From Bacteroidales bacterium (GTDB lineage: Bacteria > Bacteroidota > Bacteroidia > Bacteroidales > Tenuifilaceae), in the NCBI GenBank assembly GCA_013141385.1, contig JABFRB010000026.1, forward strand, positions 1 through 64,000: a stretch of 64,000 bases of DNA, in the 5' to 3' direction. A program made the position numbers and the translations under genes. The notes below the pieces were generated by a model, which saw nothing but the letters and a program-made list of their open reading frames with translations, was not told the origin of the DNA and did no database searches. Each line of letters starts with the position of its first letter. The first letter of the stretch is position 1. Of this stretch, positions 1 through 64,000 are shown piece by piece.

Positions 1-943
1 GTACTCCAAGCACGAAAAGTCGTCTTTAAACCTGCCTGAAAATTCTATTATGTTTTCCCCTGTAAACTTCATGCGTTCTATGGTTAGAATGCAAATCTAA
101 TAATAGTATTTAAATAAACACCTCAAATTTCTTTTTCCAATAACCAAAGCCAATAAGCTATTAATCAGGATTAAAATATATTGATATTTATGCCTAGTTG
201 TGGAGTTAAGGCTTTTGGCAACAAGTGACGATAAATATCGGGAACAATAGAAAGTCTTTCTGGGGCTATTCAATTTCAATCCCTTCGGGATTACATTAAT
301 GAAACCTACTATTTTTGTATATTTGAATTTGTCTAGTCAACTTTACGGCTTAACAAATTTGGAAATACGATTGCAGAGAGTTTTTAAAAGCCTGAAAGGC
401 TTAAATATGAATAGCCACGAGTGAAACTCGTGGAATAAAAACAATCAATCACAACCCCAAAGGGAGTTGAATAATAAACAAACCCATGAGTACCTAAACA
501 CAAATTCTACCACTATTAGGATTTTAAACCCGCCTAAATTTAATCCCCCACATTCCCTTCAAAAACCTGTTTTGCAAAACTCTTAATAAACATTCCAAAA
601 CATACACCATTCAAAATCTCATCGAACAAAAATGATTTTAATGTAACTATTCAGCAATAGACGAAATAAAAACAAAAACCACGGAAACACAGCGAAAATA
701 GAGAAGCACAGAGATGATTATTCAAAAAAACATATTGGTATCATAAGCCATAAACCAGTTTGCCAAATTGTTTCAAGGTTATTTTTCTGTGACTGTTGAA
801 ACAATTATTGAAAAAAAACTCTGTGATCTCCGTGTCTCCGTGGTGAGTAGTAACATTTTAATTTCCTCCTTAAACTTTCCCATCAATTCTAAATCAAACA
901 ACTAAATTTACTACCTTTAATCCAACTACCAACCCCAAAGGAG
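1..943. other. Gene-free stretch with decayed dispersed repeats
   Basis: No open frame here looks like a protein. The stretch contains typical Bacteroidota intergenic repeat debris: a short palindrome CACGAGTGAAACTCGTGG near 417-434, followed by an AACCCCAAAGGGAGTTGAAT segment, and an inverted pair of 'CACGGAAACACAG / CTCTGTG...CTCCGTGG' sequences (see separate entry). The 60-aa frame on the minus strand at 97-279 has no family resemblance and low-complexity composition, so it is not called. The promoter of the downstream peptidase must lie within the last 100 bases, but no clear -7 box was identified. Confidence 0.6.
678..845. repeat. Inverted repeat of the 'CACGGAGACACGGAG' type
   Basis: The left arm (about 678-715) reads ACCACGGAAACACAGCG...AGCACAGAG, and the right arm (about 818-845) reads CTCTGTGATCTCCGTG...CTCCGTGG, its approximate reverse complement. 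A partial copy (AGAAGCACAGAGAACACAGAG) is at about 3670-3692. This is a commonly seen dispersed repeat in Bacteroidota intergenic DNA. No function can be read from it. Confidence 0.6.
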
Positions 944-3547
944 ATGAGAAAGTCAACCTTAATGCTTCTATTATCATTACTGGTAACTAGCATTTTTGCG
1001 CAATCGATAACAAAGCCCGATGATTTCTTTGGTTTTAAACCCGGTGCCGATAGGATGCTTTTCAGCTACGAAAAGCTAATCGATTACCTAAAAACTCTCG
1101 ATAATCAATCCGATAGGCTACGAATGGTTGAAATTGGAACAACTCCATTGGGGAAGCCAATGTATATAGCATTTATATCATCGGAGCAGAATATTCGTAA
1201 CCTCGATAGGTTAAAGGATATCAATAAAAAACTTGCTCTTGATTTTAATCTTATTGAATCGGAAAAGACGAGCCTGATTAGCGAGGGAAAGGTTTTTGTG
1301 CTTGCATCGCTAACAATGCATTCCGCCGAAGTTGGTCCATCGCAATCGGCACCCTTAATTGCTTACGATTGGGTAACATCAACAGAGCCCAGCAAACTTA
1401 AAATACTGAATGATGTTGTTTACATGATGGTTCCCTGCCATAACCCCGATGGAATGGATATGGTGGTTGAGCACTACAATAAGTACAAGGGAACAAAATA
1501 CGAATCAACATCATTTCCCGGTGTTTACCATAAATACGTTGGGCACGATAATAACCGTGATTTTATTGTTCTATCGCAAACCGACACCAAGGCAATATCA
1601 ACTATTACCAGTTCAACATGGTTTCCTCAGGTAATGGTTGAAAAGCACCAGATGTGGTCCACTGGTCCACGCTATTTTGTACCACCCAACACCGATCCCA
1701 TTGCCGAAAATGTTGATCCGAAACTTTGGAATTGGATTGGAATTTTTGGTCAGAATATGATTAGCGATATGACCGCAAAGGGGCTAACCGGTATTTGTCA
1801 GCATAGCTTATTCGATAACTACTGGCCCGGTTCTACCGAAACTAGTGTGTGGAAAAACGTGATATCACTTCTAACCGAATCGGCTAGTGCTCAGCTTGCC
1901 AAGCCCGTATTTGTTGAACCTACCGAACTAAATGTAAATGGAAAAGGATTAGCGGAGTATAAGATAAGCATAAACATGCCTGCCCCTTGGACTGGTGGAT
2001 GGTGGCGTTTGAGCGATATTGTTCAGTATGAAATAGAATCAACCTCCTCGATACTAAATACTGCATCGCTTTACAAGGAGCGAATACTTGCACTTCAGAA
2101 CGATTTATGTAAAAAGGAGGTAAAAAAGGGACAAACACAAGCACCATTCTACTACATAGTTCCTGAAAATCAGGCTGATAAAAGTGAATTGGTTGAACTG
2201 GTAAATCTGCTAAAAGAGCATGGCATTGAGGTATCGAAGCTAGATGCCGACTTTACAATGAATGGCATGAACCATAAAAAGGGCGATATAGTTGTTCCCC
2301 TTGCCCAGCCCTTTAGGGCTTTCATAAAGGAAGTTATGGAAACGCAAAAATACCCCGAACGACATTTCACTCCAGGTGGCGAGCTAATGGAACCATACGA
2401 TATCACAAGTTGGTCTCTCCCCCTCCACAAAGGTCTTATATCTAAACAAATTGATATTCGAAACATCGATTTTGAAAAACAGCTCAGTAAGATTGATGGA
2501 ATTTATGGTTTAGGGAATTATCAGGATGCCTTTGAATATGCAATACTAACATCAACCAGCAATAAATCATATAAGCTAGCCTTTGATGCGCTAAACAGCG
2601 GAATTAAGGTTGATAGATGTACAAACGATTTTGATTTGGATGGAACTCCAATTCCTGCCGGTAGTTTTATTATCAAGAAACAAGATAAACTTGCCGAGTT
2701 GCTTAAAACATCTACATTCCCTATCATCTTTACCAACAAAACACCAGTTGTTGAGCTTATCCCAATTACTCTACCCAGAATTGCACTAGTTGAATCGTAC
2801 ATGCAAGCTATTGATGCCGGTTGGACAAGATTTATCCTTGATACCTACTCCATTAAATTTACCGTTCTACGCCCAAAAGATTTTGAAAAAACGGAACTCT
2901 CAAAGAGCTTTGATATCATTATTTTTCCCGATGAGGATGCATCAATACTAAAGGATGGAAAGGTAAAAAGAAACGAAGATTATTTTATCAGCAACATACC
3001 CCCAGAATACGCCAAGGGCATGGGACCAAAAGGGTTTGAAAGCCTAATGAATTTTATTAACTCAGGGGGAACTATTATCTCGTGGGGAGAATCAACCACT
3101 CTATTCGAAGGAGCTTTGACTATAAAGGATAAAACCTCAACTGAAGAGTTTCGTCTCCCATTCAGGAATGAAGGTGACAAATTAGAGAAAAAAGGTTTGC
3201 AATGTCCCGGTTCGCTGGTAAAAATGGATGTATTGCAAAATCATCCTATTACATGGGGAATACCAAGTAAGATAGGAATTTTTTATAGGGGCAACCCAGC
3301 ATTCACAACCTCAATCCCAACCTTTGATATGGATAGGAGGGTGATTGGTTTTTTTGAGGAGGACAACACCCTCCTTAGCGGTTACCTTGAAGGGGAAAAA
3401 CTATTGTACAACAAGTCGGGAATAATTTGGTTAAAGAAAGGAAAATCACAGCTTGTACTAATGGGCTTTAGCCCAATATTCAGGGCTTCAATTCCAGGTG
3501 ATTATAAATTCTTATTCAACTCAATACTTTTGCCTAAAATTCAGTAG
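944..3547 (+). CDS. Secreted M14-family zinc carboxypeptidase
   Basis: An 867-residue exported metallopeptidase. A signal peptide ends at about residue 19 (LLVTSIFAQ). The M14 domain follows: zinc ligands H126 and E129 in MHSAE, the NPDG motif shortly after, NNRDF providing the substrate-binding Arg, a further His H235 in VEKHQM as the likely third ligand, and the catalytic Glu E312 in LLTESAS. The C-terminal half (about 400-867) carries long extra domains, as in the large Bacteroidota members of this family that process peptides outside the cytoplasm. It appears to be a single-gene unit flanked by repeat-rich DNA. The family assignment is firm; the substrate is unknown. Confidence 0.88.
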   Translation: MRKSTLMLLLSLLVTSIFAQSITKPDDFFGFKPGADRMLFSYEKLIDYLKTLDNQSDRLRMVEIGTTPLGKPMYIAFISSEQNIRNLDRLKDINKKLALDFNLIESEKTSLISEGKVFVLASLTMHSAEVGPSQSAPLIAYDWVTSTEPSKLKILNDVVYMMVPCHNPDGMDMVVEHYNKYKGTKYESTSFPGVYHKYVGHDNNRDFIVLSQTDTKAISTITSSTWFPQVMVEKHQMWSTGPRYFVPPNTDPIAENVDPKLWNWIGIFGQNMISDMTAKGLTGICQHSLFDNYWPGSTETSVWKNVISLLTESASAQLAKPVFVEPTELNVNGKGLAEYKISINMPAPWTGGWWRLSDIVQYEIESTSSILNTASLYKERILALQNDLCKKEVKKGQTQAPFYYIVPENQADKSELVELVNLLKEHGIEVSKLDADFTMNGMNHKKGDIVVPLAQPFRAFIKEVMETQKYPERHFTPGGELMEPYDITSWSLPLHKGLISKQIDIRNIDFEKQLSKIDGIYGLGNYQDAFEYAILTSTSNKSYKLAFDALNSGIKVDRCTNDFDLDGTPIPAGSFIIKKQDKLAELLKTSTFPIIFTNKTPVVELIPITLPRIALVESYMQAIDAGWTRFILDTYSIKFTVLRPKDFEKTELSKSFDIIIFPDEDASILKDGKVKRNEDYFISNIPPEYAKGMGPKGFESLMNFINSGGTIISWGESTTLFEGALTIKDKTSTEEFRLPFRNEGDKLEKKGLQCPGSLVKMDVLQNHPITWGIPSKIGIFYRGNPAFTTSIPTFDMDRRVIGFFEEDNTLLSGYLEGEKLLYNKSGIIWLKKGKSQLVLMGFSPIFRASIPGDYKFLFNSILLPKIQ

Positions 3548-3850
3548 ATAAACCTACTAAAATAACTTGAACTCGATATAAGTTTAACACGGAGGTTTTA
3601 AGTTCTAGATCTATCAAAATGGTCGTTTTAATAATATGTAAATTTACCATAATGATGTTTATTGATATTGAGAAGCACAGAGAACACAGAGGTTTGTTTT
3701 GCATAAATGCAAAATCAACAATGTGTAATACCTTAAATTCTCAACTTTTCAATGTAGTTACTTTTGAACTGACATTAAAATAATAATTACACGAAACAGC
3801 CAGAGCTTAAAGTTCTGGCTGTTTTGAATTTAATGAATCTAATACTTTTG
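3548..3850. other. Intergenic stretch with repeat fragment and hairpin
   Basis: No gene is seen. It contains a fragment of the CACAGAGAACACAGAG repeat near 3670-3692 and a hairpin at 3795-3823 that lies 3' of both the plus-strand peptidase and the minus-strand Cys-rich peptides. Confidence 0.5.
3795..3823. terminator. Hairpin between convergent genes
   Basis: AACAGCCAGA and TCTGGCTGTT form a stem around a short loop, followed on the plus strand by a modest TTTT. It lies 27 bases beyond the stop of the first Cys-rich peptide (minus strand) and far beyond the peptidase stop. It is probably a terminator usable from either side. Confidence 0.55.
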
Positions 3851-4027
3851 TTAGAAACAACTTTGTCCATATTGACGACAAACTCCATAAAATTCCTGTG
3901 TCTTTTTTGTACAACAGAATGAGCCAGGAGGGCAAGTACTACCAATGCAGCCAAGTCCACCAACTACTGATTTTTGTTCTTTTTTAGTAAGTAATTTTAC
4001 TCCTTTTAGTTCTTTTAATTCTTTCAT
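3851..4027 (-). CDS. Double-glycine leader, six-cysteine (knottin-patterned) peptide 1
   Basis: A 58-codon frame. The leader (residues 1-24, basic/amphipathic, beginning MKELKELKGVKLLTKKEQK and ending VVGG) matches the Bacteroidetes double-glycine type that C39-peptidase ABC transporters cleave. The 34-residue core after GG has six cysteines spaced C-x4-C-x5-CC-x10-C-x6-C, the arrangement of inhibitor-cystine-knot peptides, with CPPGSFCC and a GQSC ending. A close paralogue lies 80 bases upstream (4108-4272), and both genes share near-identical DNA just before the ATG (AAATTTAATT...). No transporter or modification enzyme is visible nearby. It is probably an exported peptide (bacteriocin-like or signalling); this role is inferred from leader and cysteine pattern only. 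Confidence 0.8.
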   Translation of the reverse strand: MKELKELKGVKLLTKKEQKSVVGGLGCIGSTCPPGSFCCTKKTQEFYGVCRQYGQSCF

Positions 4028-4107
4028 GATAATTAAATTTTATGTTAAAATAGTTAAACTAATCTCTTAGACATTCTCTCTGATAAATTTTTATTCTCAA
4101 TAAATAT

Positions 4108-4272
4108 TTAACAACTCTGTCCATCTGGTTTACACCGCCCCAATCTTAAGCAGCAATAAGATCCATCTGGACACCAATTGGTTCCAGTTTCACAAGCCAA
4201 ACCGCCAACAATTTGTTTTTGTTCACTCTTGGTAAGTAATTTTACCCCTTTTAGTTCATTTAATTCTTTCAT
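4108..4272 (-). CDS. Double-glycine leader, six-cysteine (knottin-patterned) peptide 2
   Basis: A 54-codon frame, paralogue of the neighbouring peptide. The leader MKELNELKGVKLLTKSEQK ends in IVGG at residue 24. The 30-residue core has six cysteines spaced C-x6-C-x5-CC-x5-C-x6-C with CPDGSYCC and a terminal GQSC. The leaders differ at only a few positions while the cores differ more but keep every cysteine, the pattern expected if the leader binds a shared exporter and the core is selected for variety. The upstream sequence AACATAAAATTTAATTGTT repeats almost exactly before peptide 1, so this is a tandem duplication. Folding as a cystine knot is an inference; maturation as a disulfide-poor modified peptide cannot be excluded. 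Confidence 0.8.
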   Translation of the reverse strand: MKELNELKGVKLLTKSEQKQIVGGLACETGTNWCPDGSYCCLRLGRCKPDGQSC

Positions 4273-4662
4273 AACAATTAAATTTTATGTTCAATTAGTT
4301 AACCCGATCTTTTAAAGACACTCAGGCTTTGTGTCTACTTTATGCTGAAATATATTTATAAATACAATCATCTGTTTTAGCAAAGGCAATTTACAATAAA
4401 ATATTTTGATTTAGTACATTTTACAATATTATTTGCTCAACAAATATTATTTCTTGTTTTTATTGATATTTACTGTATTTAGCGGCATTAAATTAATCGA
4501 TTGGAGCATTTTATCTATTTCTTATCGTATGAATTAATTCATTTAACAGGTCAAAATGGTAACCCTTTCAATATTTCTTGTCCCGGAAACATTGGCTATC
4601 AATGTTATTATCTTAATATTGCAGTTAACATAAAAAAGAAATCAACTAAAACCGCTAACTAT
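4273..4662. other. AT-rich intergenic stretch
   Basis: An upstream region shared by the minus-strand peptide pair and the plus-strand lipoprotein. The frame of the lipoprotein is open back to 4501, but the upstream residues have no signal-peptide character, so translation most likely begins at 4663. No other element was identified. Confidence 0.5.
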
Positions 4663-5127
4663 ATGAAAACTATTATGTTTTCTCTAATAGCATCGCTGCT
4701 GATTGTGTTTTACTCATGCAATAAACCCGAGCAAGGAATTTCAAAAGCAGAGATGAGAAAGATTGTAGAAAGTAGAAATATAGCCCTTGGCGAATGCTTT
4801 AAATCGGGAGATGCTGAGAAAGTAGCCATGATGTATGCCGATTCTGCTAAGCTAAGCCCTAATGGCTCAAGCTTTGTTCATGGCAGGGATAATATCAAAG
4901 CGTTTTGGGCAGAGGATTTTAAAACCTCCAAAACTTTGGAGATGAATACTAACGTTTTAACTATCGATGGTGATAAGGAGGTTATCTACGAAACGGGCTT
5001 GGCATCATCTAAAATAATGTACAAGGATACCCTGTACAATGTAACCGTAAAGTATATCAACGTTTGGCGCAAACAGGCGGATGGAAATTATTTGTTGGAT
5101 ATCGATTTTTGGAATAAGGCAAAGTAG
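4663..5127 (+). CDS. Lipoprotein with SnoaL/DUF4440-like (NTF2-fold) domain
   Basis: 154 residues from the ATG at 4663, chosen because it starts a lipoprotein signal (MKTIMFSLIASLLIVFYSC, lipobox Cys at 19); a longer in-frame start at 4501 would bury the signal. The mature part looks like an NTF2-fold domain of the SnoaL/DUF4440 type: a helix with REMRKI-like character, a 'GDAEKVAMMYADSAKLSPNG' segment, 'GRDNIKAFWAEDF', and closing strands with VWRKQADGNY. Such proteins bind small ligands or are orphan enzymes; no catalytic residues can be assigned. A hairpin terminator follows at 5157. It appears monocistronic. Confidence 0.75.
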   Translation: MKTIMFSLIASLLIVFYSCNKPEQGISKAEMRKIVESRNIALGECFKSGDAEKVAMMYADSAKLSPNGSSFVHGRDNIKAFWAEDFKTSKTLEMNTNVLTIDGDKEVIYETGLASSKIMYKDTLYNVTVKYINVWRKQADGNYLLDIDFWNKAK

Positions 5128-5156
5128 ATAGCCACTATCACAAAATCAAAAACACC

Positions 5157-5193
5157 CACTATCGCAAAATGCGATAATACTAGTGATTTTTTT
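5157..5193 (+). terminator. Rho-independent terminator
   Basis: CACTATCGC pairs with GCGATAatacTAGTG and is followed by ATTTTTTTT. It lies 30 bases after the lipoprotein stop. Confidence 0.75.
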
Positions 5194-5240
5194 TACACTG
5201 TGCTGAATAGTTTTAAATTTACACCGCAATTATAAACACT

Positions 5241-5273
5241 AGCGTTCCGAACTTTTAAAAAGTTTGGAACGCT
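5241..5273. repeat. Palindromic hairpin repeat, copy 1 (GTTCCGAACTTTT family)
   Basis: AGCGTTCCGAACTTTT and AAAAGTTTGGAACGCT form a long stem with almost no loop. It is one of five related about 31-bp palindromes between 5.2 and 9.3 kb, each in an intergenic space. This copy lies just upstream of the dinB-like gene and overlaps any earlier start for that gene. Confidence 0.75.
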
Positions 5274-5287
5274 CAAAATTTAACAGT

Positions 5288-5767
5288 ATGATTACAGAGT
5301 TTGTACCTATCGTTAGGGGAATTCAATCGTTAATAGATGAGTGGGAACCAAAGCTATTAGCCTTAAAGGGTGATATTGTAACCCAAAGACGAAATTCTCA
5401 GAATAGAACTATTAAGCAGATTGCTGGGCATATGATTGATTCTGCATCAAACAATACACACAGGATTATACATCTGCAATATCAGAAAAACCCTTTAAAC
5501 TATCCCAACTACGCCTCGAATGGTAATAACGATAGGTGGATTGCCATTCAAAACTATCAGGAGGAGGATTGGAATGGTATTGTGCAACTTTTGAAGTATT
5601 CAAATTACCATTTGATTCATGTTATCGAAAATATCAATGCAAGTAAGTTATATAATGCTTGGGCAGCTTCGCCCGAAAAAAATATCTCTCTAAAAACAAT
5701 GGTTATTGACTATTTAAGGCACATGGAACTTCACTTTAGCGAGATTAACGATCTGATTAATCTGTAG
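5288..5767 (+). CDS. DinB-family metal-binding four-helix protein
   Basis: 159 residues from the ATG at 5288. A TTG at 5264 is in frame but falls inside a palindromic repeat, so it is rejected. The sequence has the DinB/YfiT layout: a first helix with 'IRGIQSLIDEWEPKLLAL', a conserved KQIAGHMIDSA segment with one His, 'HLIHVIENI', and a C-terminal RHMELHFSEIN with two His. Three histidines at those places are the usual metal ligands. The family includes thiol transferases and damage-inducible proteins of unclear role. It appears monocistronic, with a palindromic repeat 10 bases after the stop. Confidence 0.78.
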   Translation: MITEFVPIVRGIQSLIDEWEPKLLALKGDIVTQRRNSQNRTIKQIAGHMIDSASNNTHRIIHLQYQKNPLNYPNYASNGNNDRWIAIQNYQEEDWNGIVQLLKYSNYHLIHVIENINASKLYNAWAASPEKNISLKTMVIDYLRHMELHFSEINDLINL

Positions 5768-5776
5768 CCAAGGTAT

Positions 5777-5807
5777 GAGTTCCGAACTTTTTGAAAGTTC
5801 GGAACTC
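5777..5807. repeat. Palindromic hairpin repeat, copy 2
   Basis: GAGTTCCGAACTTT and AAAGTTCGGAACTC form a perfect stem around TTG. It starts 10 bases after the dinB-like stop, where it could also act as a transcription stop or mRNA 3' stabiliser. Confidence 0.78.
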
Positions 5808-6450
5808 TGGGTTTAAACTTTTTTTCCTTATACTACCCTTCCAAGCAACTTACTAAAAACGGACATAATCGAAGTCATTTCCAGCAAACCTCTCCTACCC
5901 CTCCTTAAAAAAAAGAGGGGATGCGCCTTCACAAAAATTGCTCAAGAATGGAATGTTCAGTGAACTTTAATTCCTTTTATCAATAATAAGTTCGATGTTT
6001 ATGATATGCTATAGACCTTTGTGGGTTGGATTTCCCCCTTTTTTAAGAGGGAATACAAGGGGGTTTGCACCAAACTTACCTCCCTACTCTCTCTTTTAAA
6101 AAGAAAACGAAACCCGCTATACAACTCTGTTATTGCCCCTTTTCAAGGTTGGGGTTTATCTGAACCTTTTAATCTAGGTTTAAAAAGATTCCTAAACCTC
6201 GTATAGATTCATACTATATATTAGAGATTAACACAGAAACACCTAAAGTAATACATGCATGTAATAGTTAAGGGCATATATAATATACTAAGTCCTATAA
6301 TAGTTTTTAAAATATGTTAACTTTGAGTATAAAGTATATAAAAGATATTCGTGCAATGGTTTATGGTTAAAGGGAGAAACGCAATGACCAAAATTAACTT
6401 TAGAAATAGCACATAATAAGTGTAGAACAATAAACTAATACTTAAACGAA
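5808..6450. other. Repeat-rich intergenic stretch
   Basis: No convincing gene. It holds inverted-repeat debris: CCCCTCCTTAAAAAAAAGAGGGG near 5896-5918 and a TTTCCCCCTTTTTTAAGAGGG segment near 6030-6050, of the kind often found between Bacteroidota genes. A 61-codon frame at 6021-6206 is translated repeat sequence. The promoter of the next gene presumably lies in 6300-6440. Confidence 0.5.
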
Positions 6451-6873
6451 ATGAAAGCAAAATTCATGAACGCAAGCAGAATTACTATTCTGCTATTTGC
6501 AGTTTTTCTTTTTTTGGGAACATCTGCATTCGCACAAAATAGAAGGAGGGTGACAAATAGCAAAACTGTTAAGAGCACTACTGCTGTAAGTAAAAAAGAT
6601 ACCCTAAGTGGCTTAAACAATGTTATAAATAATACAGGATCATTTGATAGTAACACTCAAGTTACAGGTCAGGGAATTGATGCTACTGTTACCATTAGCC
6701 CTGGCACAATACCTCCAGTAAGCCCACCTTCGGTAGTTACATCAACAAATACTTCATCAGGGAACGATGTATCAGTAAGCACATCTACCACTACATCATC
6801 TGGGAATACTGTAAATACAACAGAATCTGGTTCATCCACAGCTAATCAACCGCCTAAAAAGAAAAAGAAATAA
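6451..6873 (+). CDS. Small secreted Ser/Thr-rich protein of unknown function
   Basis: 140 residues. A signal peptide ends near residue 29 (FLGTSAFAQ). The mature protein is low-complexity: basic NRRRVTNSK, then long Ser/Thr/Val stretches with SPPSVV, and a C-terminal PPKKKKK tail. No domain is recognised. Such composition suits a disordered linker or a surface-associated peptide. It stands alone between repeat DNA and the DUF5675 gene. That it is a real gene rests on the clear signal peptide. Confidence 0.6.
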   Translation: MKAKFMNASRITILLFAVFLFLGTSAFAQNRRRVTNSKTVKSTTAVSKKDTLSGLNNVINNTGSFDSNTQVTGQGIDATVTISPGTIPPVSPPSVVTSTNTSSGNDVSVSTSTTTSSGNTVNTTESGSSTANQPPKKKKK

Positions 6874-7032
6874 TAACTGATATTAAAGGCTGCTCGTCTT
6901 AGTAGTATATTATTTGAAAAACGGGCAGTCTTATTATCAATAGCCTAAATGAACCTCAAAGGATTCATGTAAGCCATTTAGATAATAATTTTAAAGGTAT
7001 TGATATAAATTATCCTGACACATTTCAAGAAA

Positions 7033-7791
7033 ATGAAAACAACCCTATTCTCTATTTTTTTCTATTCATTAGTATTACTTAATCCTGTTGCTAATGGACA
7101 ATCGGTAACAATGATAAACAAATTTAATAACCAAACGCTTACCCTTTTTGTGGATGGAATACAAGTTGACGGTAATTATACGGAAGTATCTATCGGGAAT
7201 CATGCTTTAGTGGCTAAATATTCCGATGGCTCCGTTGCAGCAACAAAGAATGTTAATTTTACATCTGGTCTCGCTTACAACTGGTCTGTTAAACCTCCTG
7301 CCATACAAATGTTAGTAAAGCGCAAAGAAAAAAGGGATAAATGTACTCTCGGCGAATTATGGGTTAATGGTAATTATTACTGCAAAACTTTAGAATTACG
7401 ATTTAACAATAATCAAAATAACGTCAGCTCAATTCCTGTGGGTACATACGTAGCAGAGCCAATGTATAAAGGCACTAAAAGGGGATGGAGAATTCAATTT
7501 AATGTAATTTCAGGCAGGGTTTATGATCCAAATGATAATTTTAAGATGAAGGAGATTCAACGGGAAGGGATACAAATTCATTGCGGAAATTACGAAATCA
7601 CATCTGGTACTTCTGGCACACTTCAAGGGTGTATTTTAGTTGGGGACAAATATGATTTAATGAGATGCAAATTTGATGCTACTGATTGTTCAGTATTTGA
7701 AAATTTATTAAATGAATATTTTGATACCGATACAAATGGGAATCCTAATACAAATATTGAGGTTAACGTAACAGTCCAACTTGATTATTAG
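7033..7791 (+). CDS. Exported protein with C-terminal DUF5675 domain
   Basis: 252 residues. A signal peptide ends near ANGQ (residue 23). The N-terminal part (25-90) is a short beta-rich region. The C-terminal part (about 95-225) matches DUF5675: 'KCTLGELWVNGNYYCKTLE', 'SIPVGTYV', and 'IQIHCGNYEITSGTSGTLQGCILVG' with the conserved H-x-GN and GCILVG motifs, which recall L,D-transpeptidase-like folds in phage and secreted proteins. The usual catalytic Cys pattern is not certain, so no enzyme activity is claimed. It is monocistronic, with a palindromic repeat directly downstream. Confidence 0.72.
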   Translation: MKTTLFSIFFYSLVLLNPVANGQSVTMINKFNNQTLTLFVDGIQVDGNYTEVSIGNHALVAKYSDGSVAATKNVNFTSGLAYNWSVKPPAIQMLVKRKEKRDKCTLGELWVNGNYYCKTLELRFNNNQNNVSSIPVGTYVAEPMYKGTKRGWRIQFNVISGRVYDPNDNFKMKEIQREGIQIHCGNYEITSGTSGTLQGCILVGDKYDLMRCKFDATDCSVFENLLNEYFDTDTNGNPNTNIEVNVTVQLDY

Positions 7792-7809
7792 TAAAATAAA
7801 TTCTGATAG

Positions 7810-7840
7810 GATTTCCAAACTTTTTGAAAGTTCGGGAATC
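7810..7840. repeat. Palindromic hairpin repeat, copy 3
   Basis: ATTTCCAAACTTT and AAAGTTCGGGAAT with a TTG loop. It starts 19 bases after the DUF5675 stop and is the most diverged copy of the family. Confidence 0.7.
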
Positions 7841-7881
7841 TAGGATTTACTAGTGATAAGTTAAGCGTATAATGCCAAACC

Positions 7882-7955
7882 CGTCATTGTAAGCCTCGCT
7901 CTTTGAGGCGAAGTAATCTCTCTGGATTGCTTCGCAAAGAACGTTCGCAATGACG
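7882..7955. repeat. CGTCATTG...CAATGACG dispersed repeat
   Basis: The ends CGTCATTG and CAATGACG are inverted, and the interior has GAGGCGAAGTAATCTC and GGATTGCTTCGC. This is the widespread bacterial intergenic repeat of the CGTCATTGCGAG...GAAGCAATC type. Confidence 0.75.
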
Positions 7956-7969
7956 TCAAAATATGATAA

Positions 7970-8000
7970 GAGAACCGAACTTTTAAAAGGTTCGGTTCTC
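7970..8000. repeat. Palindromic hairpin repeat, copy 4
   Basis: GAGAACCGAACTTTT and AAAAGGTTCGGTTCTC form a perfect stem. It lies 44 bases 3' of the minus-strand cupredoxin stop. Confidence 0.75.
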
Positions 8001-8044
8001 TAGGTTTAGTATTCATCTATTAGTAAAAATTTAATTTACCTTTT

Positions 8045-8425
8045 TTAGTATCCCGTGCCGCCTGTTTGGGTTGCATTTACAACTACTGAACCAACCATAT
8101 CTGGATGTATTGTACAACTGTATGAATAGGCTCCTGCTGTTGTAAAGGTATGGCTATAAACTCCATTATTGGCTATTGTACCACTATTGAATAAGTCAGT
8201 TGAGCTGGTTACTGTATGGGGAACCCCATCTTTGTTTGTCCAGGTTATGGTGGTATTGGCAGCCACAGTTATGGTGCTTGGATTAAAAGCCATGTTCTCG
8301 ATATAAACCTCATTTGCACCGGGTGAATCGGATGACTTTTTGCAGCTATTAGTTGCGCTTAACAAAGCGAATAGTAAAATGGCTGCAACTACTAGTTTGC
8401 TTTGTGACTTAATTATGTTTTTCAT
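8045..8425 (-). CDS. Cupredoxin (plastocyanin/azurin-like) lipoprotein
   Basis: 126 residues. The lipobox is at LSATNSC (Cys 28), so the protein is membrane-anchored and extracytoplasmic. The blue-copper fold is indicated by VYIENMAFNPSTITV, TITWTNKDGVPHTVTS (first His ligand) and SYSCTIHPDMVG, supplying the Cys, His and Met ligands of a type-1 copper site. It is likely a small electron carrier or copper-binding protein. It is single-gene, divergent from the LysE exporter, with no obvious redox partner adjacent. Confidence 0.88.
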   Translation of the reverse strand: MKNIIKSQSKLVVAAILLFALLSATNSCKKSSDSPGANEVYIENMAFNPSTITVAANTTITWTNKDGVPHTVTSSTDLFNSGTIANNGVYSHTFTTAGAYSYSCTIHPDMVGSVVVNATQTGGTGY

Positions 8426-8657
8426 AGTAATTGATATTATGGTTATGAATATACAAAACAGGTTAGAGGGTTATAAGTTCATTCAAACCAGTCTATTTCA
8501 ATAGCTAAATAAGGTCAAAAAAAAATTATTCTACTAGATTATAGATACATAATCAAAACATTACCGATGAATAGGAAACTGAATTAATGAAAACTATTCA
8601 AAAGTTCATTTTCTGATTAAATTTGGGGTTTCAAAAGGAGGAAGTCAATAATCTGTT

Positions 8658-9263
8658 ATGTTGAACTATTTAATATTCGCTATTGGGTTTGGGTTTGCTT
8701 GCACGGTGCAACCTGGCCCTTTTCAGGCATTACTTTTCTCGCAAAGCATACTTAATGGGTGGCGTAAAACCCTACCATTGGTTTTTGTTCCGCTACTGAG
8801 CGATATACCTCCAGTTGTGCTAGTACTTTTCATTCTCACCAAAGTTCCTGCAAGCTTCCTTACCATTCTACAATGTGCGGGTGGAGTCCTACTGCTTTAC
8901 ATGGCTTACAGTGCTTACAAATCGTGGCGAAACTATAATTTGAATGGTGAGAATAGTTCAACCAATCAAAGAGGTTTTTTTAAAGCAGTGCTAATAAATA
9001 CTCTTAACCCAGCACCTTATATAGGTTGGAGCCTAATTCTAGGCCCTCAGCTAATGAGCGCTTGGAAGCAAAGTTCAAATCATGGAATTGTTCTGCTAGT
9101 TGGATTCTACGGAACACAAATAATAGGCACATCAGGTATGGTAATACTTTTTGCAGCCGCAAAGCGGTTTGGCCCTCGGGTAACCAAAATATCGCTTGCC
9201 ATATCGTGCGTTGCCTTTGCAGCATTTGGAATATACCAGCTTTGGACAGGGATAATAGCATAG
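8658..9263 (+). CDS. LysE-family transporter
   Basis: 201 residues with about six hydrophobic segments. The N-terminus 'AIGFGFACTVQPGPFQALLFSQSILNGWRK' carries the typical LysE/RhtB PGP signature after the first helix, and an internal 'INTLNPAPYIGWSLILGP' repeats the pattern. Family members export amino acids or related metabolites from the cytoplasm. An AAAGGAGGAAG purine run 15-25 bases upstream of the ATG is one of the few good ribosome-binding sites in this region. The substrate is unknown. Confidence 0.82.
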   Translation: MLNYLIFAIGFGFACTVQPGPFQALLFSQSILNGWRKTLPLVFVPLLSDIPPVVLVLFILTKVPASFLTILQCAGGVLLLYMAYSAYKSWRNYNLNGENSSTNQRGFFKAVLINTLNPAPYIGWSLILGPQLMSAWKQSSNHGIVLLVGFYGTQIIGTSGMVILFAAAKRFGPRVTKISLAISCVAFAAFGIYQLWTGIIA

Positions 9264-9274
9264 TTTTGTGAAAA

Positions 9275-9305
9275 GAGTTCCGATCTTTTAAAAAACTCAG
9301 AACTC
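9275..9305. repeat. Palindromic hairpin repeat, copy 5
   Basis: GAGTTCCGATCTTTT and AAAAAACTCAGAACTC form a stem with two mismatches. It starts 12 bases after the lysE-like stop and is the last copy of this family in the window. Confidence 0.7.
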
Positions 9306-9361
9306 TATGGATGGCATTGTCAAAAAGAAGGGACTTCGTCTGATGTAAAAAATCAAGACAT

Positions 9362-10843
9362 TCAATTAATATTCCTGAATACCTTTTTGAAATGATAACC
9401 GTAAATACAGTAGGTAACTGCCAATGGGAATATTTTTGGTTTATTGAAAAGGGTCCAAAACACAAGTTGCCAGTAGTATCTTCTATGTCTCTTCAATATC
9501 CCAATGTAAATAACTGATTTTATTAGTGCAATAAATTGATTAAACGATATTGTACGTTGCTCTTTGAATGGAGGGTTATAATGTTTCAAAAACCTTAATA
9601 TTCTTTCGTAGTAGGATTTACTAGAATAAATATTATTAATAATTTTTTGATAACCTTCTAGCAGCACTTTTTTGTCCATTACAGGAATAAAATTCATAGA
9701 ATAATCTGTATTATCGCCTGTAAAACTATCAACTATCCTCCCCTCCTTTTTCAATCGTTTATATAGTTTTGATAATCGAGGTGCATTTAACAATCCCACC
9801 ATTGCGGTAATAATTCCACTTTTTTGAATAAAATCAATTTGTCGCTGAAAAATGCTCGTAGAGTCGTTATCAAATCCAACAATAAAACCGGCTGTTACCT
9901 CCATACCATACTGTTGAATTAAATTTACACTACTTAGCAGATCGCGATTATTATTTTGAATTTTATTACACTCCATTAAGCAGTTCTCATCGGGAGATTC
10001 AATACCCACAAACACTTGAGCAAAACCAGCCTTAACCATCATATCCATCAAATCCTTATCATCAGCAAGGTTAATAGAAGCTTCCGTTGTGAAGATAAAC
10101 GGGTAATTATTTAATTTCATCCAGTGGATAATGACAGGTAGCAAATCGTTCTTTAGCTTCTGTTTATTCCCAATAAAATTATCATCCACAAAGAACACGC
10201 TTCCCCGCCATCCAATTCGCAATAGCTGGTCTAACTCCGATAAAATTTGTGTTGAGTTTTTTGTACGTACCTTATGTCCAAACAGAGCTGTTATATCACA
10301 AAACTCGCAATCGAAGGGACAACCTCTTGAATATTGTATTGTTACCCCAGCGTATTTATTGAGCTTAATCAACGAATAATCGGGGATTGGTGATTTAGTA
10401 ATATCTGCAAATATACCTGATTGATAGATTTTTTGCGGCTGACCATTTTTAAGGTCTTCAATAAAAAGGGGGAAAGTTACTTCTGCCTCATTTAGAACTA
10501 AATAATCTACTCCGTTAAATTTTTCAAATTCCTCTGTAAAAAGAGGGCCCCCTGCCACTATTTTAGTATTAAGTCGCTTGCACTGCTCAATAATTTGTTT
10601 CACAGAATCTATTTGGATTGACATTGCGCTGATAAAAACAAAATCAGCCCAAATAATATCCTTATCTGATAGTTTGGAAACATTTAGGTCTACTAGCCTC
10701 TTATTCCATTCACTGGGTAGTAATGCAGCGACTGTAAGTATACCTAAGGGTACATTCACTGCTTTTTTCGACACAAATTTTAAAGCATGTTTAAAACTCC
10801 AGTATGTATCGGGGTATTTAGGGTACACTAACAGAATATTCAT
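9362..10843 (-). CDS. B12-binding radical SAM protein (DUF4070 type)
   Basis: 493 residues from the ATG at 10843 (MNILLVYPKYPDTYWSFKHAL). A longer TTG start is in frame but lacks support. An N-terminal cobalamin-binding-like domain (about 1-150) is followed by the radical SAM core with YSRGCPFDCEFCDI, whose three Cys (C-x3-C-x2-C) bind the SAM [4Fe-4S] cluster, and GSVFFVDDNFIGNK and TTEASINLADD strands. The C-terminal 'GILKRHRRYYWQ' region resembles DUF4070. Related enzymes include HpnJ/HpnH-like lipid-modifying and methylating proteins. The substrate cannot be predicted. It is monocistronic. Confidence 0.82.
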   Translation of the reverse strand: MNILLVYPKYPDTYWSFKHALKFVSKKAVNVPLGILTVAALLPSEWNKRLVDLNVSKLSDKDIIWADFVFISAMSIQIDSVKQIIEQCKRLNTKIVAGGPLFTEEFEKFNGVDYLVLNEAEVTFPLFIEDLKNGQPQKIYQSGIFADITKSPIPDYSLIKLNKYAGVTIQYSRGCPFDCEFCDITALFGHKVRTKNSTQILSELDQLLRIGWRGSVFFVDDNFIGNKQKLKNDLLPVIIHWMKLNNYPFIFTTEASINLADDKDLMDMMVKAGFAQVFVGIESPDENCLMECNKIQNNNRDLLSSVNLIQQYGMEVTAGFIVGFDNDSTSIFQRQIDFIQKSGIITAMVGLLNAPRLSKLYKRLKKEGRIVDSFTGDNTDYSMNFIPVMDKKVLLEGYQKIINNIYSSKSYYERILRFLKHYNPPFKEQRTISFNQFIALIKSVIYIGILKRHRRYYWQLVFWTLFNKPKIFPLAVTYCIYGYHFKKVFRNIN

Positions 10844-10993
10844 TGCAATAGAGTTAAGATAGTTGCCCAAATTTATTTCGATATTAAACCTATTGCAAAA
10901 GGAAGGGATTAATCTACCTCATTCTGTGGTAAACCAAATATTATTGTGGTAAATGGCAAAAAGTATGGGCAGGTAGTATCCACCCTTAAAAGG

Positions 10994-11836
10994 CTATAAA
11001 GTTTCTTTAAGTTTAAGAATATACTGGCGCGAAACTGGGATTTGCTCTTGGAATCCTCTAATTGTTAACCAATATTTACTATAGCTATGATTGAGTCTTT
11101 CAATGTAATACTTGTTTACAATACAGATCCTGTGACAACGAACAAAATTTGAGTAGTGTTTTATTTGAAGATCGATGTTCTTTAAAGTATTTCGAATAAG
11201 CCTTTTCTTAAAACTATCATCCTTCTTGTATACAATTTCAACATAATTGTCGGCAGATTTAATACAAACAATCTCCACAATAGGAAGTACGAAATTTTCA
11301 GTACTATTTTCTGAAGTAAACTCTATGGATTTGTTCAAATCATCCTCTTGTTGTTTCTCTATTTGTTTTTGAATAATCTTTTTTTCTATAATAAGTGACT
11401 CATTTAATTGCCTCAGCTCCTTATTTACATCATATAATCTTAAAGCTACAGGAGGTGCAAGACAAACCAAAACAACTTTAGCAACAATATAAAATGATAT
11501 ATTAACAAACCCTACATACCTTAAATAGAAAGTGAAAGCAACAGAATTTAAAGCCAAAATAATAAAACTACTCAGGTAAGAAGGAAAAACTGTTTCATTT
11601 TCATTTTGGTTGTTCTTATAAATTAGCCATGGTAATATAACCTGTATTAAAGACATAAAGAAAAAGACAATTCCACCAAATCCAGCAACAAAGAGCAACC
11701 GATTGTTAAAGTCGAACCTATCTAAAGTAAAAGGCTGAAAAAAAAGAATAAATAAAAAGATACCAAAACTGATACTAAGAAAAAGCCTCAGTTTCTCGTT
11801 TAATAGCAAAATCAAATGGCTTAATCGATGATCCAC
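10994..11836 (-). CDS. Membrane-anchored LytTR transcriptional regulator
   Basis: 280 residues from a GTG start. Four hydrophobic segments occupy about residues 15-135, then a coiled linker (residues 137-165), then a C-terminal LytTR DNA-binding domain: VEIVCIKSADNYVEIVY, KRLIRNTLKNIDLQI, FVRCHRICIVN and PVSRQYILKLKE. It has no receiver domain, so it is the Bacteroidota-type membrane LytTR regulator that may sense the envelope directly. It is divergent from the AraC-type gene at 12039, 200 bases away. LytTR proteins bind paired direct repeats about 21 bp apart just upstream of promoters, so this protein is one candidate reader of the shared 37-bp motif found downstream. Confidence 0.82.
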   Translation of the reverse strand: MDHRLSHLILLLNEKLRLFLSISFGIFLFILFFQPFTLDRFDFNNRLLFVAGFGGIVFFFMSLIQVILPWLIYKNNQNENETVFPSYLSSFIILALNSVAFTFYLRYVGFVNISFYIVAKVVLVCLAPPVALRLYDVNKELRQLNESLIIEKKIIQKQIEKQQEDDLNKSIEFTSENSTENFVLPIVEIVCIKSADNYVEIVYKKDDSFKKRLIRNTLKNIDLQIKHYSNFVRCHRICIVNKYYIERLNHSYSKYWLTIRGFQEQIPVSRQYILKLKETL

Positions 11837-12038
11837 CGTCAGTAGAATTAATAAATTGTTTTGTTATTACATCATTTTCGTTTCAATTAAAACCACGCCT
11901 CAACAAACTAGGTAAAACAATAACCATATAAAGTTACAGCTAATTTCGACTAAATTACTTAATAATCAGACTAAAATCCATCAATAAATTGTTGTACATT
12001 TATCTCCTAAGAGTTTAGTGACTAGAAAATAGAATTGA

Positions 12039-12599
12039 TTGAAAATATACATTCAAAATATGGTTTGCATCCGATGCAAGATGGTTGTGAAATCCGAACT
12101 GGAAAAACTTGGATTGCATTACACCTCTGTTGAATTGGGTGAAGTAGAAATTATCGAAGATATTTCATCCGATCAGTTTAAACAGTTGGGGTTAGCTCTA
12201 AAAAAAACTGGGTTAGAGCTGATGGATGATAAAAAGAGTATAATTGTTGAGAAAATAAAAACGATTATCATTGAATTGGTTCACTATTCAGATGATCAAA
12301 TCAAAATTAACCTTTCCGATTATCTAAGCGAAAAACTAAATTACAACTATACTTACCTTGCAAATCTGTTTTCCGAAGTTAAGGGAACTACAATTGAACA
12401 ATTCTACCTAGCACATAAAATTGAAAAGGTAAAAGAACTTCTGGTTTACGATGAACTCAATCTTACCGAAATTGCTTATAAACTGCATTACAGCAGTGTA
12501 GCCCATTTATCTAATCAATTCAAGAAAATAACTGGGCTTACCCCATCGCACTTCAAAAATCTTAAACAAAAAAGACGTAGCACATTGGGGAATGTGTGA
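12039..12599 (+). CDS. AraC-type regulator with HMA-like N-terminus, copy 1
   Basis: 186 residues, starting at TTG. The same TTG is conserved in the paralogue at 12884, which supports it. The N-terminus (1-70) looks like a heavy-metal-associated ferredoxin-like fold with MVCIRCKMVV carrying a C-x2-C pair. The C-terminal AraC/XylS helix-turn-helix pair begins at about 85: NYTYLANLFSEVKGTTIEQFYLAHKIEKVKELL, then LTEIAYKLHYSSVAHLSNQFKKITGLTPSHFK. The gene's last bases overlap the first copy of the shared regulatory motif (12594). Family members of this layout are Bacteroidota regulators of unclear signal; metal or redox sensing through the CxxC is plausible. Confidence 0.82.
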   Translation: MKIYIQNMVCIRCKMVVKSELEKLGLHYTSVELGEVEIIEDISSDQFKQLGLALKKTGLELMDDKKSIIVEKIKTIIIELVHYSDDQIKINLSDYLSEKLNYNYTYLANLFSEVKGTTIEQFYLAHKIEKVKELLVYDELNLTEIAYKLHYSSVAHLSNQFKKITGLTPSHFKNLKQKRRSTLGNV

Positions 12600-12630
12600 A
12601 TAATGTAACTTATTCCCTAAATAGTGTAAC
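12594..12630 (+). promoter_or_regulatory. Shared 37-bp motif, site a (upstream of lmo0937-like gene)
   Basis: Begins GTGTGAATAATGTAAC and ends AGTGTAAC. TAAC recurs at motif positions 13-16 and 34-37, 21 bp apart. Exactly 25 bases after its end comes TTTG of the -7 box TATCTTTG (12652-12659), 48 bases before the ATG at 12708. The motif overlaps the stop codon of the preceding AraC gene. Confidence 0.8.
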
Positions 12631-12707
12631 GGTATGCAAAATAGCAAGGACTATCTTTGTTACTGCTATATAACCTCTTAATTCTAAAATTTTAAATACT
12701 CACTATT

Positions 12708-12854
12708 ATGGGAAATCTACTTTACATCATCGCCCTATTCCTGATTATTGCATGGGCTATCGGATTTATTGGTTACAATGTAGGTAGCATTATTCATATT
12801 CTTCTAGTAATTGCAATAATTGCCATTTTACTCAGGATTATTAGAGGTAAATAA
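12708..12854 (+). CDS. lmo0937-family small membrane protein
   Basis: 48 residues in two hydrophobic helices: MGNLLYIIALFLIIAWAIGF, then a short loop with the conserved GYNVG, IIHILLVIAIIAILLRII and a basic RGK end. It matches the lmo0937 family of tiny membrane proteins, often stress-induced and frequent in Bacteroidota. It sits between the two AraC-type paralogues, directly under the shared motif and a TATCTTTG -7 box, and may be co-transcribed with the second AraC gene 29 bases downstream. Confidence 0.85.
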   Translation: MGNLLYIIALFLIIAWAIGFIGYNVGSIIHILLVIAIIAILLRIIRGK

Positions 12855-12883
12855 TCGAAATCTTTTAAAAAAGACAATCTATT

Positions 12884-13471
12884 TTGAAGATCTATATCAA
12901 ATACATGGTGAGCAATCGCTGTAAAATGGCGGTAAAGGAAGAACTAAAAAAGCTTGGACTGCACTTCATCGTTGTTGATTTAGGCGAAGTTGAAATTATG
13001 GAAACCATATCTTTAGAACAGCGAGAGTTACTGAAAATTGCTTTACACAGTTCTGGGCTAGAATTAATGGACGACAAGAGAGCTATTTTGATTGAGAAAA
13101 TTAAAAATGTAGTTGTTGAAATGGTTCATCATACAGATGAAATTATCAAAATAAATTTTTCCGATTATTTAAGCGAGAAACTAAATCACGATTATACTTA
13201 TCTGGCAAATCTGTTTTCAGAAGTACAGGGAACTACAATTGAGCAATTCGTTATTTCACATAAAATTGAACGGATAAAAGAATTTATCATTTACGATGAA
13301 TTAAACATTACAGAAATCGCTGAGAAGATGAATTACAGTAGCGTTGCGCATTTATCCAATCAATTTAAAAAAGCAACTGGGCTCTCACCCTCTCACTTCA
13401 AACAATTAAAAGACAAAAGGCGAAGTCCGATTGAAGATATTGGAAATGTGCCCGAAGTCAAACATGAATAG
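12884..13471 (+). CDS. AraC-type regulator with HMA-like N-terminus, copy 2
   Basis: 195 residues from TTG, a paralogue of the gene at 12039 along its whole length. The HMA-like N-terminus has lost the first Cys of the pair (MVSNRCKMAV), so metal binding through C-x2-C is no longer possible here. The AraC double helix-turn-helix is intact: YTYLANLFSEVQGTTIEQF and LNITEIAEKMNYSSVAHLSNQFKKATGL. It probably shares a transcript with lmo0937 and lies 52 bases before the hybrid kinase. Since the motif at 12594 precedes this unit, autoregulation is possible. Confidence 0.82.
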   Translation: MKIYIKYMVSNRCKMAVKEELKKLGLHFIVVDLGEVEIMETISLEQRELLKIALHSSGLELMDDKRAILIEKIKNVVVEMVHHTDEIIKINFSDYLSEKLNHDYTYLANLFSEVQGTTIEQFVISHKIERIKEFIIYDELNITEIAEKMNYSSVAHLSNQFKKATGLSPSHFKQLKDKRRSPIEDIGNVPEVKHE

Positions 13472-13523
13472 AGCGCTTAAATCAAATAAAACAATTTTTC
13501 CTACGGTGTTATAAAACAAAAAG

Positions 13524-16500
13524 ATGGAAAGAACGAAAACACATGAGTCCCAATACGCAAGCAGCTTAATAGAAGCCAGTTTGGATCCGTTGGTTACCAT
13601 TAGCCCCGAAGGAAAAATCACGGATATGAATCAGGCATTGGCTAACATTACGGGTATGACTCGTAAAGGACTCACCGGTACCGATTTCTTCGATTATTTC
13701 ACTGAACCACAAAAGGCACGTGAAGTATATCAGGAAGTATTCGCAAATGGATCGATAGCCAATTTACCACTTACCCTTCGCCATAAAAAGGGTAAACTGA
13801 CTGATGTACTATTCAATGGATCGGTTTATAAAGATGATAGTGGTAATGTGCTGGGTGCAGTTGTTGTGGCTAGAGATATTGCTGAGCAAAAATGGGCCAT
13901 TGAGTTACGAGTTGCCAACAAAGAACTTGCCTTTCAAAACGATGAGAAGGAAAAACGAGCTCAAGAGTTAAGCATTGCCAACAAAGAGCTTGCTTTTCAA
14001 AACGATGAGAAGGAAAAACGGGCTCAAGAGTTAAGCATTGCCAATAAAGAGCTTGCATTTCAAAACGATGAGAAGGAAAAACGGGCTCAAGAGTTAAGCA
14101 TTGCCAACAAAGAGCTTGCTTTTCAGAATGATGAAAAAGAAAAACGAGCCGCTGAGCTGATAATTGCCAATAAAGAGCTTGCTTTTCAGAACAATGAAAA
14201 AGAAAAACGAGCCGCTGAGTTAATTATAGCGAACAAAGAACTTGCATTTCAAAACGATGAAAAGGAAAAACGAGCCGCAGAGTTAATCATTGCGAACAAA
14301 GAGCTTGCATTTCAAAACGATGAGAAAGAGAAACGGGCACAAGAGTTAAGCATTGCCAATAAAGAACTTGCTTTTCAAAATGATGAGAAGGAAAAACGGG
14401 CACAAGAGTTAATCATTGCAAATAAAGAGCTTGCTTTTCAAAACAATGAGAAGGAAAAACGAGCGGCAGAGTTAATCATTGCCAACAAAGAGCTTGCTTT
14501 CCAAAACGTTGAAAAGGAAAAACGAGCGGCAGAATTAAGGATTGCTAACTATGCACGTAGCCTTATCGAGGCAAGTCTAGATCCATTAGTTACTATCAAT
14601 ACCAAAGGTAAAATCACCGATATGAATGAAGCGCTAGCTAGCATTACGGGGATTACACGAGAAGAACTTACTGGCACTGATTTCTTCGATTATTTCACCG
14701 AACCACAAAAGGCGCGTGAAGTCTATCAGGAAGTCTTCGCAAAAGGATCGGTTGCTGATTCTCCCCTTACACTTCGCCATAAGGATAACAAGCTGACTGA
14801 TGTGCTATTTAATGGATCCGTTTATAAAGATGATGGTGGTAATGTGCTGGGAGTGGTAATTGTAGCTAGGGATGTTACTGACCAAAAAAGAGTTGCAACC
14901 GAATTGGTAGAATCAAAAGTGTTTGCTGAGTTGACAACAGTAATTGCTGAAGAAGCAAAGAGCAAAGCTGAAAGTGCCACACAAATAGCGGAAGATGCGG
15001 TTAAAGCAAAACAACAGTTCCTTTCAAATATGAGTCATGAAATTCGCACTCCAATGAATGCGATTATCGGATTTACAAAGGTGTTACTAAAAACAGATTT
15101 GACTGCAAAGCAGAAAGAGTATTTACAAGCAATAAAATTGAGTGGCGATGCATTAATCGTACTCATCAACGATATCCTAGATTTGGCAAAAGTCGACTCA
15201 GGAAAAATGACATTTGAGCAGACCCCATTCAAAATGGCGTTATCCATATCAGCAATGCTGCACTTATTTGAAACAAAAATTCAGGAAAAGAATTTAGAAC
15301 TGGTTAAAGAATATGATAGCAATATTCCAGAAGTATTGGTTGGTGACCCTGTACGTTTACACCAAATAATATTAAACCTTGTGAGTAATGCTGTAAAGTT
15401 TACAACAAAAGGTAAGATTACGGTAAGTGTCCATTTGCTGAAGGAAGATAAAAAGAAAGCAACCATTGAATTTGCTGTTAAAGATACTGGAATAGGAATA
15501 GCAGAAAATAAAATAGGGAATATTTTTGAAAACTTTCAGCAGGCCTCTAGTAACACCTCAAGGTTGTACGGGGGAACTGGATTAGGACTTGCCATTGTTA
15601 AACAGCTGGTTGAACCGCAGGGTGGTAAAATAACCGTAAAAAGCAAAATTGACGAGGGCTCTACTTTTAGTTTTGTGCTTAACTTTCTAAAAACCGATGC
15701 TAATGCAGAATTAGAAGCAGGAATAGAAGAGTTGAATACTGAAATTAAAAACATAAAAGTATTAGTCGTTGAAGACATTGCCCTCAACCAATTATTAATG
15801 AAAACATTGTTGGACGATTTTGGATTTGAACGTGATATTGCCGACAATGGGAAAATAGCCATCGAGAAGTTACAAGCTAAATCGTACGATATTATTTTGA
15901 TGGATTTGCAGATGCCTATAATGAATGGTTTTGAAGCGACTGAATACATTCGCAATAATATGAATTCAAAAATTCCAATCATTGCATTAACTGCCGATGT
16001 AACAACTGTGGATTTAGCAAAATGTAAAGCAGTGGGTATGAACGATTACATAGCAAAACCGGTTGACGAAAGACTATTATACAGCAAAATAGTTGGACTG
16101 GTTAAGAAGCCATCTCAAGTAAAATATAATGGATCTGAAGGAGATGTAAATATTGAAATTAAAAAATCGAAATGCATCAATTTGGATTATCTAGTCAAAC
16201 GTACAAAAGCTAATCCTGAATTGATGATGGAAATGATTTCGCTTTATTTGGAACAAACCCCACCGTTAGTAAAGGCGATGAAACAAGGATGGCTTGATGA
16301 AGATATGAATTCGTTGCACGCCGCAGTTCATAAGATGATTCCCTCTTTTTCAATTATGGGAATTAGCACAGATTTTGAAAACATGGCAAAAAAGGTTCAG
16401 GAATTTTCTATCACACAACAAGAGACAAAAGTTAACCTAATTGATAATCAGGGAGTTTTCGAGATGGTAATGCAGCTTGAAAATATATGCAATCAAGCAT

Positions 16501-16550
16501 GTAGCGAATTAGAAGAAGAGTATAACAGAATTAAAAGTAATAGGTCATGA
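13524..16550 (+). CDS. Hybrid histidine kinase, PAS - 10x21-aa coiled coil - PAS - HisKA - HATPase - REC - HPt
   Basis: 1008 residues, soluble (no membrane segment). PAS1 spans about 10-125; ten 21-residue repeats (ANKELAFQNDEKEKR-A[AQ]EL..I) occupy 131-340; PAS2 (about 341-460) is nearly the same sequence as PAS1; HisKA has H505 in SNMSHEIRTPMNA; HATPase shows HQIILNLVSNAVKFT, DTGIGI and GTGLGLAIVKQL; the receiver phospho-acceptor is D794 in IILMDLQMP; a C-terminal HPt has H936 in LHAAVHKM. It is therefore a complete phosphorelay kinase. It overlaps the next gene by four bases (ATGA), so a response regulator is its likely partner. The repeats are three heptads each, as in signalling helices. 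Its decayed duplicate lies at 17962. Confidence 0.92.
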   Translation: MERTKTHESQYASSLIEASLDPLVTISPEGKITDMNQALANITGMTRKGLTGTDFFDYFTEPQKAREVYQEVFANGSIANLPLTLRHKKGKLTDVLFNGSVYKDDSGNVLGAVVVARDIAEQKWAIELRVANKELAFQNDEKEKRAQELSIANKELAFQNDEKEKRAQELSIANKELAFQNDEKEKRAQELSIANKELAFQNDEKEKRAAELIIANKELAFQNNEKEKRAAELIIANKELAFQNDEKEKRAAELIIANKELAFQNDEKEKRAQELSIANKELAFQNDEKEKRAQELIIANKELAFQNNEKEKRAAELIIANKELAFQNVEKEKRAAELRIANYARSLIEASLDPLVTINTKGKITDMNEALASITGITREELTGTDFFDYFTEPQKAREVYQEVFAKGSVADSPLTLRHKDNKLTDVLFNGSVYKDDGGNVLGVVIVARDVTDQKRVATELVESKVFAELTTVIAEEAKSKAESATQIAEDAVKAKQQFLSNMSHEIRTPMNAIIGFTKVLLKTDLTAKQKEYLQAIKLSGDALIVLINDILDLAKVDSGKMTFEQTPFKMALSISAMLHLFETKIQEKNLELVKEYDSNIPEVLVGDPVRLHQIILNLVSNAVKFTTKGKITVSVHLLKEDKKKATIEFAVKDTGIGIAENKIGNIFENFQQASSNTSRLYGGTGLGLAIVKQLVEPQGGKITVKSKIDEGSTFSFVLNFLKTDANAELEAGIEELNTEIKNIKVLVVEDIALNQLLMKTLLDDFGFERDIADNGKIAIEKLQAKSYDIILMDLQMPIMNGFEATEYIRNNMNSKIPIIALTADVTTVDLAKCKAVGMNDYIAKPVDERLLYSKIVGLVKKPSQVKYNGSEGDVNIEIKKSKCINLDYLVKRTKANPELMMEMISLYLEQTPPLVKAMKQGWLDEDMNSLHAAVHKMIPSFSIMGISTDFENMAKKVQEFSITQQETKVNLIDNQGVFEMVMQLENICNQACSELEEEYNRIKSNRS
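13914..14543 (+). repeat. Ten in-frame 63-bp tandem repeats within kinase gene
   Basis: Ten units of 63 bases code for ANKELAFQNDEKEKR-A[AQ]EL[SI]I, with two main subtypes (AQELSI and AAELII) interleaved, indicating internal duplication by recombination. There are no indels, so the heptad phase is preserved throughout. Copy number is likely variable between strains. Confidence 0.92.
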
Positions 16551-16981
16551 AAAACGAAAATAAAATAAAGCTTTTCCTGGTTGATGATGATGCTTTATTT
16601 TTAAAATCATTAGAAATTGATTTTCTTGAGCATGCAGACTTTGCGATTGAAACATTTGCTACAGGTGAACTTTGTATGGCGAGTTTAAAACACAACCCTG
16701 ATGTAATCATTCTAGATTATTTCCTTGATAGTATTGATAAAAATGCCATGAATGGATTGGAAACATTGGATAAAATAAAATCTTACAATCCTGATATTCC
16801 TGTTGTAATGCTATCCTCGCAGGATAAAATTGATGTAGCAATAAACTGTATGCACCATAGAGCTTTTGATTACGTAGTAAAAAGTGAAACGGCTTTCGTG
16901 CGCTTGCAAAAAATTATAACTACCATTTTCCGTTACAAAAAAATGGAGAAGGAATTAAGTTGGTATATGGATAGGATGTAA
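16547..16981 (+). CDS. Stand-alone response regulator (receiver plus short tail), copy 1
   Basis: 144 residues. Receiver domain: acidic LFLVDDDALF, phospho-acceptor Asp in VIILDYFLDS, switch residues VVMLSSQD and Lys in YVVKSE. There is no DNA-binding domain; the C-terminal 20 residues (IFRYKKMEKELSWYMDRM) are helical. It is translationally coupled to the hybrid kinase by ATGA and probably receives phosphate from its HPt domain, then acts through protein contacts. A paralogue is at 18729. A strong terminator follows at 17040. Confidence 0.88.
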   Translation: MKNENKIKLFLVDDDALFLKSLEIDFLEHADFAIETFATGELCMASLKHNPDVIILDYFLDSIDKNAMNGLETLDKIKSYNPDIPVVMLSSQDKIDVAINCMHHRAFDYVVKSETAFVRLQKIITTIFRYKKMEKELSWYMDRM

Positions 16982-17039
16982 TAGAACAAGAACCATTAAG
17001 GTTTTAGATAATAAAGGTTTAGTATTTTAGTGCATGAAA

Positions 17040-17070
17040 GAAGAGCATTGCTAATCGAGCAATGCTCTTC
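17040..17070 (+). terminator. Rho-independent terminator of the kinase operon
   Basis: GAAGAGCATTGCT and AGCAATGCTCTTC form a perfect stem with loop AATCG, followed by CATTTTAAT. It ends the kinase-regulator unit 58 bases after the stop and insulates the next motif-driven promoter. Confidence 0.85.
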
Positions 17071-17104
17071 CATTTTAATATAACCCTATTTACATAAAGA
17101 ACAT

Positions 17105-17141
17105 GTGTGAATTATATAACTCATTTACAAAGTTGTGTAAC
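17105..17141 (+). promoter_or_regulatory. Shared 37-bp motif, site b (upstream of DUF3494 gene 1)
   Basis: Begins GTGTGAATTATATAAC and ends AAAGTTGTGTAAC. The TAAC direct repeats are 21 bp apart. TTTG of the -7 region (CACCTTTG) begins 25 bases after the motif, and the ATG is 40 bases beyond (17211). Confidence 0.85.
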
Positions 17142-17210
17142 ACTTCATTTTTAATTAGTTATCACCTTTGTAATGCTGTGAGAATTCGTTCGCAGCTTAA
17201 AATTAAAAAA

Positions 17211-17948
17211 ATGAAAACGATAAAACTATTAACAGCCCTTGCGATGGTATCTGTTGTTTTAACTACAGGATGTGAAAAGGATGAAACTAATCCTGCAAAT
17301 CAAATTGAAATTCCAGTGCAAACCACTGTGCAGACAGCCATTCCTCTTGCTGATGCTTCCAACATAGCAATCCTTTCTGGTTCAGCAGTCACTAACACTG
17401 GCGCTACAGTAATAACTGGTGATATTGGTCTAAGTCCAGGCACATCGGTAGGCGGATTCCCTCCAGGAATTTTAAATGGAACTTTACATATCAATGATGC
17501 AATAGCCACTCAGGCGAAACTTGATTTAACGGCTGCTTACAACGATGCAGCAGGACGAACATGTACCGATATAGTAACACTGTCGGGTAATATTGGTGGG
17601 CTAACCCTTACTCCTGGTCTATATAAGTCAACCTCATCGCTTGCAATATCATCTGGCGATCTCACTTTTGATGCAATGGGAAATGCAGATGCTGTTTTCA
17701 TTATACAAATTGCGTCGAGCCTTACCACCACATCGGGTCGCAAAGTTTTCCTAAGCGGTGGTGCGCTAGCTTCCAATATATTTTGGCAGGTTGGAAGCTC
17801 CGCAACGTTTGGAACTACATCGGTGTTTAAAGGAACGGTTATGGCAATGCAATCCATCACCTTCAATACCGGAGCAACACTTGATGGCAGAGCATTAGCA
17901 AGAATAGGTGGAATTACTATGGCAGGTAATACGATTGTAAAACAATAA
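17211..17948 (+). CDS. DUF3494 (ice-binding-like) lipoprotein 1
   Basis: 245 residues from the ATG at 17211, chosen because it starts a lipoprotein signal (MKTIKLLTALAMVSVVLTTGC, Cys 21); the frame is open further upstream through the promoter motif. The rest is one DUF3494 domain: 'ITGDIGLSPGT', 'AYNDAAGRTCTDIVTLSGNIGGLTLTPGLY', 'NADAVFIIQIASSL' and 'NIFWQVGSSATFGTTSVFKG'. In structurally studied members this is a beta-solenoid that binds ice or serves as an adhesin tip domain. The lipid anchor places it on an envelope surface. It belongs to the motif regulon and is one of three paralogues here. Confidence 0.88.
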   Translation: MKTIKLLTALAMVSVVLTTGCEKDETNPANQIEIPVQTTVQTAIPLADASNIAILSGSAVTNTGATVITGDIGLSPGTSVGGFPPGILNGTLHINDAIATQAKLDLTAAYNDAAGRTCTDIVTLSGNIGGLTLTPGLYKSTSSLAISSGDLTFDAMGNADAVFIIQIASSLTTTSGRKVFLSGGALASNIFWQVGSSATFGTTSVFKGTVMAMQSITFNTGATLDGRALARIGGITMAGNTIVKQ

Positions 17949-17961
17949 GTATCTGCTTAAC

Positions 17962-18333
17962 TCTTAATTGGTGACCCCAGTTCGTTTGTACTGACTCTTT
18001 CATAATCTTACGAGTAATGCAGAAAAGTTTATAACAAAATGTAAAACTGCAGTTAGCGTCTTTTTACTGAGTGAAAATAAAGAGAAAATAACTATTTAAT
18101 TTTCGGTTACGGATACAGAAATTGGAATACCGCGAAATGATTTTGAATACTTATACAGGCATCTAGCGGTTCTTTAAGATTGTATTAGGAGAGAGGATTT
18201 GTACTTGTCATTGCTAAACAATCAGTAATAAGTATTAATTTAAAAACTAAAGTTAATGAGGACTCTGCATATAACTTCATAATGAGTATTCAGAAAACAA
18301 TCACTCTAGAAGATGTAGAAGCAAGTAAAAAAA
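17962..18333 (+). pseudogene. Decayed duplicate of the hybrid kinase ATPase domain
   Basis: DNA in this stretch aligns to the HATPase-coding part of the kinase at 13524: TTGGTGACCC, CTTACGAGTAATGC, AAAGTTTA(T)AACAAAA, GGATTTGTACTTGTCATTGC against GGATTAGGACTTGCCATTGT, and GAGGACTCTGC against GAGGGCTCTAC. The translation is broken by several stops and frameshifts. The intact receiver at 18334 continues in the order found in the full kinase. It is a relic of a tandem duplication whose receiver survived. Confidence 0.8.
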
Positions 18334-18732
18334 ATGGATATGGAAATTAAAGACATAAAAATATTGGTGGTTGAAGACGTTGCAGTCAATCAATTACTGA
18401 TGAAAACGCTTTTGTATGGTTTCGGGTTTGAATGCGATATGGCCGCTAACGGAAAACTGGCCATTGAAATGTTACAATGCAAATCTTACGATATTATTTT
18501 GATGGATATACAGATGCCAGTAATGAATGGGTTTGAAGCGACAGAATACATTCGTACAACAATGAATTCTAAAATTCCCATTATCGCATTAACTGCTGAT
18601 GTAATCTCTGTGGATTTAGCAATATGCAAAGCTTCTGGAATGAATGATTACATACCTAAGCCCATTGACAAACAATTATTGTTAAGAAGTATTGTTGAAC
18701 TGGTAAAGGAAGCCTCATTTTATAACTCATGA
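18334..18732 (+). CDS. Receiver-domain protein, surviving C-terminus of duplicated kinase
   Basis: 132 residues, a single receiver domain almost identical in layout to the receiver of the hybrid kinase: KILVVEDVAVNQLLMKTLL, phospho-acceptor Asp in IILMDIQMPVMNGFEATEYIR, 'IPIIALTAD' and the invariant Lys in YIPKPID. The start ATG lies where the kinase encodes the linker before its receiver. It ends before any HPt domain and overlaps the next gene by four bases. Its acceptor site and Lys are intact, so it may still accept phosphate from the neighbouring kinase; it could equally be on its way to decay. Confidence 0.82.
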   Translation: MDMEIKDIKILVVEDVAVNQLLMKTLLYGFGFECDMAANGKLAIEMLQCKSYDIILMDIQMPVMNGFEATEYIRTTMNSKIPIIALTADVISVDLAICKASGMNDYIPKPIDKQLLLRSIVELVKEASFYNS

Positions 18733-19154
18733 AAAACAATAATAAAATTCAACTTTTCCTGGTTGATGATGATGCTCTATTTTTAAAATTATTAGAAATT
18801 GATTTTCTCACGCATACTAATTTTACCATTAAAACATTTGCAACTGGTGAACTTTGTATGGCAAATCTAACACACAACCCAGATGTAATCATTTTAGATT
18901 ATTATCTTGATAGTATTGATAAAAACGCCATGAACGGATTAAAAACACTGGATAAAATAAATTCTTTCAATCCAGATATTTCCGTTGTAATGCTATCCTC
19001 TCAGAATAAAATTGATGTAGCTATTAACTGTATACATCATAGAGCTTTTGATTACTTAGTGAAAAGCCAAACCGATTTCTTAAACTTGAAAAAAATCATA
19101 ACAACCATTTTCCATTACAAAAAAATGGGGAAGGAATTGAGTTGGTCTATATAA
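18729..19154 (+). CDS. Stand-alone response regulator, copy 2
   Basis: 141 residues, a paralogue of the regulator at 16547 over its full length: LFLVDDDALFLK, VIILDYYLDSIDKNAMNGL, VVMLSSQ, YLVKSQ. It has receiver fold only, with a short helical tail. It overlaps the upstream receiver gene by ATGA, just as copy 1 overlaps the intact kinase, confirming that the whole kinase-regulator unit was duplicated. A hairpin follows at 19271. Confidence 0.88.
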   Translation: MKNNNKIQLFLVDDDALFLKLLEIDFLTHTNFTIKTFATGELCMANLTHNPDVIILDYYLDSIDKNAMNGLKTLDKINSFNPDISVVMLSSQNKIDVAINCIHHRAFDYLVKSQTDFLNLKKIITTIFHYKKMGKELSWSI

Positions 19155-19270
19155 GGCTTGTGAGATTTCGCTCCTATTATGAACACTTATTGACGATTGA
19201 ATAAATGTAAAAGTTGATAGGAATTACCATACCATAACTAAACAGTAAACATGTGCAAGATAATAGAAGA

Positions 19271-19297
19271 GCGCTGCTTATTAGCTGCGCATTTTTT
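19271..19297 (+). terminator. Rho-independent terminator
   Basis: GCGCTGC and GCTGCGC form a short imperfect stem with loop TTATTA, followed by ATTTTTTATT. It lies about 115 bases after the second response regulator. Confidence 0.65.
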
Positions 19298-19330
19298 ATT
19301 CTATATAAATCAATATCACAAAAAGAACAT

Positions 19331-19367
19331 GTGTGAATTTCATAACTTATTGTCAAAGTTATGTAAC
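19331..19367 (+). promoter_or_regulatory. Shared 37-bp motif, site c (upstream of Ig-DUF3494 gene)
   Basis: Begins GTGTGAATTTCATAAC and ends AAAGTTATGTAAC. TTTG of CACCTTTG starts 25 bases later (19393), and the ATG is at 19429. Confidence 0.85.
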
Positions 19368-19428
19368 ACATACTCCTACCATGATGCTCACCTTTGCATT
19401 ATAATAATTCATTAATAAATAAACTAAA

Positions 19429-21138
19429 ATGAAACTAAAAAATGTACTACCAATCGTAGCAATGCTATTGGTTGTTTTCTTTTCCGGCTGTAAAAAAGAG
19501 GATGAAAATCCCGGTGTAAATCCTACTGTGACTTCTACAGTTCCTGTAAACCAAGCCACAAGTATTTCTATTAATAGTATGGTTTCAGCTAACTTTAGTG
19601 TAGCTATGAATCCATCTACTATGACATTAGCAAACTTTACTTTACAGCATGGAACTGAGACTGTATCAGGAGTAGTAGAATATACAGGTAAAACAACAAC
19701 TTTTACCCCATCAGAGAATCTAGTATCAAATACAATCTATACTGCTACTATTACTACTGGGGCTAAAGACATCGCGGGAAATTACATTGAGAAAAACTAT
19801 GTCTGGACATTTACTACAGGTGCAATCTTGGATATAACTTTACCCACAGTGACCTTGACAGAGCCACTTAACAACGCTACAGGTGTAGCACTTAATAAGG
19901 CTATTGCAATAACTTTTAGTGAGGCAATGGATCCTTTGACAATTAACTCCAATACATTTACCTTAAACCAAGGTACAAATGCTATTTCAGGTTTGGTATC
20001 TTATTCTGGAACTACTGCAACATTTACTCCTACAAATACCTTAGTAGCTGGAACTACATATACAGCTACAATAACTACTGGTGCAAAAGACTTAGCAGGT
20101 AATGCGCTTGCAGTCAACACTGTATTGAGTTTTACAACAATTGCAAATTCGGATATCACTTTACCTACAGTAACTTTGACAAGTCCTCTTGACAACGCCA
20201 CTAATGTTGAACGCAACAAAGTGATTGCAATAACTTTCAGTGAAACAATGGAGCCTTTGACTATTAACTCCAATACATTTACCTTATATCAAGGCACAAA
20301 TGCTATTTCAGGTTCGATAGTTTACTCTGGAATCACTGCAACATTTACTCCTACAAACGCCTTAGCAGCAAGCAGCATTTATACTGCTACAATAACTACT
20401 GGTGCAAAAGATTTGGCTGGGAATGCACTTGCAATCAACACCGTATTGAGTTTTACAACAAATAGTACCATTTCAAATTTAGCAGTGGTAGAACTTGGAT
20501 CTGCAGGTAATTACGTGATTCTTGCAAAAACAGCAATCACCAACATCTCAACTTCAGCTATTACAGGAGACTTAGGACTTAGCCCAGCCGCTACATCATA
20601 TATCACAGGTTTATCCTTAACAGATGCAACAGGTTATGCAATATCTGCACAGGTAACTGGTAGTATATTTGCAGCCGATATGGCAGATCCTACTCCTATT
20701 AACTTAACCACTGCAGTTAACAACATGATTACAGCTTACAACGATGCAGCTGGTCGTTCAAATCCAGATTTCTTGGAGTTGAGCACAGGTAATATTGGTG
20801 GAAAAACGCTAACAGCAGGTCTTTATAAATGGACGAATACCGTTACTTTACCTTCTGATGTTACCATTTCAGGTGGCGCAAACGATGTATGGATCTTCCA
20901 GATTTCAGGCGATCTTTTGATGAGTAACGCAGTGAATGTTACCCTTATCGGTGGTGCTCAAGCTAAAAACATTTTTTGGCAGGTAGCTGGTCAGGCAACC
21001 TTTGGAACAACCTCTCACTTTGAAGGTGTTATATTGTCGATGACAGGTATTACTTTCCAAACTGGCGCAACTTTGAATGGTAGAGCATTAGCACAAACGG
21101 CTGTCGCTCTTGACGGTAATGCTATAACAAAACCATAA
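19429..21138 (+). CDS. Lipoprotein with three Ig-like (Big_5) domains and C-terminal DUF3494
   Basis: 569 residues. Lipobox at VVFFSGC (Cys 23). Three consecutive Big_5-type domains of about 105 residues follow (roughly 30-135, 140-240 and 245-345), each with VPVNQATSISINS-like entry, 'SEAMDPLTINSNTFTLNQGTNAISG' and a closing 'YTATITTGAKDLAGN...FTT'. The DUF3494 beta-solenoid occupies about 350-569 ('NYVILAKTAITNISTSAITGDLGLSP', 'NIFWQVAGQATFGTTSHFEG'). Ig domains act as a stalk, so the protein resembles a surface-displayed ice-binding or adhesive tip. The second and third Ig domains are near duplicates. It is driven by the shared motif. Confidence 0.9.
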   Translation: MKLKNVLPIVAMLLVVFFSGCKKEDENPGVNPTVTSTVPVNQATSISINSMVSANFSVAMNPSTMTLANFTLQHGTETVSGVVEYTGKTTTFTPSENLVSNTIYTATITTGAKDIAGNYIEKNYVWTFTTGAILDITLPTVTLTEPLNNATGVALNKAIAITFSEAMDPLTINSNTFTLNQGTNAISGLVSYSGTTATFTPTNTLVAGTTYTATITTGAKDLAGNALAVNTVLSFTTIANSDITLPTVTLTSPLDNATNVERNKVIAITFSETMEPLTINSNTFTLYQGTNAISGSIVYSGITATFTPTNALAASSIYTATITTGAKDLAGNALAINTVLSFTTNSTISNLAVVELGSAGNYVILAKTAITNISTSAITGDLGLSPAATSYITGLSLTDATGYAISAQVTGSIFAADMADPTPINLTTAVNNMITAYNDAAGRSNPDFLELSTGNIGGKTLTAGLYKWTNTVTLPSDVTISGGANDVWIFQISGDLLMSNAVNVTLIGGAQAKNIFWQVAGQATFGTTSHFEGVILSMTGITFQTGATLNGRALAQTAVALDGNAITKP

Positions 21139-21160
21139 TACACCAAAAAAACATAATTCA

Positions 21161-21194
21161 AAAGAGGTGATCTCACGGGATCACCTCTTTTTTT
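21161..21194 (+). terminator. Rho-independent terminator
   Basis: AAAGAGGTGATC and GATCACCTCTTT form a perfect 12-bp stem followed by a T run, 23 bases after the Ig-DUF3494 stop. Confidence 0.9.
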
Positions 21195-21219
21195 AATTTT
21201 TAATTGATGATTCTACAAT

Positions 21220-21256
21220 ATGTGAACTACATAACTTATATACAATATTGTGTAAT
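21220..21256 (+). promoter_or_regulatory. Shared 37-bp motif, site d (upstream of DUF3494 gene 3)
   Basis: Begins ATGTGAACTACATAAC and ends ATATTGTGTAAT. TTTG of GCATCTTTG begins 25 bases later (21282), and the ATG is at 21319. Confidence 0.82.
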
Positions 21257-21318
21257 ACTCGCTCCCGCTAAGGTTCGCATCTTTGTACTATTGAATTACA
21301 CATATAAAAAAAACTAAA

Positions 21319-22113
21319 ATGAAACAGAACAAAATGTACCCAATCGTAGCCATGCTATTGGTTGGACTAATGACTGGATGTGAAAAAGGTATGGATACCA
21401 ATTTATCCTCCAAGATGTCTTCCGGAGAAAAGACAATTGCTTATGAGCCACAACAAAGTGCATTGGGTGGAGTATATCTAGGCGTTGCAGGCGATTTTGC
21501 GATTCTTTCAAAATCAGGAATCACTAACGTATATAAATCATCGATTACTGGGGATGTTGGTTCAAGTCCAATCACTGGTGCTGCTGTACTGGTAACTTGT
21601 GCCGAAGTGGTAGGTAATATATACACAGTTGATGCTGCCGGGCCACTGCCTTGCAGGGTAACTAATGCAACCAGATTAGGTATCGCAGTGCTTGATATGC
21701 AAGCCGCCTACACTGATGCTGCCGGACGTATTAACCCTAACTTCTTGAATTTAGGTGCTGGGAATATTGGTGGTTTAACCCTTACCCCTGGCCTTTACAA
21801 ATGGACTAGTGCGCTGATCATCCCAACGGATGTTACTATTTCGGGTGGACCTAACGATGTTTTTATATTCCAGGTTGCTGGAACCATGATTATGAGTTCT
21901 GCTGTTAGAGTTACCTTAAGTGGTGGTGTACAAGCAAAGAACATTTTCTGGGTAACAGCAGGTGCTGTAACCTTCGGTACTACTAGCCATTTTGAAGGAA
22001 ACATTTTAGGACAGACTGGTATTAACATGCAGACTGGTGCCACTATAAACGGCAGGATGCTTGCTCAAACAGCAGTAACCCTTCAAATGAATACGGTTAA
22101 TATTCCACAGTAA
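21319..22113 (+). CDS. DUF3494 (ice-binding-like) lipoprotein 3
   Basis: 264 residues. Lipobox at VGLMTGC (Cys 21). After a 30-residue linker the DUF3494 domain runs to the end: 'SGITNVYKSSITGDVGSSPITG', 'AYTDAAGRINPNFLNLGAGNIGGLTLTPGLYKW', 'VTISGGPNDVFIFQVAGTM' and 'NIFWVTAGAVTFGTTSHFEGNI'. It is closer to the DUF3494 part of the 19429 gene than to the 17211 protein. It has its own motif-driven promoter and terminator, so the three paralogues form separate but co-regulated units. Confidence 0.88.
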   Translation: MKQNKMYPIVAMLLVGLMTGCEKGMDTNLSSKMSSGEKTIAYEPQQSALGGVYLGVAGDFAILSKSGITNVYKSSITGDVGSSPITGAAVLVTCAEVVGNIYTVDAAGPLPCRVTNATRLGIAVLDMQAAYTDAAGRINPNFLNLGAGNIGGLTLTPGLYKWTSALIIPTDVTISGGPNDVFIFQVAGTMIMSSAVRVTLSGGVQAKNIFWVTAGAVTFGTTSHFEGNILGQTGINMQTGATINGRMLAQTAVTLQMNTVNIPQ

Positions 22114-22134
22114 ACTAAAGGAATATAAAATTCA

Positions 22135-22172
22135 AAAGAGGTTGTCTAAATCAGTTTTTAGACAACCTCTTT
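22135..22172 (+). terminator. Rho-independent terminator
   Basis: AAAGAGGTTGTCTAAA and TTTAGACAACCTCTTT form a 16-bp stem, 22 bases after the DUF3494 stop. It resembles the terminator at 51721 on the other strand, a recurrent design in this genome. Confidence 0.9.
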
Positions 22173-22226
22173 ACTTATTATACTGGCATTATTTTTCAAT
22201 TTAATACAATCAAAAATCATAAGTGT

Positions 22227-22661
22227 ATGAGAATAACGATTAAACTTCTATATCTAATGATGCTATCCATTTTAGCCTCATTATTAATTGTAAATTGTAA
22301 ATCAGTAAATACAGACTCTAATAACAATGCTTCATCAAGCGCTTCCAATGAAGGTTTTAATAAGTTTTATAAGAGATTTCATGCAGATAGCACACTTCAA
22401 ATGTCAAGAATAAAATTTCCACTCAATGGAATATCTGCTGACGGAAATGGAGAGATAAAATGGAATAAAAAAAATTGGAAATTTATGAAGATAAAAATTT
22501 ACGACGTTGATAAAAAACAATTTAAGGTATATTTCAAAAAAACTAATAAACCATTTACTCAAAAACTCTGGATTGAAAATTCAGGATTTTATCCAAAATG
22601 TAGATTTAAATTAACTGATAAAAGGTGGTATATTTTGTATTTCTTAGATCAAAAGGTATAA
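22227..22661 (+). CDS. Small lipoprotein of unknown function
   Basis: 144 residues. Lipobox ASLLIVNC (Cys 24) after a hydrophobic signal. The mature part has a Ser/Asn-rich linker, then a basic, Trp/Phe-containing globular region ('GEIKWNKKNWKFMKIKIYDVDKKQFKVYFKK', 'KLWIENSGFYPKCRFKL'). No family is recognised. There is no copy of the shared motif directly upstream. It ends about 110 bases before motif site e. Confidence 0.6.
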   Translation: MRITIKLLYLMMLSILASLLIVNCKSVNTDSNNNASSSASNEGFNKFYKRFHADSTLQMSRIKFPLNGISADGNGEIKWNKKNWKFMKIKIYDVDKKQFKVYFKKTNKPFTQKLWIENSGFYPKCRFKLTDKRWYILYFLDQKV

Positions 22662-22775
22662 AGTGAATATCGACTAGTGCCAACAAAAATTAAAGATTCC
22701 TCACCTGCAATTGCACAAGCCGTTGTTTATCATTTAAAATGACAATTTCCCTTGCATCAGTGTGTGAACCGAAAT

Positions 22776-22812
22776 GTGTGAATCATATAAATCAGTTAAT
22801 GAATTGTGTAAC
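22776..22812 (+). promoter_or_regulatory. Shared 37-bp motif, site e (upstream of beta-barrel gene)
   Basis: Begins GTGTGAATCATATAAA and ends GAATTGTGTAAC. At the expected 25-base distance stands TTTA in TACATTTA (22834-22841), one base from the TTTG consensus. The ATG is further away than at other sites (22941). A partial extra GTGTGAA copy sits just before it. Confidence 0.7.
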
Positions 22813-22940
22813 TACAATACATTATAACCCTAGTACATTTACATAACAAAAAATTTATTGGGTGGAGATTAGAACCCACTTAAAAAAACAGAGCGAAACT
22901 GAAAAGCTATACGAGTAAGAAGTACACAAAAACTACACCG

Positions 22941-23411
22941 ATGAAAAAACTAATTTTCACATTTTTAATTGCATTATGTTTGATTTCACCCGGCTATGCA
23001 CAGGATTACAAAACAGGAATAGGGGTAAGAGGTGGATACTTCAATGGCCTAACTGTTAAACATTTCATTGGGACAAAAGCAGCCCTAGAAGGAATTCTTG
23101 ACAGCAGATGGAGAGGATTCCAATTTACTGGTCTTTATGAAATTCATAACCAAGCATTCAAAACAGAACGTTTAAATTGGTATTTTGGCTTTGGAGGTCA
23201 TATTGGCTTTTGGAATGGAGATAATACAAAATGGGGAACACCAGGAACAAACTATACCATTATAGGTTTAGATGGAATTCTGGGTTTAGAATACAATTTC
23301 AGGGAAATTCCTTTAAACATTGGTCTCGACTGGAAACCCGCTTTTAATATTACTGGCTATTCCGGTTTCTGGGGTGATGGTGGAGCTATCTCAATAAGAT
23401 ATATCTTCTAA
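22941..23411 (+). CDS. Small outer-membrane beta-barrel-like protein
   Basis: 156 residues. The signal peptide ends at PGYAQ (residue 20). The remainder alternates aromatic and glycine-rich strands (GIGVRGGYFNGLTVKHF, FTGLYEIHN, WYFGFGGHIGFWN, PAFNITGYSGFWGDGGAISI) and ends in RYIF, with a terminal Phe as usual for outer-membrane barrels. It is probably an eight-strand barrel. It is under motif site e, making it a member of the envelope-related regulon. Confidence 0.72.
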   Translation: MKKLIFTFLIALCLISPGYAQDYKTGIGVRGGYFNGLTVKHFIGTKAALEGILDSRWRGFQFTGLYEIHNQAFKTERLNWYFGFGGHIGFWNGDNTKWGTPGTNYTIIGLDGILGLEYNFREIPLNIGLDWKPAFNITGYSGFWGDGGAISIRYIF

Positions 23412-23512
23412 GAATTGTATAAACTCACATTATAGAAATCGTATATGGTAAAACATATATTCTTCAGCATTCATGTTGCGATTATATTTTACCTTACTCA
23501 AAAATAAAAACA

Positions 23513-24421
23513 ATGAATAAAATTATATTAGCCCTTACTGTAAATGGAATTATAGTTGGCATGCTGTTGAAGAAATACATATTAGTTCTTATCCTTAGTA
23601 TATTTGGATTGAGCGTCTTGGCAAACCCCAAACTAGCATCAAAACAGCAAATAGGAATGTTTATTAACTCCAAAACTTGTGTTGTACTCGAAAGTGGCAT
23701 AAATCCTTACAATCTGTTCATACAAGATGCTGTTAATAAATACTGGAAATCTACTGAATTTGAATTTATCGATCAACAGGAGTTTGAAAAACGTCGATTT
23801 GATTCAAAGTACTCATTTCTGGTGCTCATGAAAAATATTTTCGATAAAGATCCTGGCGGGGTAAGCTATAATTTCATAAGCCTTGTTCTAGGAGATACGT
23901 CAAAAAACATTACCAATATGCCTGAACTATGCTGTATTCCCATATCCTATACAAATGACAATACAAATAACTTCGGATATGTAATACCCTCTATTGTCAA
24001 ATTCATGCAAAAACATGTAAAAACTCTTGAGACAAAACGCTTCTTAATTTCTCTTAGAGGGTTAAAATACTATAACGGTTCACCATGTTTTCAGTACACT
24101 CTTTTGCTCATGGACGAAAAAATGATGGCAGCAGATGTCAATTCAATTGAGAAAATCAAGTCAGTTTACCCCTATTTTGTAATACTTTCTAATTCTACTA
24201 AAATTGAGGCTGACTTAGCCACAAACCCTTCAAATACAATGTTTAATTTCCACGTAGGCCCTACTCAAAATACTGGAACAGGAAAATGCTTCGAAATGAT
24301 ATTTGATACTGAAGGTAATCTTTATTACTATAACTCTCGAAAGATTACTAATGATAACGAAAATGGTTTTAATCTGAAAGATTTCAAAAATATTAAGAGA
24401 GCAAATTTATTCGGTTTGTAA
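23513..24421 (+). CDS. Exported protein of unknown function
   Basis: 302 residues as called. An in-frame ATG at 23561 would start directly at a signal-peptide-like MLLKKYILVLILSIFGLSVLAN and may be the true start. The mature part has no recognised domain; it contains 'INPYNLFIQDAVNKYWKSTEFEFI', suggesting the nucleotide-binding-like 'get stressed' module seen in Bacteroidota unknowns, and a C-terminal 'GKCFEMIFDTEGNLYYYNSRKI'. It lies between two motif-controlled genes but has no motif of its own; read-through from the barrel gene 100 bases upstream is possible. Confidence 0.6.
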   Translation: MNKIILALTVNGIIVGMLLKKYILVLILSIFGLSVLANPKLASKQQIGMFINSKTCVVLESGINPYNLFIQDAVNKYWKSTEFEFIDQQEFEKRRFDSKYSFLVLMKNIFDKDPGGVSYNFISLVLGDTSKNITNMPELCCIPISYTNDNTNNFGYVIPSIVKFMQKHVKTLETKRFLISLRGLKYYNGSPCFQYTLLLMDEKMMAADVNSIEKIKSVYPYFVILSNSTKIEADLATNPSNTMFNFHVGPTQNTGTGKCFEMIFDTEGNLYYYNSRKITNDNENGFNLKDFKNIKRANLFGL

Positions 24422-24465
24422 TCATTTTTTAAATTCCCCTTATACCTTTTTGCAATAATAAAAAT

Positions 24466-24502
24466 GTGGGAATGATGTAACTTATTTACAAAGTTATGTA
24501 AC
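24466..24502 (+). promoter_or_regulatory. Shared 37-bp motif, site f (upstream of CsbD-like gene)
   Basis: Begins GTGGGAATGATGTAAC and ends AAAGTTATGTAAC. TTTG of ACTTTTG starts 25 bases later (24528), and the ATG is at 24564. Confidence 0.83.
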
Positions 24503-24563
24503 AATTATGCTCAAGTGATGATTTACTTTTGAATTTCAAACTACTCACTTAATTAATTGATTA

Positions 24564-24761
24564 ATGGATAAATATTTAAGACCCTCACGTAACGACCAAA
24601 AGTGGAGCGAACAAAAAGAAAAACTCCTTAATCAATTCAAAAGTTTAACCGATAAAGATTTGCTTTTTGAAGCGGGAAGAAAGTTTGAAATGATACTAAG
24701 AGTCAGCGATAAACTCGGAATACCTGAACCAGAAATGAAGCGCATATTTCAAGAACTTTAA
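24564..24761 (+). CDS. CsbD-like general stress protein
   Basis: 65 residues. The pattern W-x3-K-x-KL...F-x2-LTDKDLLFEAGRKFEMILRVSDKLG...EMKRIFQEL follows the CsbD family (W..xKGKL....LTDDDL...G....L.+.Q.+.G), in the form common in Bacteroidota. These small helical proteins accumulate under general stress. The gene is directly under motif site f and overlaps the following cupin gene (TAATG), so both are in one transcript. Confidence 0.75.
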   Translation: MDKYLRPSRNDQKWSEQKEKLLNQFKSLTDKDLLFEAGRKFEMILRVSDKLGIPEPEMKRIFQEL

Positions 24762-25171
24762 TGGTTTCAAAACAAATATGTTACATAAACAATATGTGTC
24801 CTCATAATAATCCTGAATATCGGTCAAGAAATTTGGATAATGCCGAAGTAGAAAAATCAAAAACTTTTACAAATATCAACCTAATTGGGTATGAACCTAA
24901 TTCTGTTGTTTGTAGAATAATAATGAAAAAGCCGGCGGGAAATATATCCCTATTGTCTTTTAATACTGATAAAGAGGTTAAAGAAAAAATTTCTCCATTC
25001 GATACGTTTATTCAAATTATTGATGGCAAAGCCGAAATCATTATTGATGGTAAATCTAACTTACTTGAAACTGGGCAGTCAATTATAATACCAGCACACT
25101 CAACAAATTCTCTAAAAGCAAACGAATGCTTTAAGATGATTTCAACCACAATAAAAAGTGGATATGAATAA
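24761..25171 (+). CDS. Cupin-domain protein
   Basis: 136 residues; translation may start at 24761 (overlapping the CsbD stop) or at the ATG encoding MCPHNN (24794). The cupin barrel is seen in 'AGNISLLSFNTDKEVKEKISPFDTFIQIIDGKAEIIIDGKSNLLETGQSIIIPAHSTNSLKANE', with the second motif G-x5-PAHS carrying one His; the first-motif metal ligands are partly missing, so catalysis is doubtful. It is probably a small ligand- or metal-binding protein co-expressed with the CsbD-like stress protein. Confidence 0.75.
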   Translation: MVSKQICYINNMCPHNNPEYRSRNLDNAEVEKSKTFTNINLIGYEPNSVVCRIIMKKPAGNISLLSFNTDKEVKEKISPFDTFIQIIDGKAEIIIDGKSNLLETGQSIIIPAHSTNSLKANECFKMISTTIKSGYE

Positions 25172-25297
25172 ATAAATTCTGCCCCACTCCTATTTAAGAT
25201 CAATGGGGGGAATAATATAAAACCATTTTTTCAGCTAATGGTTATCATTTTTCTTTAAAACAAACTGAATTTATTACGTTAATTAAAACAAAATAAA

Positions 25298-25420
25298 ATG
25301 TCAAAAGAAAAAGAAGGCAAAGAGAAATCTAGTAAAAAAGCACCCACTAAAAATCTGAAAGAAAAAAGGGCTGCAAAAGCCGCCAAACGAGATGGTAAAA
25401 ACAAAACAAGCACCTTTTGA
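25298..25420 (+). CDS. Small, very basic conserved-type peptide
   Basis: 40 residues, beginning MSKEKEGKEKSSKKAPTKNL and continuing KEKRAAKAAKRDGK: about a third Lys, with no hydrophobic core. Similar small Lys/Ala-rich peptides occur near stress genes in Bacteroidota; nucleic-acid binding is a guess from charge. ATG context AAAATAAAATG. It sits between the CsbD-cupin unit and the SPFH gene. Confidence 0.6.
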   Translation: MSKEKEGKEKSSKKAPTKNLKEKRAAKAAKRDGKNKTSTF

Positions 25421-25525
25421 TTCAAAATCTGTTATTAATCAGTGAAAGGTTCTAGGACATAATGAGTAATTGAAATAATCCGTAATAACCATTTGAAAAT
25501 CATTGTTTATTAAAAAACAAATAGC

Positions 25526-26392
25526 ATGAACTACATTTTTATTATTCTACCAATTGTACTTATATTCTTACTAGGAATTAGAATTGTTCGACCAACCGAG
25601 AGAGGTCTTATCGAGAGGCTTGGGAAGTACTATAAATTCGCTCTTCCTGGGTTTCATTGGATTATCCCGGTTATCGACAAACTTTACATGGTTAATGTAA
25701 CCGAACAGATGGTAGATGCACAACCTCAGGAAATAATTACCAACGATAATCTGAATGCAAGTGTAGATGCTCAGGTTTATTTTAGAGTTAAATCTGATGA
25801 AGAAAGCGTTAAAGGATCAATTTACCACGTAAATAATTACAAATGGCAGATTGTTAACCTTGCACGCACAACGCTCCGTAATATTATAGGTACACTTACA
25901 CTTAAATCGGCTAATAGCGAGCGAGGCAAAATTAATGCCGAGCTCTATAAAACACTTCACATCGAAACTCAAAATTGGGGTATTGAGATTGTGCGCACAG
26001 AGTTGAAAGAAATTGATCCGCCAAAAGATGTACAAGAAACCATGAATAAAGTGGTAAAGGCAGAAAACGAAAAGATAGCGGCAATAGATTCCGCCACAGC
26101 AGCAGAAACTGTTGCTGATGGCGTAAAACGAGCTAAAATTAAAGAGGCAGAAGGATACAAGCAATCTAAAATATTACATGCAGAGGGAGAAGCGGAAGCA
26201 ATTAAACTTGTTAATGAAGCAGCCGATAAGTATTTTATTGGTAACGCTCAATTGCTGCGTAAATTGGAAGCTCTTGAAGCATCGCTTGAAAATAATACCA
26301 AAATTGTAATCCCTGCTGGAACCGATTTGGTGAACATCATTGGAGAGATGGCAGGAATAATTCCATTTGACAGAAAAACAAAGAAAAATTAA
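25526..26392 (+). CDS. SPFH/band-7 membrane protein (stomatin-like)
   Basis: 288 residues. An N-terminal membrane segment (YIFIILPIVLIFLLGI) is followed by the PHB domain: IVRPTERGLIERLGKYYKFALPGFHWIIPVID, 'VNVTEQMVDAQPQEIITNDN', 'ARTTLRNIIGTLTL' and 'WGIEIVRTELKEIDPP'. A C-terminal coiled coil rich in Ala/Glu ('AENEKIAAIDSATAAETVADGVKRAKIKEAEG') ends in a flotillin-like tail. These proteins form membrane-domain scaffolds linked to envelope stress and proteolysis; a NfeD partner is usual but absent here. It fits the stress-oriented neighbourhood. Confidence 0.9.
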   Translation: MNYIFIILPIVLIFLLGIRIVRPTERGLIERLGKYYKFALPGFHWIIPVIDKLYMVNVTEQMVDAQPQEIITNDNLNASVDAQVYFRVKSDEESVKGSIYHVNNYKWQIVNLARTTLRNIIGTLTLKSANSERGKINAELYKTLHIETQNWGIEIVRTELKEIDPPKDVQETMNKVVKAENEKIAAIDSATAAETVADGVKRAKIKEAEGYKQSKILHAEGEAEAIKLVNEAADKYFIGNAQLLRKLEALEASLENNTKIVIPAGTDLVNIIGEMAGIIPFDRKTKKN

Positions 26393-26650
26393 CAATTGAA
26401 AAATGGATACAACCCACACATAAATACTGACAATCATATTATTAGCATATTATATTTTCGTGATTTTAAAATTTCAATCACCTTAAATAATAACTAAATA
26501 CGATTGACCTTTTTGTGTAATTATTAATGAATTATTCCTCCAAAATGACTTTAAAAATTAAAATATTGCACCAGAAAAATTAATTTATTGAAAATAAAGT
26601 TAATATCTAAATAATAGTACGTACATTGCACCATAATAATTTTAAAAATA

Positions 26651-26842
26651 ATGAGTAAAGGAACAGTGAAATTTTTTAATGATTCAAAAGGTTTTGGATT
26701 TATTAAAGACGAAGCATCAGAAAAAGAGTACTTTGTACATGTATCTGGCTTAATCAATGAGATTAGAGAAAATGACGAAGTAACTTTCGATCTTCAAGAA
26801 GGAAAAAAAGGATTAAATGCTGTAAATGTTAAGCTAGTATAA
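26651..26842 (+). CDS. Cold-shock domain protein
   Basis: 63 residues, a single cold-shock domain: GTVKFFNDSKGFGFIKDE contains RNP1 (KGFGFI), and EYFVHVSGL is RNP2. Length is typical of bacterial CspA-type RNA chaperones. A long leader of more than 200 bases without genes precedes it, so 5'-UTR control as in other csp genes is possible. A strong terminator follows at 26874. Confidence 0.92.
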   Translation: MSKGTVKFFNDSKGFGFIKDEASEKEYFVHVSGLINEIRENDEVTFDLQEGKKGLNAVNVKLV

Positions 26843-27216
26843 GCTTAAATTATATAAGACATTTATTGTTTTGGAAACTGCCTCAATGACTACAATGTCT
26901 GAGGCAGTTTCTTATTTTAAGCACATTCGTTCTAAGTAAAAATTTTGAAAACGGCTTCTATAGCTTCCAATCGATATAATAGAAAAAACGTAAAAGGGAA
27001 AATCTATGCACCATTTAGGGGTTAGCATCACTCCTCTAATATCCTTATAAATACTTCACCCTGTTTACCCTTTAGCCTTGAGAATTACTAATGCCCCCCG
27101 ATATTCTTTTTTAGCTAAAAGTTTTCATAAATTCGCAAAGCAAAAATCAAGAACTGATGAGGGTTTATATATATCCTCATACAAGGATTTAACACAATAT
27201 TTAACCTACTTTGCCC
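26843..27216. other. Intergenic stretch
   Basis: Apart from the terminator of the cold-shock gene at 26874, nothing was recognised. The 70-codon frame from 27078 overlaps the start of the lysozyme gene in another frame and has no family traits. Confidence 0.5.
26874..26911 (+). terminator. Rho-independent terminator
   Basis: GAAACTGCCTCA and TGAGGCAGTTTC form a perfect 12-bp stem, followed by TTATTTT. It ends the cold-shock transcript. Confidence 0.88.
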
Positions 27217-27945
27217 ATGAGAAAACCAAAAAAGAAATTCTATGTAGTTGTTCTTGTTTTCTCAATATTTGTTGGAATAATTGTCTATAAAGTTTTTTTT
27301 GAGCCCGAGACTTTCAAAATCAATAAATTCAAATACCCCATATTTGGTATTGATATATCGAAGCATAACGGTCGTATTAATTGGGATAAATTAAAGAATC
27401 AGAATATTGATTTTGCTTTTATTAAAGCCACAGAAGGAAAAACACGGTTAGATCCTTGTTTTCTGGATAATATAAAAGGTGCAAAAAAGATAAAGGTTAG
27501 AGTTGGTGCCTACCATTTCTTTAAATTCAATCGTGATGGCGCAGATCAAGCAAGAAATTATTTGAATAGAGTAAAAATCTATAATCTTGATTTTGCCCCT
27601 ATTCTTGATGTTGAAGAATCTGGAAACTATACAAATAGAAATAATCCAAAATTAGTTATAAAGGAGATTAGGGATTTTATAAACTATGTGGAAGTAAGAT
27701 CATCCCGAAAAGTGATTATATACACCAACGAGCACGAGTATAATAAGTATATCAAAGATAATTTCAACAAAAACCCTCTCTGGATTTGCTCATTAGATGA
27801 AGAACCTCCAATTGATAGAATCTGGACATTCTGGCAATATGCCCATCGAGGAAAACTTGACGGAATAAAGGGTTGGGTAGATGTTAACACATTCAATGGA
27901 GGTAAAGGTGATTGGAATCGTTTTATAAATAGAGGTTTCAGATAG
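27217..27945 (+). CDS. Membrane-anchored GH25 lysozyme
   Basis: 242 residues from the ATG at 27217; the in-frame TTG two codons earlier is less likely. An N-terminal membrane anchor (KFYVVVLVFSIFVGIIVYKVFF) is followed by the GH25 barrel: FGIDISKHNGRINWDKLK, IDFAFIKATEGKT, 'GAYHFFKF', and APILDVEESG with the catalytic Asp-x-Glu pair. The end 'WTFWQYAHRGKLDGIKGWVDVNTFNG' is typical. It would cleave the sugar backbone of peptidoglycan from the outside of the inner membrane. Single gene. Confidence 0.9.
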   Translation: MRKPKKKFYVVVLVFSIFVGIIVYKVFFEPETFKINKFKYPIFGIDISKHNGRINWDKLKNQNIDFAFIKATEGKTRLDPCFLDNIKGAKKIKVRVGAYHFFKFNRDGADQARNYLNRVKIYNLDFAPILDVEESGNYTNRNNPKLVIKEIRDFINYVEVRSSRKVIIYTNEHEYNKYIKDNFNKNPLWICSLDEEPPIDRIWTFWQYAHRGKLDGIKGWVDVNTFNGGKGDWNRFINRGFR

Positions 27946-28085
27946 GTTTAAGGAAATAAGAAAACTCAGCAGACTCCTTTTTAAGAGATCCATTAAATCG
28001 ATATTTTTAAAACTATACCTGATTATTACTATTAGTAAAACTTAAATATTCGTAAATTTAGGTGTTGGTTTAACACTCAGAAACC

Positions 28086-31000
28086 TTGTCTGGAATAAAA
28101 CATATTTTGAGGATTGTAAAAAAACGCTACCTATTTTCTAAGAGAGCAGTAGTTCTATTCTCCCTTCTATTAATCCCCTTAATAAGCCTTTCCCAAATCG
28201 ATACAACAAAAAAAAGTATGTCGTTCGATTTTGGGATTACCAGGGATATGAACATCAATCTGTGGCCAATTTTTAAACGCACAATCTCCGATTACGAAAA
28301 GGATAAACAGCTGCTATTTCCAATTTATCGAAGCTATAGTAACTTTAAAAATGGCGAAAGAAGAATTCACTTTATACCCCTATTTTGGAGGGATAGTAGC
28401 ATAAATGAGGAGAATCTTCGGATTATATCAACATACTATCCCTCACTAATCCACATCTCAAAGAATAACGATGAAAAAACCAAAACATTTACTTTTCTTG
28501 AACTTGCTCCACGAATCAATCTACTAGAGTTCAAAAAATCGCCCGATGGGCTGGTTATGCAGAATAATCTGTTACTCTTTTTATGGTATCAAAATAATCA
28601 GGTAACAAAAAAATCGTACCTAATAGTTTTTCCTGCTTACTGGCAATTTAAAAGTCCTATAAGAAAATCGCATACACTTTTCCCCATTTACTCCTATGGC
28701 AATAACCTACGTAATAAAAAACAGTATAGTGTTATAACCCCTCTTTTCTGGCATCTTCAATCGCCAAAAAGAACTAGTAATCTGTTTTTCCCAATTTATT
28801 GGAATAGGAAAATATTAAATGGAAAAGATTCAACTATAAGTAATCTAGTATTCCCTGTTTACTGGTCACACAAAGATAGAAACACAAACAACAAGATTGT
28901 ATTTCCTATTGTTTGGAGTTTGAATAATGTTAGGTATAAATCGCTTACTATAGTCCCGTTAGTTTCATACGGCTATAATTCGGATAGGGAACGACACCAT
29001 TTAATGGTAACCCCTTTTTTCTGGCATGTTAAACGCTTTGAGGGTGAAAGCACAACCCTGTTCCCTCTTGTATGGAGTAGCACATGGAAAACTAAATTTG
29101 AGAATTACTCATCATTGGTTGTCTTTCCTATTTACTGGGCTCAACAAAATAATAACGAAAGGAGTCAAATACTTCTGCCATTCATATGGAGCAAAACCAC
29201 TCCTTACTATCAATCTTTCTCATTTATCCCCCTATTTTCAGTAGGGCAATCACCTGATAAAACATCAGGGCATGTTATAGCTACGCCGTTGTTTTGGCAT
29301 TATAAATCGCCAGACATTATTAGCAATACACTTTTTCCCATTTGGTGGAAAAGAAAAAGGTTTTATGAAGATATTACCCAAACAACCAACATTGTTTTTC
29401 CCCTTTACTGGGAACGGAAAGAACCATCGATCCAAAGAAATATACTATTTCCTATAGTGTGGAACTTTAAAAATACCGAATATCACACTTTTACATTTGC
29501 CCCTTTTATTTCTAGAGGACAGTCTACTGATGGTAAAAACTCATATCTAGCTATTACCCCACTATACTGGAGTTTCCAGACTGAACAAGGCAAAGGCAAA
29601 CTTCTATTTCCTCTTTGGTGGCAAAACGACAGAACGAATAACGGTGAACTCAGAAATTCGTCACGTGTAGTACTACTTTACTGGAAATACAAGGATACTG
29701 AGAGAAAGCATCAGGGTTTATTGCCTTTGGTTTGGAAATTACAAAACAAATCGAACCAATCATTCACGTTTTTCCCAATATTCTCGCATGGACAATCTAT
29801 TGATAGTTCGAAAAATTATCTGGCTATAACGCCACTATTTTGGCATTTTAAAAATCAGAAACGAACATTCAATACGCTATTTCCAATCTGGTGGAATAGG
29901 AGTATAAATGATGGTCAATATAACCGCCACTTTCAACTTCTAGTCCCAATTTACTATGCAAAATGGGATCGCTTAACCAGCAAAAAGATTCTATTTCCAA
30001 TTATCTGGAGTTTAAAAAATCTTAATTATCGATCCTTCACCTTTGTACCGATTTTCTCATATGGACAAAGCACCGATGAAAATGTTAAACATCTTGCTAT
30101 AACACCACTTTTCTGGTATTTCAGAAATCCCGATGGATATTCAGCCTCTCTTATTCCAATATTCTGGAAATCACAGTATGGAGATGGTGAATCTGCGGTT
30201 AGGTGGAACGTAATTTTCCCAATATACTGGTCAAATAGAGGACTCAACCAAAATAACCATGTGCTATTTCCAATAGTATGGAGTTTTAATAATTCCCTCC
30301 ATCGCTCACTAACAATTGCTCCTCTCTTTTCTATCGGTCACAACAACGATAATTCGAAACGTTATGCTGTTATTACCCCTTTATTCTGGCACATAAAAAA
30401 ACCAAAGAGCTATACTAATACCTTTTTGCCGATATGGTGGAGTAGCCAAAAAGAGGTTGGAAACAAGAAAATAAAGACTGATATACTTTTCCCTATTTAC
30501 CTTTCATTCAGTAATCAACACCGAGCAACAAAAGTAGTATTCCCCTTAGTCTGGAGTTTTAGGAGTTCGAACTCACACTCACACTCATTTACTTTTGCTC
30601 CAATTTTCTCAATAGGTCAGAACATCAATGGAAAAAGTCACCTTATGGTTACACCTCTTTTCTGGAAATTCGATAGCAAAGCAAAACATCGTAGAATATT
30701 ATTTCCCCTTTTCACAAGCTATAGCGATACCGCAAATCATAAACAGTTCGATGTACTTCTCCTGCTTGTTAGACACAGTAGCGCATCTAATTCCTCAAAC
30801 TTAAGCATCCTATGGCCTATTGTTGAGCGAGAAAAAAGTATCAATTATAAATATTTTAGGTTTGCCCCTTTGGTTTGGAGTAAAAAGAGTCCGACCTTCA
30901 GCTATTTCACCATTCAACCATTCTTCTACCACAGCGTAAGCAAGGAGAATGAAACCTATCGCATATTATGGGAGTTGTTCGTTCATCGAAATCAATTGGG

Positions 31001-31325
31001 TATAAAGAGATCGAACAGCATACTTTGGAAGGTAACCACTTGGGATAAATACAACAATGGTGATCATGATTTTCGGTTACTGTATCTCCTCTACGCCAAT
31101 TCAAATGTAAATGGGAAAGTAGAAAAAAGCCTCTTCCCATTTTACTACCTCACAAAGGATACCAATGGAAACCGATCACTCTCCGCATTTTTCTATTTCT
31201 ACAATTCGCTAAAGCGTAAAATCCCAAACACCAAAGAGTACTATCAGGAGGAGCGGATTTTCTGGCTAATTCGTATCCGTTCCAATTACAAAATCCTTAA
31301 ACAAAAAGGGGTTGAGGTGGAATAA
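28086..31325 (+). CDS. Giant secreted protein of LFPIxW/TPLFWH repeats, unknown function
   Basis: 1079 residues from a TTG start, with a signal peptide ending at about residue 36 (LLLIPLISLSQ). From about 110 to 880 the protein is built of super-repeats of about 105 residues: ITPLFWHxK, LFPIWW, VFPIYW, LFPIVWSxKN and SFTFxPIFSYGQSTD recur in that order. TPLFW-like motifs occur eight times. Short aromatic-rich strands at regular spacing suggest an all-beta repeat fold, either a large barrel or a solenoid, exported to the periplasm or surface. No known domain is recognised. It is followed closely by a 48-aa gene and the TPR gene. Confidence 0.8.
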   Translation: MSGIKHILRIVKKRYLFSKRAVVLFSLLLIPLISLSQIDTTKKSMSFDFGITRDMNINLWPIFKRTISDYEKDKQLLFPIYRSYSNFKNGERRIHFIPLFWRDSSINEENLRIISTYYPSLIHISKNNDEKTKTFTFLELAPRINLLEFKKSPDGLVMQNNLLLFLWYQNNQVTKKSYLIVFPAYWQFKSPIRKSHTLFPIYSYGNNLRNKKQYSVITPLFWHLQSPKRTSNLFFPIYWNRKILNGKDSTISNLVFPVYWSHKDRNTNNKIVFPIVWSLNNVRYKSLTIVPLVSYGYNSDRERHHLMVTPFFWHVKRFEGESTTLFPLVWSSTWKTKFENYSSLVVFPIYWAQQNNNERSQILLPFIWSKTTPYYQSFSFIPLFSVGQSPDKTSGHVIATPLFWHYKSPDIISNTLFPIWWKRKRFYEDITQTTNIVFPLYWERKEPSIQRNILFPIVWNFKNTEYHTFTFAPFISRGQSTDGKNSYLAITPLYWSFQTEQGKGKLLFPLWWQNDRTNNGELRNSSRVVLLYWKYKDTERKHQGLLPLVWKLQNKSNQSFTFFPIFSHGQSIDSSKNYLAITPLFWHFKNQKRTFNTLFPIWWNRSINDGQYNRHFQLLVPIYYAKWDRLTSKKILFPIIWSLKNLNYRSFTFVPIFSYGQSTDENVKHLAITPLFWYFRNPDGYSASLIPIFWKSQYGDGESAVRWNVIFPIYWSNRGLNQNNHVLFPIVWSFNNSLHRSLTIAPLFSIGHNNDNSKRYAVITPLFWHIKKPKSYTNTFLPIWWSSQKEVGNKKIKTDILFPIYLSFSNQHRATKVVFPLVWSFRSSNSHSHSFTFAPIFSIGQNINGKSHLMVTPLFWKFDSKAKHRRILFPLFTSYSDTANHKQFDVLLLLVRHSSASNSSNLSILWPIVEREKSINYKYFRFAPLVWSKKSPTFSYFTIQPFFYHSVSKENETYRILWELFVHRNQLGIKRSNSILWKVTTWDKYNNGDHDFRLLYLLYANSNVNGKVEKSLFPFYYLTKDTNGNRSLSAFFYFYNSLKRKIPNTKEYYQEERIFWLIRIRSNYKILKQKGVEVE

Positions 31326-31365
31326 AATGTATTTTAATTAATTTTGTAAAAAACTATTGACTAAA

Positions 31366-31512
31366 ATGGAAAAAATAAGCGATGAATTAGAACAGAAAGT
31401 TATAGAACTCATCAAAAAGAACAAAATAATTGAAGCAGTAGCTATAGTTCAGAACGAATTAAAACTAGGATTGAGGATTTCGAAAGAAATTGTTGATAAG
31501 TATAGGAAGTAA
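31366..31512 (+). CDS. Small protein resembling L7/L12 C-terminal segment
   Basis: 48 residues: two helices, 'ELEQKVIELIKKNKIIEAVAIVQNELKLGLRISKEIVDKY'. The segment I-E-A-V-x-I-V-x2-E-L-x-L-G-L-x2-[SA]-K-x2-V resembles the helix-turn-helix of the ribosomal L7/L12 C-terminal domain, reused in several tiny bacterial proteins. It is likely real by that similarity and by its position 40 bases after the repeat-protein gene. Function unknown. Confidence 0.65.
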   Translation: MEKISDELEQKVIELIKKNKIIEAVAIVQNELKLGLRISKEIVDKYRK

Positions 31513-31643
31513 TTACTCATTATCTTACCCTAAATTTTTGTTCTAAAATAAAAAAATCTTTAAGGAGTTGTATAAATAACTTTAACATGTGCCTTTTAGA
31601 AAGCATCTCTATTGCCAATTTTACATAACTCAAAAATACACCT

Positions 31644-34109
31644 ATGATTAAAAGTGGTTTTATTGTAAAAATAATCAAACATTTACTTCTATTATTTTTC
31701 TTAACAACTAGCAATAATTTATTTGCCCAGATTGATAGTTCATTTCTATCTAAAGGTAAATTCAATGAGGAAGATTATTGGAACAAACTCAGGGTAAATC
31801 TTTATACCGATTCTAGTTATAACGCATCCTACGATTTTCAGTATTATATCAATAGTGGACTAAAAAAAATAAGATCCAAAGAGTATTCCCAAGCAATTAT
31901 CGATTTTAGAAGTTCTTTGTCAATTTTGAACAATACCAAAATACAGCAGATAGATACTGCAATTAAAAAGATACCATCTCCTAATTTATATATTGGAATC
32001 TGCAAATCACTTATTAATGAGAAAGATAGCACTGTCTACTATTATAAAAAATGTATTTCATCCAATAAATCAGCTATTGAAGCAAATAATGAATTAGGTT
32101 CAATCTTACTAAAAGATGGAAAAATTGATTCAGCACTCACCTACTTCAACCAAAGCTATAAATTGGATATGAAAAGCATAACAACTAACTATAATATTGG
32201 CTATTCATATTTTCTAGCAAATGATTTTGCAAAATCAAAGAAGTTCTTAAAACAATCAATTGACATCAATCCTAAATTCAAATTATCTTATATCATTTTA
32301 GGTCAAATATCATTGATTGAAAATAAATTACTTATTGCAAAAAATTATTTTAAATCTGCAATTGATGTTGATGCTTCATCAACAATAGGATACTACTATC
32401 GTGGATTTACATATCTTCGAGAAAATGAATTGGATTTGGCCTATATGGATTTTCTTAAAGTAGTTGAACTTGATAGTGCAAATTATGAACCTTTAGGAAT
32501 TCTAGGGCTTATTGATATAAAATCGAATAGAATGGAAATTGGTATCTTTCGTTTAGCAAAGTGCGTTTCAAATCAAGCCAAAAAATCATCAAGAATGTAT
32601 TTTGATGATTTTAAAGATATTGAGTTCGGGTCATTATTACTTGAACTAAATAAAGGTAATCTAAAAGTTGAGGAGAAACAAATAGGCTATGAATTTTTAA
32701 AAAATTTGGCGGACAATAATGGATATAAAAACACCTATATTACTAAAGATTTTTTTGAAAAACATAATGAATCCCAATTTGCTAAACGCCTTTATTTGCT
32801 AGGTCTTGCAAAAGTCAACTTCCTGTTTACCCTTGAATTTTGCGATCAATATCTCCAAAAAGATTCTACCCTCACCATGGTTCAATATATTAAAAGCAAA
32901 ATACTTTACTATTCACAAAATTATAAAAAGAGCATAGAAAGTTTTTGTAAGGTTATTAAAAATTCGGACCTATATACAAGTGCTTATTATTTCAGAGGAT
33001 TAGCTTACAAAGATTATGGGAATGTTGAATTTGCCATCCAAGATTTTAGCAAGATAATTTCTACATACCCCTATGATACAGAAGCACTTGAAGCAAGGGC
33101 TGGTTCGTTAACAATATTAAATCGTGATAAAGAGGCAATTAAAGACTATCTTAAAGTTATTAGAATTCAACCTAACATTTCAGTTTACAATAATATTTCA
33201 GTTTTATATAGACGATTAGCACTAATCGATAGTGCAATTTATTATTCTTCCAAGGCAATAGAATTATTTTCTAATTCTAGTACTCTATACTTCAACAGGG
33301 GATTAGCATATAAGGAAAGTAAAGAATTTGATAAAGCATTATCCGATATTAATAAATCGCTTGAATTCAACCCAAATTGGTTACCAGCATTATTTTCAAG
33401 AAGTGAGATATTTATGGAAATATTCAAATATAAAGAAGCAATTTCGGATTTAGATGTTTGTATAAAAGCTAATCCTGATGAAATAGAAAAATTGTATTCA
33501 AAAAGAGCCCAAGCATATTATTATATTGGCGAATATGATGATGCTATAAGTGATTTTCAATGGCTATTAAACATAAACAAAAACGATTTGAATCTAAATA
33601 TTAGTATGGGTGATTGCTATCGGTCGAAAAAAGATTTTCCTAATGCAATAAAATACTACGATATAGCACTTAAAAAGGACTCAACATTAAGTGATGTATA
33701 TTACCAAAAAGGATTGTGCTTTTCATCAACAGGTGAGAGCGAACAAGCGATTTTTAACTATAAAAAAGCAATAAATATAGATTCCACATATTCACTACCA
33801 TTTAGTTCCTTAGCTCGTGAATATTACAAAACTGGCAATTACAATAAATCAATTATGTTTTCTCAAAAAGCCGTCGAATTGAATAAAAGGGATTTAGATG
33901 CAATGTTTATTATTGCATTATCTAATCTTAGGCTAAATAATTTTAATGTAGCAAAAAGACAATATCAGTTATTCAAAAAACTAGGTATTAAGCAAGGAAA
34001 AGAAATCAATCAAAAAACAATAAACGATTTGAAAGAACTAATTGAAAAAGGCATATATGTGGATGAATCTAAAGAAATTCTCAAGGATATTTTTGATATT
34101 CAGATTTAG
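31644..34109 (+). CDS. Exported tetratricopeptide-repeat protein
   Basis: 821 residues. The signal peptide ends at NNLFAQ (residue 29). The rest is a long run of TPR units of 34 residues, e.g. 'GSILLKDGKIDSALTYFNQSYKLD', 'FRGLAYKDYGNVEFAIQDFSKIISTYPYD', 'FNRGLAYKESKEFDKALSDINKSLEFNPN' and 'YQKGLCFSSTGESEQAIFNYKKAINID'. There is no catalytic or DNA-binding domain. Such periplasmic TPR proteins scaffold envelope complexes. It is encoded after the repeat-protein gene on the same strand, and a partnership is possible but not shown. Confidence 0.85.
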   Translation: MIKSGFIVKIIKHLLLLFFLTTSNNLFAQIDSSFLSKGKFNEEDYWNKLRVNLYTDSSYNASYDFQYYINSGLKKIRSKEYSQAIIDFRSSLSILNNTKIQQIDTAIKKIPSPNLYIGICKSLINEKDSTVYYYKKCISSNKSAIEANNELGSILLKDGKIDSALTYFNQSYKLDMKSITTNYNIGYSYFLANDFAKSKKFLKQSIDINPKFKLSYIILGQISLIENKLLIAKNYFKSAIDVDASSTIGYYYRGFTYLRENELDLAYMDFLKVVELDSANYEPLGILGLIDIKSNRMEIGIFRLAKCVSNQAKKSSRMYFDDFKDIEFGSLLLELNKGNLKVEEKQIGYEFLKNLADNNGYKNTYITKDFFEKHNESQFAKRLYLLGLAKVNFLFTLEFCDQYLQKDSTLTMVQYIKSKILYYSQNYKKSIESFCKVIKNSDLYTSAYYFRGLAYKDYGNVEFAIQDFSKIISTYPYDTEALEARAGSLTILNRDKEAIKDYLKVIRIQPNISVYNNISVLYRRLALIDSAIYYSSKAIELFSNSSTLYFNRGLAYKESKEFDKALSDINKSLEFNPNWLPALFSRSEIFMEIFKYKEAISDLDVCIKANPDEIEKLYSKRAQAYYYIGEYDDAISDFQWLLNINKNDLNLNISMGDCYRSKKDFPNAIKYYDIALKKDSTLSDVYYQKGLCFSSTGESEQAIFNYKKAINIDSTYSLPFSSLAREYYKTGNYNKSIMFSQKAVELNKRDLDAMFIIALSNLRLNNFNVAKRQYQLFKKLGIKQGKEINQKTINDLKELIEKGIYVDESKEILKDIFDIQI

Positions 34110-34303
34110 TTTAACTCATATTACGCATTAGTTAAAAGTGCTTTCACAGCAAAGATATTCGGTTGAATACATTTTTCATTGTAAAGATTTCATAAGTTCT
34201 TAGTTAGATTGAAGTGAGAAGGAACTGAAAACAACTAGTTCATTACCTCAAATAGGTTAATAGGTTATGTAATTGAAAATTGAAGCGTTGTATTATTAAA
34301 ATC

Positions 34304-34336
34304 AAAAAGCCATCCCTTATGAGATGGCCCTTTTTT
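34304..34336. terminator. Bidirectional terminator between TPR gene and hydrogenase operon
   Basis: GCCATC and GATGGC form a stem flanked by AAAAA and TTTTTT, so it can stop transcription from both converging genes. It lies 23 bases beyond the hydC stop. Confidence 0.8.
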
Positions 34337-34358
34337 AACCTAAAAATGAAAATAGACC

Positions 34359-34841
34359 TTATTCATATTCTTTTAGAATATCCTTAACTCCATCAGGTGA
34401 AACACGTCCGTATATTTTTTCACCTACTGACACTACAGGGGCAAGACCACAAGCGCCAACGCAACGTAAGCAGCTGAGGGAGAATTTCCCATCAGGGGTT
34501 GTTTCGCCAACCTTCACATCAAGAATTCGCTTGAATTCATCAAGCACTTTCTCGGCTCCACGAACATAGCAAGCAGTACCAGTACAAATGCTGATAGGGT
34601 GTTTGCCTTTTGGAATCATGGTGAAGAACGAGTAGAATGTTACAACTCCATACACCTTAGCAACCGAGATGTTTAACTCCTTGGCAATAATTTCTTGCAC
34701 TTCGGCAGGAAGATAACCAAATGTTTCCTGTGACTTGTGAAGCACATTAATTAGTTCACCAGCCTCGTTGTTGAACGATTTGCAAATCTCCTTGAGTTTT
34801 GCAATCTGTTCTTTTTTTAGTTCAACTTTTATATGTGACAT
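34359..34841 (-). CDS. hydC: [FeFe]-hydrogenase gamma subunit, NuoE-like (HydC)
   Basis: 160 residues, a thioredoxin-fold [2Fe-2S] protein of the NuoE family. The four cluster Cys are in ICTGTACYVRG (C-x4-C) and CLRCVGACGLAP (C-x3-C). Last gene of the operon, 18 bases after hydA. In bifurcating trimeric hydrogenases this subunit passes electrons between the flavin subunit and its partners. Together with the 591- and 597-residue neighbours it makes a complete HydABC/Hnd-type enzyme. Confidence 0.92.
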   Translation of the reverse strand: MSHIKVELKKEQIAKLKEICKSFNNEAGELINVLHKSQETFGYLPAEVQEIIAKELNISVAKVYGVVTFYSFFTMIPKGKHPISICTGTACYVRGAEKVLDEFKRILDVKVGETTPDGKFSLSCLRCVGACGLAPVVSVGEKIYGRVSPDGVKDILKEYE

Positions 34842-34859
34842 TTATCTATCCTCCGTTAA

Positions 34860-36635
34860 TTAAATGAAAACATCCTTTTTGCTTTTATCGAAGTAATGCG
34901 TATGGAGCAGGTGATGAGCCTTTTCGCTCATTGGCTTTCCAAGGAACTCTTCGTAAAGTTTGATGATAAAAGGATTTTCATGTGATTTACGAATTACTTT
35001 ACTTGTATCTTCAGTATATATTGCTTTGGTACGTGCTTTTAGGATTGAAGAATCACCATGGTGTAATGGTTGACCACCCCCACCAATACATCCACCTGGG
35101 CAGGCCATAATTTCAATTGCATGGTAATTTGTTTTTCCTAAACGAACTTCATCAAGAAGTTTCCTTGCATTGCCTAATCCATGGGCAATACCTATATTTA
35201 TTGGTAATCCATTAAAATCGATTGTTGCAGAACGTATACCTTCCATTCCACGAAGTTCAGTGAAATCTACCTTATCAAGTTTCTTACCGGTATGTAATTC
35301 GTAAGCAGTACGAGTAGCTGCTTCAATTACACCACCTGTAGCACCAAAAATTACTGATGCACCTGTTGATTCACCAAGCGGGTTATCGAAATCTTCATCG
35401 GCAAGTTCGTCAAATCTTACATTGAACTCTTTGATTAGATGTGCTAATTCGCGGGTTGAGATTGAGAAATCAACATCTGGATTACCATCAACCTTAAACT
35501 CATCGCGTTGGCATTCGAATTTTTTAGCTAAGCATGGCATTACTGAAACCACAACTAATTCCTCGCGTTTTTTACCCATTTTATCAGCAAAGTATGTCTT
35601 TGCAATTGCACCAAACATCTGCTGTGGTGATTTAGCGGTTGAAGGAACATCAAGCATATCAGGATAATTATGCTCAAAGAAACCTACCCAACCAGGGCAG
35701 CAACTTGTAAGGATTGGCAACTTAACACTCTTATCACCAGCTAGATGTTTACCTAAACGGGTAAGAAGTTCAGTTCCCTCTTCCATAATGGTTAAGTCAG
35801 CTGCAAAATCAGTATCGAATATATAGTCGAATCCAAGTTGACGAAGCGCTGCAACCATCTTTCCTGTTACACGTGTACCTGGTTCTAGTCCAAATTCCTC
35901 ACCAAGAGCTGCACGAACAGCAGGAGCAGTTTGAACAATTACAGTCTTTGTAGGATCAGCTAAAGCACGAATTACTTTTGGAGTATGGTCAACCTCTGTT
36001 AATGCACCAGTTGGGCAAACAGCCACACACTGACCACAATATGTACATGGCGATTTTTCTAAATCTTGCTCGAATGCTGGAGCAACCACTGACATAAATC
36101 CTCTATTTACTGCACTTAGTGCTCCAACAGTTTGAAAATCATTACACATGGTTTCGCAACGGCGACACATGATACATTTATCAACATCACGAATTATGGA
36201 TGGCGAGAAGTCTTTCTTATAGGTAGACATCTCAGCGTACTCCTGACCAGGGATATTACGAATTCCCAATTTTACAGCCATATCCTGAAGCTCGCAACGA
36301 CCACTTTTAGGGCAGGTTAAGCAATCTTTTGGGTGATCTGACAAGATCAACTCCATAACAGTACGGCGAGCGTTGATAACTCGGGTTGTATGAGTTTTAA
36401 CAATCATGCCATTCGCACAAGTTGTAGAACAGCTTGGAGCTAAATTCCTCCTACCCTCAACCTCAACAACGCATATACGACAACCTGCTGGTTTATTTTC
36501 AATCCCAAGATCATGAAGATCCATGTAGCAAAGTACAGGAATATCAATTCCGAGGGTTTTGGCGGCCTTATAAACAGTAGTTCCTACTGGTACTTCAACA
36601 GGCCTATTATCTATTGTTAATTTTATATTTTCCAT
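34860..36635 (-). CDS. hydA: [FeFe]-hydrogenase catalytic subunit (HydA/HndD type)
   Basis: 591 residues. N-terminal [2Fe-2S] domain (CYMDLHDL...CRICVVEVEG...SC), a His-Cys [4Fe-4S] motif (HPKDCLTCPKSGRC), two [4Fe-4S] motifs (CIMCRRCETMC and CTYCGQCVAVCPTGAL), then the H-cluster domain with canonical L1 TSCCPGW (residues 310-316), L2 MPCLAKKFE and L3 MACPGGCIGGGGQP. It reduces protons to H2 (or the reverse), with NADH and ferredoxin through HydB and HydC. It closely resembles HndD-type subunits. Maturases HydEFG are not in the window. Operon order on the minus strand: hydB, hydA, hydC. Confidence 0.95.
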   Translation of the reverse strand: MENIKLTIDNRPVEVPVGTTVYKAAKTLGIDIPVLCYMDLHDLGIENKPAGCRICVVEVEGRRNLAPSCSTTCANGMIVKTHTTRVINARRTVMELILSDHPKDCLTCPKSGRCELQDMAVKLGIRNIPGQEYAEMSTYKKDFSPSIIRDVDKCIMCRRCETMCNDFQTVGALSAVNRGFMSVVAPAFEQDLEKSPCTYCGQCVAVCPTGALTEVDHTPKVIRALADPTKTVIVQTAPAVRAALGEEFGLEPGTRVTGKMVAALRQLGFDYIFDTDFAADLTIMEEGTELLTRLGKHLAGDKSVKLPILTSCCPGWVGFFEHNYPDMLDVPSTAKSPQQMFGAIAKTYFADKMGKKREELVVVSVMPCLAKKFECQRDEFKVDGNPDVDFSISTRELAHLIKEFNVRFDELADEDFDNPLGESTGASVIFGATGGVIEAATRTAYELHTGKKLDKVDFTELRGMEGIRSATIDFNGLPINIGIAHGLGNARKLLDEVRLGKTNYHAIEIMACPGGCIGGGGQPLHHGDSSILKARTKAIYTEDTSKVIRKSHENPFIIKLYEEFLGKPMSEKAHHLLHTHYFDKSKKDVFI

Positions 36636-36648
36636 TTTAACCCTTTAA

Positions 36649-38442
36649 TTATTTGATGCTGATAGCATTAAATTTACACTTCTCGATACATGCACCACAC
36701 TTGATACAAACTGCGGTATCGATTAGATGTGGTTTCTTACGCTCTCCACTGATTGCGTTAACAGGGCAATTACGAGCACAAGCCGTACAACCAACACATG
36801 CTTCAGGATCTACAACATACTTCATTAACGACTTGCATTGACCAGCTGGGCACTTCTTATCGTTAACGTGAGCAAGATACTCATGATAGAAGTTATCCAT
36901 GGTTGATAGTACAGGATTTGGAGATGTTTGACCAAGACCGCAAAGAGCTGTATCCTTAATTACAAGGCTAAGATTGTGTAAACGGTCAAGTTCTTCCATT
37001 GTACCTTCACCATTGGTTATACGCTCTAGTATTTCGTAAAGACGTTTATTACCAATACGACAAGGAGAGCATTTACCACAACTTTCTTCAACAGTAAAAT
37101 CCAAGAAGAACTTTGCAATAGATACCATGCAATCGTCTTCATCCATAACAATCATACCACCTGAACCCATCATTGAGCCAGCAGCAATCAGGTTATCAAA
37201 GTCGATGGGGGTATCAAGATGTTTTTCAGTTAAGCAACCTCCTGATGGCCCACCAGTCTGTGCTGCTTTGAATTTCTTGCCGTTCTTAATGCCACCACCA
37301 ATCTCAAAAATGACTTCACGTAAAGTTGTTCCCATTGGAACTTCAATCAAACCTACGTTATTGATTTTTCCAGCAAGAGCAAAAACTTTTGTTCCTTTTG
37401 ATTTCTCTGTTCCAATAGATGCAAACCATTCAGCACCTTTTAAGATGATAACAGGTACACTAGCAAATGTCTCAACGTTATTTACATTGGTAGGTTTTCC
37501 AAGATATCCGCTCTCTGCTGGGAATGGTGGTTTGTTGGTAGGTTCACCACGTAAGCCTTCCATTGAATGGATTAACGCAGTTTCTTCACCACAAACGAAA
37601 GCACCAGCACCATATCTTAGGGTGATATCAAAATCAAATCCTGAACCCAAAATATCTTTGCCAAGTAGTCCATACTCGCGGGCTTGGTTAATAGCAATCT
37701 TTAAACGGGTAATAGCAAGTGGGTACTCTGCTCTGATGTAGATTACTCCTTGTGTTGCACCCATGCAGTAACCGCAGATCGCCATTGCTTCAAGCACTGA
37801 ATGTGGATCACCTTCAAGTACTGAACGATCCATAAATGCTCCTGGGTCGCCTTCATCAGCATTACAAACTACATACTTCTGATCAGCATTATTCTTGCTT
37901 GCAATCTCCCATTTTAAACCAGTTGGGAAACCTCCGCCTCCACGACCACGTAATCCTGATTTCTTAATGATATCGATAGTTTGGGCAGGGGTATATTCAG
38001 CTAATACTTTACCAACCGCTTGATATCCTTCTCGAGCAATATACTCATCGATATTCTCAGGGTTGATGAAACCGCAGTTACGTAATGCGATTCTAATCTG
38101 CTTACGATAGAATCCCATATGCTTTGAATCGCTAACATGCTCTTTGCTTTTGGGGTCAACGTACAGAAGTCTATTTACTTTCCTTCCTTTTATAACATGC
38201 TCAGCAATAATTTCAGTTACATCCTCAGGTTTTACCTGTGTATAGAATGTATTATCGGGAAGAACTTTTACAATTGGTCCTTTTTCACAAAATCCAAAAC
38301 AACCAGTCATAATAACTTGAACATCTGCTTCAAGTCCTTTTTCAGCTATCTCTGTTTTGAATTTTTCGATGATTGAATCGCTCGCTGAGGCTCTACAACC
38401 AGTGCCTCCGCATACGAGTAAATGCATTTTATACTTTGCCAT
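36649..38442 (-). CDS. hydB: [FeFe]-hydrogenase flavin subunit, NuoF-like (HydB)
   Basis: 597 residues. An N-terminal thioredoxin-like [2Fe-2S] domain (CGGTGCRAS ... GCFGFCEKGP), an FMN/NADH-binding NuoF core (GLRGRGGGGFPTGLKW, 'CNADEGDPGAFMDR'), a [4Fe-4S] site SCGKCSPCRIG and two C-terminal ferredoxin motifs (CVGCTACARNCPVNAI and CIKCGACIEKCKFNAI). This full-length layout is the bifurcating HydB form. It docks NADH, and by family precedent ferredoxin oxidation can be coupled here. It is 13 bases upstream of hydA. Confidence 0.94.
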   Translation of the reverse strand: MAKYKMHLLVCGGTGCRASASDSIIEKFKTEIAEKGLEADVQVIMTGCFGFCEKGPIVKVLPDNTFYTQVKPEDVTEIIAEHVIKGRKVNRLLYVDPKSKEHVSDSKHMGFYRKQIRIALRNCGFINPENIDEYIAREGYQAVGKVLAEYTPAQTIDIIKKSGLRGRGGGGFPTGLKWEIASKNNADQKYVVCNADEGDPGAFMDRSVLEGDPHSVLEAMAICGYCMGATQGVIYIRAEYPLAITRLKIAINQAREYGLLGKDILGSGFDFDITLRYGAGAFVCGEETALIHSMEGLRGEPTNKPPFPAESGYLGKPTNVNNVETFASVPVIILKGAEWFASIGTEKSKGTKVFALAGKINNVGLIEVPMGTTLREVIFEIGGGIKNGKKFKAAQTGGPSGGCLTEKHLDTPIDFDNLIAAGSMMGSGGMIVMDEDDCMVSIAKFFLDFTVEESCGKCSPCRIGNKRLYEILERITNGEGTMEELDRLHNLSLVIKDTALCGLGQTSPNPVLSTMDNFYHEYLAHVNDKKCPAGQCKSLMKYVVDPEACVGCTACARNCPVNAISGERKKPHLIDTAVCIKCGACIEKCKFNAISIK

Positions 38443-38466
38443 TATGGTATCCTCCTTTTTCGATTA

Positions 38467-38862
38467 TTATTTATCGATAGTCTCATAATTCATAGGGATG
38501 ATACCATCAACGAGTTCTCCATTTTTGATATATTTCTCGATGATTTCATCAGCCTTTTTAGTATCAACATAACCAAACACTACCGGATCCTTACCCGGAA
38601 TTGTTACTTCGATAGTAGGTTCTGCGTAACAGTAACCCATGCAACCAGTCTGTGTTACAACTGATTCTATACCCCTTTTTTCAAGTTCTTCCATCAAGAA
38701 TTCCATTACGGTTTTAGCTCCTGATGCTATTCCACAAGTTGCCATTGCTACTTTAATCTGAACATGACTTCCAGGGTCTTCCCCTTTTTCCCTAAGGTTG
38801 ATCTTTGACTGAAGGCTTTCCTTCATCTTCCGCAGATCATCCAATGATTTGATTTTTGCCAT
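38467..38862 (-). CDS. Thioredoxin-like ferredoxin protein of hydrogenase operon
   Basis: 131 residues of the thioredoxin-like [2Fe-2S] type. The motif ATCGIASGAK has only one Cys where NuoE has C-x4-C, and TGCMGYCYAEPT supplies two more, so three ligand-type Cys are visible, not four. Proteins of this type regularly precede hydB in bacterial bifurcating hydrogenase operons. Role is probably an electron carrier or assembly/regulatory partner. It is 24 bases before hydB. Confidence 0.8.
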   Translation of the reverse strand: MAKIKSLDDLRKMKESLQSKINLREKGEDPGSHVQIKVAMATCGIASGAKTVMEFLMEELEKRGIESVVTQTGCMGYCYAEPTIEVTIPGKDPVVFGYVDTKKADEIIEKYIKNGELVDGIIPMNYETIDK

Positions 38863-38954
38863 ATTATTTATACTATATATGTTATTATTAGAATCAATAT
38901 AATATTTCGGTTTGCAAAACTATTTCAATTGTTAATTAAAAGGTAGATTTTTAG

Positions 38955-39518
38955 TTATGTTTTATAACCTATTGATTCTATTTGTTTTTCTTCTAAATTT
39001 GAATGAATCAACTCTTTTATGAATTTAAAAACAGAAATATCATTGATAGATATCTCACCAAGTATCTCCTTGATTTCCTTAGTGTTAAAAATGAATAAGT
39101 TACCATTTATTTTGTGATTATAGATAAAATCCACTGATGAATTTCCTGAAACGGTTAATGCAATAACCCCAGCGATATCGCCTAAAACTGGGCAGTCAAT
39201 ATTTGATGGTTTAAACTTAGCGGTTATGGTTGTTCCGTGCCCCAACTGTGAAGTAATGGTTAAACAACCACCCGTTCGTTCAGCATTTTGCTTAAATAAT
39301 GGAATTCCCAAACCAACCCTACGAGTTGTACGTGTGGTAGTATAAGGATCTACTACCGACTCAACAAACTCTTTGCTCATTCCTTTTCCATCATCCTTAA
39401 TAATAATCTCTATAAGATCTTTTCTTTCATTTTCATCAATAGATATTTCAATCAATCTAGCATTTGCGGCTAAAGAGTTTTGAATTATATCCAGAATATG
39501 TAATGATAAATCTTTCAT
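38955..39518 (-). CDS. GHKL ATP-binding protein (anti-sigma/kinase-like)
   Basis: 187 residues. HATPase features: DIIQNSLAANAR (N-box), IIIKDDGKGM (G1-like) and GLGIPLFKQNAERTGG with the glycine-rich lid. There is no dimerisation or sensor domain, so it resembles stand-alone RsbW-like or hydrogenase-operon ATPases. The last part (about 120-187) is extra. It overlaps the PHP gene by four bases, so it is translationally coupled. With the second ATPase at 42315 and the DRTGG proteins it forms a probable sensing module for the operon. Confidence 0.8.
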   Translation of the reverse strand: MKDLSLHILDIIQNSLAANARLIEISIDENERKDLIEIIIKDDGKGMSKEFVESVVDPYTTTRTTRRVGLGIPLFKQNAERTGGCLTITSQLGHGTTITAKFKPSNIDCPVLGDIAGVIALTVSGNSSVDFIYNHKINGNLFIFNTKEIKEILGEISINDISVFKFIKELIHSNLEEKQIESIGYKT

Positions 39519-40255
39519 GATAAAATTATCTCCCTGCCTTCAATTCCAAGTATTGCCATCTTAAACTCGTTCCAACTCAGATTATTCATTCTCAAAAACA
39601 TTTTGGATGTACCAATTTGATTTAAAGTATGGGCGTCAGATGATTTAATGAAACGAGCATTTTTAATGTATGAATAGTTCTTAAAAATCGTATCCATTGA
39701 AGTATTCTTTGATATTTCAAGAGCATCATATTTTAAATCTTTTGGAATAAATCCAAGTTGACTCATTATGCTATATTTTGGTCGATCTATATGTGCAGGT
39801 ATAAATAACCCACCAATCTGATGAACTATTTTCTCAATTTCATCTATGCTTGCATTAATACCCGAAATCAGCAATGGTTCAACCTCCTCAATTATCTCCT
39901 CTTGCTCATCTACCAATACCTGATGGCCAAAAAGATCCGGGTTATTCTTAATTTCTGGACGATTTTCGTCAAGGAAATTTTGAATTAGTATTCTTTGCTT
40001 TTCATTTTCAAAAAGGCATAGACAATGAACATCTTCCTTTGTTGTAACCTCTGCACCATATAGCACCATGATTCCTTTTTCTTCTGCTATTTTCCTTACA
40101 GTGGGACCATGGAGCGTACTGTTATGATCGGTTATTGCTATTAATTCCAAACCGATTGCGGCTGCCCTTTCAACAATGTTGGATGGGCTCATGCTCAAAT
40201 CTCCGCAGGGAGAGAGAACAGTGTGAATGTGCAAATCGGTTGAAAAGGATCTCAT
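39515..40255 (-). CDS. PHP-domain phosphoesterase-like protein
   Basis: 246 residues with the PHP metal-site motifs: DLHIHTVLSPCGD (HxH), AITDHNS (DH), 'LYGAEVTTKED' (E) and a C-terminal SSDAHTLNQIGT (DAH). A bulky 60-residue insert follows the third motif. The family hydrolyses phosphoester bonds with two or three metals. It overlaps the DRTGG gene by one base and the ATPase gene by four, so it is strictly co-expressed. Its link to hydrogenase control is known only as recurrent gene context. Confidence 0.85.
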   Translation of the reverse strand: MRSFSTDLHIHTVLSPCGDLSMSPSNIVERAAAIGLELIAITDHNSTLHGPTVRKIAEEKGIMVLYGAEVTTKEDVHCLCLFENEKQRILIQNFLDENRPEIKNNPDLFGHQVLVDEQEEIIEEVEPLLISGINASIDEIEKIVHQIGGLFIPAHIDRPKYSIMSQLGFIPKDLKYDALEISKNTSMDTIFKNYSYIKNARFIKSSDAHTLNQIGTSKMFLRMNNLSWNEFKMAILGIEGREIILS

Positions 40256-40590
40256 TACTTTTTTAAAAGATTATATAGCAATCCGTTTATTTCAAAGGTC
40301 TCTTTGCTGGTTCCAAGGATAGGAATACCCTCCTCGTTACTCTGCTTGATTGTATCTGCTTCAGGCTTATAGCCTTTTACAAGGATAACTGCAGCTAATT
40401 CTTTTAGAGAGGCAATAGCAATTACATTTTTATGGGTTTGTAAGGTTGTCCATATATCACCGAATTCGGCATGACCCATAACATCACTTAATAAATCCGA
40501 AGAATACCCTCCATGAACTCCTCTATTAAGTCCGTTTTGTCCCGAATAAACCTCTAGGTTTAATTCTTCAACTATTTCTGAGACTTTCAT
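40255..40590 (-). CDS. DRTGG-domain protein 2
   Basis: 111 residues. The DRTGG fold is seen in 'GYSSDLLSDVMGHAEFGDIWTTLQTHKNVIAIASLKELAAVILVKGYKPE...GIPILGTSKETFEINGLLYNLLKK'. DRTGG domains occur next to CBS domains and in phosphotransacetylases, and are thought to bind nucleotides or small ligands. It is a paralogue of 42753 in the same operon. The two copies flank the sensory hydrogenase and ATPase genes. Confidence 0.78.
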   Translation of the reverse strand: MKVSEIVEELNLEVYSGQNGLNRGVHGGYSSDLLSDVMGHAEFGDIWTTLQTHKNVIAIASLKELAAVILVKGYKPEADTIKQSNEEGIPILGTSKETFEINGLLYNLLKK

Positions 40591-40620
40591 ATTGTTATTT
40601 GTTTGTGCTAATATTATTTA

Positions 40621-40827
40621 TCATTCAGCAGCATGTTTCATTTTAATGATTTGATTATTACCACAACTAGAGCACTTTTTCGTTGAAATTTCTGTTACAC
40701 CTTTCATAATAGTAATAGTATTTTCAGAAGATTCAGCATTTCCACACTTGTCACACTTTAGTTTGTAGGTAATAGATGAACCAATTTGTTTTAAAATAAC
40801 ACCACCAGAAATTGTAATCATATCCAT
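40621..40827 (-). CDS. Small zinc-ribbon protein
   Basis: 68 residues with two CxxC knuckles, CDKCGNAE and CSSCGNNQ, the mark of a zinc ribbon. No other domain. It lies inside the hydrogenase operon between the sensory hydrogenase and the DRTGG protein. Possible roles are regulator or assembly partner; context is the only clue. Confidence 0.7.
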   Translation of the reverse strand: MDMITISGGVILKQIGSSITYKLKCDKCGNAESSENTITIMKGVTEISTKKCSSCGNNQIIKMKHAAE

Positions 40828-40917
40828 TTTTTCTTCTTACTATTATTGGTTTTCAGTATCTCTGATTTAATTATTTTATTATCAAATAATTAAATACAAT
40901 AAATAGTATTTATAGAA

Positions 40918-42303
40918 CTAATGATACCTTTTTGACTTATCAATTTTATTGCAATTTTTCTCGAACCGATCCTTACCCCATATCTTTTCCATAATTCTGA
41001 ATGAATGATCGGGATGGAGTTTATGAGTTTGCTCCATAGTTTTTTGAAGAAAAATACAATGTGAAATGGCTGCTTTACCCTGAACAATATCTTCTGCCAA
41101 TGCTTGGCAAGTAGGTGCTCCACAACTTCCACAATCGATGCCCGGCAGAAAACACATCAAACGATTTGAGCGTTCCATCTTCTTCATAGCCTTCGCCATA
41201 TCCTCGTCAAGTTTCATCATCGATCTTGGTTTAATCTCACCAATAGGTATTCTCGATTTTAGAAAATCTTTATAATCGAGAATCCGATTACCAAAACCCT
41301 TAAGTTCTCTATCTTTATTTGCTTCAACTCTTTTATGAAGCCTTTCAACGGTTAAGAACCGATTACCCGTTGTTAATACTCCACCCGCGCAGCTCTCATC
41401 GCAGGCTCTTAGTTCAAGAAAATCAATATCGGAGATTTCTTCGTTCTCTAATTTTTCAAGGAACTCAACTATATTATACACCCCATCGATTGCAAGGCTG
41501 CGCCCTTTAACTTGACTTGCTTCACCATTTGTTAAACTCCATATTAAACCACTATCAGTCAAACAATCTTTTCGACCTGATAACCCTTTCTCCGTTTCAC
41601 TCAGGTGCACAAGGGATTTTAACACCTTATTGTATATAAGATTCATGTTAATTACCCCAGCAACTTCCGATTTTTCTTCTCCTACAGGACTTTTAATAGC
41701 GGCAATTTTAGCAGCACAAGGAGTTATGTAGAATATTCCAATTTCATTGTCGCTAATTCCTCGCTCCTGCAACTTCTTTTTAATATAAAGAGATGTAATA
41801 TCAAGAGGAGGTTTTAATAGCATTAAATTCTCCACTAGAGATGGAAATTTAACCTGTATTAGCCTAACAATAGCAGGGCAGAAAGATGAAATTACTGGTT
41901 TAGAATGGCTTTTGTTAGCAATATAGGAGTTAATTTCTTCTTTAAGGAGTTCAACAGACGTTTCAACCTCAACAACTTCGTTAAAACCAAGTTTAAGAAG
42001 AATTGATGTAACTGCGCTTGCGGTTATTTCATCAGAGAATTGACCTGTGAGAATTGATGGCACAAGTGCAACTCTGTAGTTATAGTTATAAATTTTGCTG
42101 AAATCGTCCTGCTCAATGATTATAGCATTAGTTGGGCAGACTCTGAAACATTCCCCACAATCAATACACTTATTTTCATAAAGTTCAGCTTTTCCATTTT
42201 TCACTCTTAACGCTTCGGTTGGACACACCCTCATACAATGTGAGCATCCGATGCAAACATCTTGACGAATTGTAAGAGCATGATGAAAAACCTTGCTTTC
42301 CAT
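40918..42303 (-). CDS. Sensory-type [FeFe]-hydrogenase-like protein
   Basis: 461 residues. An N-terminal 2x[4Fe-4S] ferredoxin (CIGCSHCMRVCPTEAL and CIDCGECFRVCPTNAI) is followed by a divergent H-cluster domain: L1 is SSFCPAIV instead of TSCCPxW, L2 is TPCAAK, L3 is ACDESCAGG. So the second L1 Cys and the L2/L3 Cys are kept, but the proton-relay Cys is replaced by Phe. A C-terminal four-Cys FeS motif (CGSCGAPTCQALAEDI) resembles RnfB-type clusters. This combination is typical of putative H2- or redox-sensing homologues that accompany HydABC. Very low catalytic activity is expected. Confidence 0.85.
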   Translation of the reverse strand: MESKVFHHALTIRQDVCIGCSHCMRVCPTEALRVKNGKAELYENKCIDCGECFRVCPTNAIIIEQDDFSKIYNYNYRVALVPSILTGQFSDEITASAVTSILLKLGFNEVVEVETSVELLKEEINSYIANKSHSKPVISSFCPAIVRLIQVKFPSLVENLMLLKPPLDITSLYIKKKLQERGISDNEIGIFYITPCAAKIAAIKSPVGEEKSEVAGVINMNLIYNKVLKSLVHLSETEKGLSGRKDCLTDSGLIWSLTNGEASQVKGRSLAIDGVYNIVEFLEKLENEEISDIDFLELRACDESCAGGVLTTGNRFLTVERLHKRVEANKDRELKGFGNRILDYKDFLKSRIPIGEIKPRSMMKLDEDMAKAMKKMERSNRLMCFLPGIDCGSCGAPTCQALAEDIVQGKAAISHCIFLQKTMEQTHKLHPDHSFRIMEKIWGKDRFEKNCNKIDKSKRYH

Positions 42304-42314
42304 TTTAATGGCAG

Positions 42315-42737
42315 CTATTGATTAATATAAACCTCTATAAAGAGTTTTGTGCCCACACCTACTTCACTTTCAATCCGAAATTTATCCGAGTTTTTTTTGA
42401 TATTTGGAAGTCCCATACCGGCTCCAAAACCCATTTCTCTCACCTCTGGTGTCGCTGTGGAAAATCCCATTTCCATTGCTTGCTCAATGTTTGGAATCCC
42501 AGGGCCTTTATCTATAAGGGTCATTTTTATCTTTTCGGTATCGATATCAATATGTATTTCTCCGTGATATGCATGGGCAACAATATTAACTTCACCCTCA
42601 TATAATGCAACAACAACCCTTTTTATTACTTTGGGGTCAACATTAAGCTGCTTAAGTGTTCTTTTTACTTGACTTGATGCATTTCCGGCTCTGGTAAAAT
42701 CACCTCCTTCAATTTTATATTCGAAATGCATTACCAT
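42315..42737 (-). CDS. GHKL ATP-binding protein, RsbW-like
   Basis: 140 residues, an anti-sigma-kinase-like ATPase: 'VVVALYEGEVNIVAHAYHG' (N-box variant), 'LIDKGPGIPNIEQAMEMGFSTATPEVREMGFGAGMGLPNIKKNSD' (G1 and G2 boxes). Unlike the ATPase at 38955 it has nothing beyond the ATPase fold. It sits between a DRTGG protein and the sensory hydrogenase in one operon, 11 bases from the latter. A partner-switching signal path is plausible but no sigma or anti-anti-sigma gene is present here. Confidence 0.82.
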   Translation of the reverse strand: MVMHFEYKIEGGDFTRAGNASSQVKRTLKQLNVDPKVIKRVVVALYEGEVNIVAHAYHGEIHIDIDTEKIKMTLIDKGPGIPNIEQAMEMGFSTATPEVREMGFGAGMGLPNIKKNSDKFRIESEVGVGTKLFIEVYINQ

Positions 42738-42752
42738 TGGGGTGAGAGTTTG

Positions 42753-43103
42753 TTAAAAAATAGGTTTTAGTCCATTATTAAAAAGTACTCCAGATGCCTT
42801 AAACATCGAACATGGACACTCTATTAAAACGATTCCACTTTCCTTACCAAGTTTAAGCATATCCTCATTTACCTTTTTGTTTCTAACAAAAACAATACAG
42901 CTAATATCGGACATTTCGGCGGTTCGTAAAGCCTGAACATTTGCTAAACCTGTTAGCAGAATTACATTATCCTTTTGTAAGGTAAGCACATCGCTCATCA
43001 AGTCGGAGGCAAAAGCAAACTCTACCTCTTTTTCGATTTGCTCTAAGCCATAAACTACATTTCCTTCTAGCATCTCTGCAACATCTTTCAGCCTCATATT
43101 CAA
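42753..43103 (-). CDS. DRTGG-domain protein 1, first gene of hydrogenase operon
   Basis: 116 residues with the DRTGG pattern 'EKEVEFAFASDLMSDVLTLQKDNVILLTGLANVQALRTAEMSDISCIVFVRNKKVNEDMLKLGKESGIVLIECPCSMFKASGVLFNNGL'. It begins the long minus-strand operon, which has short gaps down to hydC. A Rex-like operator lies 79 bases upstream of its ATG (43182). The ligand is unknown; a nucleotide is suspected by analogy. Confidence 0.78.
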   Translation of the reverse strand: MNMRLKDVAEMLEGNVVYGLEQIEKEVEFAFASDLMSDVLTLQKDNVILLTGLANVQALRTAEMSDISCIVFVRNKKVNEDMLKLGKESGIVLIECPCSMFKASGVLFNNGLKPIF

Positions 43104-43164
43104 TAATTAATTAAAGATGTTGAATTATTTTTTTCAATTTAATGCTACAAATATATATATTATA

Positions 43165-43199
43165 TTGTTATTATATAAACATTGTTATTATAATAACAC
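43165..43199 (-). promoter_or_regulatory. Rex-like operator before hydrogenase operon 1
   Basis: 43182-43199 reads TTGTTATTATAATAACAC, fitting the Rex box TTGTTA-N6-TAACAA with one mismatch and containing a perfect 16-bp palindrome. A weaker half-copy TTGTTATTATATAAACAT (43165-43182) adjoins it. Rex is the NADH/NAD+-responsive repressor of fermentative and hydrogenase genes; the rex gene is not in this window. Confidence 0.65.
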
Positions 43200-43241
43200 T
43201 ATATTTAAAAACAATATTATATTCAATTGATAATTAAAATA

Positions 43242-43274
43242 ATAGGGTGAGATAATTAAATTACCTCACCCTAT
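43242..43274 (-). terminator. Terminator after ccsBA
   Basis: ATAGGGTGAG and CTCACCCTAT pair across a 13-base loop. It is 27 bases past the ccsBA stop on the minus strand and separates it from the hydrogenase promoter. Confidence 0.75.
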
Positions 43275-43300
43275 AAATAGAAACAATGTGGATTATATTA

Positions 43301-46300
43301 TTAGTCAGCCACTTTACCTTGCTTGTATTTTATTAAAGCAAAAAACGACAATGATATTAAAGCAAAAACAGTAATATAAACAAAAGTTGGCACAGGTATG
43401 GGATCACCACTAGCATATGAATGCAATCCTGAGAGATAGTAGTTTACCCCAAAATAGGTCATCAACACTGATGAGAAGGCGAAAAGTGAAAGCAAGTTGA
43501 ATGTGTATACGCTCCGTAAAGGTTTTATCATTCTGGAGTGAATAACAATGCTATATATTATCATTGTTATTAAAGACCAGGTTTCCTTAGGGTCCCATCC
43601 CCAATAACGCCCCCAAGATTCATTAGCCCAAACAGCTCCAAGGAATGTTCCAATTGTTAGAAAGTATAGTCCAAGTGTCAGAGTTTTATAGTTAACTATA
43701 GTCAATTCATCAATAGTCTTATTGATTCTCTCATTATTTTTAGCATTTCTTAATGAGTAAAGAATCATCACAAGTAACCCAAGTACAGCACCTAAACCTA
43801 GGAACCCATAACTTCCTGTTATAATAGAAACATGAAGAGTAAGCCAATAGGATTTCAGCACTGGAACCAGATTGGTTATTTCAGGATCCATAAAACTTAA
43901 ATGTGCAACCAATAATGTTAGTGAAGATAAAACAGCAGTTGCAGAAAGCGCAAAATTCGATTTTTTGCTAAATATAAAACCTGCCAAAAGAGTTGCCCAC
44001 GAAATAAAGAGCATTGATTCATAACCATTGCTCATAGGTGCATGACCCGAAATATACCATCGAAGAATCAAACCAATGGTATGTGCAACAAAGCCAAGAA
44101 GTAGCAGAATACTTAAATATTTAATAATTCTATCAACAACAACTTTCCCAGAAACAATGCCAAAAATCAGCGTAAAGATTAGGATTAACCCTATTGTAGC
44201 ATAGAAAGGAAATAGTTTTTCGAAGATTTTGGCTTTATTATAGAACACCTCAAGATTTACCTTTCGTTCTGATGGCAAATTGTAACCAGCAAATTTTTTC
44301 TGGTAATCAACAATTGAACTAATAAGTTTATCGGTTTCGATTGTGTTATTTGATGATGAAGGATGTTGAGCAGATTCAATAATCATACTCATTATGTTTG
44401 CAAGGTATAATGAATCCTCTTTACTCTCCGCATATTTTATTGCTTCAGTTGGCGAACCCCATTTGGTTGATTTGTCTTTGATGGGAAATATTTTAAGAAA
44501 CTCACCAGTGTAGATCATGTAAAGAATATTAACTCTCTCATCGAGTTTAATTATCTCCTTGTCGAATTTGTTCCTCGATCCTTCAGGTTTTGTGTAAGCC
44601 TCTTCTACAAGTTTGGCAAGTTTATAACTATTACTTGAGACATCTACAACATCCGTAAATGCTGCGTAATCCCCATTAACACCTATGTTTTTAGCCAAGT
44701 CACTATTCGACACCTTAATTAATGGAACATTTTTCCAACTATTAAAATCAGCATAAAATCCAAGAAATACCTGCATTGAGGAATAACCTTCAAACTGATT
44801 CTTTTTAGTAACCTTTCTAATTATATCGTTGCTTAAGGTGAATAAAGGTTTTGTTCTTCCCTTTTGATCCTGCACAAGTACTCTTCCGAAATTATCGGCA
44901 ACGTTTTTATCTATAACTAGTTTTTCGTCAATTCCATAGGATAGGGTCGTACTTAAGAAAATAGCCAATAGAGTTGTAATACCTTTTTTTACAGGCGATT
45001 TCCATGCATTTATTGTAATAGTTTTAAGTAGGGAGTTTTTATTTATTATCGAAAGAATTATAAAAATAAAAAGAAGCATATAGCCAATGTACGTAACAAC
45101 CATACCCGTTTTATCATGATTTACAGATAAAACAGTACCTTTCTCATCAGTATCATAGGAGGATTGAAAAAACCTATAGCCTCTATATTTTAGAATATGA
45201 TTCATGTAAATTGAGTAAGACTTTTCAACATTATGCTCCTTGTCGATAAGTGTTACTTCGCTTTTATAGGATGAAGGGCTGTTTGAACCCGGATATCTCT
45301 CTAAAACAAATTTATTCAGTTTGATTTCAAAAGGTAATTCGACTTCTTTTGGGCCATAGGCAACATCAATTGTATTACCATTATAACTATACGTAGCTTT
45401 CGTGCCATTAGGATCCTTATCTACCCATAAGTATATATCTGATTTTTTTTCTCCAGTTTTTAGTTCAAACTCCAAAACTGTTTGAGAATGACCACCCTGT
45501 TTTGGTTGATGATAAATAGGTTTCATAATACCCTTAGAACTTAGTTTTTGGACAACAAATCCAGTCTTGTTAAAATTATAAATCATCATTGGCTTTAGTG
45601 TAATTTTTTCTCCAATCTCATGAATTGATGTTTCCTGATTCATCATGTTTTTTGTACTGATAATTGATGAGGATTGTATATAGAAACTATCTTTCTCACA
45701 GGTAATTTTAGCATCTAAAGAATCCTTGTTGCAAAACCCAACGGGGGATCCATTGATTTCTTTTATTTCACCTTCTTTCAAGAAGATTGTCTGTCGACCC
45801 ATCATTCCAGAAGTTAGCATTAACGAAACGATAGGAGTGCCTCCTTCATCATCAACAAGTGCTTCAACAGCATTAGGAATAAACCCAACCAATTTTAAAC
45901 TATAAGGAGTGTTTTCAACCACTACCTCTTTTGAATACTTATCAACTGATGATGGGGTAATTACAAATGATTTTTCGCTTCTGAAAATTTGTTTCCCCGT
46001 ATTGTCCAAAATTGAAAATTGAATATGCTTTTCGGATGAGCTGCAAATGTTCTGTGATTCACCTGCCCTTATGTGAATTGAACCATCAAATCCAAAGTAT
46101 CTAGTAATACCTGCACCAATTATTATTAGTATAAATGAGAGGTGAAATAATAAGATGGCAAGTTTTTTTTGATTAAGTAGTTTATTAATAAATATTTGCC
46201 CTAAAAGGTTTACAACCAAAAGGAGTAGAATCAACTCAAACCACTTAGATCCATACACCCATTTTGCTGCAATAGCAGCTCCAAAATCGTTTTCAATAAA

Positions 46301-46387
46301 GGTTGCAGTTGCCATTGAGAATGCAAATACAACGAATAGCACTCCCATAAACCAGGGGCTAAAAAGAAATAACGAATTCTTTTTCAT
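43301..46387 (-). CDS. ccsBA: Cytochrome c assembly fusion CcsBA
   Basis: 1028 residues joining ResB/CcsB-like and CcsA/ResC-like halves, as usual in Bacteroidota. The N-terminal half has several helices and a large extracytoplasmic part; the C-terminal half has CcsA helices with the haem-binding tryptophan-rich WWD motif 'WANESWGRYWGWDPKETWSLI' and conserved histidines in the flanking helices. It exports haem and attaches it to CxxCH proteins outside the cytoplasmic membrane. It is located between two blocks of multihaem cytochrome genes, whose products need it. Confidence 0.93.
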   Translation of the reverse strand: MKKNSLFLFSPWFMGVLFVVFAFSMATATFIENDFGAAIAAKWVYGSKWFELILLLLVVNLLGQIFINKLLNQKKLAILLFHLSFILIIIGAGITRYFGFDGSIHIRAGESQNICSSSEKHIQFSILDNTGKQIFRSEKSFVITPSSVDKYSKEVVVENTPYSLKLVGFIPNAVEALVDDEGGTPIVSLMLTSGMMGRQTIFLKEGEIKEINGSPVGFCNKDSLDAKITCEKDSFYIQSSSIISTKNMMNQETSIHEIGEKITLKPMMIYNFNKTGFVVQKLSSKGIMKPIYHQPKQGGHSQTVLEFELKTGEKKSDIYLWVDKDPNGTKATYSYNGNTIDVAYGPKEVELPFEIKLNKFVLERYPGSNSPSSYKSEVTLIDKEHNVEKSYSIYMNHILKYRGYRFFQSSYDTDEKGTVLSVNHDKTGMVVTYIGYMLLFIFIILSIINKNSLLKTITINAWKSPVKKGITTLLAIFLSTTLSYGIDEKLVIDKNVADNFGRVLVQDQKGRTKPLFTLSNDIIRKVTKKNQFEGYSSMQVFLGFYADFNSWKNVPLIKVSNSDLAKNIGVNGDYAAFTDVVDVSSNSYKLAKLVEEAYTKPEGSRNKFDKEIIKLDERVNILYMIYTGEFLKIFPIKDKSTKWGSPTEAIKYAESKEDSLYLANIMSMIIESAQHPSSSNNTIETDKLISSIVDYQKKFAGYNLPSERKVNLEVFYNKAKIFEKLFPFYATIGLILIFTLIFGIVSGKVVVDRIIKYLSILLLLGFVAHTIGLILRWYISGHAPMSNGYESMLFISWATLLAGFIFSKKSNFALSATAVLSSLTLLVAHLSFMDPEITNLVPVLKSYWLTLHVSIITGSYGFLGLGAVLGLLVMILYSLRNAKNNERINKTIDELTIVNYKTLTLGLYFLTIGTFLGAVWANESWGRYWGWDPKETWSLITMIIYSIVIHSRMIKPLRSVYTFNLLSLFAFSSVLMTYFGVNYYLSGLHSYASGDPIPVPTFVYITVFALISLSFFALIKYKQGKVAD

Positions 46388-46445
46388 ATGATGAATTGAT
46401 TTGTATTAACTAGAATAGTAAATAAAAAAAGATTGGATGAATGGC

Positions 46446-47141
46446 TTATCCATTATCAGATATCATCTGTAATTTAGTCTTATCCAAAATTTTGACCCTA
46501 GAGCAATTTGAGGAAATCACTGCACCATCCTCAAGATCTTTAAGGATTCTAATAACGCTTTCTTTTGCCATATTTGTAAACTCACCAAGTTCTTGTCTGT
46601 TGAGGATTAGATCAAACTCATCCGAATCGTAAATTACATTAGATAGGTATAATAGGGCATCGGCTAATCGACCAGGCATCTTTTTTTGAGTTAAAGCAAT
46701 TAATTTATAGTACATCAAAAGGGATTTTTGGCTAATATCTTCAAGTAATCCTTCGGCAAAGCGATTATTTGTATGTACTAGTTGCCTGAAAACCTGCATA
46801 TCGATGAAGCAAGCCTTAACATCAGTTAATGAGGTTAAGGTAAAATGATGCCGCATATCCCCAAAGGTTCCTGGTCCAGAAACCATCATGCTTGGCTTGA
46901 CTATTGATATTATAATGTTTTTATTGTCTAAGCCTTCAAGAAAAGCCTTTGCCATACCCGATACAAGAAAAATGGCAGAGGATGTTGGCGATCCTTTCTT
47001 AAATATAATTTCTCCCGGTTTGAAAATAGCCTCATATCGGTGTTTGCTTATTAATAAAAGATCATCATCGGATAGGTTTTTAAAATTCTCCCATCGATTC
47101 ATGCATGTACGGCAGTCATTTTCAATTAAAGGTTTTTCCAT
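46446..47141 (-). CDS. Crp/Fnr-family transcriptional regulator
   Basis: 231 residues. A cyclic-nucleotide-binding-like sensory barrel (about 20-140) is followed by a Crp-type helix-turn-helix: LNRQELGEFTNMAKESVIRILKDLED, with Glu and Arg spaced as in the FNR recognition helix. The N-terminal CRTC supplies two Cys; the four-Cys set of a classical oxygen-sensing FNR is not clearly complete. It is divergent from the first multihaem gene, with an FNR-like palindrome (47242) in between and others before the remaining cytochrome units, which it probably controls. Confidence 0.87.
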   Translation of the reverse strand: MEKPLIENDCRTCMNRWENFKNLSDDDLLLISKHRYEAIFKPGEIIFKKGSPTSSAIFLVSGMAKAFLEGLDNKNIIISIVKPSMMVSGPGTFGDMRHHFTLTSLTDVKACFIDMQVFRQLVHTNNRFAEGLLEDISQKSLLMYYKLIALTQKKMPGRLADALLYLSNVIYDSDEFDLILNRQELGEFTNMAKESVIRILKDLEDGAVISSNCSRVKILDKTKLQMISDNG

Positions 47142-47241
47142 GTTTTTTTATTTAAAGGCATCAAATATATTGTAATAATCAAATATAAATCAAAAAAATG
47201 ATAAATGTCATCTTTTTAAGCCTTTTATATCAATCTATTTT

Positions 47242-47255
47242 TTGATATAAATCAT
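47242..47255 (+). promoter_or_regulatory. FNR-like palindrome 1
   Basis: TTGATATAAATCAT fits TTGAT-N4-ATCAA with one mismatch. It lies between the Crp/Fnr gene and the multihaem gene at 47347, 56 bases before TACTTTTA, a probable -7 box at 47312. Confidence 0.72.
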
Positions 47256-47300
47256 AATCAAGCGCAGCAATATATCACCATGATTTTATTGAATACCCTA

Positions 47301-47319
47301 TTGCTTATTAATACTTTTA
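47301..47319 (+). promoter_or_regulatory. Promoter of multihaem gene 1
   Basis: TTGCTTATTAATACTTTTA occurs here and again (TTGCTTATCAATACTTTTA) before the paralogous gene at 49124. TTG and TACTTTTA fit a -33/-7 pair of the Bacteroidota type. Confidence 0.65.
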
Positions 47320-47346
47320 TGAACCAAAACTTTAAACCAAATTTTT

Positions 47347-48687
47347 ATGAAAAAGTTCAAAAACTTATTAATTTATACAATTATATGTGCAAGTTTTGCC
47401 TTATATTCCTGCGAGGGTCCAATGGGTCCGGCAGGAGAAAATGGAGGTAATGGGATAGATGGCAAAGATGCCAATTCATCTTGTTTGAAATGCCACAGTA
47501 CGGCAAAAATGGTGGCTATTGAATCGCAATTCGAAATGTCCGACAAAGCAGAAAGAAATGCTAGACCTGGTAAGTATTGTGCAAAATGTCACTCAACAGA
47601 AGGTTTTTCTGAGGTTGTGGCCAAAGGAACATTTAATACAGCTAACGACTATAACGGTGCACATCTTAGTTGCGCAGCATGTCATAAGCATTCAGCCTTT
47701 GATTTTACGGGCGACACAGTTTCTCAAGTTTTAAGGACTATTGCTCCTGTATACACCAGTTTTAACAATTTCAATTATACCACAATGGCGTATGAAAGAG
47801 TAAATGCATCAGATTATGGTGGAATCAATAATTTATGTGGTAACTGTCACCAATATCGTGGGCAGACAGTGAATACCTATACAGATACTACTACTGCTGG
47901 TGGTCATAAGGTTACTACTGGTGTAAAATATACTAATGTTCCATATTTCCCAATAGTAAATTTAGCTACTAATACTACTGTAAAATTCATAGCAGGTACA
48001 AGTTTTAGTATTCATGAAGGTGCGAATCAAGCCGATTATCTTATTGGTAAAAATGGTTATGAATATACAGGTGTAACATATGCAAGAGTATGGCAACATA
48101 GTACAGCTAAATGTACCGATTGCCATTTTAATACATACAATGCAACTTCACAAACAGGTGGTCACACTATGAAGGTTAACGTGGAAGATCCAACTTGTAC
48201 TTCATGCCATACTGGGGGAAGTTCTATTGCAGCTAAAAGAACTGCAACTCTAGCTGCTATAAATGCCAAGTTAACTGAATTAGGAGATATGCTTGTTGCT
48301 AGGAAAGTATTCTTTAAATCTACAAGTGGTTCTTATAGTGCTGTTCCAACCCACGATTTTTATGGAACTCTTCTTCCAAACACTGCAACTGCAACTACCA
48401 CCAAATATGCATTAAGCCTTGCAAATGCTAACACTATTAATCCAACAAGCGATATACTTACCTATAATAGTTTGGTTACCTGGGCTGTAGACAAAGTAGC
48501 TACAGGTACTGCAGCAGGTTGCAACAGTAGAATTGGTCGCGAATGGACATATGGCGAATTAGGTGCAGCATGGAATTATACTTACGTGAATACTGTTGCT
48601 ACATCAGCCAACAAAGCTGTTCACAATCCATACTATGCTATGCAACTTTTACAATCATCAATTGATTGGCTAACTGCAAATCCATAA
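47347..48687 (+). CDS. Hexahaem surface lipoprotein with collagen-like linker, copy 1
   Basis: 446 residues. Lipobox at FALYSC (Cys 22). Immediately after the anchor come six G-x-y triplets (GPMGPAGENGGNGIDGKD), a collagen-like spacer. Six CxxCH haem sites follow: CLKCH, CAKCH, CAACH, CGNCH, CTDCH and CTSCH. The remaining C-terminal 150 residues have no haem. It is most likely an outer-membrane-attached electron-transfer cytochrome. The paralogue is at 49124; regulation by the FNR-like site and promoter upstream is likely. A terminator follows at 48711. Confidence 0.88.
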   Translation: MKKFKNLLIYTIICASFALYSCEGPMGPAGENGGNGIDGKDANSSCLKCHSTAKMVAIESQFEMSDKAERNARPGKYCAKCHSTEGFSEVVAKGTFNTANDYNGAHLSCAACHKHSAFDFTGDTVSQVLRTIAPVYTSFNNFNYTTMAYERVNASDYGGINNLCGNCHQYRGQTVNTYTDTTTAGGHKVTTGVKYTNVPYFPIVNLATNTTVKFIAGTSFSIHEGANQADYLIGKNGYEYTGVTYARVWQHSTAKCTDCHFNTYNATSQTGGHTMKVNVEDPTCTSCHTGGSSIAAKRTATLAAINAKLTELGDMLVARKVFFKSTSGSYSAVPTHDFYGTLLPNTATATTTKYALSLANANTINPTSDILTYNSLVTWAVDKVATGTAAGCNSRIGREWTYGELGAAWNYTYVNTVATSANKAVHNPYYAMQLLQSSIDWLTANP

Positions 48688-48710
48688 TAATTAGGTTAAG
48701 ATATATTATG

Positions 48711-48740
48711 AACCCCTTAGGTAACGTAACCTAGGGGGTT
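48711..48740 (+). terminator. Rho-independent terminator
   Basis: AACCCCTTAGGT and ACCTAGGGGGTT form a stem followed by TGTTTTT, 24 bases after the first multihaem gene. Confidence 0.88.
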
Positions 48741-48981
48741 TGTTTTTCTGTAATAGATTCTTAGATACTAAAATCTTGCAACTCTGATTTTGAAGATTTG
48801 ATAAGATACTTTTAGATATAAATTATACTTACTGCTAAAGTATTGCATATTTATATTCTTCTACTTTCTCCAACAAGGGTCAAGACACATAGTCATCAAG
48901 TTAAGATGAAGATTATCAAGCCATTTTAAAACTTACTCATTGCTCAACCCTTTCATTATTGCAACAATATCAATTACACAT

Positions 48982-48995
48982 ATGATATAAATCAT
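48982..48995 (+). promoter_or_regulatory. FNR-like palindrome 2
   Basis: ATGATATAAATCAT is a near-perfect palindrome of the same sequence as site 1, 55 bases before the TACTTTTA -7 box of the second multihaem gene. Confidence 0.72.
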
Positions 48996-49039
48996 ATATA
49001 TTACAACTAAATATCTCATTATATCCATAGAAAACCTTA

Positions 49040-49058
49040 TTGCTTATCAATACTTTTA
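49040..49058 (+). promoter_or_regulatory. Promoter of multihaem gene 2
   Basis: TTGCTTATCAATACTTTTA matches the promoter-like sequence of multihaem gene 1 at 18 of 19 positions, with FNR-like palindrome spacing conserved to within one base. Confidence 0.65.
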
Positions 49059-49077
49059 TGCAATAAAATTTTAAATC

Positions 49078-49116
49078 AAAACTTTAAACCAAAACTTTAA
49101 ACCAAAACTTTAAACC
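49078..49116 (+). repeat. Three 13-bp tandem repeats in the leader of multihaem gene 2
   Basis: AAAACTTTAAACC is repeated three times without spacing between the promoter and the ATG; the paralogous gene has a single copy at 47326-47338. Copy number change would alter the 5' leader length. Confidence 0.85.
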
Positions 49117-49123
49117 AAATTTT

Positions 49124-50512
49124 ATGAAAAAGTTCAAAAACCTATTATTCTTTACGGCTATATGTGCAAGTTTTGCCTTATATTCCTGTGAGGGTCCAAT
49201 GGGTCCTGCGGGAAAAGATGGGAAAGACGGAGCTGATGGCAATGACGCTAATGAAAGTTGTAAACTTTGTCACAATCCAAGTAGTGTAGATATCATTTCT
49301 ACACAGTATGAATTCTCTAAACATAGTTATGGTGAAGCTGCTTTTGAAGAATCGGGGAATACAGGTTGTACTCCTTGTCATGCGCAGGAAGCATTTAAGT
49401 TTGTATGTGCAAACAATACCCCTTCTACATTTTCAATTGTTGCGCCAGCTACAACTTATTCAAACAATTATGCCGCTTCAAGTAGTTTAGCATATGGTGA
49501 AATTGGTTGCTCTACCTGTCATAGTAGTTTGCACAATACAGGTGGTATTGCTGATATTTCGCCATTAACTACTGTAGCACCAGTTACTATGACCATGTGG
49601 GGTGGTGCAAAAACCATCAATTTAACTCAAGATGGTGGAATTTCCAACCTATGTGTAAAGTGCCACCAACCACGTCCATTTACAAGAACATTTGGCGATA
49701 AAAATGTAATCGACTATAGTGCTTTAGTTAGTTCACCAGCCATAACCTTTTTTGATGGAAATGCACCAACTTCAACTGCAAACGTAAACACTATTCGTCC
49801 AAGTTATAGAACTCATACTCATTATGGAACAGCAGGTGCCGTTTTTGCTGGTATGGGTGGAGTTGAGTTTGGTACAGGTTATACCAACTCGTGGCACACA
49901 ACCGGAGCATCTTGCCAGAATTGCCATATGGCACCGATTACCGGTAGAGCAGGTGGACATACATTTGTTGCAAAAGGAAATTTCAATGGTTGTAACGTAA
50001 CAGGTTGTCATTCAGCCGCTCCAATTTCATCAGCTACAACATCAGCATACTGGAAAGCAACTAGAGATGAAATCACAGGGTTATTAAATAGTTTAGCAGC
50101 AAAATTAAATGTTGGTGGTGTTGATATTTTAAACAGAAATCCAAACACATCAGAAGGGGCGTTAGTTATGGTGGATGGAAATCCAGTAACTGTAGGCGTT
50201 AACCTCTGGGCTAGCGCAACGACCAATAAATATGATGGTTACTTGAATATTTATGATCCTGCATCGAACCCAACTGGTCCAATGTACAACAATGGTGCTG
50301 CCTTAAAAATGTTCCGCAATCCAAACCCAAGTTCAAGTTGGACTCAAGCTCAGAAAGATTTTAATCTTACACTTCCAATACTTACACTAACAAATGCTCA
50401 AATGGGAGCTATTATTAACTTCCAACTTATCTTAAGGGATTATAGTTTAGGTATTCACAATACAAAATATGCTAGAACTCTATTAACTAATTCAATAGCT
50501 ACTATTCCATAA
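49124..50512 (+). CDS. Multihaem surface lipoprotein with collagen-like linker, copy 2
   Basis: 462 residues, a paralogue of the 47347 protein: the same lipobox LYSC and collagen-like GPMGPAGKDGKDGADGND. Five CxxCH haem sites (CKLCH, CTPCH, CSTCH, CVKCH, CQNCH) plus CNVTGCH, a CX4CH site, which could hold a sixth haem. The two paralogues are strongly similar only in the anchor and linker; the haem domains have diverged. It is probably a partner or alternative of copy 1 in electron transfer at the cell surface. A terminator follows at 50536. Confidence 0.88.
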   Translation: MKKFKNLLFFTAICASFALYSCEGPMGPAGKDGKDGADGNDANESCKLCHNPSSVDIISTQYEFSKHSYGEAAFEESGNTGCTPCHAQEAFKFVCANNTPSTFSIVAPATTYSNNYAASSSLAYGEIGCSTCHSSLHNTGGIADISPLTTVAPVTMTMWGGAKTINLTQDGGISNLCVKCHQPRPFTRTFGDKNVIDYSALVSSPAITFFDGNAPTSTANVNTIRPSYRTHTHYGTAGAVFAGMGGVEFGTGYTNSWHTTGASCQNCHMAPITGRAGGHTFVAKGNFNGCNVTGCHSAAPISSATTSAYWKATRDEITGLLNSLAAKLNVGGVDILNRNPNTSEGALVMVDGNPVTVGVNLWASATTNKYDGYLNIYDPASNPTGPMYNNGAALKMFRNPNPSSSWTQAQKDFNLTLPILTLTNAQMGAIINFQLILRDYSLGIHNTKYARTLLTNSIATIP

Positions 50513-50535
50513 GCTATATTGTATTTTATAATTAT

Positions 50536-50572
50536 AAACCCCCAAGACCACGGTTTTGGGGGTTTATTTTTT
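50536..50572 (+). terminator. Rho-independent terminator
   Basis: AAACCCCCAAGACC and GGTTTTGGGGGTTT form a stem with an A..CG bulge, followed by ATTTTTT, 24 bases after the gene stop. Confidence 0.88.
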
Positions 50573-50591
50573 ATAAAAGAATTCTTACTTA

Positions 50592-50834
50592 TATAACATG
50601 AGTTCGATGTATGAAACAATATAATAAACAAATATTTACAAATACAATGTTTATGAATGGAATGCTAGAACAATGGAATATTGGAACTGGAGCGAAGCGG
50701 AACTCGACGAAGTCAAAACAAGAGGTTCGATTTTTGTTTATATCTTCCATATTTCCAATTCCATTGATTCAAATAAAATAAATTGACTGATATATAGGTC
50801 AATACATTGTTTCATACATCGAACTGACGTTATA
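50592..50834. mobile_element. MITE-like element with 29-bp inverted ends
   Basis: The left end (50592-50620) and right end (50806-50834) are inverted copies of a 29-bp sequence containing AGTTCGATGTATGAAACAAT, with two mismatches near the outer edge. The 185-base interior has no open frame but is itself an imperfect hairpin (GGAATATTGGA... against TCTTCCATATTTCC...). It lies between a terminator and a minus-strand cytochrome gene. Element type is inferred from structure only; no transposase was found. Confidence 0.7.
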
Positions 50835-51028
50835 TAAAATATTTGGTAAGGATAGGATACTTTGAATCTTATAAATTGATGTTGTATCTGAAATAGTATT
50901 GCATCGTAAAGAACCATTTAGAAAATGTGTATAGAATGATTGTAATAACCTTTAAGTTTATACAAAATGAATAACGCAAATAATGTATTTAATAATTTAT
51001 CTATAAATGGCTTTCTGAGTTTAGGTCA

Positions 51029-51055
51029 TAAAAAAGCCGTTCGTACATGAACGGC
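51029..51055 (-). terminator. Terminator of cytochrome operon end
   Basis: GCCGTTC and GAACGGC with a six-base loop, followed on the minus strand by TTTTTT. It lies 32 bases after the stop of the last cytochrome gene. Confidence 0.85.
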
Positions 51056-51086
51056 CTAAAAATAAGGATGTTAATGGAATATTAGT

Positions 51087-51491
51087 CTATTTTTTGAAAG
51101 TTCGCATGAAATTAATTATTTGCCAGATGCTCTCATCCTCTATTTTACCTTCATATTTAGGCATTTCATTACGACCAGATTTAGTTTTAAAAAAAAGATC
51201 TGCATCAGTTTGAGTTACAAATTCGCCTTTTGAGAAATCACCAGGAAATGTGTCTAACCCTTTAGCCTTTGAGCCATCACCTAAACCAGTTTTGCCATGA
51301 CACGAAGCACAGTTTTTATTATAAAGTGCTTTTCCAGCATTAATGCTTGCATCATCAGATTTAACAGGGTTCTTCATGACTTTATACTTGGCTGGAACCT
51401 CCCAAGGTTTTGCCTTTTGTGCATTTGCAGTGAAAGTAATTCCTATTACTAACACCAAACTAACTAAAAAGATTTGCTTTGCTGTTTTCAT
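51087..51491 (-). CDS. Periplasmic class I cytochrome c, copy 1
   Basis: 134 residues from the ATG at 51491, which begins a signal peptide (MKTAKQIFLVSLVLVIGITF, cleaved after ANAQ). A longer in-frame start is not supported. Haem site CASCH in 'NKNCASCHGKTGLGDG', and NEMPKYEGKI supplies the distal Met. A small soluble electron carrier, very similar to the gene at 51776. Last gene of the nine-gene cytochrome cluster but separated from its paralogue by a terminator, so it may have its own promoter. Confidence 0.9.
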   Translation of the reverse strand: MKTAKQIFLVSLVLVIGITFTANAQKAKPWEVPAKYKVMKNPVKSDDASINAGKALYNKNCASCHGKTGLGDGSKAKGLDTFPGDFSKGEFVTQTDADLFFKTKSGRNEMPKYEGKIEDESIWQIINFMRTFKK

Positions 51492-51720
51492 AATTAATTC
51501 ATTTTTAGGTTGTATTATACAAATTCCATGCAAATTATTGAAACTTAACTTGCAATTTCAACATTTTTAAAACAATTTATCTATAATCTTTATCCGGTTA
51601 TTATATGATTTAAGGGTTACAATGGATACTTATATTTTTGTATTATTCCTTAATCAAACATATTTATCCAATATAGAGGAACACTTAAATCAAATAATTG
51701 TTTAAAGGTTTTTAAACAAA

Positions 51721-51754
51721 AAAGAGGTTGTCCTTAGTATTAGACAGCCTCTTT
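51721..51754 (-). terminator. Rho-independent terminator
   Basis: AAAGAGGTTGTC and GACAGCCTCTTT form a stem; on the minus strand it is followed by CTTTTTTGTTT. It is 21 bases after the stop of the second cytochrome c. Confidence 0.85.
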
Positions 51755-51775
51755 CTTGTTTTGCAATAGAGTTAA

Positions 51776-52180
51776 CTATTTTTTGAAAGTTCTCATATAA
51801 TTAACCATTTGCCAAATGCCTTCATCATCGATTTTACCTTCATATTTAGGCATCTCGCTACGACCAAATTTGGTTTTGTAAAAATGATCTGCATCGGATT
51901 GATTCTGGAACTCACCTTTAGAGAAATCACCTGGAAATGTCTCTAAACCTCTTGCCTTTGGACCATCGCCTAAACCAGTCTTACCATGGCATGAAGCACA
52001 ATTCTTGTTGTAAAGAGTTTTACCTGCGTTAATGCTAGCATCATCTGATTTAACTGGGTTTTTCATTGCCTTAAATTTGGCAGGAACTTCCCAAGGTTTT
52101 GCTTTTTGAGCAGAAGCAGTGAAAGTAATACCGATTACTAACACAAGCAAAATTGCTGAAATTTGTTTTAAAGTTTTCAT
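51776..52180 (-). CDS. Periplasmic class I cytochrome c, copy 2
   Basis: 134 residues, a tandem paralogue of 51087 with conserved CASCHGKTGLGDG and SEMPKYEGKI (axial Met). The signal peptide ends at SAQ. It is 54 bases downstream of the membrane-anchored protein at 52235 and probably ends the main transcript. It probably accepts electrons from the membrane complex encoded upstream. Confidence 0.9.
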   Translation of the reverse strand: MKTLKQISAILLVLVIGITFTASAQKAKPWEVPAKFKAMKNPVKSDDASINAGKTLYNKNCASCHGKTGLGDGPKARGLETFPGDFSKGEFQNQSDADHFYKTKFGRSEMPKYEGKIDDEGIWQMVNYMRTFKK

Positions 52181-52234
52181 AATCGTATTTTTATTATTTA
52201 GGTTAAAAGTTACAAAAATTATGCAAATTGTGGT

Positions 52235-53101
52235 TTATAGTAAATTTTGTTCTTCTTTATCGTCCGATTTTTTAATTCTAATTAGACAGATGATGGCATA
52301 CATATAGTGTCCCCAAACACCAGTAAGCATTATTGTTAGCGCAATAATCATCCATGTTGGTGCGCCTTTTGTCCACAAAGCTCTGTGAGTAGTTGGAGCT
52401 TTATAGTTTGAAACTACGCCCCAATTATTTGAATATCTTTTCTCAACATTACCAAATGTTGCATGTTCTTCAAACTTGGCTACAATGATTATATTTCCAT
52501 CTTTATCTCCAGGGATATCTGAAGGGAATTCAAGGCTAAGCGTTCCATCATCGCCAAATATACCATCGGCTACTGGAAGCAAGCTAAACATTCTTGTTAC
52601 AAAAACATTAATGGGTTCACCTGTTATAGGAATATTTTTACCATTTTCGATCGTATAGGCTTTAAGGGTGACTGTCTTTACGCTATCAACCAAGTCAAGG
52701 CTCATCTCAATCTTTACATCTTTTATTGATATCTCCGCAGAAACAGCCTCAATTGAGTCCTTTGCAAAAAATTCAGATGTAAAAAACCAAGTTCCATCCT
52801 TTTCAAGCGATAGTTTATAATCGTTCGAGAGTATAAGGTTTGCAACACCTTTATCGTTTGTACTCACCTTACCAAGAGTATCTTTTTTTGAACCTATAAA
52901 GAATAAAATTTCTCTATTCCTTAAAGGTATATCCTTTCTATTGAAAGTATACGAAAGGGTTGCTTTTAGTAATCGTTGCTCATCACTATTCTTGAAGTAT
53001 TGCAGCTGAAGGCTAGGACTAATAGTCTCTTGAGTATATCCTTTACTAATAAAGGTAAATACTATTAATAGAAGCAGAATGCTATATTGATGTAGTTTCA
53101 T
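52235..53101 (-). CDS. Exported Ig-like protein with C-terminal membrane anchor
   Basis: 288 residues. The signal peptide ends at GYTQ (24). Two beta-sandwich-like parts follow (about 25-120 and 125-240, with 'GKVSTNDKGVANLILS' and 'DGTLSLEFPSDIPGDKDGNIIIVAKFEE'), then one membrane helix near 250-272 and a short basic cytoplasmic tail. No cofactor motif. It lies 6 bases after the NrfD gene, so it is probably an accessory or structural subunit of the same complex. Confidence 0.65.
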   Translation of the reverse strand: MKLHQYSILLLLIVFTFISKGYTQETISPSLQLQYFKNSDEQRLLKATLSYTFNRKDIPLRNREILFFIGSKKDTLGKVSTNDKGVANLILSNDYKLSLEKDGTWFFTSEFFAKDSIEAVSAEISIKDVKIEMSLDLVDSVKTVTLKAYTIENGKNIPITGEPINVFVTRMFSLLPVADGIFGDDGTLSLEFPSDIPGDKDGNIIIVAKFEEHATFGNVEKRYSNNWGVVSNYKAPTTHRALWTKGAPTWMIIALTIMLTGVWGHYMYAIICLIRIKKSDDKEEQNLL

Positions 53102-53107
53102 GTTGGT

Positions 53108-54421
53108 TTACTTTAGGAGTTCTTCTTCATCAATTTCTTGCATCTCAGATATTGAGATAATAGGAGCTATTTTAGATACTAGCATAAATAGCATTCCGAA
53201 TACAGATATACCTGCGAAGGTTAACGACCATTCGACCCAAGTAGGAGAGTAGATATTCCAAGCTTCTCTACTATCCTGAATAGGAAGGAAAGGAGTTTCG
53301 AGGGTTGGAACAACAATTAAATATCGGTTAATCCAAAGGGCTATAAGCGCAATTACTGCAGAAATGGTAATATTTCTAATGGTTCTAAACCTTGGTAAAC
53401 CTATAATAACAATAGGTAAAAGAATACCAACATAGTTCGCAAAGATGAATAACCATGAGTAATCGCTAAATAGTTTATCGATTAACAATGAATCCATTTT
53501 TATTGAACCATACCATTTTGTTAAGTAATCGCTAAAAGTAAAATATCCGTAAAATGCAGCAATTACAATAAGAAGGACTCCTAGATTCTTGAAGTGACGA
53601 AGGGTAATATATTTTTCAAGGTTGTATATTTTTCTAAAAATCCACATCAAAATAATCATAATTGCAGTACCAGAAAATACTGCTGAAATAACAAAATAGG
53701 GTCCAAAAATAGTGGAATGCCAACCTGGTTGAAGAGTAACGCCAAAAATCCACGATAGTACAGAGTACACAATAATAGCTATGGCAATAATCATGGTAGC
53801 CATAATAGTTTTAGCACTCGAAATAATTTTTTTCTGTGCAGGTGTTCCAGTAAAACCTAATGATAAGGTTTTGTAAACTTTCTTTTTCCAATTTGGGACA
53901 TCAAGTTCTTTATAATCCCTAAGAATTGCAAAGTCTTCAATAAAAGAAAGGTAGAGGTATATAAAACACCCAACAAGGTCAGTCATAATTGCAATAACGT
54001 CCCAAGTAATAGGCGATTGAATTCTTGGATAAATAAACAGGTAGTAAAGTCGATCCAGACGACCAATACAGAAAAAAATAAAGAACGGACCAATAACCAG
54101 CGAAATAACCGTTATTAACTCGGCAAGTCGAATAACAGGTCTTCTCCATGCTGTGTGGAATAGGTGTAGTGCTCCTGATAGAATTGCACCAGCATAACTA
54201 AGACCCATAAAGAATATGAAATTCACAATAAACACACCCCAAACAACATTGTCGCGCATACCGGTTACGATATGACCCTTGGTGATTTGCTGGATAAGTC
54301 CATAAACACCAACAGCAAAAATTATGAAGAAGACTGAAAAAACAATATACCAGCTGGTACTTGTCTTTTCGATTTCGGGTGTTAAATCCTTTAGGAGGTT
54401 TTTATCTGTTTGCATCGTCAT
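53108..54421 (-). CDS. NrfD/PsrC-family quinone-interacting membrane subunit
   Basis: 437 residues with about ten membrane helices and the NrfD/PsrC landmarks: 'GVFIVNFIFFMGLSYAGAILSGALHLFHTAWRRPVIRLAELITV' near the N-terminus. Proteins of this family oxidise or reduce menaquinone and work with a FeS partner outside the membrane. It lies 16 bases after the FeS gene. In Bacteroidota very similar subunits occur in alternative complex III and polysulfide reductases; no catalytic molybdopterin subunit is encoded near this one. Confidence 0.88.
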   Translation of the reverse strand: MTMQTDKNLLKDLTPEIEKTSTSWYIVFSVFFIIFAVGVYGLIQQITKGHIVTGMRDNVVWGVFIVNFIFFMGLSYAGAILSGALHLFHTAWRRPVIRLAELITVISLVIGPFFIFFCIGRLDRLYYLFIYPRIQSPITWDVIAIMTDLVGCFIYLYLSFIEDFAILRDYKELDVPNWKKKVYKTLSLGFTGTPAQKKIISSAKTIMATMIIAIAIIVYSVLSWIFGVTLQPGWHSTIFGPYFVISAVFSGTAIMIILMWIFRKIYNLEKYITLRHFKNLGVLLIVIAAFYGYFTFSDYLTKWYGSIKMDSLLIDKLFSDYSWLFIFANYVGILLPIVIIGLPRFRTIRNITISAVIALIALWINRYLIVVPTLETPFLPIQDSREAWNIYSPTWVEWSLTFAGISVFGMLFMLVSKIAPIISISEMQEIDEEELLK

Positions 54422-54437
54422 TTAAGGGATTTAATGG

Positions 54438-55406
54438 TTATCGAGGGCCAGCTTTTTTATATCTTTCCTTTATCTCATCTGTTTGATTATCGATACCTCT
54501 CTCAACTGGGAACATCCTTTGAGTAGGAGGTAAGTAAAATACGCTTGGTAATGTGCCTAAATCTTCACGATACCTATATCCACCTCGATCAGCAAGTAAT
54601 TTTTTAAAGCGAACAGTTTCAACGCCATTGGTAACTGTATCTTCGTAAAGGTCTCCAAAATAAATAACTCCCATTGGACAAGCAGTAGCGCAACGGGGCA
54701 ATTCGTTTTTTCTTGCTCTATCGGCACAGAAAACGCATTTACCAACCGTGCCCTCTATTGGTGGAATAGTTAACTCTGGGTCGTATACATGACCCTCAGG
54801 CATTTTAACTTCGGGATCCTTCCAGTTAAAAACTCTAGCTGAATATGGACAACCTGTCATGCAGAATTTACAACCGATACAACGCTCATTATCGACTAAT
54901 ACAATACCATCGTGTCGTTTGTAGGTAGCGCCAACAGGGCAAACACTTACACACATAGGTTTATCACAATGGAAACAAGGACGAGGAAACCAATAACGCG
55001 ATGTTTCACTATTCTCCTGTAATAGGTATAGTTTAATCCACTCATGGTCTTTGGGTAACATGTGACCTTCTTGACATGCATCAACACATTTTCGTGCATT
55101 TTTGCATTTTGCCAAATCAATAACCATGACAAATTTTTTACCTGACAAACCCTTTCTTGCCTCCTCCTTCATCTTATCGGTATCAAGTTTAACTGCTTGA
55201 ATTGCCTCTTTAGGCACTTCAACTAACTTTCCATCAGGAGTAAGAAGTTTAACCATGTCGCCCGAATAAGAGTTACCATTATTCCCCTTTGCCAAGGAAA
55301 ATCCTGCAACACTGGCAACTGAAGCAATACCCACCCCTATTCCAAATTTCTTCAGAAAACTTCGACGTGAATTGCTTTTTGTATCGTTATTGTTTATTTC
55401 GTCCAT
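54438..55406 (-). CDS. Tat-exported four-cluster ferredoxin subunit (DsrO/NrfC/HybA-like)
   Basis: 322 residues. A twin-arginine signal at residues 13-18 (SRRSFLKKFG) and a hydrophobic stretch. The cofactor part has four Cys motifs of the DMSO-reductase electron-transfer type: CKNARKCVDAC, CFHCDKPMCVSVCPVGA, CIGCKFCMTGCPYSA and CVFCADRARKNELPRCATACPMG. It is placed on the periplasmic side and shuttles electrons between cytochromes and the NrfD subunit. Directly upstream of nrfD-like; the operon reads cytochrome b, FeS, NrfD. Confidence 0.9.
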   Translation of the reverse strand: MDEINNNDTKSNSRRSFLKKFGIGVGIASVASVAGFSLAKGNNGNSYSGDMVKLLTPDGKLVEVPKEAIQAVKLDTDKMKEEARKGLSGKKFVMVIDLAKCKNARKCVDACQEGHMLPKDHEWIKLYLLQENSETSRYWFPRPCFHCDKPMCVSVCPVGATYKRHDGIVLVDNERCIGCKFCMTGCPYSARVFNWKDPEVKMPEGHVYDPELTIPPIEGTVGKCVFCADRARKNELPRCATACPMGVIYFGDLYEDTVTNGVETVRFKKLLADRGGYRYREDLGTLPSVFYLPPTQRMFPVERGIDNQTDEIKERYKKAGPR

Positions 55407-55426
55407 GTGATAAACTTTAATCTCTT

Positions 55427-56056
55427 TTAATGTTCATCTGATTCATGATACCCTGTTATCATCCCTTTAAAAAGGGTTGTTGGTTTACTTCCTAAGGTGC
55501 AAGTATAAAGGTGGATTACCAAAAAGATTGATAAGAAAAACCCTACTGTGATATGAAGAATATCTGTCATTAACAATCCACTTACCCCAAAAAGACCTTT
55601 AATGTTGATTTCAGGGAATAGTAATCCTAACCCAGTTATTATTAGTACAGGAAAACCTGCATACATTGCAAATACATAAGCAAATTTCTGAAGCGGATTA
55701 AATTTATTCTCTTCGGTAATAGGGAATGGATGTTTTTCTCCTTTAAACATGCCGAAAGCGTAAAACTTAAACTGCACCAATAAATCTTTCCAAATGGTTC
55801 TCCAATTAATCATATAATGCTTACCATTTTTAGTCATTACATTTCCAATAACGAAAATCATATAATTAATGGTGATAACCAGTGCAGCAAAATTGTGCAG
55901 AGCAATCGCCCAGTCGAACTCGATGATAAAGGAGTTTGTTTCCTTGTCGGTATATTGCATGCTAATCCCTGTAATGATTAAAACTAAAAACAGTAGAGCA
56001 TTCAATACATGCCAAACCCTAATCCACTTTGGGTATAAATATAATTTATGACTCAT
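55427..56056 (-). CDS. Cytochrome b subunit, DsrM/FdhI-like
   Basis: 209 residues from the ATG at 56056 (MSHKLYLYPKWIRVWHVLNAL). A longer in-frame start is not supported because it would overlap the previous gene deeply. Four helices with haem-b ligand candidates: H in WHVLNAL, H in ALHNFAAL, and two in the C-terminal part (ILHITVGFF and VIHLYTC). Family members (cytochrome b561/FdhI-like) pass electrons between quinone and FeS or cytochrome partners. It overlaps the heptahaem gene stop by 11 bases. Confidence 0.82.
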   Translation of the reverse strand: MSHKLYLYPKWIRVWHVLNALLFLVLIITGISMQYTDKETNSFIIEFDWAIALHNFAALVITINYMIFVIGNVMTKNGKHYMINWRTIWKDLLVQFKFYAFGMFKGEKHPFPITEENKFNPLQKFAYVFAMYAGFPVLIITGLGLLFPEINIKGLFGVSGLLMTDILHITVGFFLSIFLVIHLYTCTLGSKPTTLFKGMITGYHESDEH

Positions 56057-57056
56057 CTTCCTTGTGATTAACTTTAATAATTCTAAAAAAAACGTGAACG
56101 CCAATAATGCCAATAACGCCAAAAAGAATCAATAAACTGAAACTATTTAGATACTCATTTCTATTGGCTCCTATAACATACGATTCGTTTAAAATTACAC
56201 CGTTGAAGAAACCATCTTTTCGTTGCTCCTTCGATTTAAACTTGTAGAGCGAAGCCATCAATATTGAATTTTGTGAATGGCACTCATTGCATTTACGAAC
56301 AGCGCTATCCTTGGGCATAAGCAAATGGTTAACAAGAATACTATCATTCGCTTTTGAATGACATTCTATACATCTCACGCTTTGAAAATGTGCCGTTTGA
56401 TTTGGTAGCCATTCATGTTTTTTAATAATATTTATCTCCTTTTTGTCCGATAAAAGTTGAAATCGGTCAAAGTCAGAATGACAATTCAAGCAAATACTGT
56501 TGTCGTAAGCAATTGTTTTGGTGAGATTTTCGGTATTTCTTATTGAGATTTGGTAGGTATGAGGATTATGACATTTCCAGCAAGTAAAACCCTCCTTCTC
56601 CATTTGAAAGTGAGTACTTTGCTGATATTCTGCATCAATCTCCTCAAAATGATATTTAGCATATTTTTCATCATTCCCATGACAGTCTAAACATCCGTAC
56701 ATTGATTCCATTCTTAGTTCTCCAGCATGTGGAAACTTCATATATTCTTCTGAATGGCAATCTGTGCACTTAAAATTTTTATGGTTTGATTTATAGAAAA
56801 GATCACGATTAATAAACCTTTCTATATACATATTATGCCTTATTGTAGTTCCTTGGGCTTCATTGATGTACTCGTAAAATTTTTCACCATGACATTTAAA
56901 ACAACCCTCGTTTTCCTTGTAAAACTTCGAAACAAAGTTTGTTGTGTCGGCTGGTCTCCACTCTTCCTTTTTTGGTTTAAAGGCAAAAGAAATACTGGCG
57001 AGCATAAAACTCACCAGTACCATTAATATTGTTGTTCTGAATATCTTAAAATACAT
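56046..57056 (-). CDS. Membrane-anchored heptahaem cytochrome c
   Basis: 336 residues. An N-terminal signal anchor (FRTTILMVLVSFMLASISFAF), then seven CxxCH sites: CFKCH, CTDCH, CLDCH, CWKCH, CLNCH, CIECH and CNECH, and a C-terminal helix (FSLLILFGVIGIIGVHVFF). The layout resembles the periplasmic multihaem subunits of membrane redox complexes (cytochrome c3/DsrJ/HmcA-like class). It is 18 bases after the barrel gene and overlaps the cytochrome b gene. It likely carries electrons between membrane quinone subunits and soluble or outer-membrane cytochromes. Confidence 0.9.
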   Translation of the reverse strand: MYFKIFRTTILMVLVSFMLASISFAFKPKKEEWRPADTTNFVSKFYKENEGCFKCHGEKFYEYINEAQGTTIRHNMYIERFINRDLFYKSNHKNFKCTDCHSEEYMKFPHAGELRMESMYGCLDCHGNDEKYAKYHFEEIDAEYQQSTHFQMEKEGFTCWKCHNPHTYQISIRNTENLTKTIAYDNSICLNCHSDFDRFQLLSDKKEINIIKKHEWLPNQTAHFQSVRCIECHSKANDSILVNHLLMPKDSAVRKCNECHSQNSILMASLYKFKSKEQRKDGFFNGVILNESYVIGANRNEYLNSFSLLILFGVIGIIGVHVFFRIIKVNHKEDES

Positions 57057-57074
57057 TCCTTCGAATTATTATGA

Positions 57075-57953
57075 TTAGAACCTTACAGTAATATTAAATC
57101 CAAAAAGGTATTTTCTCTTTTTGAAATCGTTGGTGTTGTAGAGCAAATCATACTGACCATTAATTCTGTCGAAATTAGCTACAAATACCTGAAAACAGTG
57201 GGTTGCAGTTCCAATTTCCCAACCAAGGGTAACATTTGGTAAAGGTTGTTTGGTTGTATAACTGCCATTTACTTGAACAGAGTCTTGTTTAGTAATCAAT
57301 TGATCATATTCAAATATAACTGAATGCGATCCGAATACTTTGTAACGACCACCAGCAGAGATAGATAAATTCATATTCTTATACCCAGTTGGAACAGAAT
57401 TAAAATAAAAGAAAGTTGGGGCTAATTGGAATGAGAATTTATCGCTGAATTTTCGAGCAATAATAAGTTGGTGTAGATATGAAAATCTATGCATCTCTTT
57501 AAACCTGTTGGTTGGACCAAATGCACCTGAACTTGAATCTCTTAAATTTGCAGATAAATTTCCAAAGTATGTTAGGGTAATAGGCATACTATTAGATTTA
57601 GTTTGCTGTAAAATCTTATATTTCCAAGTAATATCAACTAGTTGATTGGTTCTTGTTGTTCCTATTCCTACCATTATTTTATCAGTAATACCATAGTTCA
57701 AGCCTAAACGGGTGTTAGCGGAACCGAAAATACCATAAAGATTATGAATATTCTCAATCAAACTAAACCTGTGCTGTATTTGAAGTTCTAAAGCTCCCTT
57801 AAATGGAGTTATTACCGTTTGATTGTCAATTAATGTAACGGCTTCAAAAGTATTTTTTACAGGTTTATCCTCGTTTTGAGTTTGTTCTTCTTCTTGGCAA
57901 AATGCTGGTGCAATAAAAGCCAGCATCAATAGGGTAAAAAGAATCTTTTTCAT
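57075..57953 (-). CDS. DUF5777-family outer-membrane beta-barrel protein
   Basis: 292 residues from the ATG at 57953 (MKKILFTLLMLAFIAPAF, signal cleaved after FCQ). A longer in-frame start at 57998 lies inside the preceding gene. The mature part matches DUF5777: 'FEAVTLIDNQTVITPFKGALELQIQHRFSLIENIHNLYGIFGSANTRLGLNYGITDKIMVGIGTTR' and ends in Phe. It is coded between a monohaem lipoprotein and the heptahaem cytochrome, a common arrangement in Bacteroidota. A porin-like channel that lets cytochromes connect across the outer membrane is a reasonable hypothesis. Confidence 0.85.
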   Translation of the reverse strand: MKKILFTLLMLAFIAPAFCQEEEQTQNEDKPVKNTFEAVTLIDNQTVITPFKGALELQIQHRFSLIENIHNLYGIFGSANTRLGLNYGITDKIMVGIGTTRTNQLVDITWKYKILQQTKSNSMPITLTYFGNLSANLRDSSSGAFGPTNRFKEMHRFSYLHQLIIARKFSDKFSFQLAPTFFYFNSVPTGYKNMNLSISAGGRYKVFGSHSVIFEYDQLITKQDSVQVNGSYTTKQPLPNVTLGWEIGTATHCFQVFVANFDRINGQYDLLYNTNDFKKRKYLFGFNITVRF

Positions 57954-57978
57954 GTTTTGTATGTTTAGATTAATTAAT

Positions 57979-58371
57979 TTACTTAGTTCCAATATCATTA
58001 GTTGCCCCTTGTTTTATCCAAGCGTAGATTGTATTGCGATCTTCAATAGAACATCTTGTCTCATGTGAACCAGTGGTGAGTTTCGTGTATATTAAACTTG
58101 ATTCTGGATTTCCAGAGGTTAAGAATTTTGCAGTGTTTATTGAAGTCCAAGTTGTCGTAGCATCAGTAAAATTAAGGCCTCCGCTCTTATGACAACTAAA
58201 ACAATTGCTCTTAAATATAGGTGCGATCTCGTTTTGGAAACTAATTGGAGTAGTAAGGTCAATTTTGGGTGGATCGTAAACGTATTTCTCGCACGAAACA
58301 AATGCAGTTGCTGAGAATGCTAGAATAACAGCAACTAAAATCTGTCTTGTTAGTACTATTTTCTGATTCAT
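57979..58371 (-). CDS. Monohaem cytochrome c lipoprotein
   Basis: 130 residues. The lipobox AFVSC (Cys 27) anchors it. One haem site CFSCH in 'IFKSNCFSCHKSGG', with a possible axial residue among later His. The rest looks like the DUF1549-less small cytochrome found next to DUF5777 barrels ('TSGNPESSLIYTKLTTG...IYAWIKQGA'). First gene of the operon; the FNR-like palindrome lies at 58480 and a TACCTTTG -7 box at 58395-58402 on the minus strand. The end overlaps none of its neighbours after start correction. Confidence 0.87.
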   Translation of the reverse strand: MNQKIVLTRQILVAVILAFSATAFVSCEKYVYDPPKIDLTTPISFQNEIAPIFKSNCFSCHKSGGLNFTDATTTWTSINTAKFLTSGNPESSLIYTKLTTGSHETRCSIEDRNTIYAWIKQGATNDIGTK

Positions 58372-58695
58372 AGTTAAATTATATTAATTTGATTCAAAGG
58401 TATCAGATATTAGTATTTAGAAGGTGTTGAGATCGCAACTATTTGCTTGCCTTGATGATGCTATTTGTCATTTTTAGAAATGATATATATCAATTTTAAA
58501 AATGATAATTTATTTTTTCTGCACTCGCAAATAATTATTAAATATAATTAGAAATGCCTATTTTATTGAGAAAAGACAGATTTACATAGTCAGATTTAGT
58601 TTTTATTGGACAATTTTAATCTTTGTTTTAGAATGTGCTTATTGTAAATTGTATCGATAATTTTATTTCTAATAATTATTAAATAGAGAAATATT
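58372..58695. other. Divergent promoter region
   Basis: Separates the minus-strand cytochrome operon from the plus-strand zinc-ribbon gene. It holds TACCTTTG (minus strand, 58395-58402) and the FNR-like site (58480). Nothing else was recognised. Confidence 0.6.
58480..58493 (-). promoter_or_regulatory. FNR-like palindrome 3
   Basis: ATGATATATATCAA contains the perfect palindrome TGATATATATCA and fits TTGAT-N4-ATCAA with one mismatch. It lies between the cytochrome operon and the divergent zinc-ribbon gene. Confidence 0.7.
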
Positions 58696-59106
58696 ATGGC
58701 AAATGATTACTTGTGTCCAATTTGTAGAGGTCAATTGAGAATTGAAAATTCTCTTGTTATCTCGGTAAAATCAAAATCTAATAAAAAAGGGTTAATCTTT
58801 TTAAATCCTGAGATAGGTAATTACGGAAAAATCTCCCATCCATCATTTGAAATAGTTGAAGGTGATGAGTATACTGTGTTTTGTCCAATTTGTCATGCAA
58901 CCTTGAATAGAGAGGAGAATCCTCACATCTTAAAAATGTATATGGTTGACAATACAGGTGCTCAGTCCGAAGTATTTTTTTCTGTGATAGTAGGTGAAAG
59001 GTGCACGTATGTTGTTAAAGGTAAAGAAATGCAGGAAACTGGACCAGATCAAAAACTTTATGAGAAGTATTTTGATATACCTGAAGTAGATCGTAAATAT
59101 CTATAA
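58696..59106 (+). CDS. Zinc-ribbon protein of unknown function
   Basis: 136 residues, cytoplasmic. Two CPIC knuckles, LCPICRGQ near residue 7 and FCPICHATL near residue 63, form a probable single zinc site. The rest ('GDEYTVFCPIC...NPHILKMYMVDNTGAQSEVFFSVIVGERCTYVV') is beta-rich. No family is recognised. It is divergent from the cytochrome operon and shares the intergenic region with its FNR-like site, so it may be co-regulated; it also lies next to the second hydrogenase cluster. Confidence 0.65.
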   Translation: MANDYLCPICRGQLRIENSLVISVKSKSNKKGLIFLNPEIGNYGKISHPSFEIVEGDEYTVFCPICHATLNREENPHILKMYMVDNTGAQSEVFFSVIVGERCTYVVKGKEMQETGPDQKLYEKYFDIPEVDRKYL

Positions 59107-59356
59107 TGGTTTTAATCGAATAAATGGTATATATGCCAAAAATAGTTGTTAAAAACTCATACACCTCTTGTTCTTATTGAGTTTACTGATACTCTATTGG
59201 AGGGTGTTTCAATAGATGATGAAAAAAATTTCTTTAAACCTCTCCACCCATTTGTGAGAGAGGATTTCTAAAGAAATTTTTATGAGATAAAAACAAAATC
59301 ACCAACTAATTTTGGCATTATTACCAATAAATAATGTTCATGGTTTGATATTAACT

Positions 59357-59385
59357 AAAAAAGGGCGACAATTGTCACCCTTTTT
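59357..59385 (-). terminator. Terminator of hydrogenase cluster 2
   Basis: AAAAGGGCGACAA and TTGTCACCCTTTT form a stem, with a T run on the minus strand, 18 bases beyond the hydA2 stop. Confidence 0.85.
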
Positions 59386-59403
59386 GTTAGTAAAACACTT
59401 ATA

Positions 59404-61194
59404 CTAGTGTCTAATTCTTTCTTTATAATGTGTATGAAGAAGTTCGTGTGATTTGTGTCCAAGAGGTTTTTCAAGAAACTCTTTATAAATTGCAATTACC
59501 TCAGGATTTTCGTGAGATTTACGAATCTTCATTCCAGAATCCTCAGCAAAGATAGCCTCAGTACGCTTCTTCCTAATCTCTGCATTTGTTGGAATTGGTT
59601 GACCACCACCACCAATACAACCACCTGGGCAAGCCATGATTTCCATAAAGTGGTAACTAGATTTACCATCACGAACGCTATCCATCACCTTTTTTGCATT
59701 GGTTAGTCCATGAGCAACAACGGTTTTCAACTCAGCACCTTCAAGAAAGTTCCATTCTGGAACTGTTCCTTCAATCTTGATAGTAGCTTCGCGAACACCT
59801 TCCATACCGCGAACAGGAGTAATATTTAAACCATTAAAAGGAACTTCACGACCAGTTACAACTTCATAAGCTGTACGCAAAGCGGCTTCCATAACACCAC
59901 CAGTTGCTCCAAAAATTACAGCGGCACCAGTTGATGCTCCCATAAAGCTATCATAATGCGATTCTTCTAAGGCGGAGAAATCCAAGCCAGCTTGTTTGAT
60001 CATAATAGCAAGCTCACGGGTTGTTAATACATAATCAACATCTTTGTAACCACTTGAGCGCATTTCCGGTCTGTCTGATTCAAACTTCTTAGCCGTACAT
60101 GGCATTATCGATATAGAAACAATCTTCGAAGGATCAATATTTCTTTTTTGTGCATAGTAAGTCTTGGCTAAAGCACCAAACATCTGCTGTGGTGATTTAC
60201 AAGTAGACAAGTTACCAAGATACTCTGGATAGGTATGCTCAATAAATTTAATCCAACCTGGAGAGCAACTAGTTGCCATAGGAAGTTTTACGCTTGGATC
60301 TTTATCTACCAATGCTTTTTTCAAGCGGGTAAGAAGTTCAAATCCTTCCTCCATAATGGTTAAATCGGCAGTGAAATCGGTATCCAAAACAGAATCAAAT
60401 CCGAGTCTTTTCAGTGCTGTCACCATTTTGCCAGTAACAATTACACCTGATTCAAGACCTAAATCCTCGCCAAGAGCAACTCTTACAGCAGGAGCTGTTT
60501 GAACAACAACGTGTTTATCAGGATTGTAGATTGCAGCCCATACCTCATCAAGATAGTTCCGCTCAACGAGTGCACCAGTAGGACAGCGGTTAACGCATTG
60601 ACCACAATTGGTACATACTACCTCAAACATTGGATTCTCGAAGAAGGTTGATACCTTCATCTTATCGCCCTTATAGGCAACGCTTAGAGCGCTAACATGC
60701 TGTAACTCTTCACAAGTTCTTACGCAACGTTGGCAACGGATACATTTACTATCATCCTTAATGATTGAAGGAGAATAAGTATCCATTTGGTAATTTTTGT
60801 GAGGAACAAGATCTATAAAAGATGCAACTGAAATCTTATTTTCGGCTGCAAGTGCTTGTAGTTCACACTTACCATTCTTATAGCAAGTAGTACAATTTGC
60901 GTTATGTTCACTTAAAAGAAGGTCAATAATATGTTTACGTGCAGTTCGAACCTTAAGTGTATTTGTCATTACTTCCATTCCCTCTGAAACTGGCATTGCG
61001 CAAGATGCTGGAAGGGTTCTTGAACCTTTCATCTCAACAACGCAAACACGACAATTACCAGCAATACAAAGATCGTCGTGGTAGCATAGGGTTGGGATAT
61101 GAATATTGAGACTCTTGGCTGCTTGAAGGATGGTCGTTCTCTCATCTACTGCTACTGGAATACCATCTATTTTGAGATTTATCTTTTTTGACAT
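59404..61194 (-). CDS. [FeFe]-hydrogenase catalytic subunit, second copy
   Basis: 596 residues with the same domain order as hydA1: [2Fe-2S] (CYHDDLCIAGNCRVC), His-Cys cluster (HNANCTTCYKNGKC), two [4Fe-4S] (CIRCQRCVRTCEE and CTNCGQCVNRCPTGAL), and the H-cluster domain with L2 MPCTAKKFE and L3 MACPGGCIGGGGQP. L1 reads TSCSPGW (residues 308-314), so the second L1 Cys of the canonical TSCCPxW is Ser. The rest of the site is intact. It is the last gene of a minus-strand operon. It presumably forms a trimer with the two genes upstream. Confidence 0.9.
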   Translation of the reverse strand: MSKKINLKIDGIPVAVDERTTILQAAKSLNIHIPTLCYHDDLCIAGNCRVCVVEMKGSRTLPASCAMPVSEGMEVMTNTLKVRTARKHIIDLLLSEHNANCTTCYKNGKCELQALAAENKISVASFIDLVPHKNYQMDTYSPSIIKDDSKCIRCQRCVRTCEELQHVSALSVAYKGDKMKVSTFFENPMFEVVCTNCGQCVNRCPTGALVERNYLDEVWAAIYNPDKHVVVQTAPAVRVALGEDLGLESGVIVTGKMVTALKRLGFDSVLDTDFTADLTIMEEGFELLTRLKKALVDKDPSVKLPMATSCSPGWIKFIEHTYPEYLGNLSTCKSPQQMFGALAKTYYAQKRNIDPSKIVSISIMPCTAKKFESDRPEMRSSGYKDVDYVLTTRELAIMIKQAGLDFSALEESHYDSFMGASTGAAVIFGATGGVMEAALRTAYEVVTGREVPFNGLNITPVRGMEGVREATIKIEGTVPEWNFLEGAELKTVVAHGLTNAKKVMDSVRDGKSSYHFMEIMACPGGCIGGGGQPIPTNAEIRKKRTEAIFAEDSGMKIRKSHENPEVIAIYKEFLEKPLGHKSHELLHTHYKERIRH

Positions 61195-61220
61195 GATTTT
61201 ATCTTTTTTGAGTTTTAAGC

Positions 61221-62384
61221 TTAGTAGATCATCTCTTCTTTAAAATTCTCTACGATTGAGAAGAACGAGTTAGCCACGCTTTGTCCAAGACCGCACTTAG
61301 CTGTAATCTTCATAGTTTGAGCTAATTTTTGAAGATGCTCAAGGTAGTTAGCATGTCTTTCTCCTTTTTTCACTGCTTCAATTCCTAGAATAAGCTGTTG
61401 GCAACCAACACGGCAAGGAGTACATTGTCCGCAGGATTCTTCTTCAAAGAATTCAAGGTAGTTGTGAAGTACATTGAACATGGAACGAGAACTATTGAAA
61501 AGCATCATCGATCCACCTGTAGGAACGCCCTCAAATCCAATAATTGTTTCTTTAAATTTCTTGCGTGGCACACAGAATCCTGAAGCACCTCCAACCTGAA
61601 CAGCTTTTGTATCACCATCACCGAACTCTTCAACGAATTGTTCAACGGTCATACCTAGTTCAAGTTCGTAAATACCTGCTTTGGGCGTATCACCTGAAAT
61701 TGAGAATACTTTAGAACCACGAGAATCAGCAGTACCTAAGTCTTTAAACTTTCTTGCACCATGCATGCAAATCATGAAAGCGTAAACCAATGTTTCAACG
61801 TTGTTAATAACAGTGGGTTTACTGCGAAATCCTGAGATGGTTGGGTAAGGAGGCTTATTCCTAGGTTCTCCACGGTGACCTTCCATTGATTCGAAGAGAG
61901 CACTTTCTTCTCCGCAAATGTAAGCACCACTACCCATAATTATTTTAATTCTAAAATCAATCTTTAGATCTTTGAGAGATGCATGAAAAATTTCAAGTTG
62001 TGCTTCAAGTTCGGGTAAAAGGAAACGATATTCTCCGCGTAGATAAATAAAACCTTCTTTTGCACCAATTACTTTAGCTCCAACAACCATACCTCCAAAT
62101 ACCTTTTGAGGTACTTTGAAAAGGATTTCACGATCTTTAAATGTTCCAGGTTCACCCTCATCGGCATTACAAATAATATATTTGTCTGGTTCTGGCTGTT
62201 CGGCTGTGTATTTCCATTTTAAAGCAGTTGGGAAACCTGCTCCACCACGACCCTTTAATCCTGACTCAAGAAGTTCATTGATTATCTGGTCATTTGATTT
62301 TGCCCAAGTGTTTTTGATGATCTCTTTAGGATTACATTCCTTGTCGAAAATCAGGTCAACACGTTTAAGATTGGAATATGACAT
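61221..62384 (-). CDS. Short NuoF-like flavin subunit of hydrogenase 2
   Basis: 387 residues, the NuoF core only: RGRGGAGFPTALKW for FMN, 'CNADEGEPGTFKDREILF' for NADH, and ESCGQCTPCRVG for the [4Fe-4S] cluster. It lacks the N-terminal [2Fe-2S] thioredoxin-like domain and the two C-terminal ferredoxin motifs that hydB1 has, so its electron routing must be simpler. It is 26 bases before the catalytic subunit and 19 after the NuoE-like gene. Confidence 0.9.
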   Translation of the reverse strand: MSYSNLKRVDLIFDKECNPKEIIKNTWAKSNDQIINELLESGLKGRGGAGFPTALKWKYTAEQPEPDKYIICNADEGEPGTFKDREILFKVPQKVFGGMVVGAKVIGAKEGFIYLRGEYRFLLPELEAQLEIFHASLKDLKIDFRIKIIMGSGAYICGEESALFESMEGHRGEPRNKPPYPTISGFRSKPTVINNVETLVYAFMICMHGARKFKDLGTADSRGSKVFSISGDTPKAGIYELELGMTVEQFVEEFGDGDTKAVQVGGASGFCVPRKKFKETIIGFEGVPTGGSMMLFNSSRSMFNVLHNYLEFFEEESCGQCTPCRVGCQQLILGIEAVKKGERHANYLEHLQKLAQTMKITAKCGLGQSVANSFFSIVENFKEEMIY

Positions 62385-62403
62385 AATTTTATCTCCTAAA
62401 TAT

Positions 62404-62868
62404 TTACTTTTTCATGTACTGATTAATAATCTCACGAACCTTTTCAGCGGTTAAATCGGTGAATGCCTCATCATTAATAAGCATAGCAGGTCCTTTGTGG
62501 CACCATCCAAGACAATTAGTTTCCAGTAAAGAAAATTTCTTGTTTTGAGTTGTTTCGCCAATTTTTATCTTAAGCATATCCTCTATTTCATGAGTTATAA
62601 GGTTTTTACCTTTCATTGCACAGGAAATAGTTCTACATACTCTAATTACATATTTACCTCTAGGTTGGGTATCTAAGAATGAGTAAAATGTTGCGGTACC
62701 ATAAACCTGAGCGGCTGAAATATCCAACTCGCGAGCAATTTCAGTCATTGCTTCATCAGAAATGTACCTCTCTTCATGGATTACGCCTTGCAAAATAGGG
62801 ATAAGGCTTTCCCGTGTTCTCCCGTGTTTACCAGCAAGGTTTTTAACCAGTTCTTTAATTTCAGGCAT
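62404..62868 (-). CDS. NuoE-like subunit of hydrogenase 2
   Basis: 154 residues, a NuoE-type [2Fe-2S] protein: VCRTISCAMKG (C-x4-C) and NCLGWCHKGPAM (C-x3-C). First gene of the second hydrogenase operon (order NuoE, NuoF, HydA). Two Rex-like operators are 36-70 bases upstream of its ATG. Confidence 0.92.
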   Translation of the reverse strand: MPEIKELVKNLAGKHGRTRESLIPILQGVIHEERYISDEAMTEIARELDISAAQVYGTATFYSFLDTQPRGKYVIRVCRTISCAMKGKNLITHEIEDMLKIKIGETTQNKKFSLLETNCLGWCHKGPAMLINDEAFTDLTAEKVREIINQYMKK

Positions 62869-62904
62869 GTTTAATTCTCCTTTATTTTTGAATTAGTATT
62901 TAAT

Positions 62905-62938
62905 TTGTTAATTAAATAACAGTGTTAATGTGATAACA
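62905..62938 (-). promoter_or_regulatory. Tandem Rex-like operators before hydrogenase operon 2
   Basis: TTGTTAATTAAATAACAG (62905-62922) and, directly adjoining, TGTTAATGTGATAACA (62923-62938). Both fit TTGTTA-N6-TAACAA with at most one or two mismatches. They stand 36 bases upstream of the nuoE-like ATG, where a repressor would block transcription. Confidence 0.68.
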
Positions 62939-63166
62939 GATAAAATAGTTTTAATCGTCTGATATCCATGAACAAATATATATAACGACCTTTGTATCAT
63001 CCATGATTTTTGTCATGTTTGATAATATAAATATTGATCTAAATGAGAGATTATCAATCAGATATAAAAGGTGTGTTTTCTAACATAATTAATTTATTAT
63101 TTTTTTTATATTTTTGAATATCAATACATTAATTTGACAAACAACCAAAGTGCTTAATGAAAAAGG

Positions 63167-63199
63167 TAATCCCCAATAAGTACATACTATTGGGGATTA
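63167..63199 (-). terminator. Terminator of S46 peptidase gene
   Basis: TAATCCCCAATA and TATTGGGGATTA pair around a 9-base loop, followed on the minus strand by CCTTTTT. It is 21 bases past the gene stop. Confidence 0.82.
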
Positions 63200-63220
63200 A
63201 TAAAGGTTAAAAGAATAGAA

Positions 63221-64000
63221 TTATTCAATAATTTTCATTTCGTTGAGCAAGGAAGCTGCGTCAGCATATTTATCAATAATAAATAGAGCATACCTAATAT
63301 CTAGGGTAATATTTCTGCAGATTTTAGGATCAAACATAATATCGCTCATTGTTCCTTCCCAGCAGCGGTCGAAGTTTAAACCAATTAATCTACCTTCGGC
63401 ATCAAGTACTGGACTACCAGAATTTCCGCCAGAAGTGTGATTTGTTGCAATAAAAGCAACAGGTAATGTTCCATTGGATTGATACCTCCCATAATTTTTA
63501 TCAATATAGAGTTTCTTTAACTTTTCAGGTACTACATAGTCATACACTTTCTTATTTCCCTTTTCAATTATACCGTCAATAGTGGTAAAGTAAGAGTATT
63601 CAACTGCTTCTTGAGGAATAAATCCGTCTACTTTCCCATAGCTTACTCTAAGCGTTGAGTTGGCATCAGGATGAAAAAATTTATTTGGTTGCATCTCCTT
63701 TAGGCCTTTAACATACTTACGATAATTGATGTTTAAACTATCTGATATTTCACCGAAACGTTTGCCAACTTTTTGGCTAAATGAACTAAAGAAACTGGAA
63801 TATAACCTATAAATATTGTCGTTTTTTATTGTGGAGATTGCTGAGGTATCAAAATTGTTAAGGAATGTAAGGAGTCTTATACTATCGGCAAAAACTGTTT
63901 GACTATATATTTCGTTTGCAAAATTATGCCAATTGCCTTGATACTGATTTGCTATGCTAGAAAGGAATTGAGGTAGATTTTCTTTAGGAACATTTTCGTA
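63221..64000 (-). CDS. S46-family dipeptidyl-peptidase, C-terminal part (cut by window edge)
   Basis: The frame is open from the stop at 63221 to the window edge, so at least 259 residues are present and the N-terminus lies outside. The ATG at 63694 is internal, since coding sequence ('NYRKYVKGLKEMQPNKFFHPD') continues upstream. The catalytic serine is in NHTSGGNSGSPVLDAEGRLIGLNFDRCWEGT, the S46 (DPP7/DPP11) signature, and the end 'NITLDIRYALFIIDKYADA' is typical. These periplasmic enzymes cut dipeptides from peptide N-termini and are hallmarks of Bacteroidota that ferment protein. The His and Asp of the triad are outside the window. Confidence 0.9.
   Translation of the reverse strand, partial: YENVPKENLPQFLSSIANQYQGNWHNFANEIYSQTVFADSIRLLTFLNNFDTSAISTIKNDNIYRLYSSFFSSFSQKVGKRFGEISDSLNINYRKYVKGLKEMQPNKFFHPDANSTLRVSYGKVDGFIPQEAVEYSYFTTIDGIIEKGNKKVYDYVVPEKLKKLYIDKNYGRYQSNGTLPVAFIATNHTSGGNSGSPVLDAEGRLIGLNFDRCWEGTMSDIMFDPKICRNITLDIRYALFIIDKYADAASLLNEMKIIE

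Follow-up and report, generated by a model that had tools for sequence, protein, structure and literature searches.

A direct-repeat motif at a fixed distance from the -7 box, the probable operator of HMA-like AraC-family regulators and of a stress and envelope regulon in Bacteroidota

A 37-bp motif with a 21-bp direct repeat, placed at a constant distance from the -7 box of stress and envelope genes in Bacteroidota, is probably an operator recognised by small AraC-family regulators whose N-terminal domain is HMA-like, and the genes behind it would form an undescribed, AraC-activated regulon. The window analysed is a stretch of 64,000 nucleotides from a Bacteroidales bacterium. Should this reading hold, environmental Bacteroidota would gain a defined stress/surface regulon with a readable promoter signature, whose members, often annotated as unknown (DUF5670, CsbD-like proteins, ice-binding adhesins), could be predicted, whatever the genome, from the site and the 25-nt spacing. 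Moreover, it would suggest how a metal-sensor architecture may serve another signal, and would provide a system in which to study activation at -33/-7 promoters, for which the geometry of activators seems, to our knowledge, to have been little studied.

The motif occurs on the + strand of the window at 12594, 17105, 19331, 21220, 22776 and 24466. These six positions, taken from the original prediction, were all verified on the sequence, as was the distance of exactly 25 nt between the end of each 37-mer and TTTG (TTTA at 22776). The six copies align without gaps, with 16 of 37 columns invariant and a mean column identity of 86%. Predicted activator site 1 (12594..12630) lies 5' of the genes for a DUF5670 (lmo0937 family) membrane protein (12708..12854), a predicted target, and for AraC2, and overlaps the 3' end of the AraC1 gene, whose final sense codon and stop are formed by bases 1-6 of the site, GTGTGA; the putative -7 box of the site, TATCTTTG, stands at 12652..12659 and ends in TTTG. 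Predicted site 2 (17105..17141, box at 17163..17170) precedes an ice-binding-like (DUF3494, PF11999) gene (17214..17948), site 3 (19331..19367, box at 19389..19396) a gene for an Ig-like (Big_5) and ice-binding protein (19429..21138), and site 4 (21220..21256, box at 21278..21285) another ice-binding-like gene (21319..22113); the three boxes end in TTTG, and the three genes are predicted targets, on the + strand like all features of the window mentioned here. Predicted site 5 (22776..22812), with the TTTA box TACATTTA at 22834..22841, is found 5' of a further predicted target, a presumed outer-membrane beta-barrel gene (22941..23411), whose product had no Pfam match; in NCBIfam it matched a single barrel family, with an E of 8e-4 that falls far short of the cut-off. 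Finally, predicted site 6 (24466..24502), followed by the TTTG box TACTTTTG at 24524..24531, precedes the genes for a small CsbD-like protein (24564..24761), with no Pfam match of its own, and for a cupin-like protein (24761..25171), a predicted target matching Cupin_2 at E 2.7e-4, short of the curated cut-off. TAnn precedes TTTG or TTTA in three of the six promoters.

A strict consensus pattern written from the first description of the motif proved too narrow, matching the site at 17105 alone (1 of 6), and was discarded. A degenerate pattern with up to three mismatches gave six matches in the window and none in 100 dinucleotide shuffles, and a similar pattern returned the same six from the 5.55-Mb genome, the reversed control giving none. 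A TAAC-gap pattern had no matches, and a 13-base half-motif with up to two mismatches was not above chance (5 matches, 7.06 expected). With a model of the six sites, just these six stood clear in the whole genome (E 1e-9 to 7e-7; next E 0.28). Refinement of the model on relatives brought the number to seven; the additional site, at C34:80945 (E 2e-6), has TTTA at a distance of 25 nt and precedes an ORF which, judged by eye, resembles a UbiA-type prenyltransferase.

The matrix scan proposed along with the six sites was carried out on 80 loci centred on relatives of the neighbouring AraC gene, a set that favours sites near AraC. With the six-site matrix, 199 sites scored 18 bits or higher, while ten column-shuffled matrices gave a mean of 0.2 and the reversed matrix none; at this threshold, 12 of the 80 loci are without a site. 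The spacing was assessed on sites of other genomes, outside the set that built the first matrix: TTTG is found at offset 25 from the site end in 127 of 198 cases, at 24 in 18 and at any other offset in at most 7, with a background of 0.0051 per position. In 20 further regions, most of them chosen because the model had matched there, TTT lies at offset 25 in 28 of 29 matches; L113-L115 gave no match at 14 bits. In three relatives, 5 of 65 sites have TTT at neither 24 nor 25, among them the sites that precede KaiC-like and one CheB gene. Mean pairwise identity is 0.30 in the spacer versus 0.71 in the site, so that it is the length of the spacer, its sequence being unconserved, that constitutes the conserved property. 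As for the direct repeat, an offset of 21 bp is the best of those between 4 and 30 (score 4.43; next 2.75).

Six copies on one strand within 12 kb, three of them before paralogous ice-binding genes, and the occurrence of AraC relatives on plasmids could also suggest a repetitive or mobile element, or copying along with duplicated genes, and no regulatory role. Such an origin is highly improbable, given the fixed distance to the -7 box despite an unconserved spacer, the lack of relationship among the target genes and the distribution over many contigs of the 26 sites of one relative, G270 (16 and 14 sites were counted in G267 and G251); both the repeat-element and the gene-duplication origin were discounted in view of spacer variability and target diversity. 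Furthermore, the motif does not occur equally often within genes, a finding which had been named as fatal to the original prediction: 23 of the 199 sites fall within ORFs of at least 100 aa, which make up 81% of the bases.

The TAnnTTTG box of Bacteroidota is placed at -12 to -5 in an earlier report (PMC9723704). With the box so placed, the site would span about -70 to -34, and thus abut the -33 region instead of lying over it, as had been supposed. Over 159 sites, the first T of the box is kept in 22% (C in 56%) and the A in 98%, and the boxes, commonly CAnCTTTG instead of TAnnTTTG, appear to be weak. The arrangement, a 21-bp direct repeat beside -35/-33 at a fixed 25 nt from TTTG, is that of an AraC/XylS operator. 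Each of the two half-sites would be taken by one AraC protomer, and the bound pair would activate the sigma-A RNA polymerase at the weak -7 boxes, a mode of action modelled on AraC at its promoter-proximal sites. With its site reaching to about -34, the protein could also obstruct the polymerase, which would make the regulator a repressor; this is improbable in view of the weakness of the boxes and of the fact that direct repeats of the AraC family, when next to the -35 region, typically serve activation.

In E. coli, AraC at araI1-I2 occupies a pair of direct half-sites, spaced by about 21 bp, by the promoter -35 region. The present system resembles it in the AraC-type DNA-binding domain (that of AraC, 2k9s, was matched in fold at E 1.3e-3), in having direct half-sites with such a spacing by -35/-33 and, probably, in activation. 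It differs in its N-terminus, which is HMA-like where that of E. coli AraC is a sugar-binding cupin, in its stress/envelope targets, spread in some relatives over several contigs, and in the Bacteroidota sigma-A promoter.

Two candidate regulators are encoded next to site 1: AraC1 (12039..12599), with a CxxC-bearing N-terminal domain and an AraC HTH, and AraC2 (12884..13471), a candidate autoregulated protein with an SxxC-bearing HMA-like domain and an AraC HTH. The double helix-turn-helix of the AraC type was recognised in them (PF12833, E 8.8e-18 and 1e-14), and Foldseek matched AraC-family DNA-binding domains (best E 8.6e-6). According to structure models, these regulators join a copper-chaperone-like (HMA) fold to the AraC DNA-binding domain: the modelled residues 1-60 (pLDDT about 90) adopt the betaalphabetabetaalphabeta ferredoxin-like fold of the HMA type, with a very short last strand, and match TTHA1718, Atx1, GolB and a Cu(I) metallochaperone (2qif) with a probability of about 1, at E values of just 0.06-0.15. 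Pfam HMA gave no match at E 0.01.

The nearby AraC genes, already singled out as likely regulators, are backed by both co-occurrence with the motif and adjacency to it. Within the family, the motif is present in 11 of 11 genomes with AraC versus 1 of 16 others (Fisher 9e-7), and 11 of 12 motif genomes have AraC. In the phylum sample, an AraC relative was found in 118 of 247 genomes and the motif in at least 35 at E 0.01, the motif counts being lower bounds because filters were stricter and 27 candidates were scored per genome. AraC relatives are present in 33 of these 35 (Fisher 4e-10) and in 17 of the 18 motif genomes at E 0.001 (Fisher 2e-5), although all these Fisher values overstate independence because the sampled species are related; the phylum cross-tabulation was made by eye and repeated from the two result lists. 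Just matches of E 0.001-0.01 are found in 17 of the 35, with a chance expectation of 2 or 3 per 247. All six genomes with an AraC identity of at least 74% have the motif. The training loci of the refined model R2 include L014 and L044, apparently from G272 and G270 (same coordinates), and these two genomes therefore match partly by construction.

There are exceptions on both sides. Genome G192 has two strong sites, both near contig ends, yet a threshold as loose as E 1e-5 gave no relative of AraC in it; G253 has six sites and just a generic AraC match; and in G011 and G016, which have good sites, the AraC relatives are all distant (E about 1e-28 and 1e-29). Furthermore, 85 of the 118 AraC genomes in the phylum sample are without the motif at E 0.01, among them G150, G151, G061 and G143, at 61-67% AraC identity, so that many members of the group probably read other sites or differ in function. 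In genome G269, AraC is represented by a fragment at the edge of a contig, and the motif is absent.

The LytTR protein encoded at 10994 had also been considered as the regulator, its gene adjoining that of AraC1, and LytTR proteins, too, recognise direct repeats spaced by about two helical turns, with which a 21-bp period is compatible. That this or another LytTR protein reads the site is extremely unlikely, since no relative of it was found at E 1e-5 in any of the 80 AraC/motif loci and 11 of the 12 motif genomes of the family have none; in the family, relatives at E 1e-20 occur just in G000 and G258, the latter without the motif.

Many AraC genes carry the site at their own 5' or 3' end, an observation absent from the original prediction. 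Counts were made on 117 distinct AraC genes of the loci analysed, after dropping matches that start after query residue 6 or end before 170. A site lies within 150 nt upstream in 50 of 96 SxxC-type genes (46 of them at 47-59 nt) and in 0 of 21 of the CxxC type, and at the 3' end in 11 of 21 CxxC-type and 15 of 96 SxxC-type genes, 15 in identical register; the 3'-end counts are inflated, several regions having been taken for a site beside an AraC gene. As regards the MxCxxC metal site of HMA domains, in sequences aligned from residue 4 or earlier AraC1-like N-termini read MCxxC in 18 cases and MSxxC in 7, and those of AraC2-like proteins MSxxC in 87 of 87. AraC2 would activate its own operon, giving positive feedback, and in some AraC1-type genes the operator of the next gene would lie across the stop codon.

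With regard to the regulon, 195 of the 199 sites had an ORF (TTT at 24 or 25 in 185 of these), 48 being AraC genes; targets were assigned by a simple ORF rule, and some assignments, such as L038:505-609 and L091:9467-9670, are probably wrong. Clustering of 141 targets, with AraC genes and TTT-less cases left out and names drawn from one or two members, gave an ice-binding-like cluster as the largest class (25 targets in 15 loci). The genes behind the sites encode ice-binding, CsbD-like, DUF5670, OmpA, Usp, Dps-like, YtxH and Mla proteins, and in relatives also an ECF sigma factor and CheB/CheR proteins. Proteins similar to the CsbD-like product of the window occur in 14 of the 80 loci, one of them (L033:11646-11831) matching CsbD weakly. 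A regulon limited to the cluster of the window was rejected, as relatives carry wider ones. Regulons of other Bacteroidota are likewise marked by the site, a point absent from the original prediction.

This gene content agrees with the stress/surface regulon first suggested, here taken to comprise stress and envelope genes including ice-binding adhesins; as to its being undescribed, nothing describing it was found in the open-licence literature, among the matches listed. It is conceivable, if doubtful, that the AraC proteins read the sites and that the regulon is narrow, serving surface, cold/ice-adhesion or metal responses and not general stress. The leading rank of ice-binding-like targets and the likeness to copper chaperones point in that direction, as do three plasmid-borne HMA-AraC proteins (Mucilaginibacter robiniae, Hymenobacter sp. 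and Runella slithyformis; 43-49% identity) of the same size, with AraC annotation and a CxxC-type N-terminus, whose genes adjoin those for copper ATPase, multicopper oxidase, DUF305 or RND efflux proteins. No good site was present within the roughly 10 kb read near the plasmid genes (best at most 7.2 bits). Against a narrow role stand the CsbD-like, Usp, Dps-like, YtxH, OmpA, Mla and ECF sigma targets, and against a metal response the absence of metal transporters among 40 scanned targets of relatives and the replacement of CxxC by SxxC in every AraC2-like sequence read from its start.

The general stress regulons of SigB, RpoS and PhyR-EcfG are controlled by alternative sigma factors. The proposed AraC regulon shares with them targets of the CsbD, Usp, Dps, YtxH and envelope-protein types; it differs in its presumed activator acting at sigma-A type promoters, an ECF sigma gene being an apparent target in relatives. 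We would tentatively entertain a broader interpretation, in which the general stress response of Bacteroidota is run by an HMA-AraC activator fed by a kinase and receiver of its own, where other bacteria use alternative sigma factors, a copper-sensor-like protein with a partly lost metal site having become a master activator, with positive feedback and ECF sigma below it.

In the hybrid two-component systems (HTCS) of Bacteroides with AraC-type output (PMC3878776), sensor, kinase, receiver and AraC domain are joined in one protein controlling polysaccharide loci, and the predicted motifs are direct repeats of, for example, 16 + 5 and 12 + 9 bp (21-bp period), or 14 + 6 in another case. The AraC-type HTH and 21-bp period are shared; unlike in the HTCS, the AraC protein of the present system is small, its kinase and receiver are separate proteins, and its targets are stress/envelope genes. 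The window further encodes two receiver-domain proteins within the cluster (18334..18732 and 18729..19154), without a site directly 5'. Past AraC2 lie genes for a hybrid histidine kinase (13524..16550; PAS, PAS, HisKA, HATPase, receiver) and a single-domain response regulator (16547..16981; receiver domain), which probably supply the signal. This conserved pair, not mentioned in the original prediction, recurs among relatives: a kinase relative begins within 1 kb past AraC2 in 75 of the 80 loci, and a single-domain receiver relative lies directly 3' of the kinase in most of 64 loci.

The six 37-bp sites of the window (12594, 17105, 19331, 21220, 22776 and 24466) were confirmed at these positions by a sequence check, all on the forward strand, and each has TTTG (TTTA for 22776) 25 nt downstream, as the original prediction had claimed. 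They align without gaps, with 16 of 37 columns invariant, and a degenerate pattern allowing up to 3 mismatches matches the window six times versus none in 100 dinucleotide shuffles; a similar pattern run on the whole 5.55-Mb genome returns these six alone, and its reversed control none. A sequence-only model built from the six sites (R1) recovers them from this genome at E values of 1e-9 to 7e-7, the next-best place having an E of 0.28. A later model (R2), made from 150 sites that R1 matched in other genomes, gives one extra site on contig C34 at 80945 (E 2e-6), followed 25 nt later by TTTA. This seventh site (80945-80979) lies upstream of an ORF that resembles, by eye, a UbiA-type prenyltransferase.

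The arrangement recurs in other genomes. A search of genome contigs with AraC2, the AraC-type protein encoded at 12884..13471 (+), gave 329 relatives, of which the best 80, with titles from Bacteroidota and Ignavibacteria, were taken as loci. Scanned over these 1.30 Mb, the six-site matrix yields 199 sites scoring 18 bits or more, the controls giving a mean of 0.2 (10 column-shuffled matrices, largest 1) and 0 (reversed matrix); R1 gives 204 matches at E ≤1. Among the 198 sites with enough downstream sequence, TTTG stands at 25 nt in 127 and at 24 in 18, with at most 7 at every other offset. Mean pairwise identity is 0.30 in the spacer versus 0.71 in the sites; the spacer sequence being unconserved, its length is the conserved feature. 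Moreover, in 20 further regions of this and other genomes, mostly picked for a prior model match there, TTT is found at 25 nt in 28 of 29 matches of at least 14 bits, three regions (L113-L115) having no match at that level. Equal frequency inside genes, named beforehand as evidence against the motif, was not found: ORFs of 100 aa or more, on a generous mask of both strands, take up 81% of the bases, yet only 23 of the 199 sites fall mostly within them.

Within the site, the best direct-repeat offset in the range 4-30 is 21 (4.43; next 2.75, at 9), with a unit of approximately A-R-T-n-R-T-G-T-A-A-C. For the 159 sites that have TTT at offset 25, the logo reads AATGTGTGAATnATRYAACTTATTTnCAAARTTRTGTAACACTTT, about 17 weakly conserved bases and CAcCTTTG. 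In the -7 box of these sites the first position is T in only 22% and the A is conserved in 98%, a weak box as would, we infer, be expected of activated promoters. The available text of PMC9723704 places the TAnnTTTG box of F. psychrophilum at -12 to -5; by this rule the site would span approximately -70 to -34, abutting the -33 region instead of covering it as first proposed. The other AraC-type gene, AraC1 (12039..12599, +), ends inside site 1, whose GTGTGA supplies its final codon and stop (region 12580-12605).

Both AraC and LytTR proteins had been put forward as regulators. The LytTR candidate (gene at 10994) is very unlikely, with a relative at E 1e-5 in none of the 80 loci and, within the family, only in its own genome and, remotely, in G258, where the motif is absent. 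Across 247 genomes of the phylum, an AraC2 relative (E 1e-20) occurs in 118, the motif (E 0.01) in 35 and both in 33 (Fisher 4e-10), the matches of 17 of the 35 lying only between E 0.001 and 0.01, with 2 or 3 of 247 expected by chance. At a motif cut-off of 0.001, the relative is present in 17 of 18 motif genomes (2e-5), and at 1e-4 in 13 of 14 (5e-4). The six genomes whose AraC is 74% identical or more all carry the motif; it is absent at E 0.01 from 85 of the 118 AraC genomes, including G150, G151, G061 and G143 (61-67% identity). Of 27 family genomes, 11 have the AraC and the same 11 plus G253 the motif (9e-7), the remaining 15 having neither at the thresholds used. G272 and G270 match partly by construction, being apparently the source of the R2 training loci L014 and L044 (same coordinates). 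Several genomes depart from strict pairing: G192 lacks any AraC relative, even at E 1e-5, despite its two strong sites; G253 has only a generic AraC match, G011 and G016 good sites and remote relatives only, G269 an AraC fragment at the edge of a contig, without the motif, and G088 a single motif match at E 0.0099. Since four genomes of genus g124 have 2 to 14 sites with one AraC relative each, one AraC protein can probably serve the motif.

The sites also adjoin AraC genes themselves. The loci examined contain 117 distinct AraC genes, 96 SxxC like AraC2 and 21 CxxC like AraC1. A site scoring 20 bits or more lies within 150 nt upstream of 50 of the 96 SxxC genes, 46 of them at 47-59 nt, and of none of the 21 CxxC genes. 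At the 3' end, 11 of 21 CxxC and 15 of 96 SxxC genes carry a site (15 in one identical register), shares inflated by several regions having been chosen for a site adjoining an AraC gene. In a region of the same genus (L130, 3876-5129), a single site and then a cupin gene come after AraC1 (95.7% identity), and the window genes between sites 1 and 6 are missing there, which looks like an insertion or a loss between two copies of the operator; G271, the genome in question, has one motif match in all. Two contigs of G192 (L123, L124) stop soon after a strong site, with a common short stretch, TATCAAAAAGTATGATA, resembling an insertion-element boundary.

The AlphaFold2 model of AraC2 (28 relatives, mean pLDDT 85.5) predicts a βαββαβ domain spanning residues 2-61, whose final strand is very short, together with one long helix and the DNA-binding domain of the AraC type. 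Foldseek returns AraC-family domains (best E 8.6e-6) and, for the N-terminal part, the copper chaperones TTHA1718, Atx1, GolB and 2qif (probability about 1, E 0.06-0.15). Among sequences whose alignment starts at residue 4 or before, all 87 AraC2-like proteins have MSxxC as the metal motif, and the AraC1-like ones have MCxxC (18) or MSxxC (7). Relatives occur in 30 plasmid records, all below 60% identity, four of which were examined in detail. Three are CxxC (L156, L157, L158; 43-49% identity): those of Mucilaginibacter and Hymenobacter are surrounded by genes for copper resistance, and the Runella slithyformis one adjoins genes for a multicopper oxidase and RND efflux. The scanned stretch contains no good site in any of the three (best 7.2 bits). 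The fourth, from Runella rosea, is SxxC (58.6% identity), and there two sites (34 and 25 bits, TTTG and TTTA at 25) precede an ice-binding gene.

In 75 of 80 loci a relative of the hybrid kinase begins no more than 1 kb downstream of AraC2; of the five remaining, three have fewer than 750 bases of sequence there. Among the 64 loci that allowed both ends to be located, most have a single-domain receiver directly after the kinase. Pfam finds a DNA-binding domain in neither, and the pair may feed the AraC proteins. The window kinase (13524-16550) carries, at residues ~130-345, upstream of its second PAS domain, ten near-identical 21-residue repeats, with NKELAFQN every 21 residues from 132 to 321.

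Judged from sequence, AraC1 and AraC2 would most likely bind the 21-bp repeat adjoining the -33 region and, once bound, activate the sigma-A polymerase, the direction of control being predicted; AraC2 would exert positive feedback on its own expression and the kinase-receiver pair would supply the input. The closest published parallel among the matches listed is that of the Bacteroides AraC-type hybrid two-component systems, whose predicted motifs, in the available text, are direct repeats of 16 + 5, 12 + 9 or 14 + 6 bp (PMC3878776); no description of the regulon was found among the matches listed.

Finally, the targets are compatible with a putative stress role. The 141 non-AraC targets with TTT at 24 or 25, clustered by BLAST and named from one or two members, comprise ice-binding-like proteins (25, in 15 loci), CsbD-like (14, in 14), an OmpA cluster (10, in 8), receivers (6, in 5), MlaE permeases (6, in 6) and smaller classes. 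In 20 representatives, Pfam identifies OmpA, Response_reg, MlaE, DUF6600, DUF6629, ferritin/Dps-like, DUF2383, Usp (2), AI-2E, bestrophin-like, CheB/CheR and GH130, with CsbD a weak match below the Pfam cut-off (5.6e-5) and 6 of the 20 without match. Regions examined in three relatives yield 28, 22 and 15 sites scoring 20 bits or more, and TTT follows at 24 or 25 in 60 of the 65; 20 of their targets add MlaD, YtxH, glycine-zipper OmpA, DUF748 and a hybrid kinase, 3 having no Pfam match and a KaiC target having a site without box. Two relatives have a site in front of an ECF sigma factor gene (L137:5752, 34 bits, TTTG; L148:1386, 21 bits, TTTA), which suggests a regulatory cascade. DUF5670 occurs in 10 of the 27 family genomes, 9 of which have the motif.
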